This document shows positions 1-64,000 of a stretch of 64,000 bases of DNA, piece by piece (the first letter of the stretch is position 1; the number at the start of each line of letters is the position of its first letter). This DNA is from Bacteroidaceae bacterium (GTDB lineage Bacteria > Bacteroidota > Bacteroidia > Bacteroidales > Bacteroidaceae). The position numbers and the translations under genes are program-made. Where the stretch lies: NCBI GenBank assembly GCA_017651245.1, contig JAGCDQ010000050.1, positions 23,532 to 87,531 of the forward strand, written 5' to 3'. The notes below the pieces were generated by a model, which did not search any database, was not told where the DNA came from, and saw only the letters and a list, made by a program, of their open reading frames with translations.

Positions 1-2008
1 CGCCGTAAATAGGTGAAATGTTCGTGCCTGAAGTGATTTCACCATAAAACATACAGTTCATCACCATGGTGCGCAAATCGCTTCTTGTCGAGGAGAAGCT
101 ATTATAACCCACAATACCTGCACCCCAAGTATTGCCACTAACCGTTGCAAAACTATAACAGTTGATAACACGTGAGCTGCCATCAAGCCGACCTACGATA
201 CTACCGGCATTGGTGCCACTGATAGTACCGCTCTTTACGCCACAGTTATAGATGCGTGTGTCACCGCTTGCTTCATTGCAGATTGCCCCAACATTAGTAC
301 CACCACTGATAGAGACGTTGTCAAGGATCACGTTGTTAATCGTACCACCATTGACACTATTAAACAATGGTTTAGTGAGTCCACTAATAGTAAATAATCC
401 ACCATCAAAAGTGCCAGAGAAATTACTGATATCACCTGTATAACTGCTGGCATCGAAACTAGCGGTGACTTTACAGTCGTCGGTCGCCATCATATTATTC
501 AAGTCACCCACACTACTGATGTTAAGAGTAAACCTCACACTCATTTCACTTGGGCAAGACTCATCTTTTCCATCTTCTTTGGCGATGACCTTAATAGTAA
601 TTACTCCACTACTATTAGTTAAAGAAAATGGTGCCGTATAGTGCGTGCTATTGGTTGATGGCGAGCTCCCATCAAGTGTGTAATAGAAATTACCCAAGCC
701 TGTTATGGAAATCTCGTTACCATTACGGATTATAGTTGGACTAAGAGTTTTAGCAGTAAAAGAAGAAGACACGATATTTTCACATCTATTACTACTATAA
801 TAAGAAACAGCCCGAATGATTGTACTTGAATTCTGAACGAAAGGCTCAGAATAAAGCGTCCCATTCGTCTTACTCGGTTCCGTTCCATCCGTTGTATAAT
901 AAATGGCCGCCCCTTCTGATGTAATAGTAATCTCATTTGTACACTCGTCAGTGACTGTGATAATGGGGTCTGGTGGTGTTAAGGTTGTTGGTTCAATTGC
1001 TTTCGAAGCTACCTCTGTAAGCACCACTCCATAACGTTCCACGACAACTTTGAGAATTCCTGATGATTCAGCAGCATAAGTACCGGAATCTATGATAGGA
1101 CTTGATGCTGTAGGATCCGCTTGTGTACCATCACCAAATTCGTAACGTATATTGTAACCTGCAGGTAATCCATTATTTTCTGTAATAGTAACCATACCAT
1201 AATTATCATCGTTGATGGTAGGAGCTTTAAGTAAATTAGAATGGAAAGACCATAGAGGCGTTCCAGAAGAATAAAACTGTATCAAACCTGGTCTGTCTTC
1301 TCCTGGTCGTGGAATTGTCGAATTACTAGTATTAGACCATGTCAGCCATGCCCTGTCAGCACCCTGTGCACTATTAAATGAATAGCCCGACGTAGGGTTC
1401 ACATTGTTCAGTCCTGGATATGGTGCTATTTTGTAAGGGCTACTACTATTATACAAAACGAGGTAGGTAAAATTGACATTACTAGGTATATCAGCAAGCC
1501 ACACATCTCGGTCACCATATGCCTCCTTCTCTCGTATAACTACATACTTGTTCAGTTTAGGATTAATAAGCTGGATAGTATTAGGTTCTGAGGTGGCAAT
1601 ATTCTTAACGACCCAATGGGAATAAGTGTTATCAAAAGGGCCGTATTTGACTCCATTTTTATCAACTTCATTCACTGATACATCATTGGAAGTAGTCAGA
1701 TACTGATTTCCCGTTGTACTATTAACTGTAACAGATGGCCAAAGATACCAATTACCGTTATTGTTTTTGATATAATAGACTCCGTCAGGCACTTTAGGTG
1801 TGGTCTGTCCCCACACATTCACGCCCATCAACATCAACATCAAAAACAGGAGTGTTCGGAGAACATAAGTTCCTTTAAAATAGGTTCTCAGTTGGGAAAA
1901 ACTTTTTTTCCAGTTAGGAAAATATTTTTTCTCAGTTAGGAAATAAAAAAATCCCATCTTCATTTCTATCTTATCATTCATATCGTATGTCATATCTTTC
2001 TTCTTCAT
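1..2008 (-). CDS. Secreted GLUG/chitobiase-C-domain surface protein, C-terminus outside window
   Basis: The minus-strand frame is open from an ATG at 2008 to the window edge, giving about 669 residues with the end missing. A hydrophobic segment at residues 50-65 (LRTLLFLMLMLMGVNVWGQ) looks like a signal peptide. Residues 70-230 resemble a ricin-like beta-trefoil region (GVYYIKNNNGNWYLW). Two or three chitobiase/hexosaminidase C-terminal-like modules follow (IYYTTDGTEPSKTNGTLYSEPF, FYYTLDGSSPSTNSTHYTAPF). The last third is GLUG-like (FDGGLFTISGLTKPLFNSVNGGTINNVIL). The start overlaps the stop of the giant gene by ATGA, so it is probably the last or near-last gene of the fimbrial operon. The start is uncertain: in-frame ATGs lie at 1993, 1981, 1963 and 1957, and residues 19-46 are encoded by a tandem repeat. 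Role inferred: adhesive or glycan-binding cell-surface protein. A T9SS domain would lie outside the window. Confidence 0.8.
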   Translation of the reverse strand, partial: MKKKDMTYDMNDKIEMKMGFFYFLTEKKYFPNWKKSFSQLRTYFKGTYVLRTLLFLMLMLMGVNVWGQTTPKVPDGVYYIKNNNGNWYLWPSVTVNSTTGNQYLTTSNDVSVNEVDKNGVKYGPFDNTYSHWVVKNIATSEPNTIQLINPKLNKYVVIREKEAYGDRDVWLADIPSNVNFTYLVLYNSSSPYKIAPYPGLNNVNPTSGYSFNSAQGADRAWLTWSNTSNSTIPRPGEDRPGLIQFYSSGTPLWSFHSNLLKAPTINDDNYGMVTITENNGLPAGYNIRYEFGDGTQADPTASSPIIDSGTYAAESSGILKVVVERYGVVLTEVASKAIEPTTLTPPDPIITVTDECTNEITITSEGAAIYYTTDGTEPSKTNGTLYSEPFVQNSSTIIRAVSYYSSNRCENIVSSSFTAKTLSPTIIRNGNEISITGLGNFYYTLDGSSPSTNSTHYTAPFSLTNSSGVITIKVIAKEDGKDESCPSEMSVRFTLNISSVGDLNNMMATDDCKVTASFDASSYTGDISNFSGTFDGGLFTISGLTKPLFNSVNGGTINNVILDNVSISGGTNVGAICNEASGDTRIYNCGVKSGTISGTNAGSIVGRLDGSSRVINCYSFATVSGNTWGAGIVGYNSFSSTRSDLRTMVMNCMFYGEITSGTNISPIYG
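1887..1952. repeat. Three 22-bp tandem units, TTCC/GGAA-type periodic array
   Basis: Three consecutive 22-bp units start at 1887, 1909 and 1931 with the pattern yCAGTTrGGAAAwaattttt. They match the unit type at 42680-42789 in length and core. The array adds exactly 66 bp, so it is translated in frame as part of the N-terminal extension of the leftmost gene if an upstream start is used. Confidence 0.75.
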
Positions 2009-5000
2009 TTCACCGTAATCTTTTTGTTATACTTGCCACCTGCAGCACGGATGATGTAAACACCTGTATTTGGTATTTGAGTTTCGATGGTTTCACCTGG
2101 CTGGATGGTGAACGAAGCGATGGTCTGACCGCCAGTATTGATGATAAGCACGTCGGTCGCATCTTGGAGTGAAGACTCTACACCAACAAGGAGTTTCTGT
2201 GTGTAGAATCTCAATTCGCCACCAACTTCTCCCTTGGTCGGGTCGTGATCCTCGAAAGCGAATGATGTGTCACTCATATCGAAGACGATGCGTTCAGCCA
2301 TTCTTCTCTTAGCACCATTACCCGTAGATGCCTCAACAAAGTATGGACGGAAGGCATCCACCTTGACGGCATCACCCTCTGCTGGCACCTTGTCGTAACT
2401 GCCACCATCCGATGCAAGCACATAGCTGTTCGTTCCAGCTTCCAACTCCATATTCAGATAACTTGGCATAAAGGCATATTTGTCTTGTTGCACACCTGTA
2501 GCACCATCACTTACTTCAATCGTGGCATTCTCAGCCGATGCAAACGTAATCACCTGCTTGGCAAGATCCTTGTCAACTTTCGACCAGCCAGCGGTATGGG
2601 CAGGGCTAAAGTTGCCACTCAAGTCGAATTCATAGTAGGTCGCACCTGGGAATCCAATGATGTATGGTATGCCTGATGTTAACCGGGCATAATCATTGTA
2701 TGTACGCGAATCGTTATAATATGTTTGGTATGTGTCATTGTTGGCATCCTTGAGGTTATGACCCGCCTTCGCCTCATAATAGTAATCCCAGAGGAAGGTG
2801 TTGGTCACCGTCTTGTCATCATCAGCAGCAGTGCCCGTTGGGTACTCAAAGTTTGCTGTATAAACCTTATTGTCTGACGAGAGGGTTCCTCCTTCCTTGA
2901 ACTCACGCAACCAGTACTCATGGCCCACTTTGGTCTTCGAAGTCTTATCGACAGATGCGCTACCACTATAGAAGTGGGTGATCTCACCCTTCACATTCGT
3001 AGTGACGATGTCGGCAGTGAATGGCAGGCTGACACCATCCCATCCCTTCTCAATATCCACGAATTTGTCAGGAGCGCGCTGGTACCACATACGCTTGTCA
3101 CCCGTGAATTGGTATTTAATCGGTGCGTTAAAGTCATGCTTGTCCACCAGGAAGTGGTCGAGCGTGGAGATGTAGCCATCACCTGACTTCTGTACCCAGT
3201 GACCCGACATCTGGTCATAATTTGAACTGCGGTCCCATTCAGCTACAGTGCGGTAAGTCTCCTTGCCTGCCACATAACCCTCACCAATGGCATCACCTTC
3301 CTCATATGCAAAGTCATGTAATTTGGCACTAACCACGTTGGCAGTCTTCAGAGAAGCGGTCAATGGTGCCTCGGAATCGGTGCTCTTTGCTGCTGTGTAA
3401 ACGAGGAGGTTCTTCGTAAGATTTACATTCTGGAATGCCGTAAGGCCGCCATCGTCAAGCAGCGGAGGATAGAAGGCGCCACCCTCTATATTGTTGTATG
3501 GTGCCGATGTTTGTAATCCAACCTTATAACCATTAGCCACTACATCGCCGTTACCTCCCGTAAAGTCGATAGCCGTCATACCCTTGTGGGCAATCTTGGT
3601 AGCATCACCATTCATCGTCTGAGCAAAGACAGCATTTGAATTAAAATGAGTCATCTGCATCTTTCCGCTACGGAAGTAAGCTGGTGCACGATAGACGCGA
3701 TTACTGCCTTCAGTGGTCAATAGACGTTCGTTCGCCTTGTTGATGATGGATGGCAAATCTTGATGCGGACTTCCTTCCACATAGCCATAAGTCAGCGTCT
3801 GTCCAAAGAAGAGGTAATCGTCTGGCCAGATAGGTGCCCAAGTGACAATCTTGTTACCATCGGCATCCAGGTCTCCACTTTCCTGACGGCGGATATTATA
3901 ACCCTCTGGAATGGTGCCATCGGCATAGCGGAAGTCACCATCGTAGAAACGATGCTCCACATAACCCAATTTAGGTGTCTCAGCGGTACCTTGAGCGGTA
4001 CCTTGAGGAGTGTAATAGGTATAAGTGGCAGGATAGTACGACGTGCTGGTGACATTTTGAGTGCCAGTCTCATTCGTAGGCAACGTACCGTCAACATTTG
4101 CAGGGAAGTACTGATATGACTTGCCAGATGTGAGTCCACTACCATCATAATATCGCTTGCCAAGATAGAAACCATTTAAGTTATAAGTCAGTTCACCGTC
4201 ATAGAATGCCTTGTCAGACATCTTGCGAGCATAATTGGCAGCAGAACCATTATCATTATAGAGCGCTGCATTGCTTTCTGGATAGTAACAGTTCACTACT
4301 TGTGTACAGCCTGGATGTTCAGGATCATTTGGATTGCCAAATACGGCATTCACCTTCGAAGCACCATCAGGCAGTGCGGTTGCATCCGACTTCACCCAAC
4401 AGTTCTCCACGAAACCATCACCAGCATCAGCCACACCAGCCGAAGTAAACGAGCCTGTAACGCCCAGGTTATAGACATTACCACAGAGTTTACCAAAGAG
4501 CGACGAGGTAAGACCACTGATGGTGTGACCATCACCATGGAGATTACCACCGAAACATGGATCCGTATCTTCTATGCCAGCAGCAATAGAAGTGCGAGCA
4601 GGAGATCCTTCTGGCACAGAGCCGTCTATGTCGGTGCGCAGAATGATATCAAGGTTCTCAGCACCTTTGACATGACTGTCTAGAGGAGCATGACCTACAA
4701 AGGTCCCCGATTTGATCAGACCATTTTCATCTAACTCTGACTCCGATGGAGTGAGCAGACTCAAGTCGAAGAGGTTCTTCAGTTCATCAAGACCATTCTT
4801 GTCCTTACGTGGGTCGTCATTGGACAGAGATGAATAGTCATTGACGTATATCTTGCATGGACGATCCACATCAGCACGATCAATGTATAAGTGGTTCTCC
4901 TTATAACGCTCCATGATGTCACCCAAGTCGTGGTAGTTGGCCACGCGAACAGGCACACAGTTGGAGTAAGTCTTACCAAGGTAGGTCTTCGAGTAGAAGG

Positions 5001-8000
5001 CGATGTAATGATCCATGTTCTGATACCAATAGACAGGAGTGCTGTTGTTGACGAATGGTACACCATTACGATGGTGGTCAGCATCATTCTTGTTGGAATA
5101 GAGTTCCCAACCATTGATGAGCACCTCATAAATACCCGCTCTTACTTCTGGACGATCCAGACCCACGGCACTGCCTGGGAGCACGATAGGTGGTTCGTTG
5201 AGCGTTCCAATAGAAGGTGCACCGCTTTCCAACTGCAAGTGAATATTCACCACATGTAGTTCGTTGGTTAACTTGATGTCGCCATTATCACCATTCTCAT
5301 AATAAGTATATTGATACACCACCGTGATGACCTTCTCCGTGGTCAAATCTCGGATGTCACTCTCACGGTTCACGTAAAGCGTTGTCGTCTCCGTAGGCTC
5401 CTGACCCTGAATGGTGAAGTATTGCTGGTCATCAATCAAGTCATTATTATATTTACTCTCGTCGATGCGGTTTCCTTCTTTGACTTCCGTACTACCTTCA
5501 TTATGTTTCTCTAAGCAATAATACGTGGTCGTACCTGGTGTCAAGTCTGTTACTTGTTTCACCTTACCTGGATTAGCCGTATAAACATCCTCATCCACCA
5601 CCTGCCCTCTACCATAAGGCTCTCCGTTATCGGTAAAGTTATCAATGGCAATGTAGGCTACCGTTGCCGTAGAACTGGTTTCTATACGGGCATAGTAACG
5701 CTTGTCATTACGAATGCTTTCAAACTCAGTTCTTGAAAGTGTAGCACCTTTTGTGAAGGTTCTTGTTGTACCATCGGTGAAGTGCAATTCTCGTGATGTA
5801 TCCTCCTTGTACACGGCACTATACTCTACAGGCACCAAGTCGCTGTAAGGCGAATGATAGGCCTGCTCGGTTGTCTTAATTTGAGTCTCATCATAGAAAT
5901 CCAAGTAGTTCGGATCAGCAAAGAGGTCCAAGGCATCGTAGTTGAAAATGAACTTATCTTCACCTTCTTCGTCTATGCGGTCGCTCTCGGACAACGAGCA
6001 CCATGATTCCTTCGCACTATAGTTATTAGTGGCGAAATATTTCTGTCCGCCATATTTTCCTGTCTCGGTACAGATATAAGCCTCCGTAAAGACTGCATCA
6101 ATCTCATCAGCAGGCACATCTGTATAGGTGGTCTTCAAAGCTGCTATCTCACCTGCTGTCAACAAGTCACCATTCAACAAGTACTTTTCTTCTGCCAATT
6201 TCAAAGAACCGATGCAGACGAATGCTTTAGCGAAGGCACTCTGAACACTCTGAGCAGATGATGAAAGTGTATTATACTCTGCCAATGGGATAGCCGTACC
6301 TGGATTTACCGTCTTGTTGGTGCCTTTATAAGTATAGTTTACCGTTTCAGTAGCCACGTATGCCTCATCCATCTTCTCTTTACCGTAACCAGATTCCGTT
6401 TTATCATAAACGGCCTTAGTGACGATGTCGCCTTCCGCATAATCACGCTGACCATAGACATCCGTCGTTTTGGGGCTGAAGGTAGGACCTTCAACATAAG
6501 AATTCTTACCTGTAGTAAGAGCATCATATGCCACTTTCGTTATTCTGGTATCAGTTGTGCTATTTCCTGTATAGGTGCTCGCACCAGAAACAGGACTATA
6601 CCAGTCATCCCACACCTTTGGCGTATCCATATCGAAGGTGAGCACATAACCTGAGTCATGACCAATGTTGTTCGACATGCGGAACAAGTCATCAACAACT
6701 GCATTATACGTCATAGCCTGACCCTGTTCGTTTTCAAAGGCATTACCTTCAACATCAGTGATGGTGTGGGTAGCTGTCTTGAACGTATTAATGTCTGTCG
6801 GCAGCATGACATACTCCCCGACGGCATACTCTGTACCATCAATCTTACATGGCTTGCAATTGACAACCGTCTCTGGCACAAACAGCTTCTTATCAGCCAC
6901 AGAGAGGTTATTCCAATCCCACCAAGTGATGACATCGTTCAACTGATACATGTCGGAGTTATTATTCACCCATGCCTTACCGTCATTACCGTTGGTACCA
7001 ATCTTCTTACCCTCTTCGAAATAGTAGGCATATAGGTTGGGCTTCACATTCAACAATTTCAGGCGTCCGTTAGAAGCGGCTGTGATGGTGAGTGGTAGGT
7101 GTACATCCTTTGAATAGGCATTGGCACTACCCGTATAAGCTGACACCACCTGATCGTAAACATATACCGAACCTTTCACATACCAATAGTGAGCCTTAGA
7201 ATAGGGGTCTTCACCGATGATATAGGCATTGTTAATAGGATAACAATCGTCAACGATACGCTTATTGCTGGGGTGGATAAAGTTACCAGAGGTCTCGATG
7301 TCCTGTTCCTTATATAGGTTTTCTTGCGTATCACCACTGATAATATAACTACCCGAACTTGTCCAATCACCCTCTTGATCTGAAGAATAACGGTACTGCT
7401 TGTAGGTACGTGCTTCATCACGCAATTCTTGACCACTTATTATTTTTTGATTGTTATATTCCGAAAGAATCACATTTTTCTTATTGGGATAGAATAATGG
7501 CACGCGGTGCTCATTCTTGGCATAGACGAAACCACCACCTTCGGTCGCCCGCTTCACATTGATCAGGTCAAGCTCTATCACACCTGTGATATAGCCGTAC
7601 TCTTTTTCCTTGTTAGGATTAGTCTCCGTCTTCTCTGTAGTCAGTTCAAGGAACACGCCTGAAGCCAATGCCACCTGATTGGGACTTGTACCATAGTTAC
7701 GGTCGTTACCAGTAGGGCGTGCTTTCTTATAACTATAGTAAGTCTGTCCTGAAACCGTATGTCCGTCACTATCAACGTATGGATCACCAAACTTCACGTC
7801 ACTGGTCAGGTTGCCAAGGTAGTTCACGACGCTGTAGATACCAAAATAGTTGCCATGCTCGGCTTCTGCTCCTGTATCTGTAGATATCATAGAGCGTTGT
7901 TTGTTCAATGATAACTCGCCCACACGGTTAATGGTGTAGTCAATATCCTCACCGACCTCTGCCACACGGTCCTTGGCACCTTGCAGCACCATACGGCTAC

Positions 8001-11000
8001 CATACACGCCACAGAAATCAGCACGCTGAATGGTGTTCAGCAAACGACCTGCATAGATGGAACAGAAACCGAATTGCTCCCAATTGGCAGCATTGAAGCC
8101 GTCTTTATTTTTCAGTTTTTCAAAGTCATCTTCCTTTACACGTTGACCATTCTCGTAGAATTCCCCACCAATATAAACACCATATTTTGTGACATTATCC
8201 ACAATCTTCTCAGCCACACCTCCTTTACAAACATACTCCAACTGGAAGTAGGCACGTTCACGATTCGACAAATCTCGGTATTCCTCCAACGTAATACGGC
8301 TGGACAGTCCGTAATAGTCGGTACCATAATTGGTGACGTTCAATTCACGATAACCTTCCACCACCGACAGATTACCGCCACCATAAAGACCACCTGTATG
8401 TTCCGTACCCACAGTGATAAAGTCACGATGATAGCAATCGTAGAGCGTCGCTGTAGTATTACCAAATACGGTTGTGGCATTGGCATAGTGAGTATCACTA
8501 TTAGAAGACACGTTACCACCACCGAACACTGCATTGTGGATAAGAACACCACGCTCTTTCGTATCGTCATTTGTAGTTTTATCACCAGTATACAAGTCTT
8601 TCCAGTCTAACTTGTCTTTCGACAACATATTCAGTTCGTCTGTCCCCACATAATCAAACTGTGGATGGGAATTAAAACCTGATGCAGCCTTCACCTGCAG
8701 ATATGGCGATACAACGACCTTACAGTCTTCTATGAGTTTATCTTCATTTCCGTCATTATAATAATAGTAGTAGTGGTTAGGAGAACCCGTCTCTGTTTTT
8801 CGTGACAATTGATTGTCATAGCCCATGCTATAGACATAGCCCAAATCACCACCACCAAAGACATTACCATAATTATAGCCTTCTCTTACCGCCTCCGAAG
8901 TACCTACCTCACCACCATGAATAAAGACTTCAGTTTGACCAAACACATAGCCATCAGTGTAAAGGTCATTAGAACCACCGAATCCTAAGACATTATAACC
9001 CTTACCACCGCCAAAGATATTACGCAACACGTGACCATTATACATCTCCACGTGCGTCTTGCCGGCTCTATATATGCCTTCAAATTCACGCACATGGTTA
9101 ACATCACCACTCTCTTTTGTTGAACCACGTCCAACGGCAGCAATCTCTCCTCCACCATGCACACTACCACGGATGATTCCACCCCATATTTTGATATTGG
9201 TCTCATCCACGTTACTCTTATCACTATAACCTCCACCAAAAATATTGCCATAATCTTTCAGACGACCGATACTATCGCTCACCGTCCATGTCTCGTCATT
9301 CAATTTCTCAACAAAGTCATCATTCAAGTAATCATAACCAATACGACCATTGTTGAGCACCACGTTAGCTGTGCCAAACACAGCACCGCCACGGCCTCCC
9401 TTGCCTTCTTCACCCTCACCGCCACCATAGACGTTACGCTGGATGGCAGGCACACCATTGAAAAAGCCATATTCAGTTCCATTCGTATTGGACTCACTGG
9501 TCACATAGTCCATTGCAGCCTGTTTGTTTGCTGCTGTCTGATCCTCCCGAATACCGATGATGACATTAGCTTGAGCTGGTATATCGCCTGTAGTAGAGGC
9601 ATTCAGATCAGCATCCACTTCAATCATGACAGGCTGATTATTTTTATCCTTGACAACTTCACCGTCCTTCATAAGAGTAGTAGTAGTCTTGTGTTTTCCC
9701 ACACTACCCATATAGCCACCACCAAACACGTTACGAACCACACCTGCAGCAACATAAACAGTGGTAGAGGCCTCGAATGGCTGACCGAAATCATCTGTCA
9801 AACCACCATACCGGTCAAACACTGACCCCACCGAACCTGCTGCCACAATATCCTTTTCCACATTTCCACCCAGCAACGCAATATAAGTGGTACCATTCAC
9901 ATCACCACTTCGGTTTTTATTCGCAGAACCCATGCCGCCACCGTATGCATAGCCACCAGTAACTTGGAATCCTGGTGTATATCCAGCAACATAAGATCCC
10001 ACGATGGCACCTTTATTGATGATGACATTGGTGTTGTATTTCTTTCCGTCATGTCTTGGCTTGGCTAAAGCATTGGCAAGTCCGTTATCAGTATAGGTAT
10101 AATGGTTTGTACCAACTATGTATTCATCGGCTATCTTCAGCTTGGCCTCTCCATATTCTTGCTTCGCCGTTGCCACATTAGACACACGGCCATTCTGACC
10201 ACCCCCATAGACCATATAGACTTGAGTTCCCTTGTTAAGATTCACCTCTGTATATTGTGACCAACAGTTCTCACCAAAACCAGCGCCATAGACAGAGGCC
10301 ATGTAACCTTTTTCAGTGTCAGACCATACAGGCGAATTGATGTTCACTCTTCCATAAAGTGTACGGCGCGCATTATTGTTGCCCCCATAGATGGATCCGA
10401 CACGACCTTCGACACTGCTCCAGGTCACATTGGTCTCGTAGACATCACAAACAGTATTATTGTCAATACCATATGCACCTCCGAAGAGTTTATTGAGTTT
10501 AATCGTCGATTTCGCAGGTACATTCACCACCGTACGGCGAGTGAAGCCCTCTTCGTAACTGCCACCATAGACTGCATTAATCTGACCACGAGGCAAGTCA
10601 ATAATGGCAGACACTTTGTCAAGAGCCGCTTTCTCTGTTGCATCAGGCGTCGCCGTTGGAGCCACGTATGTTCTCATGCCCAATCCACTCCAAGCTCCTG
10701 CACCGAACACTTCCATACTAGAATAATTAGTCATGGTTTGTGGAATATCAATGAGAATGTAACTACGATCCTGCATGATATCTCGGTCACTGTCACCTGG
10801 ATAACCCTGACCCGAACCATAAATCTTAGTGACTTTGTTGTTGGAGTTACTCAGCAGTGCATTACTCAGCGTCGGACGGAAATTGACAAAAGCATTGTCC
10901 ATACGAGGCTTGGTGTAGCCAGACTTAGCGATGCCATCAGCATTAAAGAATTCACGATATTCACTATCCGTATAATCGTATGTACCATAACAACCTCCAA

Positions 11001-14000
11001 AGAGACCAAGCGCATGTCCTTGAGCATATTCCATATAAGCGGACACCTCCTTGGCGGCATCTTGACCTGGCAGTGTCAATCCTGCCACCTCATTGCGTAT
11101 CCTATTAGTAAAGTCTGCTGTATTGAGAATCCTTCCACCAAGGTCATTACCGCCATACACATAATCTCGAACAAATGGAAATCCTCCTGTCACTGTGCCA
11201 TTATCCTGAATCTGACGACCCACATAGGTTTCTGTATGACCCAGAATATCGGCATTACAAGAGCCTGCAAAAGAATTGAACAGACGTCCATTACCCAAAT
11301 TCACAATGGTATTGCCGCAGATGGGACCTAAGAAACCACCACCATAAATGAATTCGCAATCAGCCATATCGGGATGGTTTTCTGTACTCGTCTTTGACAC
11401 ACCTGCCTGACCACCTTTCAGATTGACAGTACAACTATAGTTCGCATCATTTTCATATTGCTTTCCATTAAAAGCGTATTTACCAGTAGCTTCATCATAC
11501 GTATAATCGTCCGCAGTAGATGTACCAGTGGACTTTCCAATAACACCTTCCTCACTACCACCAAAAATCTGGAAGGTATATCCCTTGTTCAGATTAATGG
11601 TAGTGCTACCCCATATCTCGGTACCCTTACCTTTACCACCACCAAATACATTGAGGGCAGAACCAAGCACGTCCATACCCTGACGTCCCAGGATAACACC
11701 CGTACGACGCTCCTCGATGTTATATTTCATCTCATCCTGCTCCAACACATTGTCACCATAGAGTACGGCCTCACCTTCACTATCTTCCGTCACCTTGTCG
11801 AAGAGCACGTTGGGATCCATCAAGGCGGCATTGATGTTGATGATGACATTACCATTCACATGACCACTACTATAACAGCCACCATAAATATTACCTCCCA
11901 GCAAACGACGATTCAAGTCATCTTCCGTACTCTTGCCATCCGTAGGAATAGTTGTCGGAGTCTCGTCTTTTTCATTCGTACCCACCTTGACCACATTCCA
12001 TTCCAACAATTTTGACTTGTCATTTGGATCCTTCCAGCGCATAGGTCGGATTTCCAAGCCAGAGAGGTTCAGGGTCAACTTATTGCCTATCTTACCCTCT
12101 GCAGCATCATCAGGAGAACCGATGAGGCCACCATCATAGGCTGCATTCAATTTCGTTTCTCCATCATATTGCTCTGGCACATAAGCATTATTACAACCAC
12201 CCACCAACTTATTATAGATAATAACATTATAGTGGAAGTCAACCGTATTCATACCATCAGTCATGACACTACCCACGTTGCCACCACAATAGAACGAACC
12301 AAAATAAGTACTATAATTAACATAGTCTGGGTCAAAAACCACACGAGGCTTGATATCCATCTCACAGCCTTTCATATAGGTCTTCATCTGGTCGGACTCC
12401 GTCAAGTCAATTTTACTGAAAGGATAGCTTGTTCCATTGATGGTCACCGATGCTTTGAATTGCTTCAACACATCTTCGGTTATCATATTCTCACCGTTAC
12501 TGCCAAGGAACACGTTGTCAGCATAAACGTAAGCACCAATCTTCAACTCGGCTCTTGCCTCGCTACTCGACGATTGCAAGGTGGCACTATTTCCACCACA
12601 ATAGACAGAACCGCCAATAATGGTAGGCTTCGATTTCGTTCCAATCAGTCTCACAGATACCGCCTCGGCATTGGGACGATAATCGTTGAGAGCCTCAACG
12701 GAACTCTTCCCTGAAGGCGTTGGATAATAGAAATCACGATAGAGATCGGATGATTGCAAGTCGGAATTATCCGTATAGTAATAAGATCCGTTACCACCAC
12801 CATAAACATTGCCTTTGATGCTGCTATGGATACCGACGGCATTGCCACCATAAATCATACCAGAAATATCGTTACCTCCATAGACATTGTCGATTTTTCC
12901 ACCACCAATATGCACACGAGCAGCATAGCCTGCAGGACAGTCAACACCTTCAATTTTTTCCGCTGTAATAGTGCGCTTATCTGGATTCACATTGGCCATA
13001 CGACAACCGCCATAGACATTGCCAACCTCCATATCATCTGAATTGACAGCCAAGAAAATACCATTCTCGTGGGTCATATCACCAGCATTACCGCCAGAGT
13101 AGAGGTCTCGGATTTTACCGCTCAACAGCCCCCAAGTAGGTCGGATGTCCATTGCCACCTTGTTATTTCCACCAAAGACACGGCCAAACTGGTATGCTGC
13201 ACTATTGGCATGTATCTGCGTGGTGTTGATGCCCATTGCCTTCAAGCGAGTTCCTGCTGCATCATTCAATATATCCGTTCCACTTGCATCCGTGATGCTT
13301 GTCGTCACATCACTCGTATTGTCAATACAGATGGTAGTGTTCTTCTTTACCGTAGCAGCATTACCGCCACCATATACATGGGCAATGGTGCCGCCATTCA
13401 GTTCAAGATAAGCCTTGTCGATTTCTGGCAGGGCATCGACAGCGGCAGCCACCTCTGTAGTTGTTTCGTTCTCTGTTTTCGTTACCCTATACTTTCCTGC
13501 ATTCTCGCCATCAGTAATTTTTGTGTAGTCATAATCACCATTGCCTCCACCATAGAGTTGACCGATGAATATCTTGTAAGGTTGTGTCGTAGATGCCGAC
13601 TGACCTTCTCCTGTCGTCACTTTTCTTTCAGATGTCGTTTGGATAAAAGCATTATACGTATAGTCAATAGCTGTTGTCTTCGGGGTAAATGGAGTGGTCG
13701 TTGACTCGTTATTCACATGTTTTATGATTCCCGATATATCGTTACCACCATAGACATAATTGATGAGGATGTCACCACTCATGCGTGCACCATCGATATT
13801 AACGAAGGTTTGCCCATCCACATTCGCCATACGGGCACCACCAAAAACACTACCATTGATGTCGCCTGCATACACGGTAACAGTCGTATTACCCATCATA
13901 TCACCTGCATTACCACCACCATACACGTTTCCACCAATAGTGATTTGTGCCTGCATCAGCGATACAGACAAACAAAGCAGTAATATGGTCAATATCTTTT

Positions 14001-14004
14001 TCAT
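2005..14004 (-). CDS. Giant GGN-repeat (solenoid-like) secreted surface protein, T9SS-type C-terminus
   Basis: This 3999-residue protein starts with a clear signal peptide (MKKILTILLLCLSVSLMQAQ). Residues about 25-2010 hold roughly forty turns of [VIL][FY]GGG-x(N/x) separated by 25-60 residues (NVYGGGNAGDM, SVFGGARMANV, YVYGGNDISGI, RVFGGNNKVAM), as expected for a beta-solenoid. Residues about 1905-1965 and 2545-2720 carry a second repeat type (AYVATETV, AFVCIGSLKL, AYICTETGKY). Residues about 3145-3250 are GLUG-like (FGGNLHGDGHTISGLTSSLFG). The last 75 residues end TGVYIIRAAGGKYNKKITVK, which resembles a type A T9SS sorting domain. It lies downstream of the fimbrillin genes and couples by ATGA to the next gene. 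I infer a long cell-surface or fibre-associated adhesin. I know of no established function for this repeat type. The ORF is intact, without frameshifts. Confidence 0.9.
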   Translation of the reverse strand: MKKILTILLLCLSVSLMQAQITIGGNVYGGGNAGDMMGNTTVTVYAGDINGSVFGGARMANVDGQTFVNIDGARMSGDILINYVYGGNDISGIIKHVNNESTTTPFTPKTTAIDYTYNAFIQTTSERKVTTGEGQSASTTQPYKIFIGQLYGGGNGDYDYTKITDGENAGKYRVTKTENETTTEVAAAVDALPEIDKAYLELNGGTIAHVYGGGNAATVKKNTTICIDNTSDVTTSITDASGTDILNDAAGTRLKAMGINTTQIHANSAAYQFGRVFGGNNKVAMDIRPTWGLLSGKIRDLYSGGNAGDMTHENGIFLAVNSDDMEVGNVYGGCRMANVNPDKRTITAEKIEGVDCPAGYAARVHIGGGKIDNVYGGNDISGMIYGGNAVGIHSSIKGNVYGGGNGSYYYTDNSDLQSSDLYRDFYYPTPSGKSSVEALNDYRPNAEAVSVRLIGTKSKPTIIGGSVYCGGNSATLQSSSSEARAELKIGAYVYADNVFLGSNGENMITEDVLKQFKASVTINGTSYPFSKIDLTESDQMKTYMKGCEMDIKPRVVFDPDYVNYSTYFGSFYCGGNVGSVMTDGMNTVDFHYNVIIYNKLVGGCNNAYVPEQYDGETKLNAAYDGGLIGSPDDAAEGKIGNKLTLNLSGLEIRPMRWKDPNDKSKLLEWNVVKVGTNEKDETPTTIPTDGKSTEDDLNRRLLGGNIYGGCYSSGHVNGNVIININAALMDPNVLFDKVTEDSEGEAVLYGDNVLEQDEMKYNIEERRTGVILGRQGMDVLGSALNVFGGGKGKGTEIWGSTTINLNKGYTFQIFGGSEEGVIGKSTGTSTADDYTYDEATGKYAFNGKQYENDANYSCTVNLKGGQAGVSKTSTENHPDMADCEFIYGGGFLGPICGNTIVNLGNGRLFNSFAGSCNADILGHTETYVGRQIQDNGTVTGGFPFVRDYVYGGNDLGGRILNTADFTNRIRNEVAGLTLPGQDAAKEVSAYMEYAQGHALGLFGGCYGTYDYTDSEYREFFNADGIAKSGYTKPRMDNAFVNFRPTLSNALLSNSNNKVTKIYGSGQGYPGDSDRDIMQDRSYILIDIPQTMTNYSSMEVFGAGAWSGLGMRTYVAPTATPDATEKAALDKVSAIIDLPRGQINAVYGGSYEEGFTRRTVVNVPAKSTIKLNKLFGGAYGIDNNTVCDVYETNVTWSSVEGRVGSIYGGNNNARRTLYGRVNINSPVWSDTEKGYMASVYGAGFGENCWSQYTEVNLNKGTQVYMVYGGGQNGRVSNVATAKQEYGEAKLKIADEYIVGTNHYTYTDNGLANALAKPRHDGKKYNTNVIINKGAIVGSYVAGYTPGFQVTGGYAYGGGMGSANKNRSGDVNGTTYIALLGGNVEKDIVAAGSVGSVFDRYGGLTDDFGQPFEASTTVYVAAGVVRNVFGGGYMGSVGKHKTTTTLMKDGEVVKDKNNQPVMIEVDADLNASTTGDIPAQANVIIGIREDQTAANKQAAMDYVTSESNTNGTEYGFFNGVPAIQRNVYGGGEGEEGKGGRGGAVFGTANVVLNNGRIGYDYLNDDFVEKLNDETWTVSDSIGRLKDYGNIFGGGYSDKSNVDETNIKIWGGIIRGSVHGGGEIAAVGRGSTKESGDVNHVREFEGIYRAGKTHVEMYNGHVLRNIFGGGKGYNVLGFGGSNDLYTDGYVFGQTEVFIHGGEVGTSEAVREGYNYGNVFGGGDLGYVYSMGYDNQLSRKTETGSPNHYYYYYNDGNEDKLIEDCKVVVSPYLQVKAASGFNSHPQFDYVGTDELNMLSKDKLDWKDLYTGDKTTNDDTKERGVLIHNAVFGGGNVSSNSDTHYANATTVFGNTTATLYDCYHRDFITVGTEHTGGLYGGGNLSVVEGYRELNVTNYGTDYYGLSSRITLEEYRDLSNRERAYFQLEYVCKGGVAEKIVDNVTKYGVYIGGEFYENGQRVKEDDFEKLKNKDGFNAANWEQFGFCSIYAGRLLNTIQRADFCGVYGSRMVLQGAKDRVAEVGEDIDYTINRVGELSLNKQRSMISTDTGAEAEHGNYFGIYSVVNYLGNLTSDVKFGDPYVDSDGHTVSGQTYYSYKKARPTGNDRNYGTSPNQVALASGVFLELTTEKTETNPNKEKEYGYITGVIELDLINVKRATEGGGFVYAKNEHRVPLFYPNKKNVILSEYNNQKIISGQELRDEARTYKQYRYSSDQEGDWTSSGSYIISGDTQENLYKEQDIETSGNFIHPSNKRIVDDCYPINNAYIIGEDPYSKAHYWYVKGSVYVYDQVVSAYTGSANAYSKDVHLPLTITAASNGRLKLLNVKPNLYAYYFEEGKKIGTNGNDGKAWVNNNSDMYQLNDVITWWDWNNLSVADKKLFVPETVVNCKPCKIDGTEYAVGEYVMLPTDINTFKTATHTITDVEGNAFENEQGQAMTYNAVVDDLFRMSNNIGHDSGYVLTFDMDTPKVWDDWYSPVSGASTYTGNSTTDTRITKVAYDALTTGKNSYVEGPTFSPKTTDVYGQRDYAEGDIVTKAVYDKTESGYGKEKMDEAYVATETVNYTYKGTNKTVNPGTAIPLAEYNTLSSSAQSVQSAFAKAFVCIGSLKLAEEKYLLNGDLLTAGEIAALKTTYTDVPADEIDAVFTEAYICTETGKYGGQKYFATNNYSAKESWCSLSESDRIDEEGEDKFIFNYDALDLFADPNYLDFYDETQIKTTEQAYHSPYSDLVPVEYSAVYKEDTSRELHFTDGTTRTFTKGATLSRTEFESIRNDKRYYARIETSSTATVAYIAIDNFTDNGEPYGRGQVVDEDVYTANPGKVKQVTDLTPGTTTYYCLEKHNEGSTEVKEGNRIDESKYNNDLIDDQQYFTIQGQEPTETTTLYVNRESDIRDLTTEKVITVVYQYTYYENGDNGDIKLTNELHVVNIHLQLESGAPSIGTLNEPPIVLPGSAVGLDRPEVRAGIYEVLINGWELYSNKNDADHHRNGVPFVNNSTPVYWYQNMDHYIAFYSKTYLGKTYSNCVPVRVANYHDLGDIMERYKENHLYIDRADVDRPCKIYVNDYSSLSNDDPRKDKNGLDELKNLFDLSLLTPSESELDENGLIKSGTFVGHAPLDSHVKGAENLDIILRTDIDGSVPEGSPARTSIAAGIEDTDPCFGGNLHGDGHTISGLTSSLFGKLCGNVYNLGVTGSFTSAGVADAGDGFVENCWVKSDATALPDGASKVNAVFGNPNDPEHPGCTQVVNCYYPESNAALYNDNGSAANYARKMSDKAFYDGELTYNLNGFYLGKRYYDGSGLTSGKSYQYFPANVDGTLPTNETGTQNVTSTSYYPATYTYYTPQGTAQGTAETPKLGYVEHRFYDGDFRYADGTIPEGYNIRRQESGDLDADGNKIVTWAPIWPDDYLFFGQTLTYGYVEGSPHQDLPSIINKANERLLTTEGSNRVYRAPAYFRSGKMQMTHFNSNAVFAQTMNGDATKIAHKGMTAIDFTGGNGDVVANGYKVGLQTSAPYNNIEGGAFYPPLLDDGGLTAFQNVNLTKNLLVYTAAKSTDSEAPLTASLKTANVVSAKLHDFAYEEGDAIGEGYVAGKETYRTVAEWDRSSNYDQMSGHWVQKSGDGYISTLDHFLVDKHDFNAPIKYQFTGDKRMWYQRAPDKFVDIEKGWDGVSLPFTADIVTTNVKGEITHFYSGSASVDKTSKTKVGHEYWLREFKEGGTLSSDNKVYTANFEYPTGTAADDDKTVTNTFLWDYYYEAKAGHNLKDANNDTYQTYYNDSRTYNDYARLTSGIPYIIGFPGATYYEFDLSGNFSPAHTAGWSKVDKDLAKQVITFASAENATIEVSDGATGVQQDKYAFMPSYLNMELEAGTNSYVLASDGGSYDKVPAEGDAVKVDAFRPYFVEASTGNGAKRRMAERIVFDMSDTSFAFEDHDPTKGEVGGELRFYTQKLLVGVESSLQDATDVLIINTGGQTIASFTIQPGETIETQIPNTGVYIIRAAGGKYNKKITVK

Positions 14005-14047
14005 CTTCTTTTCTATAACCTTAACGTTAATCCTCTACTCTCAACCT

Positions 14048-15157
14048 TTAATTATAATCTAATACCGGTGGGTTATCCAAATCTGGGTCTGACAATACAT
14101 TGAGGAAAGTGGGATTCACCGTCAGATTGACGGTTTTCCATTCACCTCGCGTTATATATCCATTAGGCAGTTTATTCTCTACCTTGCAATCTTCACGAAT
14201 CAAGTTTCCCTTCCTGTCATAAACATCATATGTACAAAGAAGAACTAATGAGTTGATGTTGGTAGGTGCTGGTAATACCATCATCTTCTTTATTTCTTCC
14301 GAATTGGGCTCTGTTAAAACCTTTGCAGTAGTCGTTAATTCTAACCCCTCATGTTCAAAAAATGTAACATTATTATTCCCTTCTCCTTTAAAATATGTAA
14401 TATTGTCGATTGGCTTATCATCGGAAGGTTTCAAAGTAATTGCGGCTGAATAGGAGGAAGGCACGTCTTTTAGTTCCAGCTTCTTCAATCTAATTGTACG
14501 CAATTGGCTATAAGTTTCATCTATCTTAATGGTGAAACTAAGTGCGCCATAGAAATGGTGCAACAGCATATAAGCAAAATTCTGATTTTTAGGCTTTCCT
14601 TCGTATTTATAACTACCTGGCTTAAAATTGGCAGATACCGCTACTTGTTCAGATTCAGCCTGCTCAACACCAACGATGAGACAGATATCTTTATCCGAAA
14701 CAGCCTCTAATCCTTCCAACGTCATAATTGCACCATTAGCATAATAACTGCTGCTTCCTGCTAAATAATCAATGGATGAACCTGTTACTGCAGAGGAGGG
14801 TGTGAAACCATAAATATAATAGGTTTCGCCCTCTTGTATCTTAAAGGCAGAACTCCATTTTGTTGTCGTTGCACTATATCTGAATGTAGCTTTAGCCGCA
14901 CTTGGTTGTTCCCCGATGGTTGTCATATAGGCTGTAATGGGTGCGTCTGTATAAAAATGATAGTCTGAAGTGGCACGTGTCCCTAAACTTTCTCCGTTTC
15001 CATAGTTCTGTGAATAGGCAAACAGCTGGAGCGTTTCCTCTTCTTGCCGATCCTGCTCGGGGTCTTCAGAGCACGCAAACAGCAGACAGACCATCCCAGT
15101 CATGAGAAGTCCTGCCAGCATTTTGCTGTACCATTGTTCTATTTGTTTCCTATTCAT
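14048..15157 (-). CDS. Fimbrillin-like lipoprotein (369 aa)
   Basis: A lipoprotein signal precedes a lipobox at LLFAC29. A Thr-Arg-Ala site (GTRATSDY, R61) follows the first predicted strand, the usual place where type V pilins are cut during maturation. The size, the beta-rich body with repeated GETYYIYGFTPSS-type strands, and the operon position suit a Mfa1/FimA-like or Mfa_like_1 protein. I chose the ATG at 15157 because the longer frame begins with GTG inside the upstream gene; the chosen start lies 22 bp past that gene's stop. It ends 43 bp before the giant gene. It could be a minor or tip pilin. The exact family is not certain from sequence alone. Confidence 0.75.
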   Translation of the reverse strand: MNRKQIEQWYSKMLAGLLMTGMVCLLFACSEDPEQDRQEEETLQLFAYSQNYGNGESLGTRATSDYHFYTDAPITAYMTTIGEQPSAAKATFRYSATTTKWSSAFKIQEGETYYIYGFTPSSAVTGSSIDYLAGSSSYYANGAIMTLEGLEAVSDKDICLIVGVEQAESEQVAVSANFKPGSYKYEGKPKNQNFAYMLLHHFYGALSFTIKIDETYSQLRTIRLKKLELKDVPSSYSAAITLKPSDDKPIDNITYFKGEGNNNVTFFEHEGLELTTTAKVLTEPNSEEIKKMMVLPAPTNINSLVLLCTYDVYDRKGNLIREDCKVENKLPNGYITRGEWKTVNLTVNPTFLNVLSDPDLDNPPVLDYN

Positions 15158-15179
15158 ACTTATTCTCTTGTATTCTTTT

Positions 15180-16391
15180 TCACCAATTATACAACTCACG
15201 GTTGTCTGTCACTTCTGTCCAAGGCTTCACAAAGACGGTCAGCACATCCAATCCTCCAGAACCATAGTAGGCGTAGACAATCCAAGAGTGATTGCGACTA
15301 AAACCGAGAGGCGTCACCATGGAGAAAGTCTTCGTCTGCTCGGTTCCCTCCTCCCCCATCTGATAAGAAATGGTGCCACGAAGCATTTTATTAGTCTCAC
15401 GAAAATAGAAAGGACCTATCTGGGTGAGTTCTTTTTTATCAGGTTCAGACACCGTTCCATTCACACCACCATCAATCTTATCTTCATAATCTTGTGCTGT
15501 GGAGAAAACCAATGGGTCATAGACATAATTCGAAGGGTCTTCACTTTCTTTAATGGACGAAAGCGGATCTGAGCTGTCTATCAATGTTGTTACACCAGAT
15601 ACGTAAGTGCTCCCTATTCTATATGCGTTTCCATCATTTCCCAAGAAGAAATATTCTTCGGTTGGAAAACCATAATCAACTTCCTCCACTTTACCATTCA
15701 AGGTAAGGCCTGTAATAATCAGTTTCTCGCTCTCTTCGACACCCTGCTGCTGACTAAATACAAAACGTACCTTTGATACAGCTCGCTGAAGTTGCACTTT
15801 TGCCATACCTTCATAACTATCTGTTCCTATTCGGAGGACAGGATTCGTACCCACCACTTCCTGATTCAGCAAAACACCCGACATGGGCAGACCTGCTGTG
15901 GGCACAGACGACACTAACGTTGTCGTTGTCGTTCCAAAGTAATTAGTACCTATCATCGCGGCATCAAGTGTTGCACGAGTGGTCTCTCCGTCAAACGTCA
16001 GATTCACCGCAGCCGTATTAGCAGCCACATAAACATCCACATTGGGTTTGGTGGCTGCGTCTGCAAACTCCTTGCTCACAGCCATCTGATAAACCTTACC
16101 ATCGGCTGTTGGCAATTCCGTTGGGCATAAATAGCCCACCAATTTCCCATCGTCATGCGCAAACACCCAAATCTGGAGCGAAGTGATGGCACTCTCACCC
16201 TCAATCGGATTCACCAACAGATCTCCCGCACGAGTGGGCATCGGTCTTTCAGGAGCATAGACATAGAAAGTGATGACTGTCGGACGTTCTTCCACCCCAT
16301 TGTTATCATCATGATGAGAAGAACAAGCGGTCAGGAGCAGCATCAGCATGCTGCCCAACAACCATCCAATATGTTTTGTCTCACACTTCAT
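15180..16391 (-). CDS. Fimbrillin-like lipoprotein (403 aa)
   Basis: MKCETKHIGWLLGSMLMLLLTAC is a lipoprotein signal with the lipid-modified Cys at 23. The first strand VITFYVYAPERP is followed by a Thr-Arg-Ala site at R54 (MPTRAGDLL). The next stretch, SAITSLQIWVFAHDDGKLVGY, is typical of FimA/Mfa-type fimbrillins, as is the C-terminal pattern NHSWIVYAYYGSGGLDVLTVFVKPW. It is therefore the most recognisable pilin-like member of the locus. The ATG at 16391 is preferred over 16448, which would overlap the upstream gene by 40 bp; the chosen start leaves a 17-bp gap. It probably forms part of a type V pilus, as a shaft, accessory or tip subunit. Which of these cannot be read from the sequence. 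Confidence 0.8.
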   Translation of the reverse strand: MKCETKHIGWLLGSMLMLLLTACSSHHDDNNGVEERPTVITFYVYAPERPMPTRAGDLLVNPIEGESAITSLQIWVFAHDDGKLVGYLCPTELPTADGKVYQMAVSKEFADAATKPNVDVYVAANTAAVNLTFDGETTRATLDAAMIGTNYFGTTTTTLVSSVPTAGLPMSGVLLNQEVVGTNPVLRIGTDSYEGMAKVQLQRAVSKVRFVFSQQQGVEESEKLIITGLTLNGKVEEVDYGFPTEEYFFLGNDGNAYRIGSTYVSGVTTLIDSSDPLSSIKESEDPSNYVYDPLVFSTAQDYEDKIDGGVNGTVSEPDKKELTQIGPFYFRETNKMLRGTISYQMGEEGTEQTKTFSMVTPLGFSRNHSWIVYAYYGSGGLDVLTVFVKPWTEVTDNRELYNW

Positions 16392-16408
16392 CGCTTTAAA
16401 CTCCTCTT

Positions 16409-18115
16409 TTAATCTAATTGTATATAGACAGGTTCTGTCTGTATCCATTTATTGACCAACTGCACCCCGATTTCCAAACGAGGCGATAACAGATTAGGCA
16501 TTACATTATAGGCACGCTTTAATGAGTTCTCTTCATCGAATTTCATCTTCACCTCTGTCACACGGTCTTGCGTAAACACACGATCCTTGTAAGCTATCTC
16601 AGTTGACTTATCAGCAGGATCCAATTTACCTATCAAGTAAAACTTTGTGTTGGGATAGATGATACCATCTTTACCCTCAAATGATTGTCCTGTTTTGTTT
16701 TCAAACTCAAGGATAATGGTCACTTTCTCGTTATTATGCGACTGCAAGACCAAAGTATTGGAAATGTGACCACTGACATTATTATCATAGATAAATCGAA
16801 GGTCAAAATCTGTACTTTCTTCACCTTCTGGTTCTATTGGTTTAAAGTCATAACCCACAGTATGCTGCCCGCCAATGATGATACCTGTCAAAGGCATAGT
16901 TGCTTGGTAATAGGTGATGTCGTTTTCCTTACTATCCTTCAAGATCTTACCATCAGCTGCTTCCAACGTCATTTTCAATCGAGCTACCCCATACTGGATA
17001 GGGTCTTTCAGTGCCACCGCTTTGGTATTGCCACTCACAGGACTTCTGCCGGGATAGTTGGCTAATACTTGATTCCAAGTCTCCGTTGACGTTGAGCTAT
17101 AGACACTCTTGGCTACCTCTTCATTCGATGTGTACAATTGACTGTTACCAAAATAGTAAAGCTCTGCAGGATAAGTAAAGCGAGCAATGGAATTGATGGC
17201 TACCTCCGTAGTGGCAATAATCTGCGGAACGAAAGCACCCTTGATATTATTCAACATCGCTTCGCTGTCCCATTTGAGCGCAGCAGCACCATCTGGCAAA
17301 CCTATGCTGGCAGGATAGTTGCCAAGACTGGGAGTGCCAATGGCAGTAAGAATGGCGGTCTTAATATCGCTATCGTCCAACTTCTCTATTTCAGTCTTCA
17401 ATTCATTCACGTAAGCGGTTACACTGGCTGAAGAACCTGCCAAAAGAGCATTGCTCTGATTGCCCTGACCCGTGAAGTTCAGGTAGAAGGCACGCAGTTT
17501 AGAATCAGTCGTCGTTGACCAACCTGTTGCACGAGCAATGGTCGTCATATAATCTGCAATGGTCTGTGCACCTGTGGGAGCACTTGTTCCCGTGTACATC
17601 TGTTCCAGTTCAAAAGAGATATTGGCAGGAAACATGTCAGTTGGATAAGTTGCTTTGAGTGTACCATTATAAGCCTTATTGGTCATCTCTGTATTCGTTG
17701 ATGAAACAGAAGGAATGGCTCTACCATAAAACAGCACAGCGTTCGTGCCCCTCATGAAAGAACAGTTGTTATAATAGTAAAACCAACTAACCGACTTTGG
17801 GTAGTTATCTTCTGCCAGTCCACTCACAAAGAAGGCTTTCGGTCGATCGGTCTTTTGCACCCCATTGGCTGGATTGCTTACCGCAAAGGGAATGATCATG
17901 ACATCCTGCATGCCACGATAGGGAGTGCTTTCAATCTGTAGCACCTCATTGGCCATACGAGTCTGAGGTTGGGCAGATTGCGACAAAGAGAAAGCTACAC
18001 TGACATCGACACGGTCCTCCACTCCGTCATTGGGGGTATCATCAGACATACACGAACTGAGTGCCTGCACTACCAGCACAGGCATCAGCATCATGTATGT
18101 TGTCCATCTTCTCAT
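16409..18115 (-). CDS. Fimbrillin-like lipoprotein paralogue D (568 aa)
   Basis: This is the most diverged of four paralogues in the operon. The lipobox is ALSSC22, and a Thr-Arg-Met site lies at R53 (PQTRMANEV). Shared signatures in order: YRGMQDVMIIPF, GTNAVLFYGRAI, GYPASIGLP-type segment (YPASIGLPDGAAALKW), YPAELYYFGNSQL, KDPIQYGVARLKM, LTGIIIGGQHTVGYDFKP, and IYPNTKFYLIGKLDP. The C-terminal strand is weaker than in its relatives (IGVQLVNKWIQ). It lacks the acidic calcium-loop insert of paralogues B and C. The start is the ATG at 18115; the longer frame begins with TTG. Inferred role: subunit of a type V-like pilus. Confidence 0.75.
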   Translation of the reverse strand: MRRWTTYMMLMPVLVVQALSSCMSDDTPNDGVEDRVDVSVAFSLSQSAQPQTRMANEVLQIESTPYRGMQDVMIIPFAVSNPANGVQKTDRPKAFFVSGLAEDNYPKSVSWFYYYNNCSFMRGTNAVLFYGRAIPSVSSTNTEMTNKAYNGTLKATYPTDMFPANISFELEQMYTGTSAPTGAQTIADYMTTIARATGWSTTTDSKLRAFYLNFTGQGNQSNALLAGSSASVTAYVNELKTEIEKLDDSDIKTAILTAIGTPSLGNYPASIGLPDGAAALKWDSEAMLNNIKGAFVPQIIATTEVAINSIARFTYPAELYYFGNSQLYTSNEEVAKSVYSSTSTETWNQVLANYPGRSPVSGNTKAVALKDPIQYGVARLKMTLEAADGKILKDSKENDITYYQATMPLTGIIIGGQHTVGYDFKPIEPEGEESTDFDLRFIYDNNVSGHISNTLVLQSHNNEKVTIILEFENKTGQSFEGKDGIIYPNTKFYLIGKLDPADKSTEIAYKDRVFTQDRVTEVKMKFDEENSLKRAYNVMPNLLSPRLEIGVQLVNKWIQTEPVYIQLD

Positions 18116-18139
18116 CACAAGTTCCCCCAAAATGATGGA

Positions 18140-20197
18140 TTAAATTTCAGGATTCAGCGTCAGGCCTTCCTTCCATTCGAGGTTGACAGAAGTACCCAAC
18201 TCAATACCAGGACTAGTCAAGTCAGGAACACCATTGGTGGCATTGCCCAGACCTTCTGGAATAGGAGGCACATCTGGATAGTTACCGTCAGCATCAGGAA
18301 CAATGGGGAGATCTACTTCACCATCATTATCAGTATCCCAACCAGGACCACCATGAGCAGGATCTGAGATAAATTTATCATTCTTACCATCACCATTGAT
18401 ATCATAGTCCTCATCTGCCACGCCATCACCATTTTTATCAACACCTATGATATTATCATCCTCATCTTTCAGATACACATCTGGAATATCATCATCGTTA
18501 CGGTCCACAGAAGTGGAACCATTCTTGATGGTGACCGTCAATTTCGTCACATAATCCTGCTGTATGATTTTATCAAGCGTACCAGCCTGATAGTTGCCTG
18601 CATCATGTGGGTCAAGTCTCACTGCCATATAGAAAGTTCCACCTGCAGGAATGACACCGTCGGCACCTACAAACTCTGCACCACCATTGACCAACTCAAT
18701 AGCAGCGTAAACCACTTGGTTGGCTTCTGTTTCGAGAGCCAACGTCTGATTGGCAAATGTCGTATAGTTAGGCTTGGCAATAATGTTGTCACCCGACATC
18801 TCCCTATCATAAATTGTCATGTAGTCGGCATCTGTAGGACGGAAATTATAGCCCACACTGGTCTGACCACCAATCAGGATACCTGTCAACTTATAACCAT
18901 CACCTACATTCACTTCCTTACCACGAGCATCACGGAAGACTGATTCTTCACCCATCTTGACTTTGGTCTCAATACGGCCCACACCATATTCGGCTGGATA
19001 CTGGAGCGCAATAGATTGCGTACCAGCTTTCACCTCATCAGCTGCATTATTATAGACACTGCTGATTACCTCTTCCCATTTACTTGCTTTATCATACTTG
19101 TCAGACTTTATGTCGAAAGCAGCCTTCAATGGTGTGTTCACATAGTACCATAAAGCAGGAGGGTAAACATAATCCGTCAACTTCAAGTCAAAGTTTCTGG
19201 TATAACGAACCGACACATCCTTGAATTTCTTGTCAGTGGAATTCCAACGAACACGCACCGCACCATCAGGCAGACCTATATTAGCTGGGTAACCTTTATA
19301 TTCACTCTTCAACGATACAGGCTCACCATTGACAGGTGCTGAATTGGGATCACACGCATTCTCAATCTTTTTCTTGATGGCATTCACGATAGCACGAGCT
19401 GGATCATTGTTCTGGACGAAGTCCATTGAAAAATACAACTTACCCAACAAAACTGCGAGATTGTCAGACGAATAAGTCGAGATGCAGGTGAATCGCTTAT
19501 AAAGGGTCGCCAAGGTCAGATTAGTAGTAGTGCGCCATTCATTGTGCTCTGCATCTATGCCTTCCACCTTCGTGTTAGCCAAATCATTCAGCAAGTTTAC
19601 GATGTTTTTTCCTATCGCATTATTGGCTTGCTCTGCTTCGCTGGTATTAATCTGCTCCAGATAGAACTTGATATCATTAGGTTTGGTGAACTCCTCTTCC
19701 GTCAGTCCCTCAGCATGCAGAATGCCATAATGGAATTTTTCGTCCATCGTGCTGATAGCCACTTCTTCTTCCTTGTCAATAGCCTTGCCATAGAACAGGA
19801 AGTTTTTAGTGCCCACAGGAACAAACTGGTTAGCATAAACCTTGTAGTTGACGGCACCAGGACTGTTCAATGCATTGACAGCACTCAGATTCAGAATATC
19901 TGAAATTTTTTCTGTTGACTTCGTTGGCTCTTTATCAAAAGGAATGAGACGTATGTTGTCGATTCCTCGGAAATCCGCCACTTTACCAGAACTTTGGGTC
20001 ACAGCGTCACTCATACGGGTACCCACCACTGTACGAGGGATGGAAAGAACAAACTCTGACTTCACGCCAACATTGCCATTGTCATCGATAACCACTTGGT
20101 TGTTCTCTCCTACATCGCTGGAGGAACAAGCCGTGAATGCTGTTGTGCCTACGAAAGCTATCGCGATCATCAAGGCAGAAGATTGAATCTTTTTCAT
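18140..20197 (-). CDS. Fimbrillin-like lipoprotein paralogue C with Ca-loop insert (685 aa)
   Basis: The lipobox is FTAC24 and the Thr-Arg-Met site is at R61 (VGTRMSDAV). Shared paralogue signatures: FRGIDNIRLIPF, GTKNFLFYGKAI, YPANIGLPDGAVRVRW, YVYPPALWYYVNTPL, YPAEYGVGRIETK, LTGILIGGQTSVGYNFRP, and GADGVIPAGGTFYMAVRLDP. Unlike paralogues A and D it has a long acidic insert (residues about 562-645) with DxNxDGxxD loops (DKNGDGVADEDYDINGDG, DTDNDGEVD), similar to dockerin or thrombospondin type 3 calcium-binding loops. The C-terminus LGTSVNLEWKEGLTLN matches that of the other paralogues. It is probably a pilus subunit stabilised or spaced by calcium, by inference. Confidence 0.78.
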   Translation of the reverse strand: MKKIQSSALMIAIAFVGTTAFTACSSSDVGENNQVVIDDNGNVGVKSEFVLSIPRTVVGTRMSDAVTQSSGKVADFRGIDNIRLIPFDKEPTKSTEKISDILNLSAVNALNSPGAVNYKVYANQFVPVGTKNFLFYGKAIDKEEEVAISTMDEKFHYGILHAEGLTEEEFTKPNDIKFYLEQINTSEAEQANNAIGKNIVNLLNDLANTKVEGIDAEHNEWRTTTNLTLATLYKRFTCISTYSSDNLAVLLGKLYFSMDFVQNNDPARAIVNAIKKKIENACDPNSAPVNGEPVSLKSEYKGYPANIGLPDGAVRVRWNSTDKKFKDVSVRYTRNFDLKLTDYVYPPALWYYVNTPLKAAFDIKSDKYDKASKWEEVISSVYNNAADEVKAGTQSIALQYPAEYGVGRIETKVKMGEESVFRDARGKEVNVGDGYKLTGILIGGQTSVGYNFRPTDADYMTIYDREMSGDNIIAKPNYTTFANQTLALETEANQVVYAAIELVNGGAEFVGADGVIPAGGTFYMAVRLDPHDAGNYQAGTLDKIIQQDYVTKLTVTIKNGSTSVDRNDDDIPDVYLKDEDDNIIGVDKNGDGVADEDYDINGDGKNDKFISDPAHGGPGWDTDNDGEVDLPIVPDADGNYPDVPPIPEGLGNATNGVPDLTSPGIELGTSVNLEWKEGLTLNPEI

Positions 20198-20240
20198 ACT
20201 TATTACGTTTTGATTTTTATTCTATTCCTATTTATCTATA

Positions 20241-22148
20241 CTATAATTCAACATCGTCAAACCAAAGTCCTTCCCCCCAAGAGAGATCCACACTCACTCC
20301 TACTGTGGGATGCGGAATATCCAGATTGGGCAGACCATACGTCGCTGTCGCCAACCCGTTAAGAGGCTTCGGATCACCGTGCTCGTCCAAATCGGGATCG
20401 GGGATACCATCACCGTTCTTGTCGCGCCACCCTGGGGTGATAGTCAAGTTCACACGTGTAGCACGTTCCCTACTGAAAATCTGGTTGAGGGTAGTGCTAT
20501 AGTTGGCACCTTCTTGGGGCACCATATCTGCCACTAAATAGAAAGTGGAACCATGAAGAATCATACCATCAGCTCCTTGGAAGTCTGGTCCATTATTCAC
20601 CAACTCCAAAGCCAGATAGATGTTCTTATCAGCAGCCGTACCCAAACCAAGAATATAGTTAAACTCGTCATCGTCACTCCAAGTGCGTCTAACCACACTT
20701 CGCGTTCCTTCATTCAGGTCGGTATCATAAATGGCGTACAATTTACTATCCGACACAGGCTGAAAGTTATAATCTACCTCACGCTGTCCGCCAACAATGT
20801 AACTTTTCAATGTAAATCCTTTCGACACATCCACCCGCTGCCCTTTGGCATCATAGATTTCATCACGACTGATTCTGGCACGGAGGGCAAGACGCCCTAC
20901 GGCATACTGCACCTGTTGCACCATCGCCACCGACTGAGTCGTTCCTTTTACCACTTTCGATGCATCATCATAACCTTCATGAATCAACTCATCCCAATTC
21001 TTATATGACGTGCCCTCCTCCTCTGGATCCGGACTTTCCTCTTCTGCACGAAAGACAACCTTTTCATCAGATGCCACGATATCAGAGAATATCTGGTATT
21101 GCAAGTTCATCGGATAAACATAATCATTCACCGATATGACATTCAGTTCTTTGCCATAAGCCTGCACATCGACTGGCTCAAAGCAATGCTTATCCTCCTT
21201 CCACTGGATACGGGCTGCTCCAGCTGGTAAGTGTATATCATCAGGATAACCCAGATAGTCTTCCTTCAGCGTAATCTGGTCATCGGTGGGCAGAGGAGCC
21301 TCTGCACAACAACTGGCTATCTTCTCCGTGATGGCAGCAGCCAACTGTTGTCCTTGTTCATCGGGACCTTCCATATTCACCATTTTGTTGATGACACCCA
21401 ACAAAACCTGCACATTCATCGAGGAAAGCGTCTTCAACTGTTTCAGTCGCTCATAAGCCTCATTCAGATAGAGGTTGTTCACCGTGGAAAGCTTATCGTT
21501 GGGAGCCGCTTCCGGACCCTTCATATTCATGATGTCGTTCAGAAGGTTGAGCAACGCATGTCCACGCGCACTGCCTCCCAAGGCATCTGATGACGTACAG
21601 ATAGGCACGGGACGGAATCGGATGCTACTGTTACCCGAATAGGATTTTCTGTTCAGTCCCACTGTCTCAATCACCCCATAGTGCATGCGCTCCTCATGTG
21701 TTTTAGGCGCATCGGCAGCACGGGCATAGAAAGCAAAGTAGGAAGTGCCTACTGGTACATGTATTTCTTGACAGAGCGAATAGTCCTCTTCTGTCACATC
21801 TTCCATCACATCCTCTCCAGAGGTTTTCATCTCGATGACATTGCCGAGATTGTCAGAGGCTGCAGTCGGATAATGATCAAAGCAGAAAAGATGGATATCA
21901 TCTATACCTCTGAAACCTTCCTCAGTCCCACTTTCCTGCACCACATCCGATGTCATACGGGTCATCTGAGACAACCGTTTGCCGATGATGGAATTCGGCA
22001 ATGAGAAGTTCATCTGAGCAGTGACCGTTGGCACAGGCTTCTCTATTTCTGCCCCCAAGTCATCACTGCTGGAGCATGCCACCAAGAGAAGCATTGCCAA
22101 CAGCCATGCTTCTATCAATCTCATGCTATGTCTGAACTCCCTACACAT
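20241..22148 (-). CDS. Fimbrillin-like lipoprotein paralogue B with short Ca-loop insert (635 aa)
   Basis: The lipobox is LLVAC and a Thr-Arg-Met site (SQMTRMTSDV) lies about 39 residues after the Cys. It shares with its neighbours FRGIDDIHLFCF, GTSYFAFYARAA, YPDDIHLPAGAARIQW, YVYPMNLQYQIFSD, VQYAVGRLALR, LKSYIVGGQREVDYNFQP, and GADGMILHGSTFYLVADMVP. A short acidic loop (DKNGDGIPDPDLDEHGD) precedes the C-terminal strand VGVSVDLSWGEGLWFDD, corresponding to the longer insert of paralogue C. The start at 22148 lies 16 bp past the anchor gene stop; an ATG at 22124 (MRLIEAW) gives a more typical short lipoprotein signal. Role inferred: subunit of the same pilus. Confidence 0.78.
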   Translation of the reverse strand: MCREFRHSMRLIEAWLLAMLLLVACSSSDDLGAEIEKPVPTVTAQMNFSLPNSIIGKRLSQMTRMTSDVVQESGTEEGFRGIDDIHLFCFDHYPTAASDNLGNVIEMKTSGEDVMEDVTEEDYSLCQEIHVPVGTSYFAFYARAADAPKTHEERMHYGVIETVGLNRKSYSGNSSIRFRPVPICTSSDALGGSARGHALLNLLNDIMNMKGPEAAPNDKLSTVNNLYLNEAYERLKQLKTLSSMNVQVLLGVINKMVNMEGPDEQGQQLAAAITEKIASCCAEAPLPTDDQITLKEDYLGYPDDIHLPAGAARIQWKEDKHCFEPVDVQAYGKELNVISVNDYVYPMNLQYQIFSDIVASDEKVVFRAEEESPDPEEEGTSYKNWDELIHEGYDDASKVVKGTTQSVAMVQQVQYAVGRLALRARISRDEIYDAKGQRVDVSKGFTLKSYIVGGQREVDYNFQPVSDSKLYAIYDTDLNEGTRSVVRRTWSDDDEFNYILGLGTAADKNIYLALELVNNGPDFQGADGMILHGSTFYLVADMVPQEGANYSTTLNQIFSRERATRVNLTITPGWRDKNGDGIPDPDLDEHGDPKPLNGLATATYGLPNLDIPHPTVGVSVDLSWGEGLWFDDVEL

Positions 22149-22164
22149 TATTTATATATATATA

Positions 22165-23208
22165 TTAATATTCTATTTCAAGTCCTGATTTCCAATCAAG
22201 CGTCACAGAGGTAGCCACCTCTGAATTATCCGTCCTGACACTACCATCCCTGTCTAACTGCCCGACAACAAGTTTGAACTCACCTGCGCACAAAGGCTCA
22301 GAGATTTTCAAAATGGTCTCAGTAACAGTGCCATCAGCAAGGGTCACATAAACTCGGTATTCCCACAAGGGTTCATCACCCTCCGCTTGGTCACGCGATG
22401 GGAAGTTGACCGCACAGAAACACAACATATTGTCTATGCCAGTGTCCACTGGTTGGGCATGCACCAAAGGCGAATCACCCACAAAGGTATAGGTGTTGGT
22501 GTTCACTTGGAATCCTGTTGCAAAACCTGTGGCATACACCTGAATATCCTTCACCTCTACACCTTCGGGATTCTCTATCACCAAAGCCGTTGCACAATTG
22601 GCCATCAAGAGCTTCACATGGAAGGTCTGATCCACACCTTCCAGCACATCCATATCAGCACGGGCAGAGAAGATGCCTGTTTCATGAGATTCAATCGTCT
22701 CACCCTGCTTCTGCTCCAATGCCAAAGTATTGCTTTGTTCTCTGCCCGTCACACCTACCCAAGAGTTACCCTGCAGGTTTGCCAAAGCCAGATGGCGATA
22801 CTTCTGCATGGGTAAAAAGAGTTGATAGCTCTTTTCGTTGTCATTCATCAATTGACTCTCATAATGCAGCAAGTTTGCCTCTTTCCCCGTATCGTAGAAA
22901 GAGAGGTCGATGTCACGGGCAAAGGCGGTAAAGATATTAGCAAGATGTTCGCGCAAGGCATCAGCCACACGCATTTCCGCCTGAGTGGTCAACTGGGTCT
23001 GCAGTTCTGTCTCGATGTTCGTGATCAACTGCAGCTCGTACTCCATCTCATATTCATTGCCACAGTCGGACAAATCCTCATCAATGGAGGAACAAGACGT
23101 GAAAAGGGAAAGTGATGATAGGACACACAGCAGAAGAGACAAAAATCCCTTGTGACAAGACATTTTTGCCCTCTCAATCCTATTTCCTATCATCATATTC
23201 CTTTTCAT
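22165..23208 (-). CDS. FimB/Mfa2-family fimbrial anchor lipoprotein
   Basis: This 347-residue lipoprotein has a lipobox LFTSC, followed by the IDEDLSDCGNEYEMEYELQL pattern seen in FimB/Mfa2-type anchors, with a second Cys about 12 residues after the lipidated one. It lacks the Thr-Arg-(Met/Ala) maturation site found in the six pilin-like neighbours, as expected for a subunit that stays lipid-anchored in the outer membrane and ends the pilus. Its C-terminus ATSVTLDWKSGLEIEY resembles that of paralogues A-C. ATGs at 23208 and 23163 (MSCHKGFLSLL) are both possible. A strong stem-loop lies 14 bp before the first. Confidence 0.82.
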   Translation of the reverse strand: MKRNMMIGNRIERAKMSCHKGFLSLLLCVLSSLSLFTSCSSIDEDLSDCGNEYEMEYELQLITNIETELQTQLTTQAEMRVADALREHLANIFTAFARDIDLSFYDTGKEANLLHYESQLMNDNEKSYQLFLPMQKYRHLALANLQGNSWVGVTGREQSNTLALEQKQGETIESHETGIFSARADMDVLEGVDQTFHVKLLMANCATALVIENPEGVEVKDIQVYATGFATGFQVNTNTYTFVGDSPLVHAQPVDTGIDNMLCFCAVNFPSRDQAEGDEPLWEYRVYVTLADGTVTETILKISEPLCAGEFKLVVGQLDRDGSVRTDNSEVATSVTLDWKSGLEIEY

Positions 23209-23221
23209 ACTCTATAGAGGA

Positions 23222-23253
23222 GAGTTAACCCCTTTGATGATTGGGGTTAACTC
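23222..23253 (-). promoter_or_regulatory. Intercistronic stem-loop between first pilin and anchor genes
   Basis: A perfect 11-bp inverted repeat (GAGTTAACCCC / GGGGTTAACTC) with a 10-base loop lies 24 bp after the stop of the 766-residue pilin gene and 13 bp before the ATG at 23208. No T-run follows on the minus strand, so it is not a classic terminator. It may protect the upstream message, block ribosome loading, or lower downstream expression. Confidence 0.7.
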
Positions 23254-23277
23254 ACCATTTTTTACGTCAATGTAATA

Positions 23278-25578
23278 TTATTGTCCAAGAATAATATCAT
23301 CAAAACTCAAACCTGTAGACCATTGTACATCCACAGAAAGACCCAAAGACATCTGGGCAGAGCGTAAGTCTGGAACAGCCACCAATGCATGCTGTAAAGA
23401 CGTAGCATCAAGTGCAAAGTTGGCGGTTGTCATATAATCCTGAATGAAAACACGACGCTCCTTAATAGTACTGCCGTCTGCATTATAAGGAGGAAGGGCA
23501 TAATTCGTAGGCCATTCTATTCCTTCAGAACGTGAACTATAATTAGTATTATCAGCCTTCTTGTTTGGATTCAATTGACCAACGATATAGAAAGTTCCTT
23601 GGTTGCGGATGAGGTTATTCTGACCCCAGAAATCCTTACCAGTAAGGTTCTTGAACTCAAGTGCTATATATACGATTCTTTGATCATTTCCTTTGTACTT
23701 TTCATCCCAGTTGTCCCAAACAAGGGTATAGCAAGGAGTTGAGGCATCTCCTCCAGTCGCAGAAGAGGCTGCAGGAATAGCAGTAGAAGGAAGATCTTTG
23801 TCATAAACCATCGCAGCAAAACTGGGTTCGGCTGATTTTGCGACATAGTTCCATCCCATGACTGCTTCTTGACCACCTATAAGGACACCTGTAAGTTCAA
23901 ATTGACCAGCCTTTGTAACATCAAATGTATTATTTAATTCATTCGCACCTGATCGGGCCTCTTGAATATTGTGGTTATTGTCTTGCAATTCGTTTGTTTT
24001 ATATCTGACAGTTGTCTTCAGCAAAGCTGTACCATAATTGATGTTATCTTTCATAGCTACACTACGGGTAGAAGAAAGCACATGCTTATCCTTATCCCAA
24101 GCCTTTGACCCTGTGCCAGTCATACCTTCTGCCCATGAGGCATCATCAACCCAAGTGGCAGGACCATCAGGATAGTCGGTTGTTGCATGTGTATCATCGG
24201 TTGTACGAATGGTACTATTTCCAAAATAGCAAAGTTCTGGTGGATACATATAATTCTTGGGATCAAAAGAACCTGCTGCTCCAGGCGTATTGCCACCCAT
24301 AGCATATGTCGGAACATTATCCTTATAATGATAGATATATTTGTTCTCACCATCTTTGCTGAAATTCAAAATGGTTGCGCCTGCTGGTAAATTGAAATTA
24401 AGAGGGAAGTTGTTCAAATCTTCTGTCACCAAATTGATGGCGGAAGCCTCTAATCCTGCTAATCCCGCAATAGAAGTTTTGTCTGTGTTTGAAGTAATAT
24501 CCTTAAATTCACAAGCTGATTCGGGATTTTTGAATGCCCTTTCAATGTTTGCAGTAATACCTTTTGCCACCTCCTTAGCAACGGCTTCACTCAAGCTCGT
24601 TGGAGTACAATTAGCCACTTTATTGATAGCTGTATAGAGGTCGCCAATCATACGTGTGACGGCAGCACTACTACCAGCACGGAGTTCGTCTGGATAAATC
24701 GTGTTGAAAGTAACAAATGCTTTACCAAGAATCTCACCTGCCGTGGACATTTCCTCATCGGTGGTAGCAGGGTCATTGGCTTGGATCTTCAAGTGAAAGG
24801 TTCCAGGCTCGGTGGTTCCCTCTTCCACATAGTCTGACCACAGCAACGTTCCACTCTTGCTTTGGCCTTGATAGGTTACATTGTATTCAACAGATGTTTG
24901 AACAATCTTTGACAATACACTTGCTATCAAATTCTCATATTGTTCAAACGCTGTTCGACCATGAGTAGCAGGAGTTCCACTAACTGGGTCATTGTCTACA
25001 ATTCTGACAAGTCTGAACTCATTCTGGGAAATATCCTTGTTAACATTCCAAGTGATTTCACCTTGTTTGTTACTAGATTCTGTTTTGATTGCCTTTCCCC
25101 AAAACATCAAGTTATTGGTTCCTGTAGGTAAAGCCAACTCTATAACACGTCGTGATTTAGGCTTAGATTGATCTGTATTGTCTGGATCAATAGATTCCGC
25201 ACCCATAATAGTTCCTAACGTAAAATACTTATCAGCAACTGTTGGGGTTGTGACGGCTTGATCACCTGTCCCTGTTGTGACGGAAGAAACAGCGACAGTT
25301 TTTCCATCAGTAGGCAGTTTAAAGGCCATCAGTTGAACATCCTCAATACCACGGAATTTTTCGGCAATAGTTGCCTGCGTGTTAGCAGAAGTCATACGTG
25401 TCGTGGTGGTGTTGCCAGTTGAGATATTAAACACAAAGTCCACTGGTACCTCTCCCGTTTCAGAGTTATAGCCAGGGTTCACATTTGTCAAATCCTCGTT
25501 GTCTGCACAAGAGGTGAATCCCATTGTACCTGTGAGTGCTATCGCGCCCATCAAAGCGTAGATAAAATTCGTTTTCAT
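23278..25578 (-). CDS. Fimbrillin-like lipoprotein paralogue A, first and largest (766 aa)
   Basis: The signal MKTNFIYALMGAIALTGTMGFTSC has the lipidated Cys at 24, and a Thr-Arg-Met site lies at R61 (NTTTTRMTSAN). It shares with the three downstream paralogues the motifs FRGIEDVQLMAF, GTNNLMFWGKAI, FPLNFNLPAGATIL, YMYPPELCYFGNSTI, LTGVLIGGQEAVMGWNY, and LIRNQGTFYIVGQLNP, and the C-terminus LGLSVDVQWSTGLSFDD. It has no acidic calcium-loop insert. As the first pilin gene after the OmpA-like gene, and the one separated from the rest by a stem-loop, it is a candidate for the major shaft subunit, though this is inference. A gene-duplication origin for the four paralogues is clear from the shared motif order. 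Confidence 0.78.
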   Translation of the reverse strand: MKTNFIYALMGAIALTGTMGFTSCADNEDLTNVNPGYNSETGEVPVDFVFNISTGNTTTTRMTSANTQATIAEKFRGIEDVQLMAFKLPTDGKTVAVSSVTTGTGDQAVTTPTVADKYFTLGTIMGAESIDPDNTDQSKPKSRRVIELALPTGTNNLMFWGKAIKTESSNKQGEITWNVNKDISQNEFRLVRIVDNDPVSGTPATHGRTAFEQYENLIASVLSKIVQTSVEYNVTYQGQSKSGTLLWSDYVEEGTTEPGTFHLKIQANDPATTDEEMSTAGEILGKAFVTFNTIYPDELRAGSSAAVTRMIGDLYTAINKVANCTPTSLSEAVAKEVAKGITANIERAFKNPESACEFKDITSNTDKTSIAGLAGLEASAINLVTEDLNNFPLNFNLPAGATILNFSKDGENKYIYHYKDNVPTYAMGGNTPGAAGSFDPKNYMYPPELCYFGNSTIRTTDDTHATTDYPDGPATWVDDASWAEGMTGTGSKAWDKDKHVLSSTRSVAMKDNINYGTALLKTTVRYKTNELQDNNHNIQEARSGANELNNTFDVTKAGQFELTGVLIGGQEAVMGWNYVAKSAEPSFAAMVYDKDLPSTAIPAASSATGGDASTPCYTLVWDNWDEKYKGNDQRIVYIALEFKNLTGKDFWGQNNLIRNQGTFYIVGQLNPNKKADNTNYSSRSEGIEWPTNYALPPYNADGSTIKERRVFIQDYMTTANFALDATSLQHALVAVPDLRSAQMSLGLSVDVQWSTGLSFDDIILGQ

Positions 25579-25633
25579 ACTTTTGAAAATTTTGTTATTT
25601 GTTTATACTCTATTTCGTTCTATATTCGTTTGA

Positions 25634-27193
25634 TTATCTTGTCAGTTTCCTTAGGTTTTCTTGTGCATCAGCATTGCCTTGTTGGGCAGCGAGACGGAAA
25701 TAGTTGAGGGCGGCATCCCTGGCACCAGTGTTCCAAAGAGCGACGGCGAGTGCGTTCCATGAACGCGCGTCACCTTGCACAGAACGAAGCAAAGGAAGTG
25801 CTTCTTCGTATCGCTTCTGTTGGATAAGTTGGGTGGCTTGATTGATGGTCTTCGCCGCTGTGTCAGGCACGTAATCGAAGTAAATACGCAGATAACCTGA
25901 GTTGCGTTGGTCAGCCAACAGATGTTGCTTGATGTAGTTGAAGGTGCGACCACCATTCAATTGACGGAGTTGACGTTCACGACGTGTGAGGTCTGACTCA
26001 ATGTCGATAATACGAATGGCCTCACGCAAGTCTGCCCGACGACCACCATCGGCTTCCGTCACACTCGCTCCTGCGGCATACACGATGTCGTTGAGTTGGT
26101 CGCGCAATTCAGCCCAAGCTTCACCTCCGTTCGCCACATCGAAGAGAGAATCGGCAGCTTCTGGTATCTGCTGCTGCACATATTGCTTAAGCGCGCTGGC
26201 ACGATTGACAGACAGTTTCTCGTTGACAGCGACTGGTCCTTCGATGGAAGCCAAACCCACAATCTGGATGCGACGCACGTTGCTGGTCGTGTCCGCCATA
26301 ATCTGGCGTGTGATGTCCACGATGCGGTCAAGCGTAGCGGCATTGTCGCGGAAATCGCGACTCAAGAGGCTCTTGCCGACTGGGAAGTGGACATAGAGTG
26401 CACCTTTTTCCTTGCGCAGCACACGGGTTCGATCATAAGGACGATACCCTGACACATGCTCCAACACTGGGTTCTCACGTTGCAACACACCAGCCTTGCC
26501 TGTATTATCAACCACTGGATGAACCGCCAAAACGGGGACAGGAGGCGGTGTGGTGTCGATAGGCGTGATGATGATTGGCTCCTTCTGCTTCTTGGGAACC
26601 TTCTGATAGACAACATTAAGCGTCAGCTTGGGAATCAGGAATGGCTTGTTCTGACGTCCTTCGTAAGCACCACAATGTGCGCACGCATACTTTTTTGCCC
26701 AAGTGTAGCCAACGCCCAGACCAAGTTCACCTTCCAAACGGAAGTAGCGATTGAGTCGCCAAGAACGCCCATAGAACGCACCCAGACCGACAAGATCACC
26801 CTGTACACGATGATCGCGTACTGTCTGGTAGAGGCTGAATGGGAAAGTGACATGTCCTACATTGTAGTGACTATAAAATACATTCGTTCCCCAATAAGAA
26901 CGGTGGAAAGTGCTGTCGGTCCAATAGCGCAGTTCTGGTGCAATAAGGAAATGCTTCCACTTGCGAGTCGTCTTGTCGTCAAGAGGCCAAGGACGGTAAC
27001 CAGCATTGAGACCCAGCGTCCAATGCTGCGAGATTCGAGCATCCAAACCGATGTTTGGCGTTCCCGAAATGTCATAAATCAAGTTATTGCGCACAGCAAA
27101 GTTCTCTTGTGCGTAGCTCTTGCCGCCCCATAGCAAGAAGAACACTATCATTAGAAGGACGACATTCTGAGTTGTCTTTTTTTCTCTTTTCAA
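25634..27193 (-). CDS. DUF3575 beta-barrel / OmpA-like / TPR-like outer-membrane protein
   Basis: This 519-residue protein has a signal peptide ending near KSYAQ. Residues about 33-200 match the DUF3575 outer-membrane barrel type (NFAVRNNLIYDISGTPNIGLDARI, LAPELRYW-like strands). A proline-rich linker (TPPPVPVLAVHP) follows, then an OmpA-like domain (residues about 265-400; VHFPVGKSLLSRDFRDNAATL, IVGLASIEGPVAVNEKLSVNRASAL), usually peptidoglycan-binding. A C-terminal TPR/Sel1-like pair comes last (QKRYEEALPLLRSVQG, GARDAALNYFRLAAQQGNADA). Such proteins commonly open fimbrillin operons in Bacteroidales; they may anchor or organise pilus assembly. The only start giving a basic n-region is TTG at 27193 (MKREKKTTQN); the next ATG, at 27151, would lose it. 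It is the first gene of the operon, about 57 bp from the predicted transcription start. Confidence 0.82.
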   Translation of the reverse strand: MKREKKTTQNVVLLMIVFFLLWGGKSYAQENFAVRNNLIYDISGTPNIGLDARISQHWTLGLNAGYRPWPLDDKTTRKWKHFLIAPELRYWTDSTFHRSYWGTNVFYSHYNVGHVTFPFSLYQTVRDHRVQGDLVGLGAFYGRSWRLNRYFRLEGELGLGVGYTWAKKYACAHCGAYEGRQNKPFLIPKLTLNVVYQKVPKKQKEPIIITPIDTTPPPVPVLAVHPVVDNTGKAGVLQRENPVLEHVSGYRPYDRTRVLRKEKGALYVHFPVGKSLLSRDFRDNAATLDRIVDITRQIMADTTSNVRRIQIVGLASIEGPVAVNEKLSVNRASALKQYVQQQIPEAADSLFDVANGGEAWAELRDQLNDIVYAAGASVTEADGGRRADLREAIRIIDIESDLTRRERQLRQLNGGRTFNYIKQHLLADQRNSGYLRIYFDYVPDTAAKTINQATQLIQQKRYEEALPLLRSVQGDARSWNALAVALWNTGARDAALNYFRLAAQQGNADAQENLRKLTR

Positions 27194-27239
27194 AACCTTC
27201 CCCGTTTTTCTTGGTGTAAGTCAAATACTTACTATTCAC

Positions 27240-27262
27240 TTGATTAATCAAATACAAAAATA
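27240..27262 (-). promoter_or_regulatory. Promoter -7 box of fimbrial operon with start-site palindrome
   Basis: On the minus strand 27262-27255 reads TATTTTTG, fitting the Bacteroidetes -7 consensus TAnnTTTG. Just past it is a perfect 12-bp palindrome, TTGATTAATCAA (27240-27251), over the expected start of transcription, where a repressor could block initiation. The -33 box is weak. Confidence 0.6.
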
Positions 27263-27786
27263 CGGCTTTTTTATCATATGAAAGAAAAGAATCCACCTTT
27301 CACCCCCCCGTTAACATCATTTAACATAAATTACACCAAAATAGGTCATTCTAAGCGAAAAATTTGTTAAAGGCGAAGAGCGCTCGATTCCATTTGTCAT
27401 GCGTTTTCTCCATTTTGTTTGATAAAGCCTTCCCTCCCCTTTCTCTCAGCTATCAATTCTCATTTACTTCATTTTGATTGTATTTCGTTATTTTTTTCTT
27501 TTCCCCTTGCAATAAATGTTATTTCACTTAATTGTTTTTTATGTTTCAAAGTTTGGAACGTACGTTTCTAAGCTTGGAACATACATTCCAAAGTTTGAAA
27601 TATACGTTCCAAGCTTTGGAATATAAGTTTTCCTTAATACTTAGAACATTTATCCTTAGTACCTGGAACATTTTGAGCTAAGATCCATCACTTTTAAAAC
27701 TTGGGTGGAAATCTTCTCTAAGGGAGGGAAGGGGAAAAATCCCCATCACAATTAGGGTTTTTACGCGTCCATTTAGGGGAAAAGGC
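27263..27786. other. Long AT-rich intergenic region between fimbrial operon and small lipoprotein gene
   Basis: No credible coding frame is present. It holds the upstream part of the fimbrial promoter and the 21-bp periodic array at 27543-27669; otherwise it is T-rich on the plus strand. I found no long inverted repeats flanking the promoter, so there is no sign of an invertible switch. Confidence 0.6.
27543..27669. repeat. Six-unit 21-bp periodic array with TTCC/GGAA dyads
   Basis: Units begin at 27543, 27564, 27585, 27606, 27627 and 27648. The first four follow GTTyCAAAGyTTGGAAyrTAC, a near-palindrome around AAGCTT/AAAGTTT. Units 5 and 6 are decayed but keep TTCCTTA or ATCCTTA and the AGAAC or GGAAC ends. 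The last unit is 22 bp. Confidence 0.85.
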
Positions 27787-27819
27787 TTTGCTTACCCCCC
27801 AAATACCCCTTAACTTTGC
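27787..27819 (+). promoter_or_regulatory. Bacteroidetes-type promoter for small lipoprotein gene
   Basis: TTTG at 27787-27790 and TAACTTTGC at 27811-27819 are separated by 20 bp, a full match to the -33/-7 consensus. Transcription would start near 27824, about 43 bases before the ATG. Confidence 0.8.
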
Positions 27820-27866
27820 ATCGACAACAAAAAAATATTGTTTCACTCTTAAATATATTTTGCCTT

Positions 27867-28019
27867 ATGAAGAAGTTAATTATTCTGCTCACAGTGATTC
27901 TCGGTTCACTCCTGATGCAATCCTGCCTTTGCGACTGCTGGCTCTTCGACGACTACGGATATGGTGCTCCGCCACCACCTCCTCCTCCACCACACAGAGC
28001 GCGCGTCATTGTCTGGTGA
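27867..28019 (+). CDS. Small proline-tract lipoprotein (50 aa)
   Basis: MKKLIILLTVILGSLLMQSC is a lipoprotein signal with the lipidated Cys at 20. The mature part is only about 30 residues: a Cys/Trp/Asp-rich stretch (LCDCWLFDDYGYG), eight prolines in a row, and a basic-hydrophobic end (HRARVIVW). It is a single-gene unit with its own consensus promoter and strong terminator, on the opposite strand to its neighbours, which supports real expression. The ATG at 27867 is preferred over upstream in-frame starts that precede or overlap the promoter. Function is unknown. Confidence 0.72.
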   Translation: MKKLIILLTVILGSLLMQSCLCDCWLFDDYGYGAPPPPPPPPHRARVIVW

Positions 28020-28095
28020 TCAAGTTCCTACACGGGCAAACCGTACAACGTAAAAAGTATTTTTCTCTCAACATAATTATTGGTTAGTTTTTAAT

Positions 28096-28140
28096 GAGGA
28101 AAGGCTGCATCAAGTCGTTGATGCAGCCTCCTCTCTTTTT
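28096..28140 (+). terminator. Rho-independent terminator after small lipoprotein gene
   Basis: The stem GGCTGCATCAA / TTGATGCAGCC with loop GTCG, extended by GAGG/CCTC pairing, is followed by TCTTTTT (28134-28140). The T-run orientation fits the plus strand. Confidence 0.9.
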
Positions 28141-28159
28141 ATGCTTTAAGTTGTCTTTC

Positions 28160-30352
28160 TTACTCTAAGTAAAGCTCTTTAATCAGCCGTTTGGCATGAC
28201 TGTAGTCGTCCATCACGGAGAGCACATAGCGAATGTCCACTCCGATGCAACGCTGGAGGGCATTGTCAAACTTCAGGTCGCCTGACATCGCTTCCCAGTT
28301 GCCATCAAAAGCAAGACCAATGAGGCGTCCCTTACCGTCGAACATTCCAGAACCAGAGTTGCCGCCCGTGATGTCGTTCGTGGTGAGGAAACAAAGGGGA
28401 AGTTGACCTGTCCGCTTGTCAAGATACTGCGGAGAGAACTTTCCTTTCTTCATCCACTTATAGACAGGCGGAATGAGGCGATAGTCATAGTTATCTGGAT
28501 TCTGCTCGTGCTTGTTGAGGAAAGAACGCGGAGTCGTGATCATGCTGGTGGCTTCTTCCTTCAGACCTGTGGTTCCAGGCGCAAAGTCATCTTCGATGCG
28601 TTTTCCTTGCGACTCGGAAGAGCTCAAGCCAGCTTGACTCTTCTCTCGCTGCGCAGAAAAGTCGATAGGTTTGCAAAGCCCATAGCTGAGACGCATCGTG
28701 AAGTTGGCATCAGGATAGTATTCGTGGTCGTGATTCATCTCACGGATGCCTTCGCCCAACAATCGTTCGTAGTTCTCCACATCGCCTCGCCAACGCCACA
28801 TGGAAAGGAATGCCTTGAGCACATCAGCAGCAGCATCACACATCGGGTCATCTCTGAGTTCACCAAAATCATGCACTTTCTTCAAATCGTCAGGACGGGC
28901 AAAGATGGAACGCGCATAGAGGTCATCCACATAGCGGGAATAGTCGCCTTGCCAAAGAGAATCGACAATATGAACGATTTCCTTCACTTGGAAATCCTCG
29001 CTGGGAACGTGTTGGATGTAGTTCTGAAGGAGGGCAAGGAACACTTTCTTGTCTGTGGCGACATCGATGTCTCGATATTGCTTTTCCACATACTCCTGAA
29101 AGTCGTCCTCACGAGGACGCATCACGTTGCGCAACACAAAGCTGAAGATGTCGCTACCACTATAGAAGGATTCAATCGAAAGGTTGCGAGCATAGAGGGT
29201 TTCAAAGTTCTCCGTGTAGTAACCTTCCAAGGCTTCGAGCACACCCAGATAGCGACCTCGAGCCAACTTATCTTCTTCCACCCACTCCATCAGTTCCTTC
29301 TCCAACTGCTGTTTCTCCTCAATCACCTTCAGGTTGTCGAGGGCTGTGTTCTGCCCCAACGAGAACTTCCAATAGTTGGAACTGCTGGCATATTTGGATG
29401 CATACATGATACGAAGGGCATCGCTTTGCTTCATCGCCTCATCAAGAATGGCAAGCTTCACGCCTCGCACCTGATAACGAACGTCATTGATGGTGCGCAT
29501 CGTGCTTTCAATACCATAGGAGGAGAGATAACGATCCGTGCTGCCTGGATAACCCAAGGTCATCGCATAGGAACCATCATGATAACCTTGCGTGCTGACA
29601 TGAGCGAATTTGCGGGGATGGTAAGGCACATTGTCCTTGCTGTATTCAGCAGGATTGTTGTCTTTGTCTGCATAGATACGGAAGACGCTGAAATCGCAGG
29701 TTTGACGAGGCCACATCCAGTTGTCGGTATCGCCTCCATACTTGCCCAAACACTGGGGAGGAGCATACACCAGACGAATATCATCATAGCGTTGATAGAC
29801 AGACAGATAGTACTTGCTACCCTTATAGAAAGCATTCACCTCACTCTCGATGCCTTTGCCACTATAATCCACCATTTCCATCAGTTTCTGAGAAACTGCA
29901 TCAATGATGGAATCGACCTGAAAAGCATTGGCTCCCTCAGGAATAGCACTCAACAAAAGGTCGGTCACATCAACGGTCTTGATGTGAAAAAGGACATAAA
30001 GATCCTCGTTCGGCAATTCTTCTGCAAAGGATTTGGCGTAGAAACCATTCTTCAAGTAATCGTGCTTGGGAGTCGAATGGTCTTGGATGGCATCGAAACC
30101 ACAATGATGGTTGGTGAACATCAATCCATCAGGGCTGACCACCACACCTGAGCAGAAGCCGCCCAATTGCACAATAGCATCGTTCAGCGACGGTGTCTCC
30201 GTACTGTAGAGTTCTTCAGGTGTCAGTTCCAAGCCTAAACTGCGAAGGATGGAATCCGTCTTCGCAGAGAAATTGCCCATCACCCACATACCTTCATCCG
30301 CTTTGGCAGTCAGGCAGAGGATGGATAATAGGAGGAATACGATTCGTTTCAT
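28160..30352 (-). CDS. S46-family dipeptidyl-peptidase, DPP7-type
   Basis: This 730-residue exported serine peptidase removes dipeptides from peptide N-termini in the periplasm, feeding amino-acid catabolism. It has a signal peptide (MKRIVFLLLSILCLTAKA), the His motif TNHHCG (81-85), and the nucleophile motif TGGNSGSG (Ser666). The residue 18 past the Ser, which sets P1 preference in this family (Arg in DPP11 for acidic P1, Gly in DPP7), is Gly684 in LAFDGNW. This suggests hydrophobic P1 substrates. The ATG at 30352 is used because the longer frame starts with TTG inside the upstream gene. It begins 7 bp after the flippase stop, so the two are probably cotranscribed. Confidence 0.92.
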   Translation of the reverse strand: MKRIVFLLLSILCLTAKADEGMWVMGNFSAKTDSILRSLGLELTPEELYSTETPSLNDAIVQLGGFCSGVVVSPDGLMFTNHHCGFDAIQDHSTPKHDYLKNGFYAKSFAEELPNEDLYVLFHIKTVDVTDLLLSAIPEGANAFQVDSIIDAVSQKLMEMVDYSGKGIESEVNAFYKGSKYYLSVYQRYDDIRLVYAPPQCLGKYGGDTDNWMWPRQTCDFSVFRIYADKDNNPAEYSKDNVPYHPRKFAHVSTQGYHDGSYAMTLGYPGSTDRYLSSYGIESTMRTINDVRYQVRGVKLAILDEAMKQSDALRIMYASKYASSSNYWKFSLGQNTALDNLKVIEEKQQLEKELMEWVEEDKLARGRYLGVLEALEGYYTENFETLYARNLSIESFYSGSDIFSFVLRNVMRPREDDFQEYVEKQYRDIDVATDKKVFLALLQNYIQHVPSEDFQVKEIVHIVDSLWQGDYSRYVDDLYARSIFARPDDLKKVHDFGELRDDPMCDAAADVLKAFLSMWRWRGDVENYERLLGEGIREMNHDHEYYPDANFTMRLSYGLCKPIDFSAQREKSQAGLSSSESQGKRIEDDFAPGTTGLKEEATSMITTPRSFLNKHEQNPDNYDYRLIPPVYKWMKKGKFSPQYLDKRTGQLPLCFLTTNDITGGNSGSGMFDGKGRLIGLAFDGNWEAMSGDLKFDNALQRCIGVDIRYVLSVMDDYSHAKRLIKELYLE

Positions 30353-30359
30353 ATATCGA

Positions 30360-31805
30360 TTATTTCTTAAACTTCTTTCCAATCACAGGAAGGCTGTGCA
30401 GGGGCAAGTCTCTGTGGATGATTTCGAGGAGGAAGAGGATGATAAGGATGGTGTTGAGGAGGATACGAAGCCATACGGGCCAAGTATCAGGCAAGAAAAT
30501 CATCGCCACAAAAAGGGCTGCCGCTAAGAGGATATAGATGAAGATGCCCTTGAGGTCGTACTGAATGGGGTTGAGCCGCTGACCCACGAAATAGCTGAGC
30601 GTCATCGCTGTCGCATACCCAGCAAAACCTCCCCAGGCACAAGCCATATAGCCGTATTTTGGAATGAAAATGACATTGATGGTGACGAGTACAGCACAAC
30701 CTGTCAAAGAGAACCAAGCCCCCCAGATTGTCTTGTCAATGAGCTTGTACCAGAAAGAAAGGTTGAAGTAAATGCCCATCATGATTTCTGCAGCCATCAC
30801 GATAGGAACTGTGACAAGTCCCTCACGATATTCTTCACCAATGATATGTTTGAGGATATCCATATATCCCATCACACAAAGGAAGGCGAAAAGAGTGAAG
30901 ATGATGAAATACTTCATCGCCACAGCATAGTACTCCTTGCTGTCCTTGTCCTTGGCTTTCGAGAACACAATCGGCTCGTAAGCATAACGGAATGCCTGGG
31001 TGATCATCGCCATAATCATCGCCACTTTCACACAAGCACCATACACACCCAACTGTGCTTTGGCATCCGCTTCGCTACAAACCAACGGGAAGATGATTTT
31101 ATCGACTGTCTGGTTGAGCACACCTGCTATCGCCAAAACTAAAATGGGCCAAGAATAAGAAAGCATTCGCTTCAACAAAGCGAAGTCAAACTGCCACTTC
31201 ACCTTGATGAAATCAGGGATGAAGAAGAAGGAAATAAGACCTGTACACCACAGATTGATACAGAACACATAGAACACCTCCGTCTTCTCCAACACCACAA
31301 AATAAAGGACATTCAGACCGATGTTGAGAAAGATGAACAGCATCTTCAGCGAGGCAAACTTGATGGGACGCTTTTGGAAACGCAAATAACTGAACGGCAT
31401 CGCCTGAATGGAATCAAGCACCACCACCGTTGCCATCATCAAAATATACTCTGGATGGTCAGCATAGCCAAGAGATTCGCTGATAGGCGTAATAAAGCCA
31501 AAGATGGAAGCAAGGAATATAGCAGAAAGCACACTCACTACCGTAATAGCAGTAGTGAACACAGTATCAGGTTTCTCGCCTTCTTTATTGGCAAAGCGGA
31601 AAAGCGTTGTCTCCATACCAAAAGTAAGGATTGCCAATGCCAACGCCGTATAGGCATAGATATTGACGCTCACACCATAATCGCCCGAATCTTTCGGCAT
31701 ATAGTTGGTGTAGAGCGGCACGAGCAGGTAATTGAGGAAACGTCCTACAATACTACTCATTCCATAGATAGCTGTGTCCTTCGCTAAACCTTTGAGATTT
31801 GCCAT
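30360..31805 (-). CDS. Oligosaccharide flippase family (Wzx/MATE-like) membrane protein
   Basis: This 481-residue integral membrane protein has about 12-14 hydrophobic segments. Its N-terminus, KDTAIYGMSSIVGRFLNYLLVPLYTNYMP, is typical of polysaccharide-biosynthesis flippases, which move lipid-linked sugars across the inner membrane. No glycosyltransferases lie nearby, so its substrate cannot be guessed. It starts directly at the stop of speA with no spacer and is probably translated from the same message. The C-terminus is basic (PVIGKKFKK). Confidence 0.88.
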   Translation of the reverse strand: MANLKGLAKDTAIYGMSSIVGRFLNYLLVPLYTNYMPKDSGDYGVSVNIYAYTALALAILTFGMETTLFRFANKEGEKPDTVFTTAITVVSVLSAIFLASIFGFITPISESLGYADHPEYILMMATVVVLDSIQAMPFSYLRFQKRPIKFASLKMLFIFLNIGLNVLYFVVLEKTEVFYVFCINLWCTGLISFFFIPDFIKVKWQFDFALLKRMLSYSWPILVLAIAGVLNQTVDKIIFPLVCSEADAKAQLGVYGACVKVAMIMAMITQAFRYAYEPIVFSKAKDKDSKEYYAVAMKYFIIFTLFAFLCVMGYMDILKHIIGEEYREGLVTVPIVMAAEIMMGIYFNLSFWYKLIDKTIWGAWFSLTGCAVLVTINVIFIPKYGYMACAWGGFAGYATAMTLSYFVGQRLNPIQYDLKGIFIYILLAAALFVAMIFLPDTWPVWLRILLNTILIILFLLEIIHRDLPLHSLPVIGKKFKK

Positions 31806-33701
31806 TTATTCGAGATATGTATACCCGTATAATCCACTTCGATAAGTATCAAGGAACTCCTTACCCTCTTCGAGCGTAATCTTGCCCTCCTTGATAGCTT
31901 GCTTTGCCCACACCTCAAGGCTTCGAACGAGTTTCTTGGGTTCGTACTGCACATAGCTGAGCACATCGGCAACCGTCTCACCATCAATGATGTTCTTGAT
32001 GTGGTAACCATCTTTATCTGTCGTGACGTGAATGGCATTCGTATCACCAAAGAGGTTGTGCATATCACCCAGAATCTCCTGATAAGCACCTACCAAGAAT
32101 ACACCAATATAGTAAGACCCCTTCTTTTTCTCCAATGAATGGAGTGGGATGAAGTGGCTGACTCCTGTTTCTGTGGCAAACTGTGCTATCTTTCCATCAG
32201 AATCGCAGGTGATATCCTGCAACGTGGCGTTACGGTCAGGGCGCTCATTGAGTCGCTGAATCGGCATGATGGGGAAGATCTGGTCAATCGCCCAAGCATC
32301 AGGCAATGAATGGAAGAGGGAGAAGTTGCAGAAATACTTGTCTGCCAAGAGTTTATCCAACGAATGGAACTCTTCAGGCACGTGCTTCATCGTATGCACC
32401 AACGTGTTGATTTCTCGTGCCACCGCCCAATACATTCTTTCAATTTCCGCACGAGTACGCAAATCAAGCATACCATGCGAGAAGAGATCAAGGGCTTCCT
32501 CACGAATCTGCTGGGCATCGTGCCAGTTCTCCAACATATTGCGCACATTGATGTTGCACCAGATATCATAAAGGTCTTTTGCCAATTGGTGGTCATCTTC
32601 CTTTACCTCAAACTCGTCTGGCATCGCTGGAACTTCCGTGGTTTCCAGCACTTCCATGATGAGTACAGAATGATGAGCAGCCAAGGAACGTCCACCCTCT
32701 GTGATGATGTTGGGATGAGGTATTTCGTTAGCATTCGCTGCCTCCACAAAAGTATAGACACAGTTGTTCACATACTCCTGAATGGAGTAATTGACAGAAC
32801 TCTCGCTGTTGCTCGAACGGCTGCCATCGTAATCAACACCCAAACCACCTCCACAATCGACAAACTGCACGCCATAGCCCATCTTGTGCAACTGCACGTA
32901 GAACATACTCGCCTCACGCAAGGCATTCTGAATACGACGAATCTTCGTAATCTGGCTACCAATGTGGAAATGAATGAGTTTCAGGCAATCCTTCATGTCA
33001 TTCTCCTCAATATATTGGAGTGCCGTCAGAAGTTCACCAGAAGTCAAACCAAACTTGCTGGCATCGCCACCACTCTCTTCCCACTTGCCAGAACCTGATG
33101 CCGCCAATTTGATGCGGATACCCATATTGGGACGCACTCCCAGTTTCTTGGCTGTGCGAGTGATGATTTCCAACTCATTGAACTTCTCCACCACAATGAA
33201 GATACGCTTACCCATCTTTTGGGCAAGCAACGCCAATTCGATGTAATCCTGGTCTTTATAGCCATTACAGATGATGAGGGAGTCGCTGTTCATGTTGACA
33301 GCCAACACAGCATGGAGCTCAGGCTTCGAACCCGCCTCCAAACCCAGGTTGAACTTCTTTCCGTGCTTGATGACTTCCTCCACCACAGGACTAATCTGGT
33401 TGACCTTGATGGGGTATATGATGAAGTTTTCTCCATTGTAGCCATATTCATTGGCTGCCTTCTTGAAGCAGGTGGAAGTCTTCTCGATACGATTGTCGAT
33501 GATGTCGGGAAAACGCACCAATACAGGTGCCGACACATCGCGAAGCGCTAGGTCGTCCATCACTTCCTTCAGATCGACCTCAACACCATCCTTACGTGGT
33601 GTCACTGCCACATTTCCTTTATCGTTGATACGGAAATAGTTGACTCCCCAGCCTGAGATGCCGTACAATTCGTTGGAGTCTTCAATGCGCCATTTTCTCA
33701 T
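31806..33701 (-). CDS. speA: Biosynthetic arginine decarboxylase
   Basis: The 631-residue PLP enzyme converts arginine to agmatine, the first step of polyamine synthesis by the agmatine route. Visible features are the PLP-lysine motif IYPIKVNQ (Lys99), HFHIGSQ, the glycine-rich DCGGGLGVDYDGS, and ITEGGRSLAAHHSVLI, all standard for SpeA, and the length fits the family. Its ATG overlaps the aroK stop by ATGA. A complete agmatine pathway is not present in this window. Confidence 0.96.
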   Translation of the reverse strand: MRKWRIEDSNELYGISGWGVNYFRINDKGNVAVTPRKDGVEVDLKEVMDDLALRDVSAPVLVRFPDIIDNRIEKTSTCFKKAANEYGYNGENFIIYPIKVNQISPVVEEVIKHGKKFNLGLEAGSKPELHAVLAVNMNSDSLIICNGYKDQDYIELALLAQKMGKRIFIVVEKFNELEIITRTAKKLGVRPNMGIRIKLAASGSGKWEESGGDASKFGLTSGELLTALQYIEENDMKDCLKLIHFHIGSQITKIRRIQNALREASMFYVQLHKMGYGVQFVDCGGGLGVDYDGSRSSNSESSVNYSIQEYVNNCVYTFVEAANANEIPHPNIITEGGRSLAAHHSVLIMEVLETTEVPAMPDEFEVKEDDHQLAKDLYDIWCNINVRNMLENWHDAQQIREEALDLFSHGMLDLRTRAEIERMYWAVAREINTLVHTMKHVPEEFHSLDKLLADKYFCNFSLFHSLPDAWAIDQIFPIMPIQRLNERPDRNATLQDITCDSDGKIAQFATETGVSHFIPLHSLEKKKGSYYIGVFLVGAYQEILGDMHNLFGDTNAIHVTTDKDGYHIKNIIDGETVADVLSYVQYEPKKLVRSLEVWAKQAIKEGKITLEEGKEFLDTYRSGLYGYTYLE

Positions 33702-34219
33702 ATTAAACCGATGATTTGGTTGACGTAATTCTTGATTTGTTCTTTGGTGTGAATCACCTCTATCTTGAGAGTGTGCTTCGCCTTCTGATAATAAGGCAAA
33801 CGCTTCTGAAGCGACTCTTCAATGTAAGCAATCAACTCTTCTTCTGTCTTGCCCTGAATGAGCGGACGCACCGTCTTTCCCATCTGCAGGTGTTCCTTTA
33901 ACACCTGTGGTGCTGCATCCAGAAAGATGGTCTCACCACGCGTATTCATATACTCCATGTTGTCGAAGAAGCAAGGGGTTCCACCCCCACACGAGATGAT
34001 GACATTCTCGAACTCTGCCACTTCATGCAACATTTTCCTTTCCACCTCACGAAAACCTTCCTCTCCTTGTTCGGCAAAGATGTCAGGAATTTTCTGATGG
34101 AAACGGTCCTCGATGTAATTATCAAGGTCGTAGAACTCCATTCCCATTTCACGTGCCAAAACCTTACCAATCGTGGTCTTGCCCGCTCCCATGTAGCCTA
34201 TCAGAATAATGCGTGTCAT
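33698..34219 (-). CDS. aroK: Shikimate kinase
   Basis: This 173-residue cytoplasmic kinase phosphorylates shikimate in the aromatic amino-acid pathway. The P-loop is GYMGAGKTT (8-16), the shikimate-binding DLD lies in FYDLDNYIE, the GGG loop is in ISCGGGTP, and the lid region has TVRPLIQ. It overlaps topA upstream and speA downstream by ATGA, so three tightly coupled genes of unrelated pathways share a message. Confidence 0.96.
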   Translation of the reverse strand: MTRIILIGYMGAGKTTIGKVLAREMGMEFYDLDNYIEDRFHQKIPDIFAEQGEEGFREVERKMLHEVAEFENVIISCGGGTPCFFDNMEYMNTRGETIFLDAAPQVLKEHLQMGKTVRPLIQGKTEEELIAYIEESLQKRLPYYQKAKHTLKIEVIHTKEQIKNYVNQIIGLI

Positions 34220-36549
34220 GCTTTTGTCGTTCTTCTACCACGTTTTGTGGTGGTCTTTCCTTCTGCTGGAGTCTTTTCTGCCTTCTCCACAAAAGCCATG
34301 CATTCCTCATAGGTGAGATTGGCTGGGTCTTTGATGCTCTTTGGCAGCTTGTAGTTCGCACCTTTATACTTCAGATAAGGACCGAAACGACCATTCATCA
34401 CCTCCATTTCAGCATCTTCCTCGAAAGTCTTCAAGTGTGCTGAAGCTTCTGTCTTTTTCCTTTCTTCTATCAGTTTGATGGCATCCTCCAAATCCATTTC
34501 CATAGGGTCAGTTCCCTTGGGGATAGACACATATTTCTTTTGATGCAGCACATAAGGACCAAATCGACCAGCTCCCACCGACACCTCGTCTCCTTCGTAT
34601 TCACCCAAGGTACGAGGCAACTTGAAGAGTTCTAACGCATCCTCCAAAGTAATAGTGGCGATGCTCTGACCCTTATTCAACTGAGCAAAGCGTGGCTTCT
34701 CCGTTTCGTCAGCCACACCAATCTGCACCATCGGTCCGAAACGTCCAATCTTCACACTTACAGGCTTGCCTGTTTTGGGGTCATCACCCAAATAACGCTC
34801 ACCCACTTTATGTTCGTTCTTCTCATGAAGCGTGGCATCCACCATAGGTTCCAGCTTCGCATAGAAGTCACGCATCACCTGTTGCCAATTCTCCTTGCCG
34901 TCAGCAATTTCATCGAAGTCTTTCTCCACATTGGCTGTGAAATTATAATCAACAATCTCAGGGAAAGCCTGGATGAGGAAGTCATTCACCACCGTTCCAA
35001 TGTCAGTTGGCAGAAGTTTTCCTTTCTCCTTGCCCACCACTTCCTTCTTGGTTGACTTCTTAATCTTTCCGTTCGAGAGCTTCAGTACTTCATAGTTTCT
35101 TTCTTTCCCCTTCTTGTCGCCCTTCTCCACATAGTCACGCTGCTGAATGGTGGAAATGGTTGGGGCATAAGTGGAAGGACGGCCAATGCCGAGTTCCTCC
35201 AATTTCTTCACCAAACTTGCCTCTGTATAGCGCAATGGATGCTGGCTGAAACGCTGAGTTGCCACCATCTCCTGCATCTTCAGATGTTCACCCTTCTTCA
35301 CGGCTGGCAGCAATCCTTCTGCCTCATCTTGCTGCACATCATCATCATAGGATTCGCGATACACACGCAAGAAACCATCGAACGTAATGACCTCACCTGT
35401 TGCTGTGAAGTTCACATCATCGGCAGAAATGGTGATGGTCGTCTTTTCTGCTTCTGCATCCGCCATCTGACAAGCAATCGTGCGTTTCCAAATCAGGTCG
35501 TAAAGACGCTTTTCCTGTGAATTGCCTGATACCTCATGTTCAGAGATATAAGTAGGACGGATTGCTTCGTGTGCCTCTTGTGCTCCCTTCGAACTAGTAT
35601 GGAACTGACGAGGCTTTGAGTATTTCTCACCATGTATCTTGATGATTTCCTCCTTCGTCGTGTTGAGGCAGAGGGAAGACAAGTTCACAGAGTCCGTTCT
35701 CATGTAAGTGATATGTCCCGATTCATACAGATGCTGTGCCACCATCATAGTTTGGCTAACGGTGAAGCCTAACTTGCGAGCTGCTTCCTGCTGAAGGGTG
35801 GAAGTAGTGAATGGAGGGGCTGGGCTCTTCTTCACAGGCTTCTTGTCGATATCTGTAATCGTAAACTCCTTGTCCTTGCAAGATTCCAGGAACGCCTCAG
35901 CTTCCTCTTCTGTCTTGAAACCACGTGCCAACGATGCCTTGATGGGCTGTCCATCCACCATGAAGACAGCGCTGACTCTATATATCGACTCGCTCTTGAA
36001 GGTCTCAATTTCCTTCTCACGTTCTACAATCAGTCGTACTGCCACACTCTGTACACGACCTGCCGAAAGGCTTGGTTTCAGTTTCTTCCACAACACGGGT
36101 GAAATCTTGAAACCTACAATTCTATCCAAAACTCGACGTGCCTGTTGTGCATTCACCAGACCCATATCGATGGTGCGAGGGGTCTCGATGGCCTTCAGGA
36201 TGGCACTCTTTGTGATTTCGTGGAAAACAATTCTTTTTGCCGCTTTGGGGTCTAGTCCTAACACTTGGCTCAAGTGCCAAGAAATGGCTTCTCCCTCACG
36301 GTCTTCATCGGATGCCAGCCAAATGGTATCTGCTTTCTTTGCCTCGTTACGAAGACTCTTAACCACGCTCTCCTTATCTGAAGGTATCTCATACTCTGGT
36401 GAAAAATCATCCAGATTTACACTCATCTCCTTCTTTTTCAGGTCACGGATGTGTCCATACGAGGACATCACCTTGTAATCTTGGCCGAGAAATTTCTCCA
36501 ATGTTTTTGCCTTCGCTGGAGACTCGACAATCACTAAATTCTTTTGCAT
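34216..36549 (-). CDS. topA: DNA topoisomerase I
   Basis: The 777-residue type IA enzyme relaxes negative supercoils. It has the Toprim start LVIVESPAKAKTLEKFLG, the DEDREGEAI acidic motif, and the active-site Tyr282 in HITYMRTDSVNLS. The C-terminus has three GRFGP-type repeats (GRFGPMVQIG, GRFGPYVLHQ, GRFGPYLKYK) and a basic tail (KTTTKRGRRTTKA), with no Cys4 zinc ribbons as found in the E. coli enzyme. It is first in the topA-aroK-speA-flippase-DPP7 block, with a consensus -7 box 40 bp upstream. Confidence 0.97.
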   Translation of the reverse strand: MQKNLVIVESPAKAKTLEKFLGQDYKVMSSYGHIRDLKKKEMSVNLDDFSPEYEIPSDKESVVKSLRNEAKKADTIWLASDEDREGEAISWHLSQVLGLDPKAAKRIVFHEITKSAILKAIETPRTIDMGLVNAQQARRVLDRIVGFKISPVLWKKLKPSLSAGRVQSVAVRLIVEREKEIETFKSESIYRVSAVFMVDGQPIKASLARGFKTEEEAEAFLESCKDKEFTITDIDKKPVKKSPAPPFTTSTLQQEAARKLGFTVSQTMMVAQHLYESGHITYMRTDSVNLSSLCLNTTKEEIIKIHGEKYSKPRQFHTSSKGAQEAHEAIRPTYISEHEVSGNSQEKRLYDLIWKRTIACQMADAEAEKTTITISADDVNFTATGEVITFDGFLRVYRESYDDDVQQDEAEGLLPAVKKGEHLKMQEMVATQRFSQHPLRYTEASLVKKLEELGIGRPSTYAPTISTIQQRDYVEKGDKKGKERNYEVLKLSNGKIKKSTKKEVVGKEKGKLLPTDIGTVVNDFLIQAFPEIVDYNFTANVEKDFDEIADGKENWQQVMRDFYAKLEPMVDATLHEKNEHKVGERYLGDDPKTGKPVSVKIGRFGPMVQIGVADETEKPRFAQLNKGQSIATITLEDALELFKLPRTLGEYEGDEVSVGAGRFGPYVLHQKKYVSIPKGTDPMEMDLEDAIKLIEERKKTEASAHLKTFEEDAEMEVMNGRFGPYLKYKGANYKLPKSIKDPANLTYEECMAFVEKAEKTPAEGKTTTKRGRRTTKA

Positions 36550-36589
36550 GTATCGTTGTTTTATTTACTTCCGTTTATGAAAATCGGGT

Positions 36590-36598
36590 GCAAAGGTA
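36590..36598 (-). promoter_or_regulatory. -7 promoter element of topA operon
   Basis: The minus strand reads TACCTTTGC, a perfect TAnnTTTGy. The ATG of topA lies about 40 bp further on. No clear -33 box is visible. Confidence 0.7.
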
Positions 36599-36642
36599 AG
36601 CAAAAAAAACATTACGCTATATATATAATGTGTAAATTTTTC

Positions 36643-36673
36643 AAAAAAAGCCTCTTCGTTAATCGAAAAGGCT
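36643..36673 (-). terminator. Terminator overlapping the end of ruvB
   Basis: The minus strand has a stem AGCCTTTTCGATT/AACGAAGAGGCT (36673-36649) followed by seven T (36649-36643). The hairpin includes the last codons and the stop (36659-36661) of ruvB, so translation to the end of ruvB may interfere with its folding. Confidence 0.8.
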
Positions 36674-37699
36674 TCCCATTCCTGTCTTATCGTTAGGATT
36701 GATCCATGGATTCTTTCCCAAATGTCGATAAGCTAATTCTGTGACTTCGCGACCTCGTGGAGTACGCTTGATGAAGCCTTCCTTGATGAGGAACGGCTCA
36801 TACACTTCTTCTATCGTGCCCGTATCCTCACCTATCGCTGTGGCAATCGTACCAAGACCTACAGGACCACCCTTGAACTTATCAATAATGGTGGTGAGAA
36901 TCTTATTGTCAATCTCGTCAAGACCAAATTTGTCAATGTTCAACGCCTCCAATGCCATGTGGGCAATAGGAAGGTCAATCGTACCATTTCCCTTCACTTG
37001 GGCAAAGTCACGCACACGCCTCAACAAAGCGTTGGCAATACGAGGAGTGCCACGACTGCGACCTGCAATCTCGCCTGCAGCATCGAAATCACAAGGGATG
37101 CCAAGCAGTTTGGCAGAACGTAGCACAATCTTGGTCAGCACGTCAGCATCGTAGTATTCCAAGTGCAGGTTGATGCCAAAACGAGCACGAAGGGGCGCTG
37201 TCAGCAATCCGCTACGTGTGGTGGCACCCACCAATGTGAAGGGGCTGAGGTCTATTTGGATGCTACGTGCCGAAGGACCTTTGTCAATCATGATATCGAT
37301 GCGGTAATCCTCCATCGCACTATACAGATATTCCTCCACTACAGGGGAGAGGCGATGGATCTCGTCGATGAACAGCACATCATTCTCCTCCAACGAAGTG
37401 AGGATGCCTGCTAAGTCGCCTGGTTTGTCCAACACAGGACCCGATGTGACCTTGAAGCCCACACCCAACTCATTGGCAATGATGTTGCTGAGCGTCGTCT
37501 TACCCAATCCTGGAGGACCATGCAGGAGCGTATGGTCAAGAGGTTCGCCACGAAAACGGGCAGCCTCCACAAAGACACTTAGGTTCTCCACCACCTTGGT
37601 TTGTCCGCTGAAATCGTCAAACCGCAAAGGACGCAAGGCATTCTCAAAATCCTTGTCCTTCACGTTTCGCTGCTCTCTTATGTCAAAATCTTCTGCCAT
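36659..37699 (-). CDS. ruvB: Holliday junction branch migration helicase RuvB
   Basis: The 346-residue AAA+ motor drives branch migration with RuvA. It shows Walker [10 protein letters not shown] (61-69), Walker [11 protein letters not shown], sensor 1 GATTRSG, and a winged-helix end ([20 protein letters not shown]). ruvA and ruvC are not adjacent. It follows the U32 gene after 31 bp without a separate promoter, so the two are probably cotranscribed. Confidence 0.97.
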
Positions 37700-37730
37700 C
37701 TATATCTTCAATTTTTCAATCCTTCCACTC

Positions 37731-38987
37731 TCATTGTTGTGTCAATCTATCTGCTGGCTGGAGCACATACAACTTGTCATTCACACGCACTCGCTCGTCT
37801 ACCTTGATGCTGATATGCTGCCCTCTCGTTGCTGTCTCCACAGGTTCCAAGTCGAAGCGGATTTCCTCACAAGGCTGGATGAGTGCTCCTGTCGTGGTGC
37901 CTGTAATCAAGAGCTTATCACCTACATGCAAGTCCTCATTCTCAATCAGGAACTCAGCCACACCAATTTTTGAGAAATACTTCATGCACTTGCCCACATA
38001 CACCTTCTTCTCCGTTGCCCTGCTGCCATACACCTCACACCATTCACCCAACTTCTGTCCCTGGTAGTATCCGTCCCAGAAACCACGATTGAAAACCGTG
38101 CTCAGCTGCTCATCCCACTTATCTTTCTTCTCATCCGTGAAACTGCCGTCAAGAACGGCATTAATTGCCTCATCATACGCCTTCACAACTGTATAGACAT
38201 ACTCTGGTCCTCGTGCCCTACCCTCTATCTTCATCACTCTCACACCAGCATTCATCATCACATCCATGAAACGTATCGTCTTCAGGTCACGAGGCGACAT
38301 GATGTACTTGTTGTCCACCTTCAGTTGCGTGCCTGTCTCCAAGTCCGTTACCTCATAGCCTCGCCTGCAAATCTGAACACACTCCCCTCGGTTCGCACTC
38401 CTGCCTGCATTCTGCAAGGACAGGTAGCACTTGCCGCTAATCGCCATACACAACGCTCCATGACAGAACATCTCGATACGAATCAGCTCACCCTTAGGTC
38501 CTCGAATGTCCTGTTCCACAATCTGCTGGTAGATATCCCTCACCTGCCACATATTCAGTTCTCTTGCCAGCACCACCACATCGGCAAACTGGGCATAGAA
38601 CTTCAGCGCTTCAATGTTCGAGATGTTCAATTGAGTGCTCAGATGCACCTCCATCCCCACCTGATTGCAATACGTCATCACAGCCACATCACAAGCAATC
38701 ACAGCCGATATCTTTGCCTCCACAGCCGCATCCACAATCTCGTGCATCGTCTCAATATCCTCGCCATAGATGATCGTATTGACCGTCAAATACGACTGCA
38801 CCCCATTTTCATGACAAATCGCTGCAATCTCCTTCAAATCCTCAATAGTGAAATCGTTGGCACTGTGGCTCCGCATGTTCAGTTTTCCGATACCAAAATA
38901 CACCGAATTAGCCCCAGCTTTCAGCGCCGCAGCCAAACTCTCTCGGCTTCCCACAGGAGCCATGATTTCAAAATCAGAACGTTTCAT
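37731..38987 (-). CDS. Peptidase U32-family protein (TrhP/YegQ-like)
   Basis: This 418-residue protein has the U32 fold start EIMAPVGSRESLAAALKAGANSVYFG and Cys residues in MFCHGALCMAISGKCYLS and RGECVQICRRGY, which in this family hold an Fe-S cluster. Relatives such as TrhP (YegQ) act in tRNA U34 or rRNA hydroxylation rather than proteolysis, so an RNA-modification role is likely. The start is set at the ATG at 38987: the longer frame to 39023 would run through a perfect promoter, and transcription should begin at about this ATG, giving a nearly leaderless message. Confidence 0.9.
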   Translation of the reverse strand: MKRSDFEIMAPVGSRESLAAALKAGANSVYFGIGKLNMRSHSANDFTIEDLKEIAAICHENGVQSYLTVNTIIYGEDIETMHEIVDAAVEAKISAVIACDVAVMTYCNQVGMEVHLSTQLNISNIEALKFYAQFADVVVLARELNMWQVRDIYQQIVEQDIRGPKGELIRIEMFCHGALCMAISGKCYLSLQNAGRSANRGECVQICRRGYEVTDLETGTQLKVDNKYIMSPRDLKTIRFMDVMMNAGVRVMKIEGRARGPEYVYTVVKAYDEAINAVLDGSFTDEKKDKWDEQLSTVFNRGFWDGYYQGQKLGEWCEVYGSRATEKKVYVGKCMKYFSKIGVAEFLIENEDLHVGDKLLITGTTTGALIQPCEEIRFDLEPVETATRGQHISIKVDERVRVNDKLYVLQPADRLTQQ

Positions 38988-38991
38988 GGGT

Positions 38992-39024
38992 GCAAAGGTA
39001 CGATTAAGTGAGAGAAAAAACAAA
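38992..39024 (-). promoter_or_regulatory. Consensus promoter of U32-ruvB operon
   Basis: On the minus strand TTTG (39024-39021), 20 bp, then TACCTTTGC (39000-38992): a full match to the Bacteroidetes consensus. The ATG follows only four bases after the -7 box. Confidence 0.85.
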
Positions 39025-39253
39025 AATATTCGATTTTTTCCGAAAGAAAAAACTTTAATCTCTTGTCAGCATGACAAAGTCTCCGCGAAAATGAAAATGA
39101 GTTTTGTCAGCGTGACAACGCATCAACCCCATCACGTCATCACGACGTAACAGGGTTTCAGCGCCTATAGGTCTTTCAAACGAAAAAACTTCGTTTAATT
39201 TAATTACTAACTAATTATTAACTTCTTACAAAAATAGTTTTTCCTGCGGAAGT
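39025..39253. promoter_or_regulatory. Intergenic region with paired TTGTCA-N3-TGACAA palindromes
   Basis: Two perfect 15-bp palindromes, TTGTCAGCATGACAA (39063-39077) and TTGTCAGCGTGACAA (39104-39118), have centres 41 bp apart. A further dyad, ACGTC-N5-GACGT, lies at 39134-39148, framed by CCC and GGG. They lie between the end of the DUF4488-like gene and the U32 promoter, and could be operators of the latter or part of the former's 3' end. Confidence 0.65.
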
Positions 39254-39748
39254 TTACTTGAACATCGTCTGCTTAATGGCCTGCTGAACGTCGGCAGGGG
39301 TTTCCTTCGTCTTGCAGCAATCCATGATGTACTTCACCGCTTTGTCTGGCAGGGAGATTTTCTTCCAGATGTCATGACGCTTCTGCCAGGTGCCTTTAGT
39401 GGTTGTCTTATCCACCCAGACAATGGCATCTTTGATGGCAGGTCTTCCCATTTCTGAATACCAACCGTCCTTGAACGTGTATTTTCCATATTCGTGAGGC
39501 ATCACCACAATCTTACCGTCCTTGGTCAGGGCAAGTTCCGCACAGGCATATTCGCCATCAGCACCATAGAACTTGAACTGTGTGTAACCAGTAGCTTTGC
39601 CACACATGGTTTTCTTCTCGCCCTCCCACTGCATGGATTCCATCATCCAGATACCCACGAGATCCTTGTCCGTAGGTTTCGCGTTTTGGGCATTCACTTG
39701 CACGGCACTCATGAGCGCCACTGCAATTACTAATAACATTTTCTTCAT
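39254..39748 (-). CDS. Small secreted DUF4488-like (lipocalin-like) protein
   Basis: This 164-residue protein has a cleavable signal peptide (MKKMLLVIAVALMSAVQVNAQ). The mature part begins DKDLVGIWMMESMQWEG, a lipocalin-like opening, and continues with alternating strands (YTQFKFYGADGEYACAEL, YGKYTFKDGWYSEMG). It resembles the DUF4488 family of Bacteroidales; function is unknown. The next gene upstream encodes a membrane HTH regulator whose periplasmic part opens similarly (LLQGAWVLRQMDY). Its promoter and an array of phased TTTGCA repeats lie directly upstream, so it is probably a target of that regulator. Confidence 0.75.
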   Translation of the reverse strand: MKKMLLVIAVALMSAVQVNAQNAKPTDKDLVGIWMMESMQWEGEKKTMCGKATGYTQFKFYGADGEYACAELALTKDGKIVVMPHEYGKYTFKDGWYSEMGRPAIKDAIVWVDKTTTKGTWQKRHDIWKKISLPDKAVKYIMDCCKTKETPADVQQAIKQTMFK

Positions 39749-39795
39749 AAGGCTTCATTTTTTTAGAGGTTAAACATAAAGTGAATAAAATCGCT

Positions 39796-39828
39796 GCAAA
39801 AGTACAGGCTTTTCATCATCCCGCCAAG
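39796..39828 (-). promoter_or_regulatory. Promoter of DUF4488-like gene
   Basis: The minus strand has CTTG (39828-39825), 20 bp, then TACTTTTGC (39804-39796). The -7 matches fully and the -33 differs by one base. Confidence 0.78.
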
Positions 39829-39833
39829 CTTTT

Positions 39834-39876
39834 GAGTTTGCATTCACTTTGCATTGAGTTTGCAATTTGTTTGCAT
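39834..39876 (-). promoter_or_regulatory. Four TTTGCA repeats at exact 11-bp steps (activator-type site)
   Basis: TTTGCA hexamers (plus-strand reading) start at 39837, 39848, 39859 and 39870, directly upstream of the -33 box of the DUF4488-like gene. The 21-bp core at 39856-39876 recurs almost unchanged at 40968-40988 before the regulator gene. Confidence 0.78.
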
Positions 39877-39881
39877 CCTTT

Positions 39882-40910
39882 CTACGTGCCGATGGAAAGG
39901 ATGAAGTCATCCCACTCTTTGGTTCCTCCCTTTTTGCCAAACACCTTCTGATAGAGTCGACTGCGCACAGTACTGATGGTGCTTGCATCACGTGCCAAGA
40001 TGGCGGCGATGTCCGATGGTGCTATCCTAAGTTTAATCAGCAGGCACACTTGGTATTCCAGTTCAGACAGGGTGTAAAGACCACGCAACTGACTGCTGAA
40101 GCCTGGATACACTTTCTTGATTTGGTTCTCTATGTCGCTCCAGTCGTCATCTTTCAGTCGTTGCCCTGTAGCTATGCGGCGTTGCAGGGTTTGGTATTCG
40201 TCCGATGAAAAATAAGTCGTCTCCACCGATTCAATGGCTTGCTTGACAGAAAGCGGACGCTCTTCTTTTACTTCCTGAATCTGCTGTAGTTGCAACTGAA
40301 GCCTACACCTTTGCTTACGATTGTCGATGGCAACCCGAGCCATGAGCACCAAGATGAGGATGATGCCTATGGTGGAGAAGATAAACCCATGAATCATATT
40401 GGCCTGTTGACGCTCTTTGGCAGAAAGCATGTAGCGCTGCCGCTCTCCTTCCTTGTTGTTCCAGGCATCCGCAGCAATGATGTCCTTCATCTCCGACCCC
40501 CATTCTTTCTCTATGTCATCAACCTTGACCCATGTGAAAAGAATACCATTTCTCTGGATAACAATAGTGGAATCATCCACGATGGTCAAGGGGTGTGGGT
40601 CATCCTCTTCCAGATAAAGATACTCACTGTGTCCTTTGTCAATCAGCGTCACTTTACTTTGTATATTGGGCGTCACCATTAACCCCGATGCCGTTCGGGT
40701 CAAATTGTATTCATACATCACACTATCGCCGTCGTATAACCGAAGAGACGTTCCCTCTGTTTCTGAATACGTCCTGCAACCCCCGATGGGATAATCCATC
40801 TGACGCAACACCCATGCCCCTTGCAGGAGATACGCCTGTTGGTTTCCCGTCGTTTCACCGCATCCCGACACCAGCAATGCGGTCATCCATACAATCAATG
40901 CTTTTTTCAT
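39882..40910 (-). CDS. Membrane-anchored LuxR-type HTH regulator with periplasmic domain
   Basis: This 342-residue protein begins with a lipoprotein-like signal (LLVSGC17), followed by a periplasmic domain (residues about 20-165) opening LLQGAWVLRQMDYPIGG. Next come one membrane segment (IHGFIFSTIGIILILVLMARVAI, about 170-192), a charged coiled-coil-like stretch (CRLQLQLQQIQEVKEE), and a C-terminal helix-turn-helix (ELEYQVCLLIKLRIAPSDIAAIL, STISTVRSRLYQKVFGKKGG) like LuxR-type DNA-binding domains. It should sense an envelope signal and bind DNA from the membrane. The same repeats lie before its own gene and the next, suggesting autoregulation. Whether the N-terminus is lipidated or just a signal anchor is unclear. 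Confidence 0.85.
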   Translation of the reverse strand: MKKALIVWMTALLVSGCGETTGNQQAYLLQGAWVLRQMDYPIGGCRTYSETEGTSLRLYDGDSVMYEYNLTRTASGLMVTPNIQSKVTLIDKGHSEYLYLEEDDPHPLTIVDDSTIVIQRNGILFTWVKVDDIEKEWGSEMKDIIAADAWNNKEGERQRYMLSAKERQQANMIHGFIFSTIGIILILVLMARVAIDNRKQRCRLQLQLQQIQEVKEERPLSVKQAIESVETTYFSSDEYQTLQRRIATGQRLKDDDWSDIENQIKKVYPGFSSQLRGLYTLSELEYQVCLLIKLRIAPSDIAAILARDASTISTVRSRLYQKVFGKKGGTKEWDDFILSIGT

Positions 40911-40928
40911 CGTCTTCTATTTTTTTTT

Positions 40929-40963
40929 GCAAAAGTACGGCATCCTTCTGAAAAATGCACAAA
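40929..40963 (-). promoter_or_regulatory. Promoter of HTH regulator gene
   Basis: The minus strand has TTTG (40963-40960), 22 bp, then TACTTTTGC (40937-40929). Spacing is at the long end, which would suit an activator-dependent promoter. Confidence 0.7.
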
Positions 40964-40967
40964 AAAA

Positions 40968-40988
40968 GAGTTTGCATTTTGTTTGCAA
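40968..40988 (-). promoter_or_regulatory. Two TTTGCA repeats at 11-bp spacing before regulator gene
   Basis: TTTGCA at 40971 and 40982, in the 21-bp context GAGTTTGCAttTTGTTTGCAA shared with 39856-39876. It sits just upstream of the -33 box. Confidence 0.75.
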
Positions 40989-41048
40989 ATCCCTGACAAA
41001 ACCTCCCAAAAAGTGAAAAAAGGAGTTTTTTCAACCTAAGGAACGGTT

Positions 41049-42245
41049 CTATAACGGCTTCTGGCACAGCAACAAAACATCACCCATATCTTTCACCTTT
41101 GCCCCAAACAAGTAGAGGTTGCCTCCATCACGAATGCCTGTCCTTTTCCGCAATTCATCGGCAGAAAGAAGGAAATTACGCGTGGCGATATTGGCTTGGG
41201 GAATCTCTTTCTTCAAGCGTTTCAACACCTTCGAGGAGAACGGAATCTGCTCCTTCACCTCAAAGATGCGACCTGGAAAATCAGCGATGAAATCGTCGGA
41301 AGTCATCAGATGAGTCTCATAATCCAACTGATAAACAGGAAAACGACGGCAAAGACTTCCAAATGCCTGCGCCTTCATCAAAGTCACATCAGGTTCGTAG
41401 AGATAAGATTCCACCCCATTAGAAACGACTGTGATCTCCGTGACATCAGAAAGGTTGTAAGAATCTTCAATCGTCTTATCCGCCAAGAAATCCACACAAT
41501 GAATCTGCACACATTCCGCATGGAGAAATTCGCCAAGCGCATGGGCTTGTTTAACTAACACCTCCTTGCACTCGTTCCTCACCGCCACGATATAGATATC
41601 CGTCACATTCTTCAGTTTCCTCAAAACATTGGTCAAATCGACCATTGGAGACAATTTCACCAGCACCATCTTCGCCTTCTGCAAAAGTTCATCCTGCCAT
41701 TCTACAATGTTGGGTTCACAATCCTCCATCGCATACACTCGGCTTCCATCGCCCGCTCTTCTTGCAGGGTCAAGATAGATGATATCCACCGATGGAATCG
41801 GCAATTTTTGTCCATCACCCAGTCGTATTTCTATCTCTGGATGCTTCCCATCCTTCAGCACTTCAAAATTATGCTTTGCTATCTCACAAAGCGCCTTATT
41901 CCTCTCCGTATAAATCGCCCTCTTCATCCCCTCCGACATATACCAGAAATCCACACCCATTCCACCCGTCATATCGCACAGGCTTTCCCTCTCAATGATG
42001 CTTCGTTTATACCTTGCCGTCACTTCCGAACTGCACTGCTCTGCAGGCACTCTTCCACCCATCACCAACTCCACATTCTCATACCACTCGGGCAACTTCC
42101 CCTTCAATCGTTTCCTCGCCTCAATCTGCTCCACAGCAAAGGGCACGTCAATCCCTTGATACCGCTGAGCTGCCAACAGCAACCCAGCCGTATCATCATT
42201 CAGATGTTCCTGTATGAAATCACGAAGTTCAGGTGTCCATTTCAT
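41049..42245 (-). CDS. THUMP-like class I SAM-dependent methyltransferase
   Basis: This 398-residue cytoplasmic protein has SAM motif I in LCDMTGGMGVDFWYM, the acidic motif in AIYTERNKALCEIAKHN, and the catalytic-type motif DIIYLDPARRAGDG. The C-terminal part (IPQANIATRNFLLSADELRKRTGIRDGGNLYLFGAKV) matches the THUMP-like ends of Bacteroidetes proteins of this type. RNA is the likely substrate, but the exact base is not known. It lies 44 bp past a truncated sensor gene. Confidence 0.85.
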   Translation of the reverse strand: MKWTPELRDFIQEHLNDDTAGLLLAAQRYQGIDVPFAVEQIEARKRLKGKLPEWYENVELVMGGRVPAEQCSSEVTARYKRSIIERESLCDMTGGMGVDFWYMSEGMKRAIYTERNKALCEIAKHNFEVLKDGKHPEIEIRLGDGQKLPIPSVDIIYLDPARRAGDGSRVYAMEDCEPNIVEWQDELLQKAKMVLVKLSPMVDLTNVLRKLKNVTDIYIVAVRNECKEVLVKQAHALGEFLHAECVQIHCVDFLADKTIEDSYNLSDVTEITVVSNGVESYLYEPDVTLMKAQAFGSLCRRFPVYQLDYETHLMTSDDFIADFPGRIFEVKEQIPFSSKVLKRLKKEIPQANIATRNFLLSADELRKRTGIRDGGNLYLFGAKVKDMGDVLLLCQKPL

Positions 42246-42289
42246 AAGTTACCATTTGATGGATACATGGGTCATACGATGAAGAAGAG

Positions 42290-42541
42290 CTAAGGATCAT
42301 CCAAATGACGCTGGGTATGCCACACCTGACTCGTCACACCCATCTCTGCCCTCGCCACGACTTCCTGGATACGCAAGGCAGAAGTCATCAAATCTTGGAG
42401 GGCACTCTTCTCCAGTTCCTCCTCCAACAAGCCACGAGTGTATTGGTACTGAATTGCCGATATAATCTGTAGCAAGATAGCAGCCAAGACGATGACAATA
42501 AGCACCGACCTTTTTTTGAGCCAGTCAGATAGTTTTTTCAT
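42290..42541 (-). pseudogene. Truncated N-terminus of a membrane sensor (kinase/SpoIIE-phosphatase type)
   Basis: The 83-codon frame has a basic start, one membrane segment (VLIVIVLAAILLQIISAIQY), and the beginning of a periplasmic sensor helix (TRGLLEEELEKSALQDLMTSALRIQEVVARAE...VWHTQRHLDDP). This pattern opens larger sensors in Prevotella-like genomes, in which the extracellular domain, second membrane segment and catalytic domain follow. Here a TAG ends it and no remnant of the rest is found before the methyltransferase gene. It is probably a deletion remnant, though a short membrane protein cannot be ruled out. Confidence 0.6.
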
Positions 42542-42679
42542 TCACATAGATTTTTCGCCACAAATGTATAAAATATAATTTAATAAAACAGGCTTTTTAC
42601 AGAATATTTCACTTTTTATTTACTGTTTATGCTGTTAAGGGTGACAAAATATTTCTTATAGGGGTGCAACTTTTTGCTG

Positions 42680-42789
42680 CCTAACTAGAGAAAAATATTT
42701 TCCTAACTAGGGAAAAATATTTTCCCAGTAGGGGAATAAAAAATTCCCAGTGAGGGAACAAAATATTCCCAGTAAGGAAACAAAAAATC
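42680..42789. repeat. Five 22-bp tandem units with TTCC/GGAA dyads
   Basis: Units start at 42680, 42702, 42724, 42746 and 42768 (CCTAACTAGAG..., CCTAACTAGGG..., CCCAGTAGGGG..., CCCAGTGAGGG..., CCCAGTAAGGA...), each ending in an A/T-rich half. The same unit type occurs at 1887-1952. Confidence 0.88.
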
Positions 42790-42908
42790 TGTTTTCACAG
42801 GAAATATTTTTCTGTCTCAAGAGAAAGAATTAACTTTGTCGAGGCTTTTCTCCTTTCCACGGCACCTGTTTTTCATAAGTTGCTGAAAGATAGCGAACTA
42901 CAAAATAT

Positions 42909-42975
42909 ATGTAAAATTTTTGTAAATTGATTTCCACCCCCTCCATGAAAATGTAAATTTTTTGTAAATTGATTT
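42909..42975 (+). repeat. 25-bp direct repeat upstream of beta-barrel gene
   Basis: Copies at 42909-42933 and 42951-42975 (ATGTAAAwTTTTTGTAAATT plus GATTT) differ by one base and are offset by 42 bp, four helical turns. They end 27 bp before the -7 box, so they may be activator sites. Confidence 0.7.
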
Positions 42976-43001
42976 TCTTGGTGGTTTGAGGGCAAAAAAC
43001 G

Positions 43002-43010
43002 TACCTTTGC
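43002..43010 (+). promoter_or_regulatory. -7 promoter element of beta-barrel gene
   Basis: TACCTTTGC is a perfect -7 box. CTTG at 42977-42980, 21 bp upstream, is a one-mismatch -33 box inside the second direct-repeat region. Confidence 0.72.
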
Positions 43011-43059
43011 ATCGTTTTCAAAAAAAAGTACGTGGAACTACGCTTAAAAGTTGAGAGTA

Positions 43060-45864
43060 ATGAGCAAGAAAAAGGCTATATGGATGGTTTTGCTGCTCTG
43101 CATGTCGATCGGGATGCAGGCTCAGATTTATATTTCTGGGGGCGGGCAGCCAAATGGTCGCCAAACGGTCGGGGAGCAAATTTGGCTGAACATTACCGGT
43201 CGTATTTTTGGAATAGACGAGATGGATCCCAAGTCTTATCCGCTTCCCAGCGCGAACATCCAATTGGTGTGCCTGAACGATACGACGGTGAAGCAGGTGG
43301 CTGTGGCGGACAAAAACGGGCATTTTTATCAGGGGATGTCTGTGCTGAAGAAGCGTGTGAAGAAGAACGATGTGCCCAGAGTGAGGATGAAGATCTCTTA
43401 TGTGGGATATGAAACATACACGCAAGACCTGAAGCTGGCATTTCACTATTTTGACGAAGACAATAAGAGTTATGGGGGAGGTTGGCATTTGAATCTCGAC
43501 AGCATCGTGCTGAAAAGCAAGCCGATGAGTGTGGACGAGGTGGTGATTGTAGGAGAGTTGCAACGAATGTATGAGAGTGGCGACACGACAGTTTTTAATG
43601 TGGATGCGTTTGAGATGCCCCGAGGAACAGTGTTGCTCAACCTGGTGCGCCGTATGCCCGGATTGCGGTATGAAGACGGACAACTCACCTACCGAGATAG
43701 CGTGATTCATGAAATCAGGCTGAATGGTGAGTCGTTCTTTGCCCACGACATGAGGATTGCACTAGAAAATATCGAAAATGCGGATTTGAAACAGTTCCGA
43801 GTATATAAGACGCAAGCAGACACGTTGAGTACGGACACGACGAAACATTTGGTGGCAGATATGATTACGAAGAATCCTGTGAATAAAGTGGAGTTGACCA
43901 AGCCTGAGATAGGAACGACGAACGTCAAAAACACTTACCATTTCCAGATGCAAGGAATGCAATGGAGGAAAGGCGATAAGGGAGAGTGGAACGCGAACGT
44001 CCAATTGGACGATTTGCCCAATGCCAGCTCGAAGAAGAACAGCGATAACAGGATTGATGGAAGTTTCAGAAGAAAGTTTGGCAAAACCCAAGTGCAGTAT
44101 CGCCCCCAGTATTCCTATACTGACCGGCGAAGTGACCAGGAATCCCTCAATTCGACCATCATGCCGGAATACGAGCAGTATTCGACTTCGACTTCTCAGT
44201 CGAAAAACTACGACAACAATACGAGCCATTTTTTTAGTATCAATACACCGATAAAAGAAGGTAATTTGAGTGCGAATGTGAACTATAGCAACAGTGACTC
44301 AAAGTCGCACAGCCAATCGAGCAATGCCACCTACAACGGCAATCCGTTCGTGGGCGAAAACAACGAACTGATGGACGAGGAACAGCTGGCCGGCATCACG
44401 CTAAACCGCAGAAGCAGTGAGTCATCGAGCCGTTCGCATCAGCAGTCGCTCAATATGCAGAGCAACTATTACAAATATTTTGAGGGAGAGGCGGATGCTC
44501 ACATGGAAGTTCGTATGAATCTGAACACGAACAGGAGATTTCAATCATCGACAGAACGGCAACAGACGGATTACGTGCAATATGGCGACAGCGTGTGGCG
44601 CTATCTGCGAGAAAGCCTCTCTCCCACCAATTCGGAACGTCTCAGCCTTTCGGCAAGGGGAGGGTTCGATTTCGGTCCTGAAAAGTTTCACCAGGAATTA
44701 AGCTTCACCTATGAATTCACGCACACTAATAGCGAATCGGAGCGTGTCTATTACGACCTGATGAACAACCACCAGCGACTGGACAGCATCAGCAACTACC
44801 AACACACCAAGACGGATGCACACAATATAAGCATCGATTATCATTTTAACTTCAAGCGCATTGGCTTCAGTCAAAACGTCAGGATTGCTCCTACGCGCGA
44901 AACTTACCACTACGAACGCAAGGACGGAGTGATGGCAGACACCACCCAACAGGCACCGCTCCTGAATGCGACTACCAGCCTGTCGTACAGAATCTCACAG
45001 AGTCGTTCTATGAGCTTGAACTATTATTTTTCTAACCGTTTGATTCCTGGCTCAAACTTGGTAGAGCCTACTACAAACAATAATCCGCTCTACATCCGGA
45101 TAGCCAACCCGAACCTCAAGAAGCCAGAAAACCATAACTTTACCCTGTATGCTAATCTGGGGGGCGGATGGTCGTTTCAAAGCAACTATTCTTTCTCACG
45201 AAACAACATCTCATCTCGATCCATCTATGACACAAAGACAGGAGGAACAATCTCCACATCTGAGAACATCAATGGCAACTGGAGTCTTGGCGGAAATGCC
45301 AGCTACCGAACAGACTTCAAGCACGCAAATTTAAGCGTAAATGCCAACTATAATTTTAATCATTCGGTAAGCTACATGCAGGCGCTTGGTGCGACAGAAA
45401 GTGGAAAAGGATCTTCGGATGTTCAGTCTTTTTCTTTGACGCCACGATTCGTGCTGTACACCAAGCATTTCGACCTGACGCTGAATGGAAGCTATCACTA
45501 CGAATGGGGCGAAAGCAACTATATGACTTCGAATGAAAAAAGTCATGTATATAATCTCAACAGCAGTTGGAATTATTGGTTGGGAAACAGGCTTACCATC
45601 AAGACTGACTTGAACATTTCTGGACAAGCAGGGAGTAAGATGAGAGACGGTAACCGCACAGAATTCATCTGGAATCTGGGTGTGGAATATAAGGTGCTGC
45701 GCGACTACAGAGGCTTACTGAAACTCTCATGGTACGATATTTTGCAGGAACGAAGCAATTTCAACTCATACTTAACAGCCACAGGACGAAACGAGTATCG
45801 CAGTTCAGGCAATCCACACTATGTGCAGCTGACATTCCAGTATAAGTTGTATAAGATGAAGTAA
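43060..45864 (+). CDS. Outer-membrane beta-barrel protein with carboxypeptidase-like domain
   Basis: This 934-residue protein has a signal peptide (MSKKKAIWMVLLLCMSIGMQAQ), an N-terminal CarboxypepD_reg-like region (INITGRIFG... residues about 40-140, VRMKISYVGYETYTQDL), a plug-like segment (MPRGTVLLNLVRRMPGLRYEDGQLTYRDSVIHEIRLNGESFF), and a long barrel of alternating aromatic strands ending HYVQLTFQYKLYKMK. It matches the Bacteroidetes outer-membrane beta-barrel (OMP_b-brl_3) type related to TonB-dependent receptors. No SusD partner follows, so its cargo is unknown. The ATG at 43060 replaces a TTG three codons upstream. Confidence 0.87.
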   Translation: MSKKKAIWMVLLLCMSIGMQAQIYISGGGQPNGRQTVGEQIWLNITGRIFGIDEMDPKSYPLPSANIQLVCLNDTTVKQVAVADKNGHFYQGMSVLKKRVKKNDVPRVRMKISYVGYETYTQDLKLAFHYFDEDNKSYGGGWHLNLDSIVLKSKPMSVDEVVIVGELQRMYESGDTTVFNVDAFEMPRGTVLLNLVRRMPGLRYEDGQLTYRDSVIHEIRLNGESFFAHDMRIALENIENADLKQFRVYKTQADTLSTDTTKHLVADMITKNPVNKVELTKPEIGTTNVKNTYHFQMQGMQWRKGDKGEWNANVQLDDLPNASSKKNSDNRIDGSFRRKFGKTQVQYRPQYSYTDRRSDQESLNSTIMPEYEQYSTSTSQSKNYDNNTSHFFSINTPIKEGNLSANVNYSNSDSKSHSQSSNATYNGNPFVGENNELMDEEQLAGITLNRRSSESSSRSHQQSLNMQSNYYKYFEGEADAHMEVRMNLNTNRRFQSSTERQQTDYVQYGDSVWRYLRESLSPTNSERLSLSARGGFDFGPEKFHQELSFTYEFTHTNSESERVYYDLMNNHQRLDSISNYQHTKTDAHNISIDYHFNFKRIGFSQNVRIAPTRETYHYERKDGVMADTTQQAPLLNATTSLSYRISQSRSMSLNYYFSNRLIPGSNLVEPTTNNNPLYIRIANPNLKKPENHNFTLYANLGGGWSFQSNYSFSRNNISSRSIYDTKTGGTISTSENINGNWSLGGNASYRTDFKHANLSVNANYNFNHSVSYMQALGATESGKGSSDVQSFSLTPRFVLYTKHFDLTLNGSYHYEWGESNYMTSNEKSHVYNLNSSWNYWLGNRLTIKTDLNISGQAGSKMRDGNRTEFIWNLGVEYKVLRDYRGLLKLSWYDILQERSNFNSYLTATGRNEYRSSGNPHYVQLTFQYKLYKMK

Positions 45865-45880
45865 AAACTTTTGTTTTTAT

Positions 45881-45912
45881 TTTGTCATTTCCTCACTTAT
45901 GCGTAACTTCGC
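45881..45912 (+). promoter_or_regulatory. Promoter of mnmG with adjoining inverted repeat
   Basis: TTTG (45881-45884), 19 bp, TAACTTCGC (45904-45912; one mismatch). An imperfect inverted repeat, CTTATGCGTAA (45897-45907) / TTACGCGTAATAAG (45920-45933), spans the -7 box and the leader up to the ATG. Confidence 0.68.
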
Positions 45913-45933
45913 ACTTCAATTACGCGTAATAAG

Positions 45934-47838
45934 ATGATTTTCAACTACGATGTAGTGGTGGTGGGAGCAGGTCACGCTGGTTGCGAGGCTGCTGCTGCTG
46001 CTGCTAATTTGGGTGCCAAGACGTGTCTGATCACGATGGATATGAACAAGATTGCACAAATGTCGTGCAATCCTGCCATTGGTGGTATAGCTAAAGGACA
46101 GATTGTGAGAGAGATAGATGCATTGGGAGGCTTCACAGGCATCGTGACGGATCGTTGTAGCTTGCAATTCAGGATGTTGAATCTCTCGAAAGGTCCTGCT
46201 GTATGGAGTCCTCGTTCACAATGTGATCGCAACAAGTTCATCTGGACTTGGCGAGAGATACTGGAGAACACACCGAACTTGCAGATTTGGCAAGACCAAG
46301 TAAGGGAGTTAGTTGTTGAAAATCAAATCGTTAAAGGAGTAAAGACTTTCTACGGAGCAGAGTTTCAAGCAAAGTGTGTTATCATCACGGCTGGTACATT
46401 CCTAAACGGTTTGATGCACATCGGCAGGGTGATGATTCCTGGTGGAAGATGTGCCGAACTGCCTTCGTTGGAATTGACGGAATCCATCACCAAACATGGG
46501 ATTCGTGCCGACAGGATGAAGACAGGCACCCCTGTGCGCATCGACAAACGAAGCGTGGACTTCTCGTTGATGGAAAAACAGGATGGTGACCACGATTTCC
46601 ACAAGTTCTCGTATCTTCCCACAGAACATGCGGCTGTGTCGGAAAGGAACGCCCTACCCTGCTGGATTTGCTACACGAACACGGCTGTACACGAGGTGTT
46701 GCGCTCAGGATTGGCGGATTCGCCTCTCTATAACGGACAAATTCAGAGTATCGGTCCTCGCTATTGTCCAAGCATCGAAACCAAGCTGCATACATTCCCT
46801 GATAAGGACGAGCACATGCTGTTCCTCGAGCCAGAAGGAGAGACAACCAACGAGATGTATCTGAATGGCTTCTCTTCATCGCTGCCAATGGACATCCAAA
46901 TCAAGGCACTTTGCCAGATTCCTGCCTTCAAGAACTTGGAGGTTTATCGACCTGGCTATGCGATAGAATACGACTTCTTCGACCCCACCCAACTGAGGCA
47001 TTCCCTCGAATCGAAAGTGGTGAAAAACCTCTTCTTTGCTGGGCAGGTGAACGGCACTACGGGCTATGAAGAAGCGGCTGGACAAGGTGTAATTGCGGGT
47101 ATCAACGCTGCCATCAACTGCAACCCATCACTGAACGGCGGAGAAGCCTTCACGTTGGGCAGAAATGAGGCTTATATTGGTGTGCTGATTGATGACTTGG
47201 TGACAAAGGGAGTGGATGAACCTTACCGTATGTTCACCTCGCGTGCTGAATACCGCATTCTACTACGTCAGGACGATGCCGATATGCGCCTGACAGAACG
47301 TAGTCACCAACTGGGTTTGGCTTCGGAAGAACGCTACCAGCTGATGCTTTCGAAGAAGGAGAAGATTGAGGCAATCACCAACTTCGTCGCCAATTTCTCG
47401 CTGAAACCTTCGCTGATCAATCCTACGTTAGAGGCGTTGGGCACCACCCCACTCCGACAAGGCTGCAAATTGGAGGAATTGTTGGGGCGTCCACAAATCA
47501 ACATCAACAATATTGCACCTCACATCGCCCCTTTTCAGAAGGAATTGGAGCACATCTTGGGCGACGACCCACGAAGAGAAGAAATCATCGAAGCAGCAGA
47601 AATACAAGTCAAATACAAAGGCTACATCTATCGCGAGCAGCAACAAGCAGACAAGATGATTCGGCTGGAGAACATCAAGATTCAGGGCAAGTTCGACTAT
47701 CCCAACATGACACAAATCTCCATCGAAGCTCGCCAGAAACTGCAAGCCATTCAACCCGTCACGCTGGCACAAGCCTCACGTATTCCAGGGGTTTCACCCT
47801 CCGATATCAACATCATGTTGGTGCTGATGGGACGTTAA
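45934..47838 (+). CDS. mnmG: tRNA uridine-5-carboxymethylaminomethyl modification enzyme MnmG (GidA)
   Basis: The 634-residue FAD protein works with MnmE to modify U34 of tRNAs reading split codon boxes. FAD-binding GAGHAGCEAA (10-19), MSCNPAIGGIAKGQIVREIDALGG, the conserved PRIDKRSVDF-like region, and the C-terminal helical domain (FDYPNMTQISIEARQKLQAIQPVTLAQASRIPGV) are all visible. gidA often lies near the chromosome origin. Here a parS site follows its stop by 11 bp. Confidence 0.98.
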   Translation: MIFNYDVVVVGAGHAGCEAAAAAANLGAKTCLITMDMNKIAQMSCNPAIGGIAKGQIVREIDALGGFTGIVTDRCSLQFRMLNLSKGPAVWSPRSQCDRNKFIWTWREILENTPNLQIWQDQVRELVVENQIVKGVKTFYGAEFQAKCVIITAGTFLNGLMHIGRVMIPGGRCAELPSLELTESITKHGIRADRMKTGTPVRIDKRSVDFSLMEKQDGDHDFHKFSYLPTEHAAVSERNALPCWICYTNTAVHEVLRSGLADSPLYNGQIQSIGPRYCPSIETKLHTFPDKDEHMLFLEPEGETTNEMYLNGFSSSLPMDIQIKALCQIPAFKNLEVYRPGYAIEYDFFDPTQLRHSLESKVVKNLFFAGQVNGTTGYEEAAGQGVIAGINAAINCNPSLNGGEAFTLGRNEAYIGVLIDDLVTKGVDEPYRMFTSRAEYRILLRQDDADMRLTERSHQLGLASEERYQLMLSKKEKIEAITNFVANFSLKPSLINPTLEALGTTPLRQGCKLEELLGRPQININNIAPHIAPFQKELEHILGDDPRREEIIEAAEIQVKYKGYIYREQQQADKMIRLENIKIQGKFDYPNMTQISIEARQKLQAIQPVTLAQASRIPGVSPSDINIMLVLMGR

Positions 47839-47849
47839 AGCATTACTTT

Positions 47850-47865
47850 TGTTCCACGTGAAACA
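47850..47865. other. parS site 1 (ParB-binding centromere site)
   Basis: TGTTCCACGTGAAACA is identical to the canonical 16-bp parS sequence known from Bacillus subtilis and widely conserved. It lies between mnmG and apt. Confidence 0.9.
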
Positions 47866-47937
47866 ATTTGCGGTTATTGGATGCAAAATCAACCATTTAC
47901 AAGAAAGAACTCAAACAAACAATACAATCAACTTCTT

Positions 47938-48474
47938 ATGGAACTGAACAACCAATACTTATTAGATCATCTCCGCAGTATCCCCGATTTTCCTCAAAAG
48001 GGAATCAACTTCCGCGATGTCACCACCCTCTTCAAGGATGCCAAAGCGCTTGAAATCATGGAGGAGCAGTTGTATGAACTCTACAAGGACAAAGGCATCA
48101 CGAAAGTGGTTGGATTGGAAACTCGTGGCTATGTGATGGGGGCTATTTTGGCTCGTCGTCTGAATGCGGGTTTCATCATGGCACGCAAACCTGGTAAACT
48201 CCCCTACAAGACCATCAGCGAGTCATACACGAAGGAGTATGGTACTGACAGTATCGAAATTCACGTGGATGCTATCGACGAAAATGATGTGGTGCTGCTG
48301 CATGACGATCTCCTTGCCACAGGTGGCACAATCAAGGCTGCTTGGAATCTGGTAAAGAAGTTCAATCCCAAGAAGTGCTACATGAACTTTGTGGTGGAAA
48401 TTCGTGACGAAGGGCTGCATGGAAGGGAAGCGATAGGCGACGGAATCGAAGTCACCACACTCATCAGAATTTAA
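47938..48474 (+). CDS. apt: Adenine phosphoribosyltransferase
   Basis: The 178-residue enzyme salvages adenine to AMP using PRPP. It has the N-terminal IPDFPQKGINFRDVT motif, GLETRGYVMGAILA, KPGKLPYKT, and the PRPP loop VVLLHDDLLATGGT (118-131). The ATG at 47938 gives the normal family length; an in-frame ATG at 47881 would add 19 unrelated residues. parS sites lie on both sides. Confidence 0.97.
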   Translation: MELNNQYLLDHLRSIPDFPQKGINFRDVTTLFKDAKALEIMEEQLYELYKDKGITKVVGLETRGYVMGAILARRLNAGFIMARKPGKLPYKTISESYTKEYGTDSIEIHVDAIDENDVVLLHDDLLATGGTIKAAWNLVKKFNPKKCYMNFVVEIRDEGLHGREAIGDGIEVTTLIRI

Positions 48475-48530
48475 CGCCACGTTGAACACAAATGTGTTTC
48501 ACGCTGATTTTGCATAAGTTAGAAGAGAAT

Positions 48531-48546
48531 TGTTTCACGTGGAACA
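48531..48546. other. parS site 2, with a degenerate half-site nearby
   Basis: TGTTTCACGTGGAACA is the exact reverse complement of site 1, centred 681 bp from it. A half-match, TGTTTCACGC, lies at 48495-48504 and is probably not functional. Confidence 0.9.
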
Positions 48547-48579
48547 ATCCGGCACTTGAAGTAACACTATAACGAACAG

Positions 48580-50400
48580 ATGACGAAAGAAGAGGAGAGA
48601 TTAAAACGACTGAAGGTGATTGTCAACAGCCTCACCGAAGAACCTGGATGCTATCAATACTTAGACAAAGATGGCAAGGTGATTTATGTGGGTAAGGCTA
48701 AGAACCTGAAACGTCGGGTGAGTTCCTACTTCAATAATTCCTACAAGAATCGGAAAACGCAGATTCTGGTTAGCAAAATACAAGACATCAAATACGTGGT
48801 GGTGCCTACCGATGAAGATGCGCTGATTCAGGAAAACAACCTCATCAAGGCACACCAACCCTTCTACAACATTCTGTTGAAGGATGGCAAGACCTACCCT
48901 TCTGTCTGCATCACCAATGAGTATTTTCCACGCGTGATCAAGACACGAAACATCGATAAAAAGACGGGCACGTATTATGGTCCTTTCAGCCATACAGGCA
49001 CGTTGAACGCAATGATGGAACTGATTGGAAAAGTCTATCAAGTACGGCTATGCCACATGCCAATCTCTCCTGAGAAATTGGAGCAAGGCAAACTGAAAAA
49101 GTGTCTGTACTACGATATTGGCAAGTGTAAGGCACCTTGTATCGGTTTGCAAACAAGAGAGGATTATCTGCAACAAATCGATGAAATCCGAGAGATTCTA
49201 AGTGGGAATACACGAAATCTGTGCCAGAAACTCTTAGAGGAGATGCAGAAATTAGCTGAGGAGGAGAAATATCTGGAAGCTGAAACCATTAAACAGAAAT
49301 ATCTGTTGGCGAAAGATTTCGACAGCAAGAGTCGCGTTATCACCAGCACGAACCAAAACATCGATGTATTCAGCATCGAAGACGACGAAAACAAGGCATA
49401 CGTCAACTATATGCACGTCGTAAACGGCTGTATTACACGCGTTTTCACTAACGAATACAAGAAACGACTTGATGAGACACCAGAGGAAATCCTTTCACTC
49501 GCTATAGTAAGTATGCGAGAGCAATATGGCAACGAATCCAAAGAAGTGGTGATACCTTTTGAATTGGATTTCACGCTGAAGGATGCTGAATTTATCGTGC
49601 CGAAGGCTGGAGACAAGAAGAAACTGCTGTTCCTCTCAGAAGCGAATGTGCGTCAATATCGCATAGATGCGCTAAAACAAGCGGAACGCCTGAATCCTGA
49701 CCAACGGAACGTCAATCTCCTTAAAGAACTACAACGCAAGCTGAAACTGCCCAAAATCCCTATGCGCATCGAGTGTTTCGACAACTCTAACATCATGGGA
49801 CAAGACGCTGTGGCAGGATGTGTTGTATTCATCGGAGGCAGGAAATCGAAGAACGATTACCGAAAATACAATATCAAGACGGTGATAGGTCCTGATGACT
49901 ACGCTTCGATGAGCGAGGTGGTGTATCGCAAATATAGCCGTGCCATTGAGGAAGAGACTCCCCTACCCGACCTCATCATTACGGATGGCGGAAAAGGACA
50001 AATGGAAGTGGTGAGAAAGGTGATTGAAGACCAACTGCACCTTGACATTCCCATTGCAGGATTGGCAAAAGATAGCCATCACAGAACCAACGAATTGTTG
50101 TTCGGTTTTCCTGCACAAGTAATTGGCATTGAGATGGATAGCCCACTTTTCAAGTTACTCACTCAAATACAGGACGAGGTGCATCGCTTTGCAATTACGT
50201 TCCACAAGCAGAAACGTGCCAAGCATAACACAGAATCGGAACTGGATCACATCAAAGGTATTGGTGAGGCAACCAAGACGCTATTACTCAAGAAGTTCAA
50301 GAGCGTCAAGAGGATAAAAGAAACTGATTATGAAACACTTAAAGAAGTAGTTGGAGCATCGAAAGCACAACTGCTGATCAATACTTTCAAAGAAGAATAA
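48580..50400 (+). CDS. uvrC: Excinuclease ABC subunit C
   Basis: The 606-residue nuclease makes both cuts in nucleotide excision repair. A GIY-YIG domain (GCYQYLDKDGKVIYVGKAKNLKRR, about 18-42), Cys cluster region (LKKCLYYDIGKCKAPC), UVR motif (AEEEKYLEAETIKQKYLLAKDF), RNase H-like C-terminal nuclease (IECFDNSNIMGQDAVAGCVVF; ITDGGKGQ), and the end HhH region (IKGIGEATKTLLLKKFKSVKRI) are in order. It starts the uvrC-dtd-deoC run. Confidence 0.97.
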   Translation: MTKEEERLKRLKVIVNSLTEEPGCYQYLDKDGKVIYVGKAKNLKRRVSSYFNNSYKNRKTQILVSKIQDIKYVVVPTDEDALIQENNLIKAHQPFYNILLKDGKTYPSVCITNEYFPRVIKTRNIDKKTGTYYGPFSHTGTLNAMMELIGKVYQVRLCHMPISPEKLEQGKLKKCLYYDIGKCKAPCIGLQTREDYLQQIDEIREILSGNTRNLCQKLLEEMQKLAEEEKYLEAETIKQKYLLAKDFDSKSRVITSTNQNIDVFSIEDDENKAYVNYMHVVNGCITRVFTNEYKKRLDETPEEILSLAIVSMREQYGNESKEVVIPFELDFTLKDAEFIVPKAGDKKKLLFLSEANVRQYRIDALKQAERLNPDQRNVNLLKELQRKLKLPKIPMRIECFDNSNIMGQDAVAGCVVFIGGRKSKNDYRKYNIKTVIGPDDYASMSEVVYRKYSRAIEEETPLPDLIITDGGKGQMEVVRKVIEDQLHLDIPIAGLAKDSHHRTNELLFGFPAQVIGIEMDSPLFKLLTQIQDEVHRFAITFHKQKRAKHNTESELDHIKGIGEATKTLLLKKFKSVKRIKETDYETLKEVVGASKAQLLINTFKEE

Positions 50401-50404
50401 AGAA

Positions 50405-50857
50405 ATGAGAGCAGTAATACAAAGAGTGACACACGCCTCTGTTACCATCAATGGCGAGAGAACATCAGCAATCGGCAAGGGATATTTGGTTCTTATCGGT
50501 TGTGAAAATGCTGATACAGAGGAAGATATAGATTGGCTGTCAAAGAAAATCTGCAACTTGCGTGTGTTTGATGATGAGAATAGTGTGATGAACAAATCCG
50601 TTCTGGATGTAGGAGGTGAAATTCTGGTGGTGAGCCAGTTCACCTTATGGGCAAGTTATAAGAAGGGAAATCGCCCTTCCTATTTAAGAGCTGGAAGTCA
50701 CGAGGTGACGATTCCACTCTATGAGCGATTCTGTGCGGTTCTATCGGAGAACTTAGGCAAACCAGTTGCTACAGGCGAATTTGGAGCAGACATGAAGGTG
50801 GAACTACTGAATGACGGTCCTGTAACCATTTGTATGGACACTAAAAACAAAGAATAA
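50405..50857 (+). CDS. dtd: D-aminoacyl-tRNA deacylase
   Basis: The 150-residue enzyme frees tRNAs charged with D-amino acids or glycine mischarged on tRNA-Ala. The family signatures SQFTLWASYKKGNRPSY and the C-terminal NDGPVTICMD are present, and the length is normal. The start is 4 bp after uvrC. Confidence 0.96.
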   Translation: MRAVIQRVTHASVTINGERTSAIGKGYLVLIGCENADTEEDIDWLSKKICNLRVFDDENSVMNKSVLDVGGEILVVSQFTLWASYKKGNRPSYLRAGSHEVTIPLYERFCAVLSENLGKPVATGEFGADMKVELLNDGPVTICMDTKNKE

Positions 50858-50859
50858 AT

Positions 50860-51747
50860 ATGGAAGAAAACAAGTATTTCGAGATTCTCAAGCAATATGA
50901 CTTGGAACTCGATGACGAGAAGGTGAAACGCCAAGTGGAAACCCTCTTGAAGAATCATCTGGCAGAGAACAACACCAAGGAAGTGAAGCAATTTTTGCTG
51001 AACAGCGTGGAACTCACCACTCTCAAAACAACAGATAACGAGGACAGCGTACTGAAGTTTGTGGAGAAGGTGAACAAATTCGATGATATCTATCCAGAAT
51101 TAGGTCATGTGGCTACCGTATGCGTCTATCCTTGCTTTGCCAAAATCTGTCACGACACATTGGAGAACGAAGAGGTGGAAATCGCTTGTGTATCAGGCAG
51201 TTTCCCTTCTGCACAGACCTTTATTGAAGTGAAGATAGCAGAGACGGCACTTGCTTTGAAAGATGGTGCCACAGAGATTGATATGGTCATTACTGTCGGG
51301 AAGTTCTTGGCGGGCGATTACGAGGGAATGTGCGATGAAATCGAAGAAATGAAAGCTGTCTGTGGGGATAAGAAGTTGAAGACTATCTTGGAGACAGGTT
51401 GTCTGAAAACAGCCCAAAACATCAAGACTGCCAGCATCTTGGCAATGTATGCAGGTGCTGACTACATCAAGACATCGACAGGCAAACTGGAACCTGCTGC
51501 CACTCCTGAAGCCGCATTCGTAATGTGTCAAGCCATCAAGGAATATTACGATAAAACGGGCATTCAGATTGGTTTTAAGCCTGCTGGTGGCATGAAAACA
51601 GTAGAAGATGCCCTTACCTACTATACGATTGTGAAGGAAGTATTGGGTGAAAAATGGCTCACGAACCAATGGTTACGTCTTGGCACCAGTTCGTTAGCAA
51701 ACAAGTTGTTGTCTGAGATTGAAGGAAAGGAAGTGAAGTTCTTTTAA
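50860..51747 (+). CDS. deoC: Deoxyribose-phosphate aldolase
   Basis: The 295-residue class I aldolase splits 2-deoxyribose-5-phosphate to glyceraldehyde-3-phosphate and acetaldehyde. The Schiff-base lysine is Lys204 in DYIKTSTGKL, with the second lysine motif in GFKPAGGMK. The first 60-70 residues are a helical extension typical of the longer DeoC type. It starts 2 bp after dtd and ends 9 bp before the convergent polyprenyl synthetase gene. Confidence 0.95.
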   Translation: MEENKYFEILKQYDLELDDEKVKRQVETLLKNHLAENNTKEVKQFLLNSVELTTLKTTDNEDSVLKFVEKVNKFDDIYPELGHVATVCVYPCFAKICHDTLENEEVEIACVSGSFPSAQTFIEVKIAETALALKDGATEIDMVITVGKFLAGDYEGMCDEIEEMKAVCGDKKLKTILETGCLKTAQNIKTASILAMYAGADYIKTSTGKLEPAATPEAAFVMCQAIKEYYDKTGIQIGFKPAGGMKTVEDALTYYTIVKEVLGEKWLTNQWLRLGTSSLANKLLSEIEGKEVKFF

Positions 51748-51756
51748 GACAGAAGA

Positions 51757-52737
51757 TTAGATGGAACGTCCTTCCACATAATCAACATAATCGTAAAGGG
51801 CTTGCTTGACATCTGAAGAAGGAAAAGATGCAAGCAAGTTCTTTGCTTTTTGAGCATAATCATTCATCACCTGAACTGCATACTCGATACCGCCATTTTG
51901 CTTGGTGAAATCAACCAAAGCATCAATCTCTTCTTGAGAGACTTGACGAGTCTTCACCTTACGGGCAAGGGCAAACATTTCTTCATTACCAGTAGCCAGA
52001 AGCGCATGAATGACAGGAAGTGTCAGTTTTCCCTCCTTCATGTCGTTACCAGTAGGCTTACCAATAGAGGGATCATGGTGGTAATCGAAGATGTCATCGC
52101 GAATTTGGAAGCAGATACCTAAATTTTCACCAAATTCCCTCATGAGTTGACGGGTTTTCTTATCCGATGAAACCGACAAAACACCTGCTTCAGCACAAGC
52201 AGCAAAGAGGGCGGCAGTCTTGTTGCGGATAATCCGGAAATACACTTCCTCCGTGATTTCCTCGTTGTCTACATTATCCAATTGCAAGAGCTCGCCGTCA
52301 GCCAGATCCTGAGCAGTATAAGAAACCACCTCTATCAACTCTGTATTGCCTGTCTTAGCAGCACAAAGCAACGCATTAGCAAGGATGAAATCGCCCACCA
52401 GCACGGCAATCTGATTGCCATAAGCATTATTCACGGATTCCTGGCCACGTCGTTCTTCACTCTCATCAACGATGTCATCATGAACGAGACTTGCTGTATG
52501 GAAGAACTCAAAAGTGGCAGCTGTATAGATGGAATTTTGATTCGCTTTCCCCTCCCCTACCAGTTTGGCTGTGAGGAGCGTAAGGATGGGACGCATCATC
52601 TTTCCTCTGCGATTGCCGATGTTGTCAAGCACCCGGTTGAGCAGCGGATTTGTATGCACAAGATAGGAGTCAAATACTTGCTTGTATTGACTCATCTCAG
52701 CTTCAATTGGCTTTCTTATTTGCTGTAATGCGTCCAT
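51757..52737 (-). CDS. Polyprenyl diphosphate synthase family protein
   Basis: The 326-residue trans-prenyltransferase builds long-chain prenyl diphosphates, probably for menaquinone or carrier lipids. The two aspartate-rich motifs are LVHDDIVDESEERRG and FQIRDDIFDYHHD; GNQIAVLVGDFILANA and KTAALFAACAEAG also fit. The MDALQQIRKPIE start at 52737 is chosen because the promoter -7 box (52763-52755) lies inside the longer frame; an ATG at 52752 would be nearly leaderless. It is the only minus-strand gene in the right third. Confidence 0.93.
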   Translation of the reverse strand: MDALQQIRKPIEAEMSQYKQVFDSYLVHTNPLLNRVLDNIGNRRGKMMRPILTLLTAKLVGEGKANQNSIYTAATFEFFHTASLVHDDIVDESEERRGQESVNNAYGNQIAVLVGDFILANALLCAAKTGNTELIEVVSYTAQDLADGELLQLDNVDNEEITEEVYFRIIRNKTAALFAACAEAGVLSVSSDKKTRQLMREFGENLGICFQIRDDIFDYHHDPSIGKPTGNDMKEGKLTLPVIHALLATGNEEMFALARKVKTRQVSQEEIDALVDFTKQNGGIEYAVQVMNDYAQKAKNLLASFPSSDVKQALYDYVDYVEGRSI

Positions 52738-52754
52738 ATTCTTGAAAAACATCT

Positions 52755-52763
52755 GCAAAGTTA
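52755..52763 (-). promoter_or_regulatory. -7 promoter element of polyprenyl synthetase gene
   Basis: The minus strand reads TAACTTTGC, a perfect -7 box; no clear -33. It lies between two divergent genes, 52 bp before the polA ATG on the other strand. Confidence 0.72.
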
Positions 52764-52814
52764 GTGCTTTTTTCAAATATAATTTGTAAGTTTACACACA
52801 AAATCCAAAAACAT

Positions 52815-55706
52815 ATGGCAAAATTGTTCCTTCTCGATGCTTATGCATTGATTTATAGAGCCTATTACGGTTTCATCAAGAATCCTCGCATCAACAGCAA
52901 AGGTGAAAACACCTCAGCTGTTCTCGGCTTCGTGAATACCCTTGAGGAGATTCTCAACAAGGAAAATCCTGACTATATCGGTGTGGCGTTCGATCCACAT
53001 GGTCCTACCTTCCGTCACGAGGCATTCCCCGAGTATAAAGCACAACGCGAAGAAACGCCAGAAGGTATCCGTTTTGCCGTTCCGATTATTAAGGATGTAT
53101 TGAAGGCATACCGCATTCCCGTACTGGAAGTGCCTGGCTATGAGGCTGAAGATGTGATTGGCACCTTGGCAAAACAAAGCGAATCCATTGGTGAACTTGA
53201 CACCTATATGATGACTCCAGATAAAGATTATGGGCAGTTGGTGGCGAAGAACGTGAAGATGTACAAACCACGATTTGATGGGGGTTTTGACATCTTAGGA
53301 GAAGCAGAGGTGAAGGCAAAATATGGCATCAACGATGTGAAGCAGGTGATTGACTTGTTAGGATTGATGGGCGACTCGTCCGATAACTACCCTGGATGTC
53401 CTGGTGTGGGTGAGAAGACAGCTGTGAAACTCATCAATGAATTTGGCAGCATCGAGAATTTATTGGCAAGCATCGACCAACTGAAGGGGGCGATGAAGAA
53501 AAAGGTGGAGGAACACGTGGAGGACATCAAGATGTCAAAGTTCTTGGCAGCTATCAAGACCGATGTGCCCATCACGCTCAATCTTGAAAGCCTAAAACGT
53601 GAACCTATCGATGAAATCGCCCTCAAAGAGATCTTTGAGCGATTGGAATTTCGTACTTTAATGAGGAAGAAATTGGGAGGAGGTGAGGCAACTTCACCAG
53701 CATCCCCCACTCCATCTTCCACATCGAACAAAAACAAAGGACCAATGGCCGACCTCTTCAGTGGTGACCTCTTTGGAGACACAAGCGTGACAAATGCGGC
53801 TCAAACACCCACTTCCCAAGCCTCTGAGAATCCAATAAATTCGAACACGGGGCAAGGAGACTTGTTTTTTTCGAATCTCAGCGAGTTAAAAGATATTCCT
53901 CACGATTACCAACTCGTTGATTCGGAGGAGGAAATGGAAAAGCTGGTTGCAAAAATCTTGACTTCTGATTTTGTCAGTTTAGACACAGAAACCACCTCCA
54001 AGGATGCGATGTCGGCAAAATTGGTCGGTTTGAGCTTTGCGATGAAGGAAGGTGAAGCATTTTATGTACCCATACCCTATCATGAAGAATGGACAGGTGA
54101 AGAATATGAGCAATCCTTAAAAGTTGTTAACAAATTCAAGGAGGTGTACGAATCAGACAAAATCCTAAAAATTGGACAGAACATCAAATACGACATGATG
54201 GTGCTGGCAAATTATGGCATTCATCTTGAAGGAAAGATGTTCGACACGATGATTGCACATTATATCCTTGCACCTGAGTTGCGACACAACATGGATTATC
54301 TGGCAGAGGTGTATCTCAAGTATAAGACCATCCATATTGACACATTGATTGGTTCGGGCAAGAAACAAAGGTCGATGCATGAACTTACTCCCAAGGAAGT
54401 ATATGAATATGCCGCTGAAGATGCTGATGTGACCCTGAAACTGAAAAATATCTTGGAAAAGGAACTTCATGAGAAAGGGCTTTATCAACTCTTTGAAGAG
54501 GTGGAGATGCCTCTCGTACCCGTCTTGGCAAGGATGGAGATGAATGGTGCCAGAATTGATGAAGCATCGCTGGCAGAGACCTCACGCATCTTCACAGAAC
54601 GAATGGATGCCATCGAACGGGAAATCCGCGAAGTGGCAGGACAGGAACTCAATATCAGTTCCCCAAAACAGATTGGTGAATTGCTGTTTGACCAACTCAA
54701 AATTGATTCGAAACCCAAGAAGACGAAGACAGGACAATATGTGACTGACGAGGCTACCTTACTCGCCTTGAAGAGCAAGCATCCTATCGTGGAAAAGATA
54801 CTCGATTATCGGGGTTACAAGAAGCTGTTAAGCACTTATATCGATGCCCTTCCACAGTTGGTCAATCCACGAACAGGACACATCCACACCTCTTACAATC
54901 AAGCGGTTACAGCAACAGGTCGTCTATCCTCCAGTAACCCTAACTTACAGAACATCCCTATTCGTGATGAGAACGGAAAGGAGGTGAGAAAAGCCTTTAT
55001 TCCTGATGAAGGTGAACTCTTCTTCTCAGCCGATTACAGCCAAATTGAATTGCGACTGATGGCCCATCTAAGTCAGGATAAAAATATGGTGGAGGACTTC
55101 AATTCTGGGCACGATATCCATCAAGCTACAGCAGCCAAGATTTTCAAGGTGCCTATTGAAGAAGTCACCTCTACGATGCGCCGCAAAGCTAAGACTGCCA
55201 ATTTCGGTATTATCTATGGTATCTCAGCCTTCGGATTGGCAGAACGGATGGAAGTAAGTCGTGGAGAAGCACGACAACTGATTGACGACTACTTTGCCAC
55301 TTATCCAGGTGTAAAGGAGTATATGGACAAAAGTATCGAAAAAGCCCGTCAGATGGGTTATACAGAGACCTTATTAGGCAGACGTTGTCAATTGCCCGAT
55401 ATCAACTCACGCAACGCTGTGGTACGTGGTTATGCGGAACGAAATGCCATTAATGCACCCATTCAAGGCACCGCTGCCGACATCATCAAGGTGGCGATGA
55501 TTCACATTGACAAACGGATGCGAGAAGAAGGGTTGCACTCCAAGATGATTCTGCAAGTACACGACGAATTGAATTTCTCCGTGGTTCCTGAAGAAAAGGA
55601 GAAACTACAGCAGTTGGTCATCAAGGAAATGGAGAACGCCATCAAGCTGTCCGTTCCGCTGTTTGCAGATTGCGGATGGGGTACAAATTGGCTCGAAGCC
55701 CACTAA
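52815..55706 (+). CDS. polA: DNA polymerase I
   Basis: The 963-residue enzyme fills repair and Okazaki gaps. The N-terminal 5' nuclease (LFLLDAYALIYRAYYG; TPDKDYGQLV; GLMGDSSDNYPG) is followed by a low-complexity linker (SPASPTPSSTSNKNKG). The 3'-5' exonuclease has intact acidic motifs (VSLDTETTSKDA; YAAEDADVTLKL), so proofreading is likely active, unlike in some polA proteins. The polymerase part has motif A DYSQIELRLMAH, motif B RRKAKTANFGIIYG and motif C QVHDELNF. The ATG at 52815 (MAKLFLLDA) is the family start; the 17-codon upstream extension is not. Confidence 0.98.
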   Translation: MAKLFLLDAYALIYRAYYGFIKNPRINSKGENTSAVLGFVNTLEEILNKENPDYIGVAFDPHGPTFRHEAFPEYKAQREETPEGIRFAVPIIKDVLKAYRIPVLEVPGYEAEDVIGTLAKQSESIGELDTYMMTPDKDYGQLVAKNVKMYKPRFDGGFDILGEAEVKAKYGINDVKQVIDLLGLMGDSSDNYPGCPGVGEKTAVKLINEFGSIENLLASIDQLKGAMKKKVEEHVEDIKMSKFLAAIKTDVPITLNLESLKREPIDEIALKEIFERLEFRTLMRKKLGGGEATSPASPTPSSTSNKNKGPMADLFSGDLFGDTSVTNAAQTPTSQASENPINSNTGQGDLFFSNLSELKDIPHDYQLVDSEEEMEKLVAKILTSDFVSLDTETTSKDAMSAKLVGLSFAMKEGEAFYVPIPYHEEWTGEEYEQSLKVVNKFKEVYESDKILKIGQNIKYDMMVLANYGIHLEGKMFDTMIAHYILAPELRHNMDYLAEVYLKYKTIHIDTLIGSGKKQRSMHELTPKEVYEYAAEDADVTLKLKNILEKELHEKGLYQLFEEVEMPLVPVLARMEMNGARIDEASLAETSRIFTERMDAIEREIREVAGQELNISSPKQIGELLFDQLKIDSKPKKTKTGQYVTDEATLLALKSKHPIVEKILDYRGYKKLLSTYIDALPQLVNPRTGHIHTSYNQAVTATGRLSSSNPNLQNIPIRDENGKEVRKAFIPDEGELFFSADYSQIELRLMAHLSQDKNMVEDFNSGHDIHQATAAKIFKVPIEEVTSTMRRKAKTANFGIIYGISAFGLAERMEVSRGEARQLIDDYFATYPGVKEYMDKSIEKARQMGYTETLLGRRCQLPDINSRNAVVRGYAERNAINAPIQGTAADIIKVAMIHIDKRMREEGLHSKMILQVHDELNFSVVPEEKEKLQQLVIKEMENAIKLSVPLFADCGWGTNWLEAH

Positions 55707-55707
55707 T

Positions 55708-56685
55708 ATGAAGGTTCTCGGTCTTCTATTATTAATGATGTACGCGTACCCAATGCAGGCACAGCATCGCGTCAGCCCTCCCCCTTCGGGGGGTGGGGGG
55801 CTCTTCACGGTGTTGTCGTATAACATTGAGAATGCATTTGATACTCGCCACGACGAGGGCAAGGACGACCTTGAATTCTGCGAAGGAGGAGAACGCAAAT
55901 GGAGTCACACGCGCCTGATGAACAAACTGAAGGGTGTGAGTAAGGTGATTGCTGCAGCCGACGAGAAACGTCCTGTGGATTTGATAGGGCTATGTGAAGT
56001 GGAGAATGACACCGTGATGCAGTATCTAATTCGTCGCACTCCCCTCTCCCAATTAGGTTATCGTTACATCTTGACGAACTCCAAGGATGACCGAGGTATC
56101 GACGTTGCCCTACTCTACTCTCCTTACACCTTCCATCCCATTGAAACACAACCTATTCGACCAAATATCAAAAGGCAAAAAACGCGTGATATTTTGCATG
56201 TGGCTGGCACTATCAAAGGAGGTGATACTCTGGATGTCTATATCGTGCATCTACCCTCCAAACGAGGTGGTGATGATGCCCAGAAACTGAGTCAAAGCAT
56301 CTGTCAGATTCTTCAGGCACACACCGACTCTGTACGTGCTGTCAGACGACATCCCAATCTTATCGTCATGGGCGATTTCAATGCCGAGACCAACTCTTCA
56401 CAACTCAAGCTTCTCACAAGGAGTCATCACCTCATTGACCGTACTGCCAAGCTTCAACCAGGCACCTACAAATACCAAGGTGAATGGTCCACTATCGACC
56501 ATCTCCTCACCCACACCACCACCCTCTCCCATCAGCAAACCCGCATCCTTTCCCTGCCTTTCCTTCTTGAACGTGATCGCACTCATGGAGGCGATAAACC
56601 ACACCGTACTTACCAAGGTCCTGCCTATCAAGGAGGTATCAGTGATCACCTCCCCATTGTCGGCGTCTTCCAACTCAAGAAGTAG
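55708..56685 (+). CDS. Secreted endonuclease/exonuclease/phosphatase-fold protein
   Basis: The 325-residue protein has a signal peptide (MKVLGLLLLMMYAYPMQAQ) and EEP-fold motifs: LSYNIENAFD, IGLCEVEND, the middle IDVALLYSP, HLPSKRGG, VMGDFNAET, and the final GGISDHLPIVGVF with the catalytic SDH. It should be a periplasmic or secreted phosphodiesterase or nuclease; the substrate is unknown. Right after the signal peptide, codons for VSPPPSGGGG come from a G/C-rich hairpin. It starts one base after the polA stop and probably shares its message. Confidence 0.88.
   Translation: MKVLGLLLLMMYAYPMQAQHRVSPPPSGGGGLFTVLSYNIENAFDTRHDEGKDDLEFCEGGERKWSHTRLMNKLKGVSKVIAAADEKRPVDLIGLCEVENDTVMQYLIRRTPLSQLGYRYILTNSKDDRGIDVALLYSPYTFHPIETQPIRPNIKRQKTRDILHVAGTIKGGDTLDVYIVHLPSKRGGDDAQKLSQSICQILQAHTDSVRAVRRHPNLIVMGDFNAETNSSQLKLLTRSHHLIDRTAKLQPGTYKYQGEWSTIDHLLTHTTTLSHQQTRILSLPFLLERDRTHGGDKPHRTYQGPAYQGGISDHLPIVGVFQLKK
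55776..55800 (+). other. G-rich hairpin inside coding sequence
   Basis: CCTCCCCC-TTCG-GGGGGTGG-type stem with a stable TTCG loop and two runs of six G, at codons 23-31 of the EEP gene, just past the signal peptide. Confidence 0.7.
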
Positions 56686-56697
56686 TTCAGAAACAGC

Positions 56698-56718
56698 TCC
56701 ATATATCGTCTATATGGA
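56698..56718. promoter_or_regulatory. Stem-loop before GNAT-like gene
   Basis: TCCATATA / TATATGGA with loop TCGTC lies 12 bp after the EEP stop. No T-run follows, so it is either a message-end stabiliser or an operator. Confidence 0.5.
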
Positions 56719-56780
56719 AAAAGTGTTGGAAAAAATTGTGATTATTCTAAAGACGGACAAGATATACAAGAAAAAAATCG

Positions 56781-56789
56781 TATCTTTGC
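56781..56789 (+). promoter_or_regulatory. -7 promoter element of GNAT-like gene
   Basis: TATCTTTGC is a perfect -7 box about 20 bp before the ATG. No clear -33. Confidence 0.7.
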
Positions 56790-56808
56790 CCCAAATTTCT
56801 GTTTTATA

Positions 56809-57954
56809 ATGGTTACGATCAAGAAAGTTGAGACAAAAAAGGAACTGAAGCAGTTCATCCGCTTTAATTACGAACTATACAAAGACAACCCATATTCCGT
56901 GCCAGATTTGTATGAGGATATGCTGAACACTTTCTCAGACAAAAATGCCGCAATGGAGTTCTGTGAGGCAGCGTATTTCCTTGCATATAAGGAAGATAAG
57001 CTCGTTGGGCGTGTGGCTGCAATCATCAATAAAAAAGCCAATGCGACATGGAATTTGAAGAATGTGCGTTTCGGTTGGATTGACTTTGTGGATGACGAGG
57101 AAGTGAGTGAGGCGTTGCTGAAAACGGTGGAAGAGTGGGGTAGAGAGCGTGGTATGGACACCATTCAAGGTCCGCTCGGATTTACAGATATGGATGCCGA
57201 GGGTATGTTGATTGAAGGTTTCGAGGAACTTTCGACGATGGCAACCATCTACAACTACCCTTATTATCAGAAACATATCGAACGACTTGGTTTTGAGAAA
57301 GATGCCGACTGGATTGAGATGTTGATGACGGTGCCCAAGAAGGAAGGTCTGCCAGAGCGATTGAAGAAGATTGCGGAGATTGTGATGAAGAAATACGACC
57401 TGCGCATCAAGAAATACACATCTGCCAAGAAAATTGCCAAGGAATACGGACAGGAAATCTTCAGTGTCATCAACGAGGCATTCAAGCCGCTGTTTGGTTA
57501 CAGCGAATTGAGCCAGAAACAGATTGACCAATACGTGAAGATGTATCTGCCAGTGCTTGACCTCAAATTGGTAAGTCTTGTTACAGAGGCAAACGGACGC
57601 TTGGTGGCTGTCGGTATCTCGATGCCATCCATGTCAAAAGCTTTGCAGAAAGCCAAGGGTAAACTCACACCTTTCGGTTGGTGGCATTTGCTGAAAGCCC
57701 TGAAAATCAAGAAGCCAAAGGTGCTTGACTTGATGTTGGTGGGTGTGTTGCCCGAATACCAAAGCAAGGGTGTGAACGCCATTCTTTTCTACGATTTGTT
57801 GCCTATCTACATCTCAGAGGGCTACGATTATGTGGAGACCAACCCCGAATTGGAAGCGAACGACAAGGTGCAGCAGCAATGGATTTATTTTGAGAGAAGG
57901 CTGCACAAACGACGCCGTTGCTACAAAAAAATAATTGAAAAATTAAAAGATTGA
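56809..57954 (+). CDS. GNAT-like acyltransferase-fold protein (381 aa)
   Basis: This cytoplasmic protein has an N-terminal part with GNAT-like features (AYFLAYKEDKLVGRVAAIINKKAN, EEWGRERGMDTIQGPLGFTDMDAEG) and a second GNAT-like half (LVTEANGRLVAVGISMPS, LMLVGVLPEYQSKGVNAILFYDL, resembling the acetyl-CoA loop). Its basic C-terminus is YFERRLHKRRRCYKKIIEKL. It resembles a widespread Bacteroidetes family annotated only as N-acetyltransferase or hypothetical. The substrate is unknown. Its stop is 68 bp before parE. Confidence 0.75.
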   Translation: MVTIKKVETKKELKQFIRFNYELYKDNPYSVPDLYEDMLNTFSDKNAAMEFCEAAYFLAYKEDKLVGRVAAIINKKANATWNLKNVRFGWIDFVDDEEVSEALLKTVEEWGRERGMDTIQGPLGFTDMDAEGMLIEGFEELSTMATIYNYPYYQKHIERLGFEKDADWIEMLMTVPKKEGLPERLKKIAEIVMKKYDLRIKKYTSAKKIAKEYGQEIFSVINEAFKPLFGYSELSQKQIDQYVKMYLPVLDLKLVSLVTEANGRLVAVGISMPSMSKALQKAKGKLTPFGWWHLLKALKIKKPKVLDLMLVGVLPEYQSKGVNAILFYDLLPIYISEGYDYVETNPELEANDKVQQQWIYFERRLHKRRRCYKKIIEKLKD

Positions 57955-58022
57955 AAATTTGAAGTCGCCATACAACATGAAACTTCAATTCTACAATTCT
58001 GAAACTCTTCAATTCTTAATCA

Positions 58023-59993
58023 ATGGAAGAACTGAACCTAAACAATAATACCCCCAATGCTCATTACGATGATGCCAACATCATCACATTGACAGGTGTG
58101 GAGCACATCCGTCTGCGTCCTGGTATGTACATCGGTCGTTTGGGCGATGGCAGCCATGCAGAGGACGGTATCTATGTGTTGTTGAAGGAAATCATCGACA
58201 ACAGTATCGATGAGTTCAAAATGCAGGCAGGCAAGCGCATTGAGGTGGATGTCAAGGACAACCTTGCCGTGAGTGTGCGCGACTATGGTCGTGGTATTCC
58301 GCAGGGCAAGATGATTGAGGCGGTGTCGATTCTGAACACAGGTGGTAAGTACGACTCCAAGGCTTTCCAGAAGTCCATCGGTTTGAACGGTGTGGGTACG
58401 AAAGCAGTGAATGCCTTGTCTAATCGTTTTGAGGTGAAGAGTTTCCGTGATGGGGTAGTGCGCACAGCAGTGTTTGAGAAGGGAAAATTAGTGGATGACA
58501 AGACCGAGAAGACGAACGAGGAGAACGGCACCTACATCTACTTCCAACCTGATGACTCGCTGTTCCTCAACTATAAGTTCCAAGATGAGTTTGTGAGCAA
58601 CATGCTCCGCAACTACACCTACCTGAACACAGGCTTGGAGATTTTCTACAATGGTGCTCGCATCACGAGCCGAAATGGTCTCAAGGACTTGCTCAAGGAC
58701 ACGATGGATGCCACACCATTGTACGAGATTATTCACTTGAAGGGCGACGATATTGAGATTGCTTTCACCCACACCAATCAGCAGTATGGTGAAGAATATC
58801 ATTCCTTTGTGAATGGTCAGCACACCATTCAGGGAGGTACGCATCAGAGTGCTTTCAAGGAGCATATTGCCCGCACCATCAAGGAGTTCTATGGCAAGAA
58901 CTACGAGTACAGCGACATCCGTTCGGGTATCATTGCAGCGATTGCCATCAATGTGCAGGAACCTCAATTCGAGTCACAGACGAAGATCAAGCTCGGTTCG
59001 CTCACGATGGAGCCCAATGGTGGCATCAGCGTGAACAAGTTTGTGGGCGATTTCGTGAAGACGGAAGTCGATAACTACCTGCACAAGAACTTGGATGTGG
59101 CAGAGATTATCGAAGAGAAAATCAAAGATAATGAACGCGACCGCAAGGCGATTGCCGGTGTGACGAAATTGGCACGTGAACGTGCGAAGAAAGCCAACCT
59201 GCACAACCGCAAGTTGCGAGACTGCAAGATACACCTGAACGACCCTAAAGGCGATCAGAAAGAGGAGAGTTCCATCTTCATCACCGAGGGTGATTCCGCC
59301 AGCGGAAGCATCACCAAGAGCCGCGATGTGATGACACAGGCAGTGTTCTCACTCAGGGGTAAGCCGCTCAACTCATACGGCATGACCAAGAAGGTGGTGT
59401 ATGAAAACGAAGAGTTCAACCTCTTGCAGGCAGCCCTCAACATCGAGGATGGACTTGATGGCTTGCGCTACAATAAAGTCATCGTGGCAACCGATGCCGA
59501 TGTCGATGGCATGCACATTCGTCTACTGATGATGACCTTCTTCCTCCAATTCTTCCCCGAATTGGTGAGGACAGGACACGTATATATCCTGCAGACGCCT
59601 CTTTTCCGTGTCAGGAACCGCAAGAAACGCATCAAAAAGGCGGTGCTTGACCAATACATGGAGGAGCATCCTGATGCCAAGGGCGACTTCATCACGCAGT
59701 ATTGCTACAGCGAAGAAGAGCGCCAGAAAGCCATTGAGATGTTAGGACCTGAACCCGAAATCACTCGATTCAAAGGATTGGGCGAGATTTCTCCTGATGA
59801 GTTCAAGAACTTCATTGGTGCCGATATGCGTCTGGAAACCGTCACCCTTCGCAAGACCGACCAAGTGAAGGAGTTGCTGGAGTATTACATGGGAAAGAAC
59901 ACCATGCAGCGTCAGAACTTCATCATCAACAACCTGGTTATCGAGGAAGACAAGCCCGAGGAAGACTCCGAATTAGCTGAAGAAGAAGAGTAG
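58023..59993 (+). CDS. parE: Topoisomerase IV subunit B (GyrB/ParE family)
   Basis: The 656-residue ATPase subunit of a type IIA topoisomerase shows the GHKL ATP site ([35 protein letters not shown]), the transducer domain, and the Toprim motifs TEGDSASGS and [13 protein letters not shown]. Length and lack of the long GyrB insert favour ParE over GyrB. The partner parC is not next to it; coaD follows after 20 bp. The acidic C-terminus ([16 protein letters not shown]) is notable. Confidence 0.92.
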
Positions 59994-60013
59994 GGGATTA
60001 ATCCAATAAAAAC

Positions 60014-60463
60014 ATGAAAAGAATAGCGGTATTTGCTGGGAGTTTCGATCCCTTCACCATTGGACACAAGAACATCGTTGACCGCGCCCTGCAGAGTGTG
60101 GCTGACGAGGTGATTGTTGCCATTGGCATCAACCACGAGAAGAAGTATATGTTCTCGCTTGAAGAACGCCTGCAAGCTATCCAGAAGGCTTTCCAGAGTG
60201 AGCCAAGGGTTCGTGTTGAGAGCTACGAAGGACTGACCACCGACTATGCCAAGAGGGTAGGGGCGAGATTCCTGCTGAGAGGCGTGAGGAGTGTGAAGGA
60301 CTACGAGTTTGAGCGCGATATGGCAGAAGTGAATCATCGACTCACAGGCATTGAGACCGTACTCTTGTTCACCGATGCCCAATATTCATGTGTCAGTTCC
60401 AGCATCGTTCGTGAACTGATATCCTATCATCAAGACGTAAAAGATTTTTTACCACAAACATGA
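60014..60463 (+). CDS. coaD: Phosphopantetheine adenylyltransferase
   Basis: The 149-residue enzyme makes dephospho-CoA from 4'-phosphopantetheine and ATP. It shows the (T/S)xxH signature FAGSFDPFTIGHKNIVDRAL, LLRGVRSVKDYEFERDMAEVN, and the ATP motif YSCVSSSIVREL. Its stop overlaps the next start by ATGA. Confidence 0.97.
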   Translation: MKRIAVFAGSFDPFTIGHKNIVDRALQSVADEVIVAIGINHEKKYMFSLEERLQAIQKAFQSEPRVRVESYEGLTTDYAKRVGARFLLRGVRSVKDYEFERDMAEVNHRLTGIETVLLFTDAQYSCVSSSIVRELISYHQDVKDFLPQT

Positions 60464-62148
60464 AATCCATTTCTAACATAGCAAAATCCATTGCAACGAC
60501 TTGTTTTTTGCTGATGACTCTGCCTCTCATGGCACAACAGCAGACAACTGCCTCTGAGCTTGACACGCAACTCCGCAAACTGATTTATGCGCAGAGTGCC
60601 ATTGTCCAGCTTTATGTAGATACCGTCAACATCTCCAAACTGACAGAAGATGCCATTCGTGGGATGCTGACCGAACTTGACCCACACTCCACCTACACCA
60701 CCGCCAAGGATGCCAAGGCGTTGAATGAGCCGATTACGGGCTCTTTTGAGGGCATTGGTGTGCAGTTCAACATGAATGAAGACACGCTGGTGGTTATTCA
60801 GCCCGTCAGTGGCGGTCCTTCTGAGAAGGTGGGCATCATCGCTGGCGATATGATTGTCACTGTGAACGACACCACCATTGCTGGTGTGAAGATGTCGAAA
60901 GAGGAAATCATGAAACGGCTGCGTGGACCTAAAGGCACGAAAGTGGAATTGGGAGTCATCCGTCGTGGAGTGAACGGAGTGCAGAAGTTCACGGTCACTC
61001 GTGACAAGATACCTGTTTACACCATCGATGCCTTCTACATGATTGACCCCACCACAGGTTATATCCGCATCAGCAGCTTCGGTTCCACCACCGATAAGGA
61101 ATTCCGCAATGCTGTTGACTTCCTGATGGCACGTGGCATGAAGGATATCGTCATCGACTTGCAAAGCAACGGAGGTGGATTGTTGCAGGCAGCCGTGGAG
61201 ATGACCGACCACTTCTTCAGCCACAACGAGATGATTGTCTATACGGAAGGTCGAACGGGTGGACGTCAGGAATATCACGCCAGTGCCGACAAGATGTCTC
61301 TTGGGAAGGTGGTGATTTTGGTGGATGGCTACACAGCGTCTGCTGCTGAGATTCTCTCTGGTGCCATCCAAGACCACGACCGAGGCATCATTATTGGTCG
61401 TCGCACCTTTGCCAAAGGCCTCGTGCAGCGTCCTATCAATATGCCTGACGGCTCCGAGATTCGTCTGACCATTGCTCACTACTACAGCCCGATTGGACGT
61501 TGTTTCCAGAAGCCTTACGTGAAGGGGGACATTAAGAAATACGAGAATGATATGCTCGATCGTCTCAACAGCGGTGAACTGATGAGTGCCGACAGCATCC
61601 ATTTCCCCGATTCGCTCAAATTCACCACGATGGGCGGACGTACCGTCTATGGTGGTGGTGGCATCATGCCCGACATTTACGTTCCGCTCGACACCACCCG
61701 TTTCACTCGTCTCCATCGTGAGATGTCTGCCAAGAGCTGCATCAACACCACAGCGCTCAAATGGACGGATATGAACCGGAAACGGCTCTCCAAGCTCTAC
61801 AACACCAATGCGTTCCGGAAAGAACGTGCCAAGTTGCTTGCTGGCAAGAGTGTCGATTATGAAGACTACCGCGAGGGCTTCGAACGCTTCAAGGCTGAGT
61901 TCACCGTTCCTCAAGAGATGCTCGATATGCTCCGTGCGAAAGCCGAGGAAGCAAAGATACAAGTCACCGACTCTGCTTTCCAGGCATCCATTCCGATGCT
62001 CACCTTGCAGCTGAAAGCATTCATTGCCCGTGACCTCTTCGATATGTCCGAATACTTCGAGATTATCAACGCCACCAGCGAGATTTACCAGCGAGGACTC
62101 GAAGCCATCAAGGACGAGAAACTATTCGAAAACATCAAATCCAAATAA
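60460..62148 (+). CDS. S41-family C-terminal processing peptidase
   Basis: The 562-residue periplasmic protease has a signal peptide (about 1-25), a PDZ domain (about 95-180; GSFEGIGVQFN, GGPSEKVGIIAGDMIVTVND), and a Ser/Lys catalytic pair in VDGYTASAAEILSGA and RTFAKGLVQRP. It is a CtpA/Prc-like protein that degrades or trims proteins with exposed C-termini. It is coupled to coaD by ATGA. Confidence 0.94.
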   Translation: MKSISNIAKSIATTCFLLMTLPLMAQQQTTASELDTQLRKLIYAQSAIVQLYVDTVNISKLTEDAIRGMLTELDPHSTYTTAKDAKALNEPITGSFEGIGVQFNMNEDTLVVIQPVSGGPSEKVGIIAGDMIVTVNDTTIAGVKMSKEEIMKRLRGPKGTKVELGVIRRGVNGVQKFTVTRDKIPVYTIDAFYMIDPTTGYIRISSFGSTTDKEFRNAVDFLMARGMKDIVIDLQSNGGGLLQAAVEMTDHFFSHNEMIVYTEGRTGGRQEYHASADKMSLGKVVILVDGYTASAAEILSGAIQDHDRGIIIGRRTFAKGLVQRPINMPDGSEIRLTIAHYYSPIGRCFQKPYVKGDIKKYENDMLDRLNSGELMSADSIHFPDSLKFTTMGGRTVYGGGGIMPDIYVPLDTTRFTRLHREMSAKSCINTTALKWTDMNRKRLSKLYNTNAFRKERAKLLAGKSVDYEDYREGFERFKAEFTVPQEMLDMLRAKAEEAKIQVTDSAFQASIPMLTLQLKAFIARDLFDMSEYFEIINATSEIYQRGLEAIKDEKLFENIKSK

Positions 62149-62158
62149 ACGCTCAACC

Positions 62159-62596
62159 ATGATTAGTTACCAAGTGGACGGAGTGAAGATGCCAGCCATC
62201 CGTCGTCGCGACATCAGCGCATGGATCAAGGCGGTGGCTGCCACCTATGGAAAGAGGGTGGGGGACATCGGCTACATCTTCTGCAACGATGAGAAGATTC
62301 TGGAGGTGAACCGCCAGTATCTCCAGCACGACTACTACACCGACATCATCACCTTCGACTACTCCGACGACGCCCTCCTGACAGGCAAGAAAGACACCAT
62401 TGCTGGCGATCTCTTCATCAGCCTCGACACCGTTCGCACCAATGCCGAACAGCAAGGCACCACCTACGACGAAGAGCTGCACCGCGTCATCATCCACGGC
62501 ATCCTCCACCTCTGTGGCATCAACGACAAAGGGCCAGGGGAGCGCGAAATCATGGAAAGAGAAGAAAATAAGGCATTAGAATTATATAAAATATGA
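62159..62596 (+). CDS. ybeY: rRNA maturation RNase YbeY
   Basis: The 145-residue metalloprotein acts in 16S rRNA 3' maturation and ribosome quality control. The motif HGILHLCGIND gives His113 and His117; the third metal ligand, normally His ten residues on, is Asp123. The start at 62159 lies 10 bp past the S41 stop; the longer frame is not homologous. It overlaps the next gene by ATGA. Confidence 0.94.
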   Translation: MISYQVDGVKMPAIRRRDISAWIKAVAATYGKRVGDIGYIFCNDEKILEVNRQYLQHDYYTDIITFDYSDDALLTGKKDTIAGDLFISLDTVRTNAEQQGTTYDEELHRVIIHGILHLCGINDKGPGEREIMEREENKALELYKI

Positions 62597-63621
62597 AAAT
62601 TTTCCAACACGTCTCCGACATCGGCGACCTCCGCAAAGCGCTCAATGAGGCTTTCGACATCAAGCAGAACCGCTATAAGTATCAGGAGCTGGGCAAGAAC
62701 AAGACAGCCATGCTCATCTTCTTCAATAACTCCCTGCGCACACGCCTCTCCACCCAGAAGGCAGCCCTCAACCTCGGCATGAACGTCATCGTGCTCGATG
62801 TGAATCAGGGTGCTTGGAAACTGGAGACAGAGCGTGGCGTCATCATGGAGAGCGACAAGAGCGAACACCTCTTGGAGGCGATTCCTGTGATGGGTTGCTA
62901 CTGCGACATCATCGGTGTGCGTTCCTTCGCCCGTTTCGAATCACGCAAGGACGACTACGAAGAGAAGATTCTTCAGCAGTTCATCCAATACAGCGGCCGC
63001 CCTGTCTTCTTCATGGAGAGTGCCACCGTGCACCCTCTGCAGGCCTTCGCTGACCTCATCACCATCGAGGAATACAAAGACAGAACCCTCATCGAACCCA
63101 ATCCGCTCTTTGGCGGCAAGGCCATCCAGCGCACGCCCAACAAGCGTCCGAAAGTGGTGCTCTCGTGGGCGCCCCATCCCAAAGCGCTCCCACAGGCAGT
63201 TCCTAACTCCTTCGCTGAATGGATGAACGCTGCCGACGTGGATTTTGTGGTGACGCATCCTGAAGGCTACGAACTCGATCCTCAGTTTGTGGGCAATGCC
63301 CGTGTGGAATACGACCAGATGAAGGCTTTCGAAGGTGCCGACTTCATCTATGCCAAGAACTGGAGTTGCCCGGGTGTCACCCGTCCAGAAGACTACGGCA
63401 AGGTGTTGGGCGACTATCACGACTATGCTCCTTGGACCGTCAGCGACCGTCAGATGGCAGTCACCAACAACGCTTTCTTCATGCACTGTCTGCCCGTGCG
63501 TCGCAACATGATTGTGACCGACGACGTCATCGAGGCTCCCACTTCCATCGTCATCCCAGAAGCCGCCAACCGCGAAATCTCTGCCACCGTCGTGCTGAAA
63601 CGGATGCTGGAAAGCTTGTAA
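62593..63621 (+). CDS. argF': N-acyl (succinyl/acetyl)-ornithine carbamoyltransferase ArgF'
   Basis: The 342-residue enzyme carbamoylates N-acylornithine, the Bacteroidetes/Xanthomonas route of arginine synthesis, rather than free ornithine. The carbamoyl-phosphate motif is FFNNSLRTRLS (43-53), and MHCLPVRRN and ITHPEGYELDP-like regions match the N-succinylornithine enzyme of Bacteroides fragilis. The residue at the position that sets acyl preference (Pro90 in that enzyme, Glu in the N-acetyl type) is Ser90 here. A 15-20-residue insert lies at about 163-184 (RTLIEPNPLFGGKAIQRT). Confidence 0.93.
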   Translation: MKIFQHVSDIGDLRKALNEAFDIKQNRYKYQELGKNKTAMLIFFNNSLRTRLSTQKAALNLGMNVIVLDVNQGAWKLETERGVIMESDKSEHLLEAIPVMGCYCDIIGVRSFARFESRKDDYEEKILQQFIQYSGRPVFFMESATVHPLQAFADLITIEEYKDRTLIEPNPLFGGKAIQRTPNKRPKVVLSWAPHPKALPQAVPNSFAEWMNAADVDFVVTHPEGYELDPQFVGNARVEYDQMKAFEGADFIYAKNWSCPGVTRPEDYGKVLGDYHDYAPWTVSDRQMAVTNNAFFMHCLPVRRNMIVTDDVIEAPTSIVIPEAANREISATVVLKRMLESL

Positions 63622-63645
63622 AATAGTATAAGGGCTATTTGTTTG

Positions 63646-63756
63646 TTGCGGCAAGCCGCCGAAAGAAAAATAGGCAAAAATAGAAAAAAATAAATAAAAT
63701 AGTTTTTTTATATCTTTACTTGTTTTTTTTATTTTTTCTTCGGCGGCTTGCCGCAA
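63646..63756. repeat. Palindromic element with 18-bp perfect inverted repeats
   Basis: TTGCGGCAAGCCGCCGAA (63646-63663) and its exact complement (63739-63756) flank a 75-bp A/T-only-like core; the stem can extend inward by about 7 bp past a bulge. It resembles a small non-autonomous (MITE-like) element, and could serve as a terminator for argF'. No clear target-site duplication was seen. Confidence 0.8.
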
Positions 63757-63794
63757 TTCTTATGCCACTTGGTGAACATTTTTTCATTTTTTTT

Positions 63795-63810
63795 GAAACG
63801 GTTTCGTTTC
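63795..63810. promoter_or_regulatory. Operator-like palindrome before lipoprotein gene
   Basis: GAAACG-GTTT-CGTTTC, 46 bp before the ATG at 63857. A TTTG lies just before it; no matching -7 box is clear. Confidence 0.45.
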
Positions 63811-63856
63811 TGAGGTGTATGCTGTAACAGAAAGGCAAAACAAAACAACCAAGACA

Positions 63857-64000
63857 ATGAAGAAAATGACAACGAAAGCGATTGGAATGATCGTGATGGT
63901 GGCAGGGCTGATGTGCTCATGCCAACAACAGCAGAGCCAGCAAAGCTCAGAAACGCAAGGAGCGGAATTCGATGCGTATTGGAACACAGGAGATTCCCTG
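63857..64000 (+). CDS. Lipoprotein, N-terminus only (cut by window edge)
   Basis: The frame is open from ATG 63857 to the window end (48 codons). MKKMTTKAIGMIVMVAGLMCSC is a lipoprotein signal with Cys at 22, followed by a Gln/Ser-rich linker (QQQQSQQSSETQGAEF) and DAYWNTGDSL. The family cannot be told from this part. Confidence 0.7.
   Translation, partial: MKKMTTKAIGMIVMVAGLMCSCQQQQSQQSSETQGAEFDAYWNTGDSL

Follow-up and report, generated by a model that had tools for sequence, protein, structure and literature searches.

A 4000-residue T9SS-tagged protein with a predicted beta-solenoid front in a type V pilus locus of Prevotellaceae and relatives

The window (the whole stretch of 64,000 nucleotides analysed here) carries on its minus strand a gene, giant1 (2005..14004, stop codon included), whose product of 3999 residues is real, is conserved, and is not described in the literature found by our searches, in which no paper on it came to light. 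Its open frame had been proposed in a first-pass annotation made from the letters of this stretch, and was borne out. The protein belongs invariably to a pilus locus, has a front modelled as a beta-solenoid and a T9SS type A sorting domain, and comes from a genome that has SprA; it probably serves the pilus as a very large adhesive component. That a type V pilus locus can hold a T9SS accessory protein is already known from Mfa5 (excerpted text of PMC7835359). What is new here is a type V locus in which the accessory is a 4000-residue solenoid protein replacing a vWF/IgG-like one, with a second giant behind it.

The pilus locus and its distribution

giant1 occupies ninth place in a minus-strand gene run headed by a DUF3575/OmpA-like gene (25634..27193; PF12099, E 9e-47), the only place in the source genome with a DUF3575 match. 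Between the two, and all on the minus strand, lie fim766 (23278..25578), a large pilin-like lipoprotein known from the synteny models and the probable shaft; anch347 (22165..23208), an Mfa2-like anchor lipoprotein; fim635 (20241..22148) and its relative fim685 (18140..20197), pilin-like lipoproteins with no Pfam family; fim573 (16409..18130), a pilin-like lipoprotein with no Pfam family at trust level but with a family model in relatives; fim422 (15180..16448), a FimA/Mfa3-like pilin; and, directly upstream of giant1, fim383 (14048..15199), a small pilin-like lipoprotein gene placed by synteny and hhalign. fim422 matches PF06321 with 28.4 bits (cut-off 21.4), its profile matches the Mfa3 tip subunit 5nf4 (E 6e-4), and hhalign gives 95% over 80 columns between it and fim383. 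PF08842 was found in 7 of 22 anch347 homologues at E 0.1 (best 7.8e-8), the window's own copy giving no match. Mfa_like_1 was found in 4 of the 31 rows (of 82) that make up the fim383 alignment; the window's own is not among these four, and L081:7013-8200, which is 17% identical to the window's and is another fimbrillin, may be. Searched against the PDB, the profiles of fim383, the anchor and fim573 found nothing under E 0.03. The locus thus holds a FimA/Mfa-kind pilin (fim422) and an Mfa2-type anchor (by PF08842 in homologues), as type V pilus loci do, and together with PF12099 these matches uphold the first-pass reading of a fimbrillin operon. giant1 itself does not look like a type V pilin: no clear lipobox was seen by eye, its front is modelled as a solenoid, and it matches no Pfam family. 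Inside the pilus run at L083:5891-7450 is a predicted AAA-ATPase with a PD-(D/E)XK nuclease domain, and like frames interrupt L092 and L118.

In the genus survey a match to half of the giant was present in 21 of 45 genomes and exceeded 1000 bits in 18 of them, and all 18 strong loci have a fim383 homologue directly upstream of the giant. The same holds for all 80 named loci (worst E 2.6e-76, median gap 10 nt), which are the best 80 of 292 relatives and lean the counts towards near relatives. At least 7 kb of upstream DNA is present in 74 of these best 80 loci, where the models match fim573 in 63, the anchor in 61, DUF3575 in 55 and fim422 in 53; the models derive from these same loci, whose flanks reach no further than 10 kb, and a DUF3575 gene or giant2 is often missing from a locus because the fetched stretch ended. 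Family-wide, the giant occurs in 65 of 399 genomes, fim383 in 65 of 398, and both in 62 (Fisher p 6e-65); the giant was found without fim383 in G181, G228 and G290, each time with a match near the contig start, and fim383 without the giant in G002, G034 and G375. Order-wide, giant matches appeared in 7 of 393 genomes, the source genome included. In two other families of the order, fim383 immediately precedes the giant in all five main matches and is itself preceded by more pilin-like lipoproteins. The proposed coupling of a solenoid protein to a pilus operon is therefore supported as a conserved one, since full-length homologues stay with pilin genes in each of these 80 and five loci. Four lower-scoring turn-bearing matches do not (G519:C24, G699:C43, G745:C2 and G025:C18; E 1e-88 to 1e-9), the fetched stretches showing no recognised pilin gene upstream of them, and on their account we dropped the idea that the turn repeat alone marks pilus loci. 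At G519:C24 and G699:C43 (L189, L194) the turn-repeat proteins are near an adenylosuccinate-synthase-like gene (named by eye), and G025:C18 and G354:C17 carry turn-bearing open frames that are 6358 and 6446 residues long. Contig G265:C10 holds two fim383-giant pairs about 32 kb apart (82865-87350 and 115077-120278).

Parts of giant1 and its export signal

giant1 opens with a signal-peptide-like start (residues 1-20; 13945..14004, minus strand; read by eye), followed by a turn-rich solenoid part (about residues 20-1900; 8305..13947, minus strand). The strict turn motif [VIL][FY]GG[GNCAS] occurs 27 times, always within the first 2000 residues, against a mean of 0.31 and a maximum of 3 in 1000 composition shuffles of the protein; a looser motif gives 35 matches, 34 of them in the first 2000 residues. 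The first-pass count of about forty turns was thus too high, although the motif is indeed far above chance. Across 72 full-length sequences the strict turns number 17-27 (median 24), with a median of 0 and at most 1 after residue 2200. The structure model of residues 19-850 is a solenoid, and by this prediction the front of giant1 is a beta-solenoid, as had been claimed; the alignments behind this and the other structure model took in 48 and 40 of the 72 full-length giant sequences. In a second structural comparison the structure closest to the solenoid model was antigen 43, a self-associating adhesin, and beta-helix lyases and a galactosidase were also listed. Antigen 43 and other beta-helix surface adhesins are 6-8% identical to the giant1 solenoid, and they differ from giant1 in their export route and in not being known to have a pilus locus. 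No solved structure came under E 0.001 when Foldseek was run with the solenoid model, and a PDB search with the solenoid profile gave no match.

The middle part (about residues 1901-2880; 5365..8304, minus strand), delimited by a low-confidence model and by block identity, is variable and has no strict turns; in 50-residue blocks across homologues, identity to the window's giant1 is 0.25-0.49 over residues 2401-2850. Residues 1880-3060 model poorly (pLDDT 66.6, pTM 0.54), with recurring strand-strand-helix stretches, and self-comparison of slices from 1881 to 3050 found a single weak repeat pair (1881-1970 against 2737-2808, i-E 5e-4), so a different repeat class in the middle, as first annotated, is not established. 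Foldseek gave seven matches under E 0.001 for this model, to tandem Ig and cadherin structures, with TM by query length of at most 0.09 among the matches listed. Because the model is too poor, we withhold fold claims for the middle. The most conserved block of giant1 across homologues (identity 0.77) is a candidate GLUG-like stretch (about residues 3150-3240; 4285..4557, minus strand), a region with a weak profile match (E 0.023) to 3n6z, a putative IgA1-protease structure. Pfam Glug was found in none of 40 giant C-terminal parts, where the only family recognised was the sorting tail. A Pfam search with the whole of giant1 up to E 1 returned no families, hence no vWF domain with MIDAS and no recognised adhesin or carbohydrate-binding domain; a PDB sequence search with giant1, and tblastn of its first 1200 residues against a phage collection, gave no match. 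Length is kept among relatives, at 3787-4584 residues in 71 sequences from the best 80 of 292, a set that omits 9 of the 80 loci whose frame is split or cut (L080, L081, L082, L086, L110, L115, L122, L123 and L147). At L147, L080 and L115 the giant frame is in two or three pieces, for which decay and assembly error are both possible.

The C-terminus of giant1 is a T9SS type A sorting domain (residues 3942-3999; 2008..2181, minus strand). TIGR04183 scores 26.3 bits on the last 150 residues, the match covering the last 58, against a cut-off of 23, and in a search of the source genome the tail scores 25.5 bits, where four other places also exceed the cut-off; a query with the entire protein reaches 17.4 bits and falls short of it. 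The two former scores bear out the T9SS-like C-terminus noted at first pass. The domain was found at E 0.01 in 42 of the 45 giant C-termini scanned, out of 72 full-length sequences. SprA, the T9SS translocon, whose search is our evidence for the machinery, was found in all 45 genus genomes, the source genome included, and was over cut-off in 44.

The second giant and the exchange of shafts

giant2 (2880 residues), the start of which (2..2008, minus strand) overlaps giant1 by four bases, continues to L003:4897 beyond the window. Its front has Fn3_assoc and chitobiase-type domains, with turn repeats behind them (22 strict turns). The two giants share the turn repeat, because a repeat model trained on giant2 alone finds units in giant1 (best i-E 2.6e-8, residues 27-57). 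The sorting domain was absent from all eight giant2 C-termini scanned, and 11 aligned C-termini (the window's and 10 homologues) stop just after a common turn-and-strand motif, in some cases with a short tail rich in Pro and Thr. In 16 of the 18 strong same-genus loci giant1 is followed by a second giant that bears turns, the other two contigs ending at or near giant1. At L035:8139-11615 and L063:3550-7146 (G035 and G007) giant2 is replaced by two genes, one for a front of 1158-1198 residues and one for a turn-rich part of 2162-2222 residues; the shorter has a tail that is T9SS-like by eye, with no NCBIfam match. Directly after giant2 is a thioredoxin-like gene (by eye; L003:4130-4894, minus strand), and 8 of the 18 same-genus loci have a homologue at this position.

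In 14 of the best 80 of 292 loci, the window's models for shaft and anchor genes match nothing. This absence defines what we call shaft type II; L113 and L134, which hold less than 3 kb upstream, were assigned to it by BLAST matches to other type II loci. In 12 of the 14 loci, 45 of 59 upstream frames over 300 residues have a lipobox-like site by a loose pattern, with fim383 counted, and a few of the 59 are plainly other genes (e.g., AAA-ATPase-like). The pilin-like frames of the alternative-shaft loci match one another and not the window's set, and fim383 has matches in nearly every locus. In a FastTree phylogeny of 72 giants, with local support only, shaft type changes seven times, each change being forced by well-supported branches, whereas shuffled shaft labels gave a mean of 11.3 changes and in none of 500 shuffles as few as seven. 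The seven supported changes indicate, as far as gene content and phylogeny can tell, that shafts and the fim383-giant end have recombined repeatedly. Since this end accompanies two or more sets of shaft genes, it would behave as an adhesive end with an exchangeable shaft.

Among the 35 loci with all genes, pairwise distances of the giant correlated at 0.54 with those of fim383 and at 0.57-0.59 with those of fim422, fim573 and the anchor; for fim383 the correlation was 0.87 with fim573 and 0.89 with fim422. These distances speak against a plain module of two genes: the small pilins seem to form a single block, with the giant as a slower-changing partner. We had considered fim383 and the giant to be a uniquely co-evolving pair and dropped this, as fim383 distances follow those of fim573 and fim422 more closely.

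A candidate adhesive end and its rivals

Mfa5, of the Mfa1 type V fimbriae of Porphyromonas gingivalis, is like giant1 the product of an accessory gene in a type V cluster, is unlike the pilins and far larger than they are, and has a T9SS sorting domain (excerpts of PMC7835359 and PMC8313007). As far as the excerpts of PMC7835359 go, no other Mfa protein has a T9SS domain, blocking T9SS inhibits the export of Mfa5, and Mfa5 is located at the pilus tip by immunogold. The excerpts of PMC8313007 describe a tandem pair of mfa5 genes in some strains, much as giant1 and giant2 adjoin, and Mfa5 genotypes D and E without the vWF domain. The first-pass annotation had set a pilus locus and a T9SS substrate against each other as alternatives, which is not right, given that Mfa5 is a T9SS-exported tip protein in a type V cluster and that giant1 has the sorting domain. 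In sequence, the comparison with Mfa5 consists of the PDB search with giant1 (no match); Mfa5 has 1228 residues with vWF and IgG-like domains, whereas giant1 has 3999 with a solenoid front. Tip pilins of type V pili that carry a ligand domain at their C-terminus and sit at the adhesive pilus end (excerpts of PMC12632263) share with giant1 its proposed place, but they are lipoprotein pilins, and giant1 ends in a T9SS tail, shows no clear lipobox and has a front modelled as a solenoid.

We lean towards the view that, in Prevotellaceae and related bacteria, giant1 is an accessory subunit of giant size in a type V pilus and serves as its T9SS-delivered adhesive end. In favour are the constant neighbour fim383 and its co-occurrence with the giant, the conserved length, the pilin and anchor families of the run, the sorting domain and SprA, the nearness of the solenoid model to antigen 43, the supported shaft changes and the precedent of Mfa5. 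Counting against it are the lack of a recognised Pfam adhesin or carbohydrate-binding domain, the lack of a Foldseek match under E 0.001 for the solenoid, the sorting-domain score of the whole protein, the four turn-bearing matches away from recognised pilins, and the distances, in which the giant follows fim383 no more closely than it follows fim422, fim573 or the anchor. Sec would carry giant1 to the periplasm and T9SS would then take it across the outer membrane, with the pilin lipoproteins going by the lipoprotein route. At the surface it would join the pilus through the small pilins fim573, fim422 and fim383, as Mfa5 joins Mfa1 fimbriae, and the solenoid would form a long adhesive arm that binds a second surface, for which plant fibre, feed particles and neighbouring cells are plausible candidates. 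As suggested at first pass, giant1 may coat, extend or tip the pilus. Incorporation into the pilus, adhesion, a ligand and any tie of giant1 to the rumen are thus what we infer. A bolder form of the proposal, which we think unlikely, is that paired giant solenoids on interchangeable type V shafts make a long adhesive fibre extending the pilus, giant1 arriving through T9SS and giant2 by another route or bound to giant1.

It is conceivable, if doubtful, that giant1 is instead a stand-alone T9SS surface adhesin, fixed by the T9SS sortase and merely co-expressed with the pilus. Its type A sorting domain would suit such a protein, attachment to the cell surface being the usual fate of T9SS type A cargo, and the divergence of the giant is not specially tied to fim383 (0.54). 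However, the same pilin-like gene adjoins the giant in all of the best 80 of 292 loci and is kept through shaft exchange, and Mfa5, with the same domain, is found at the pilus tip (excerpts of PMC7835359), both of which argue against this rival. A large secreted enzyme or polysaccharide-binding protein, for which the pilus locus would serve in regulation only, could be suspected from the beta-helix lyases and galactosidase listed near the solenoid model, and T9SS is described as exporting large multi-modular CAZymes in rumen Bacteroidetes (excerpts of PMC5831590); with no Pfam family in the whole of giant1, and the sorting tail as all that 40 C-terminal parts show, we consider this very improbable. 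We give similarly little credence to the two giants together being a surface coat or an S-layer-like sheath along the pilus or the cell.

giant1 broadens what is known from Mfa5, in that T9SS substrates of type V pilus loci are not confined to P. gingivalis, and it does so in loci whose shaft genes can be exchanged while the giant stays. Prevotellaceae are abundant in the rumen, and to our knowledge how they hold on to feed or to one another is poorly known. The locus is present in Prevotella communis E15-14 (L072) and in Prevotella sp. tf2-5 and tc2-28 (L101, L104), so that a conserved 4000-residue adhesin candidate of a pilus locus is testable in named strains. Among the best 80 of 292 loci, 60 record titles bear a ruminant mark (host or stomach names, or RUG or RGIG isolate codes, which we take to be such marks), and the other 20 are silent.
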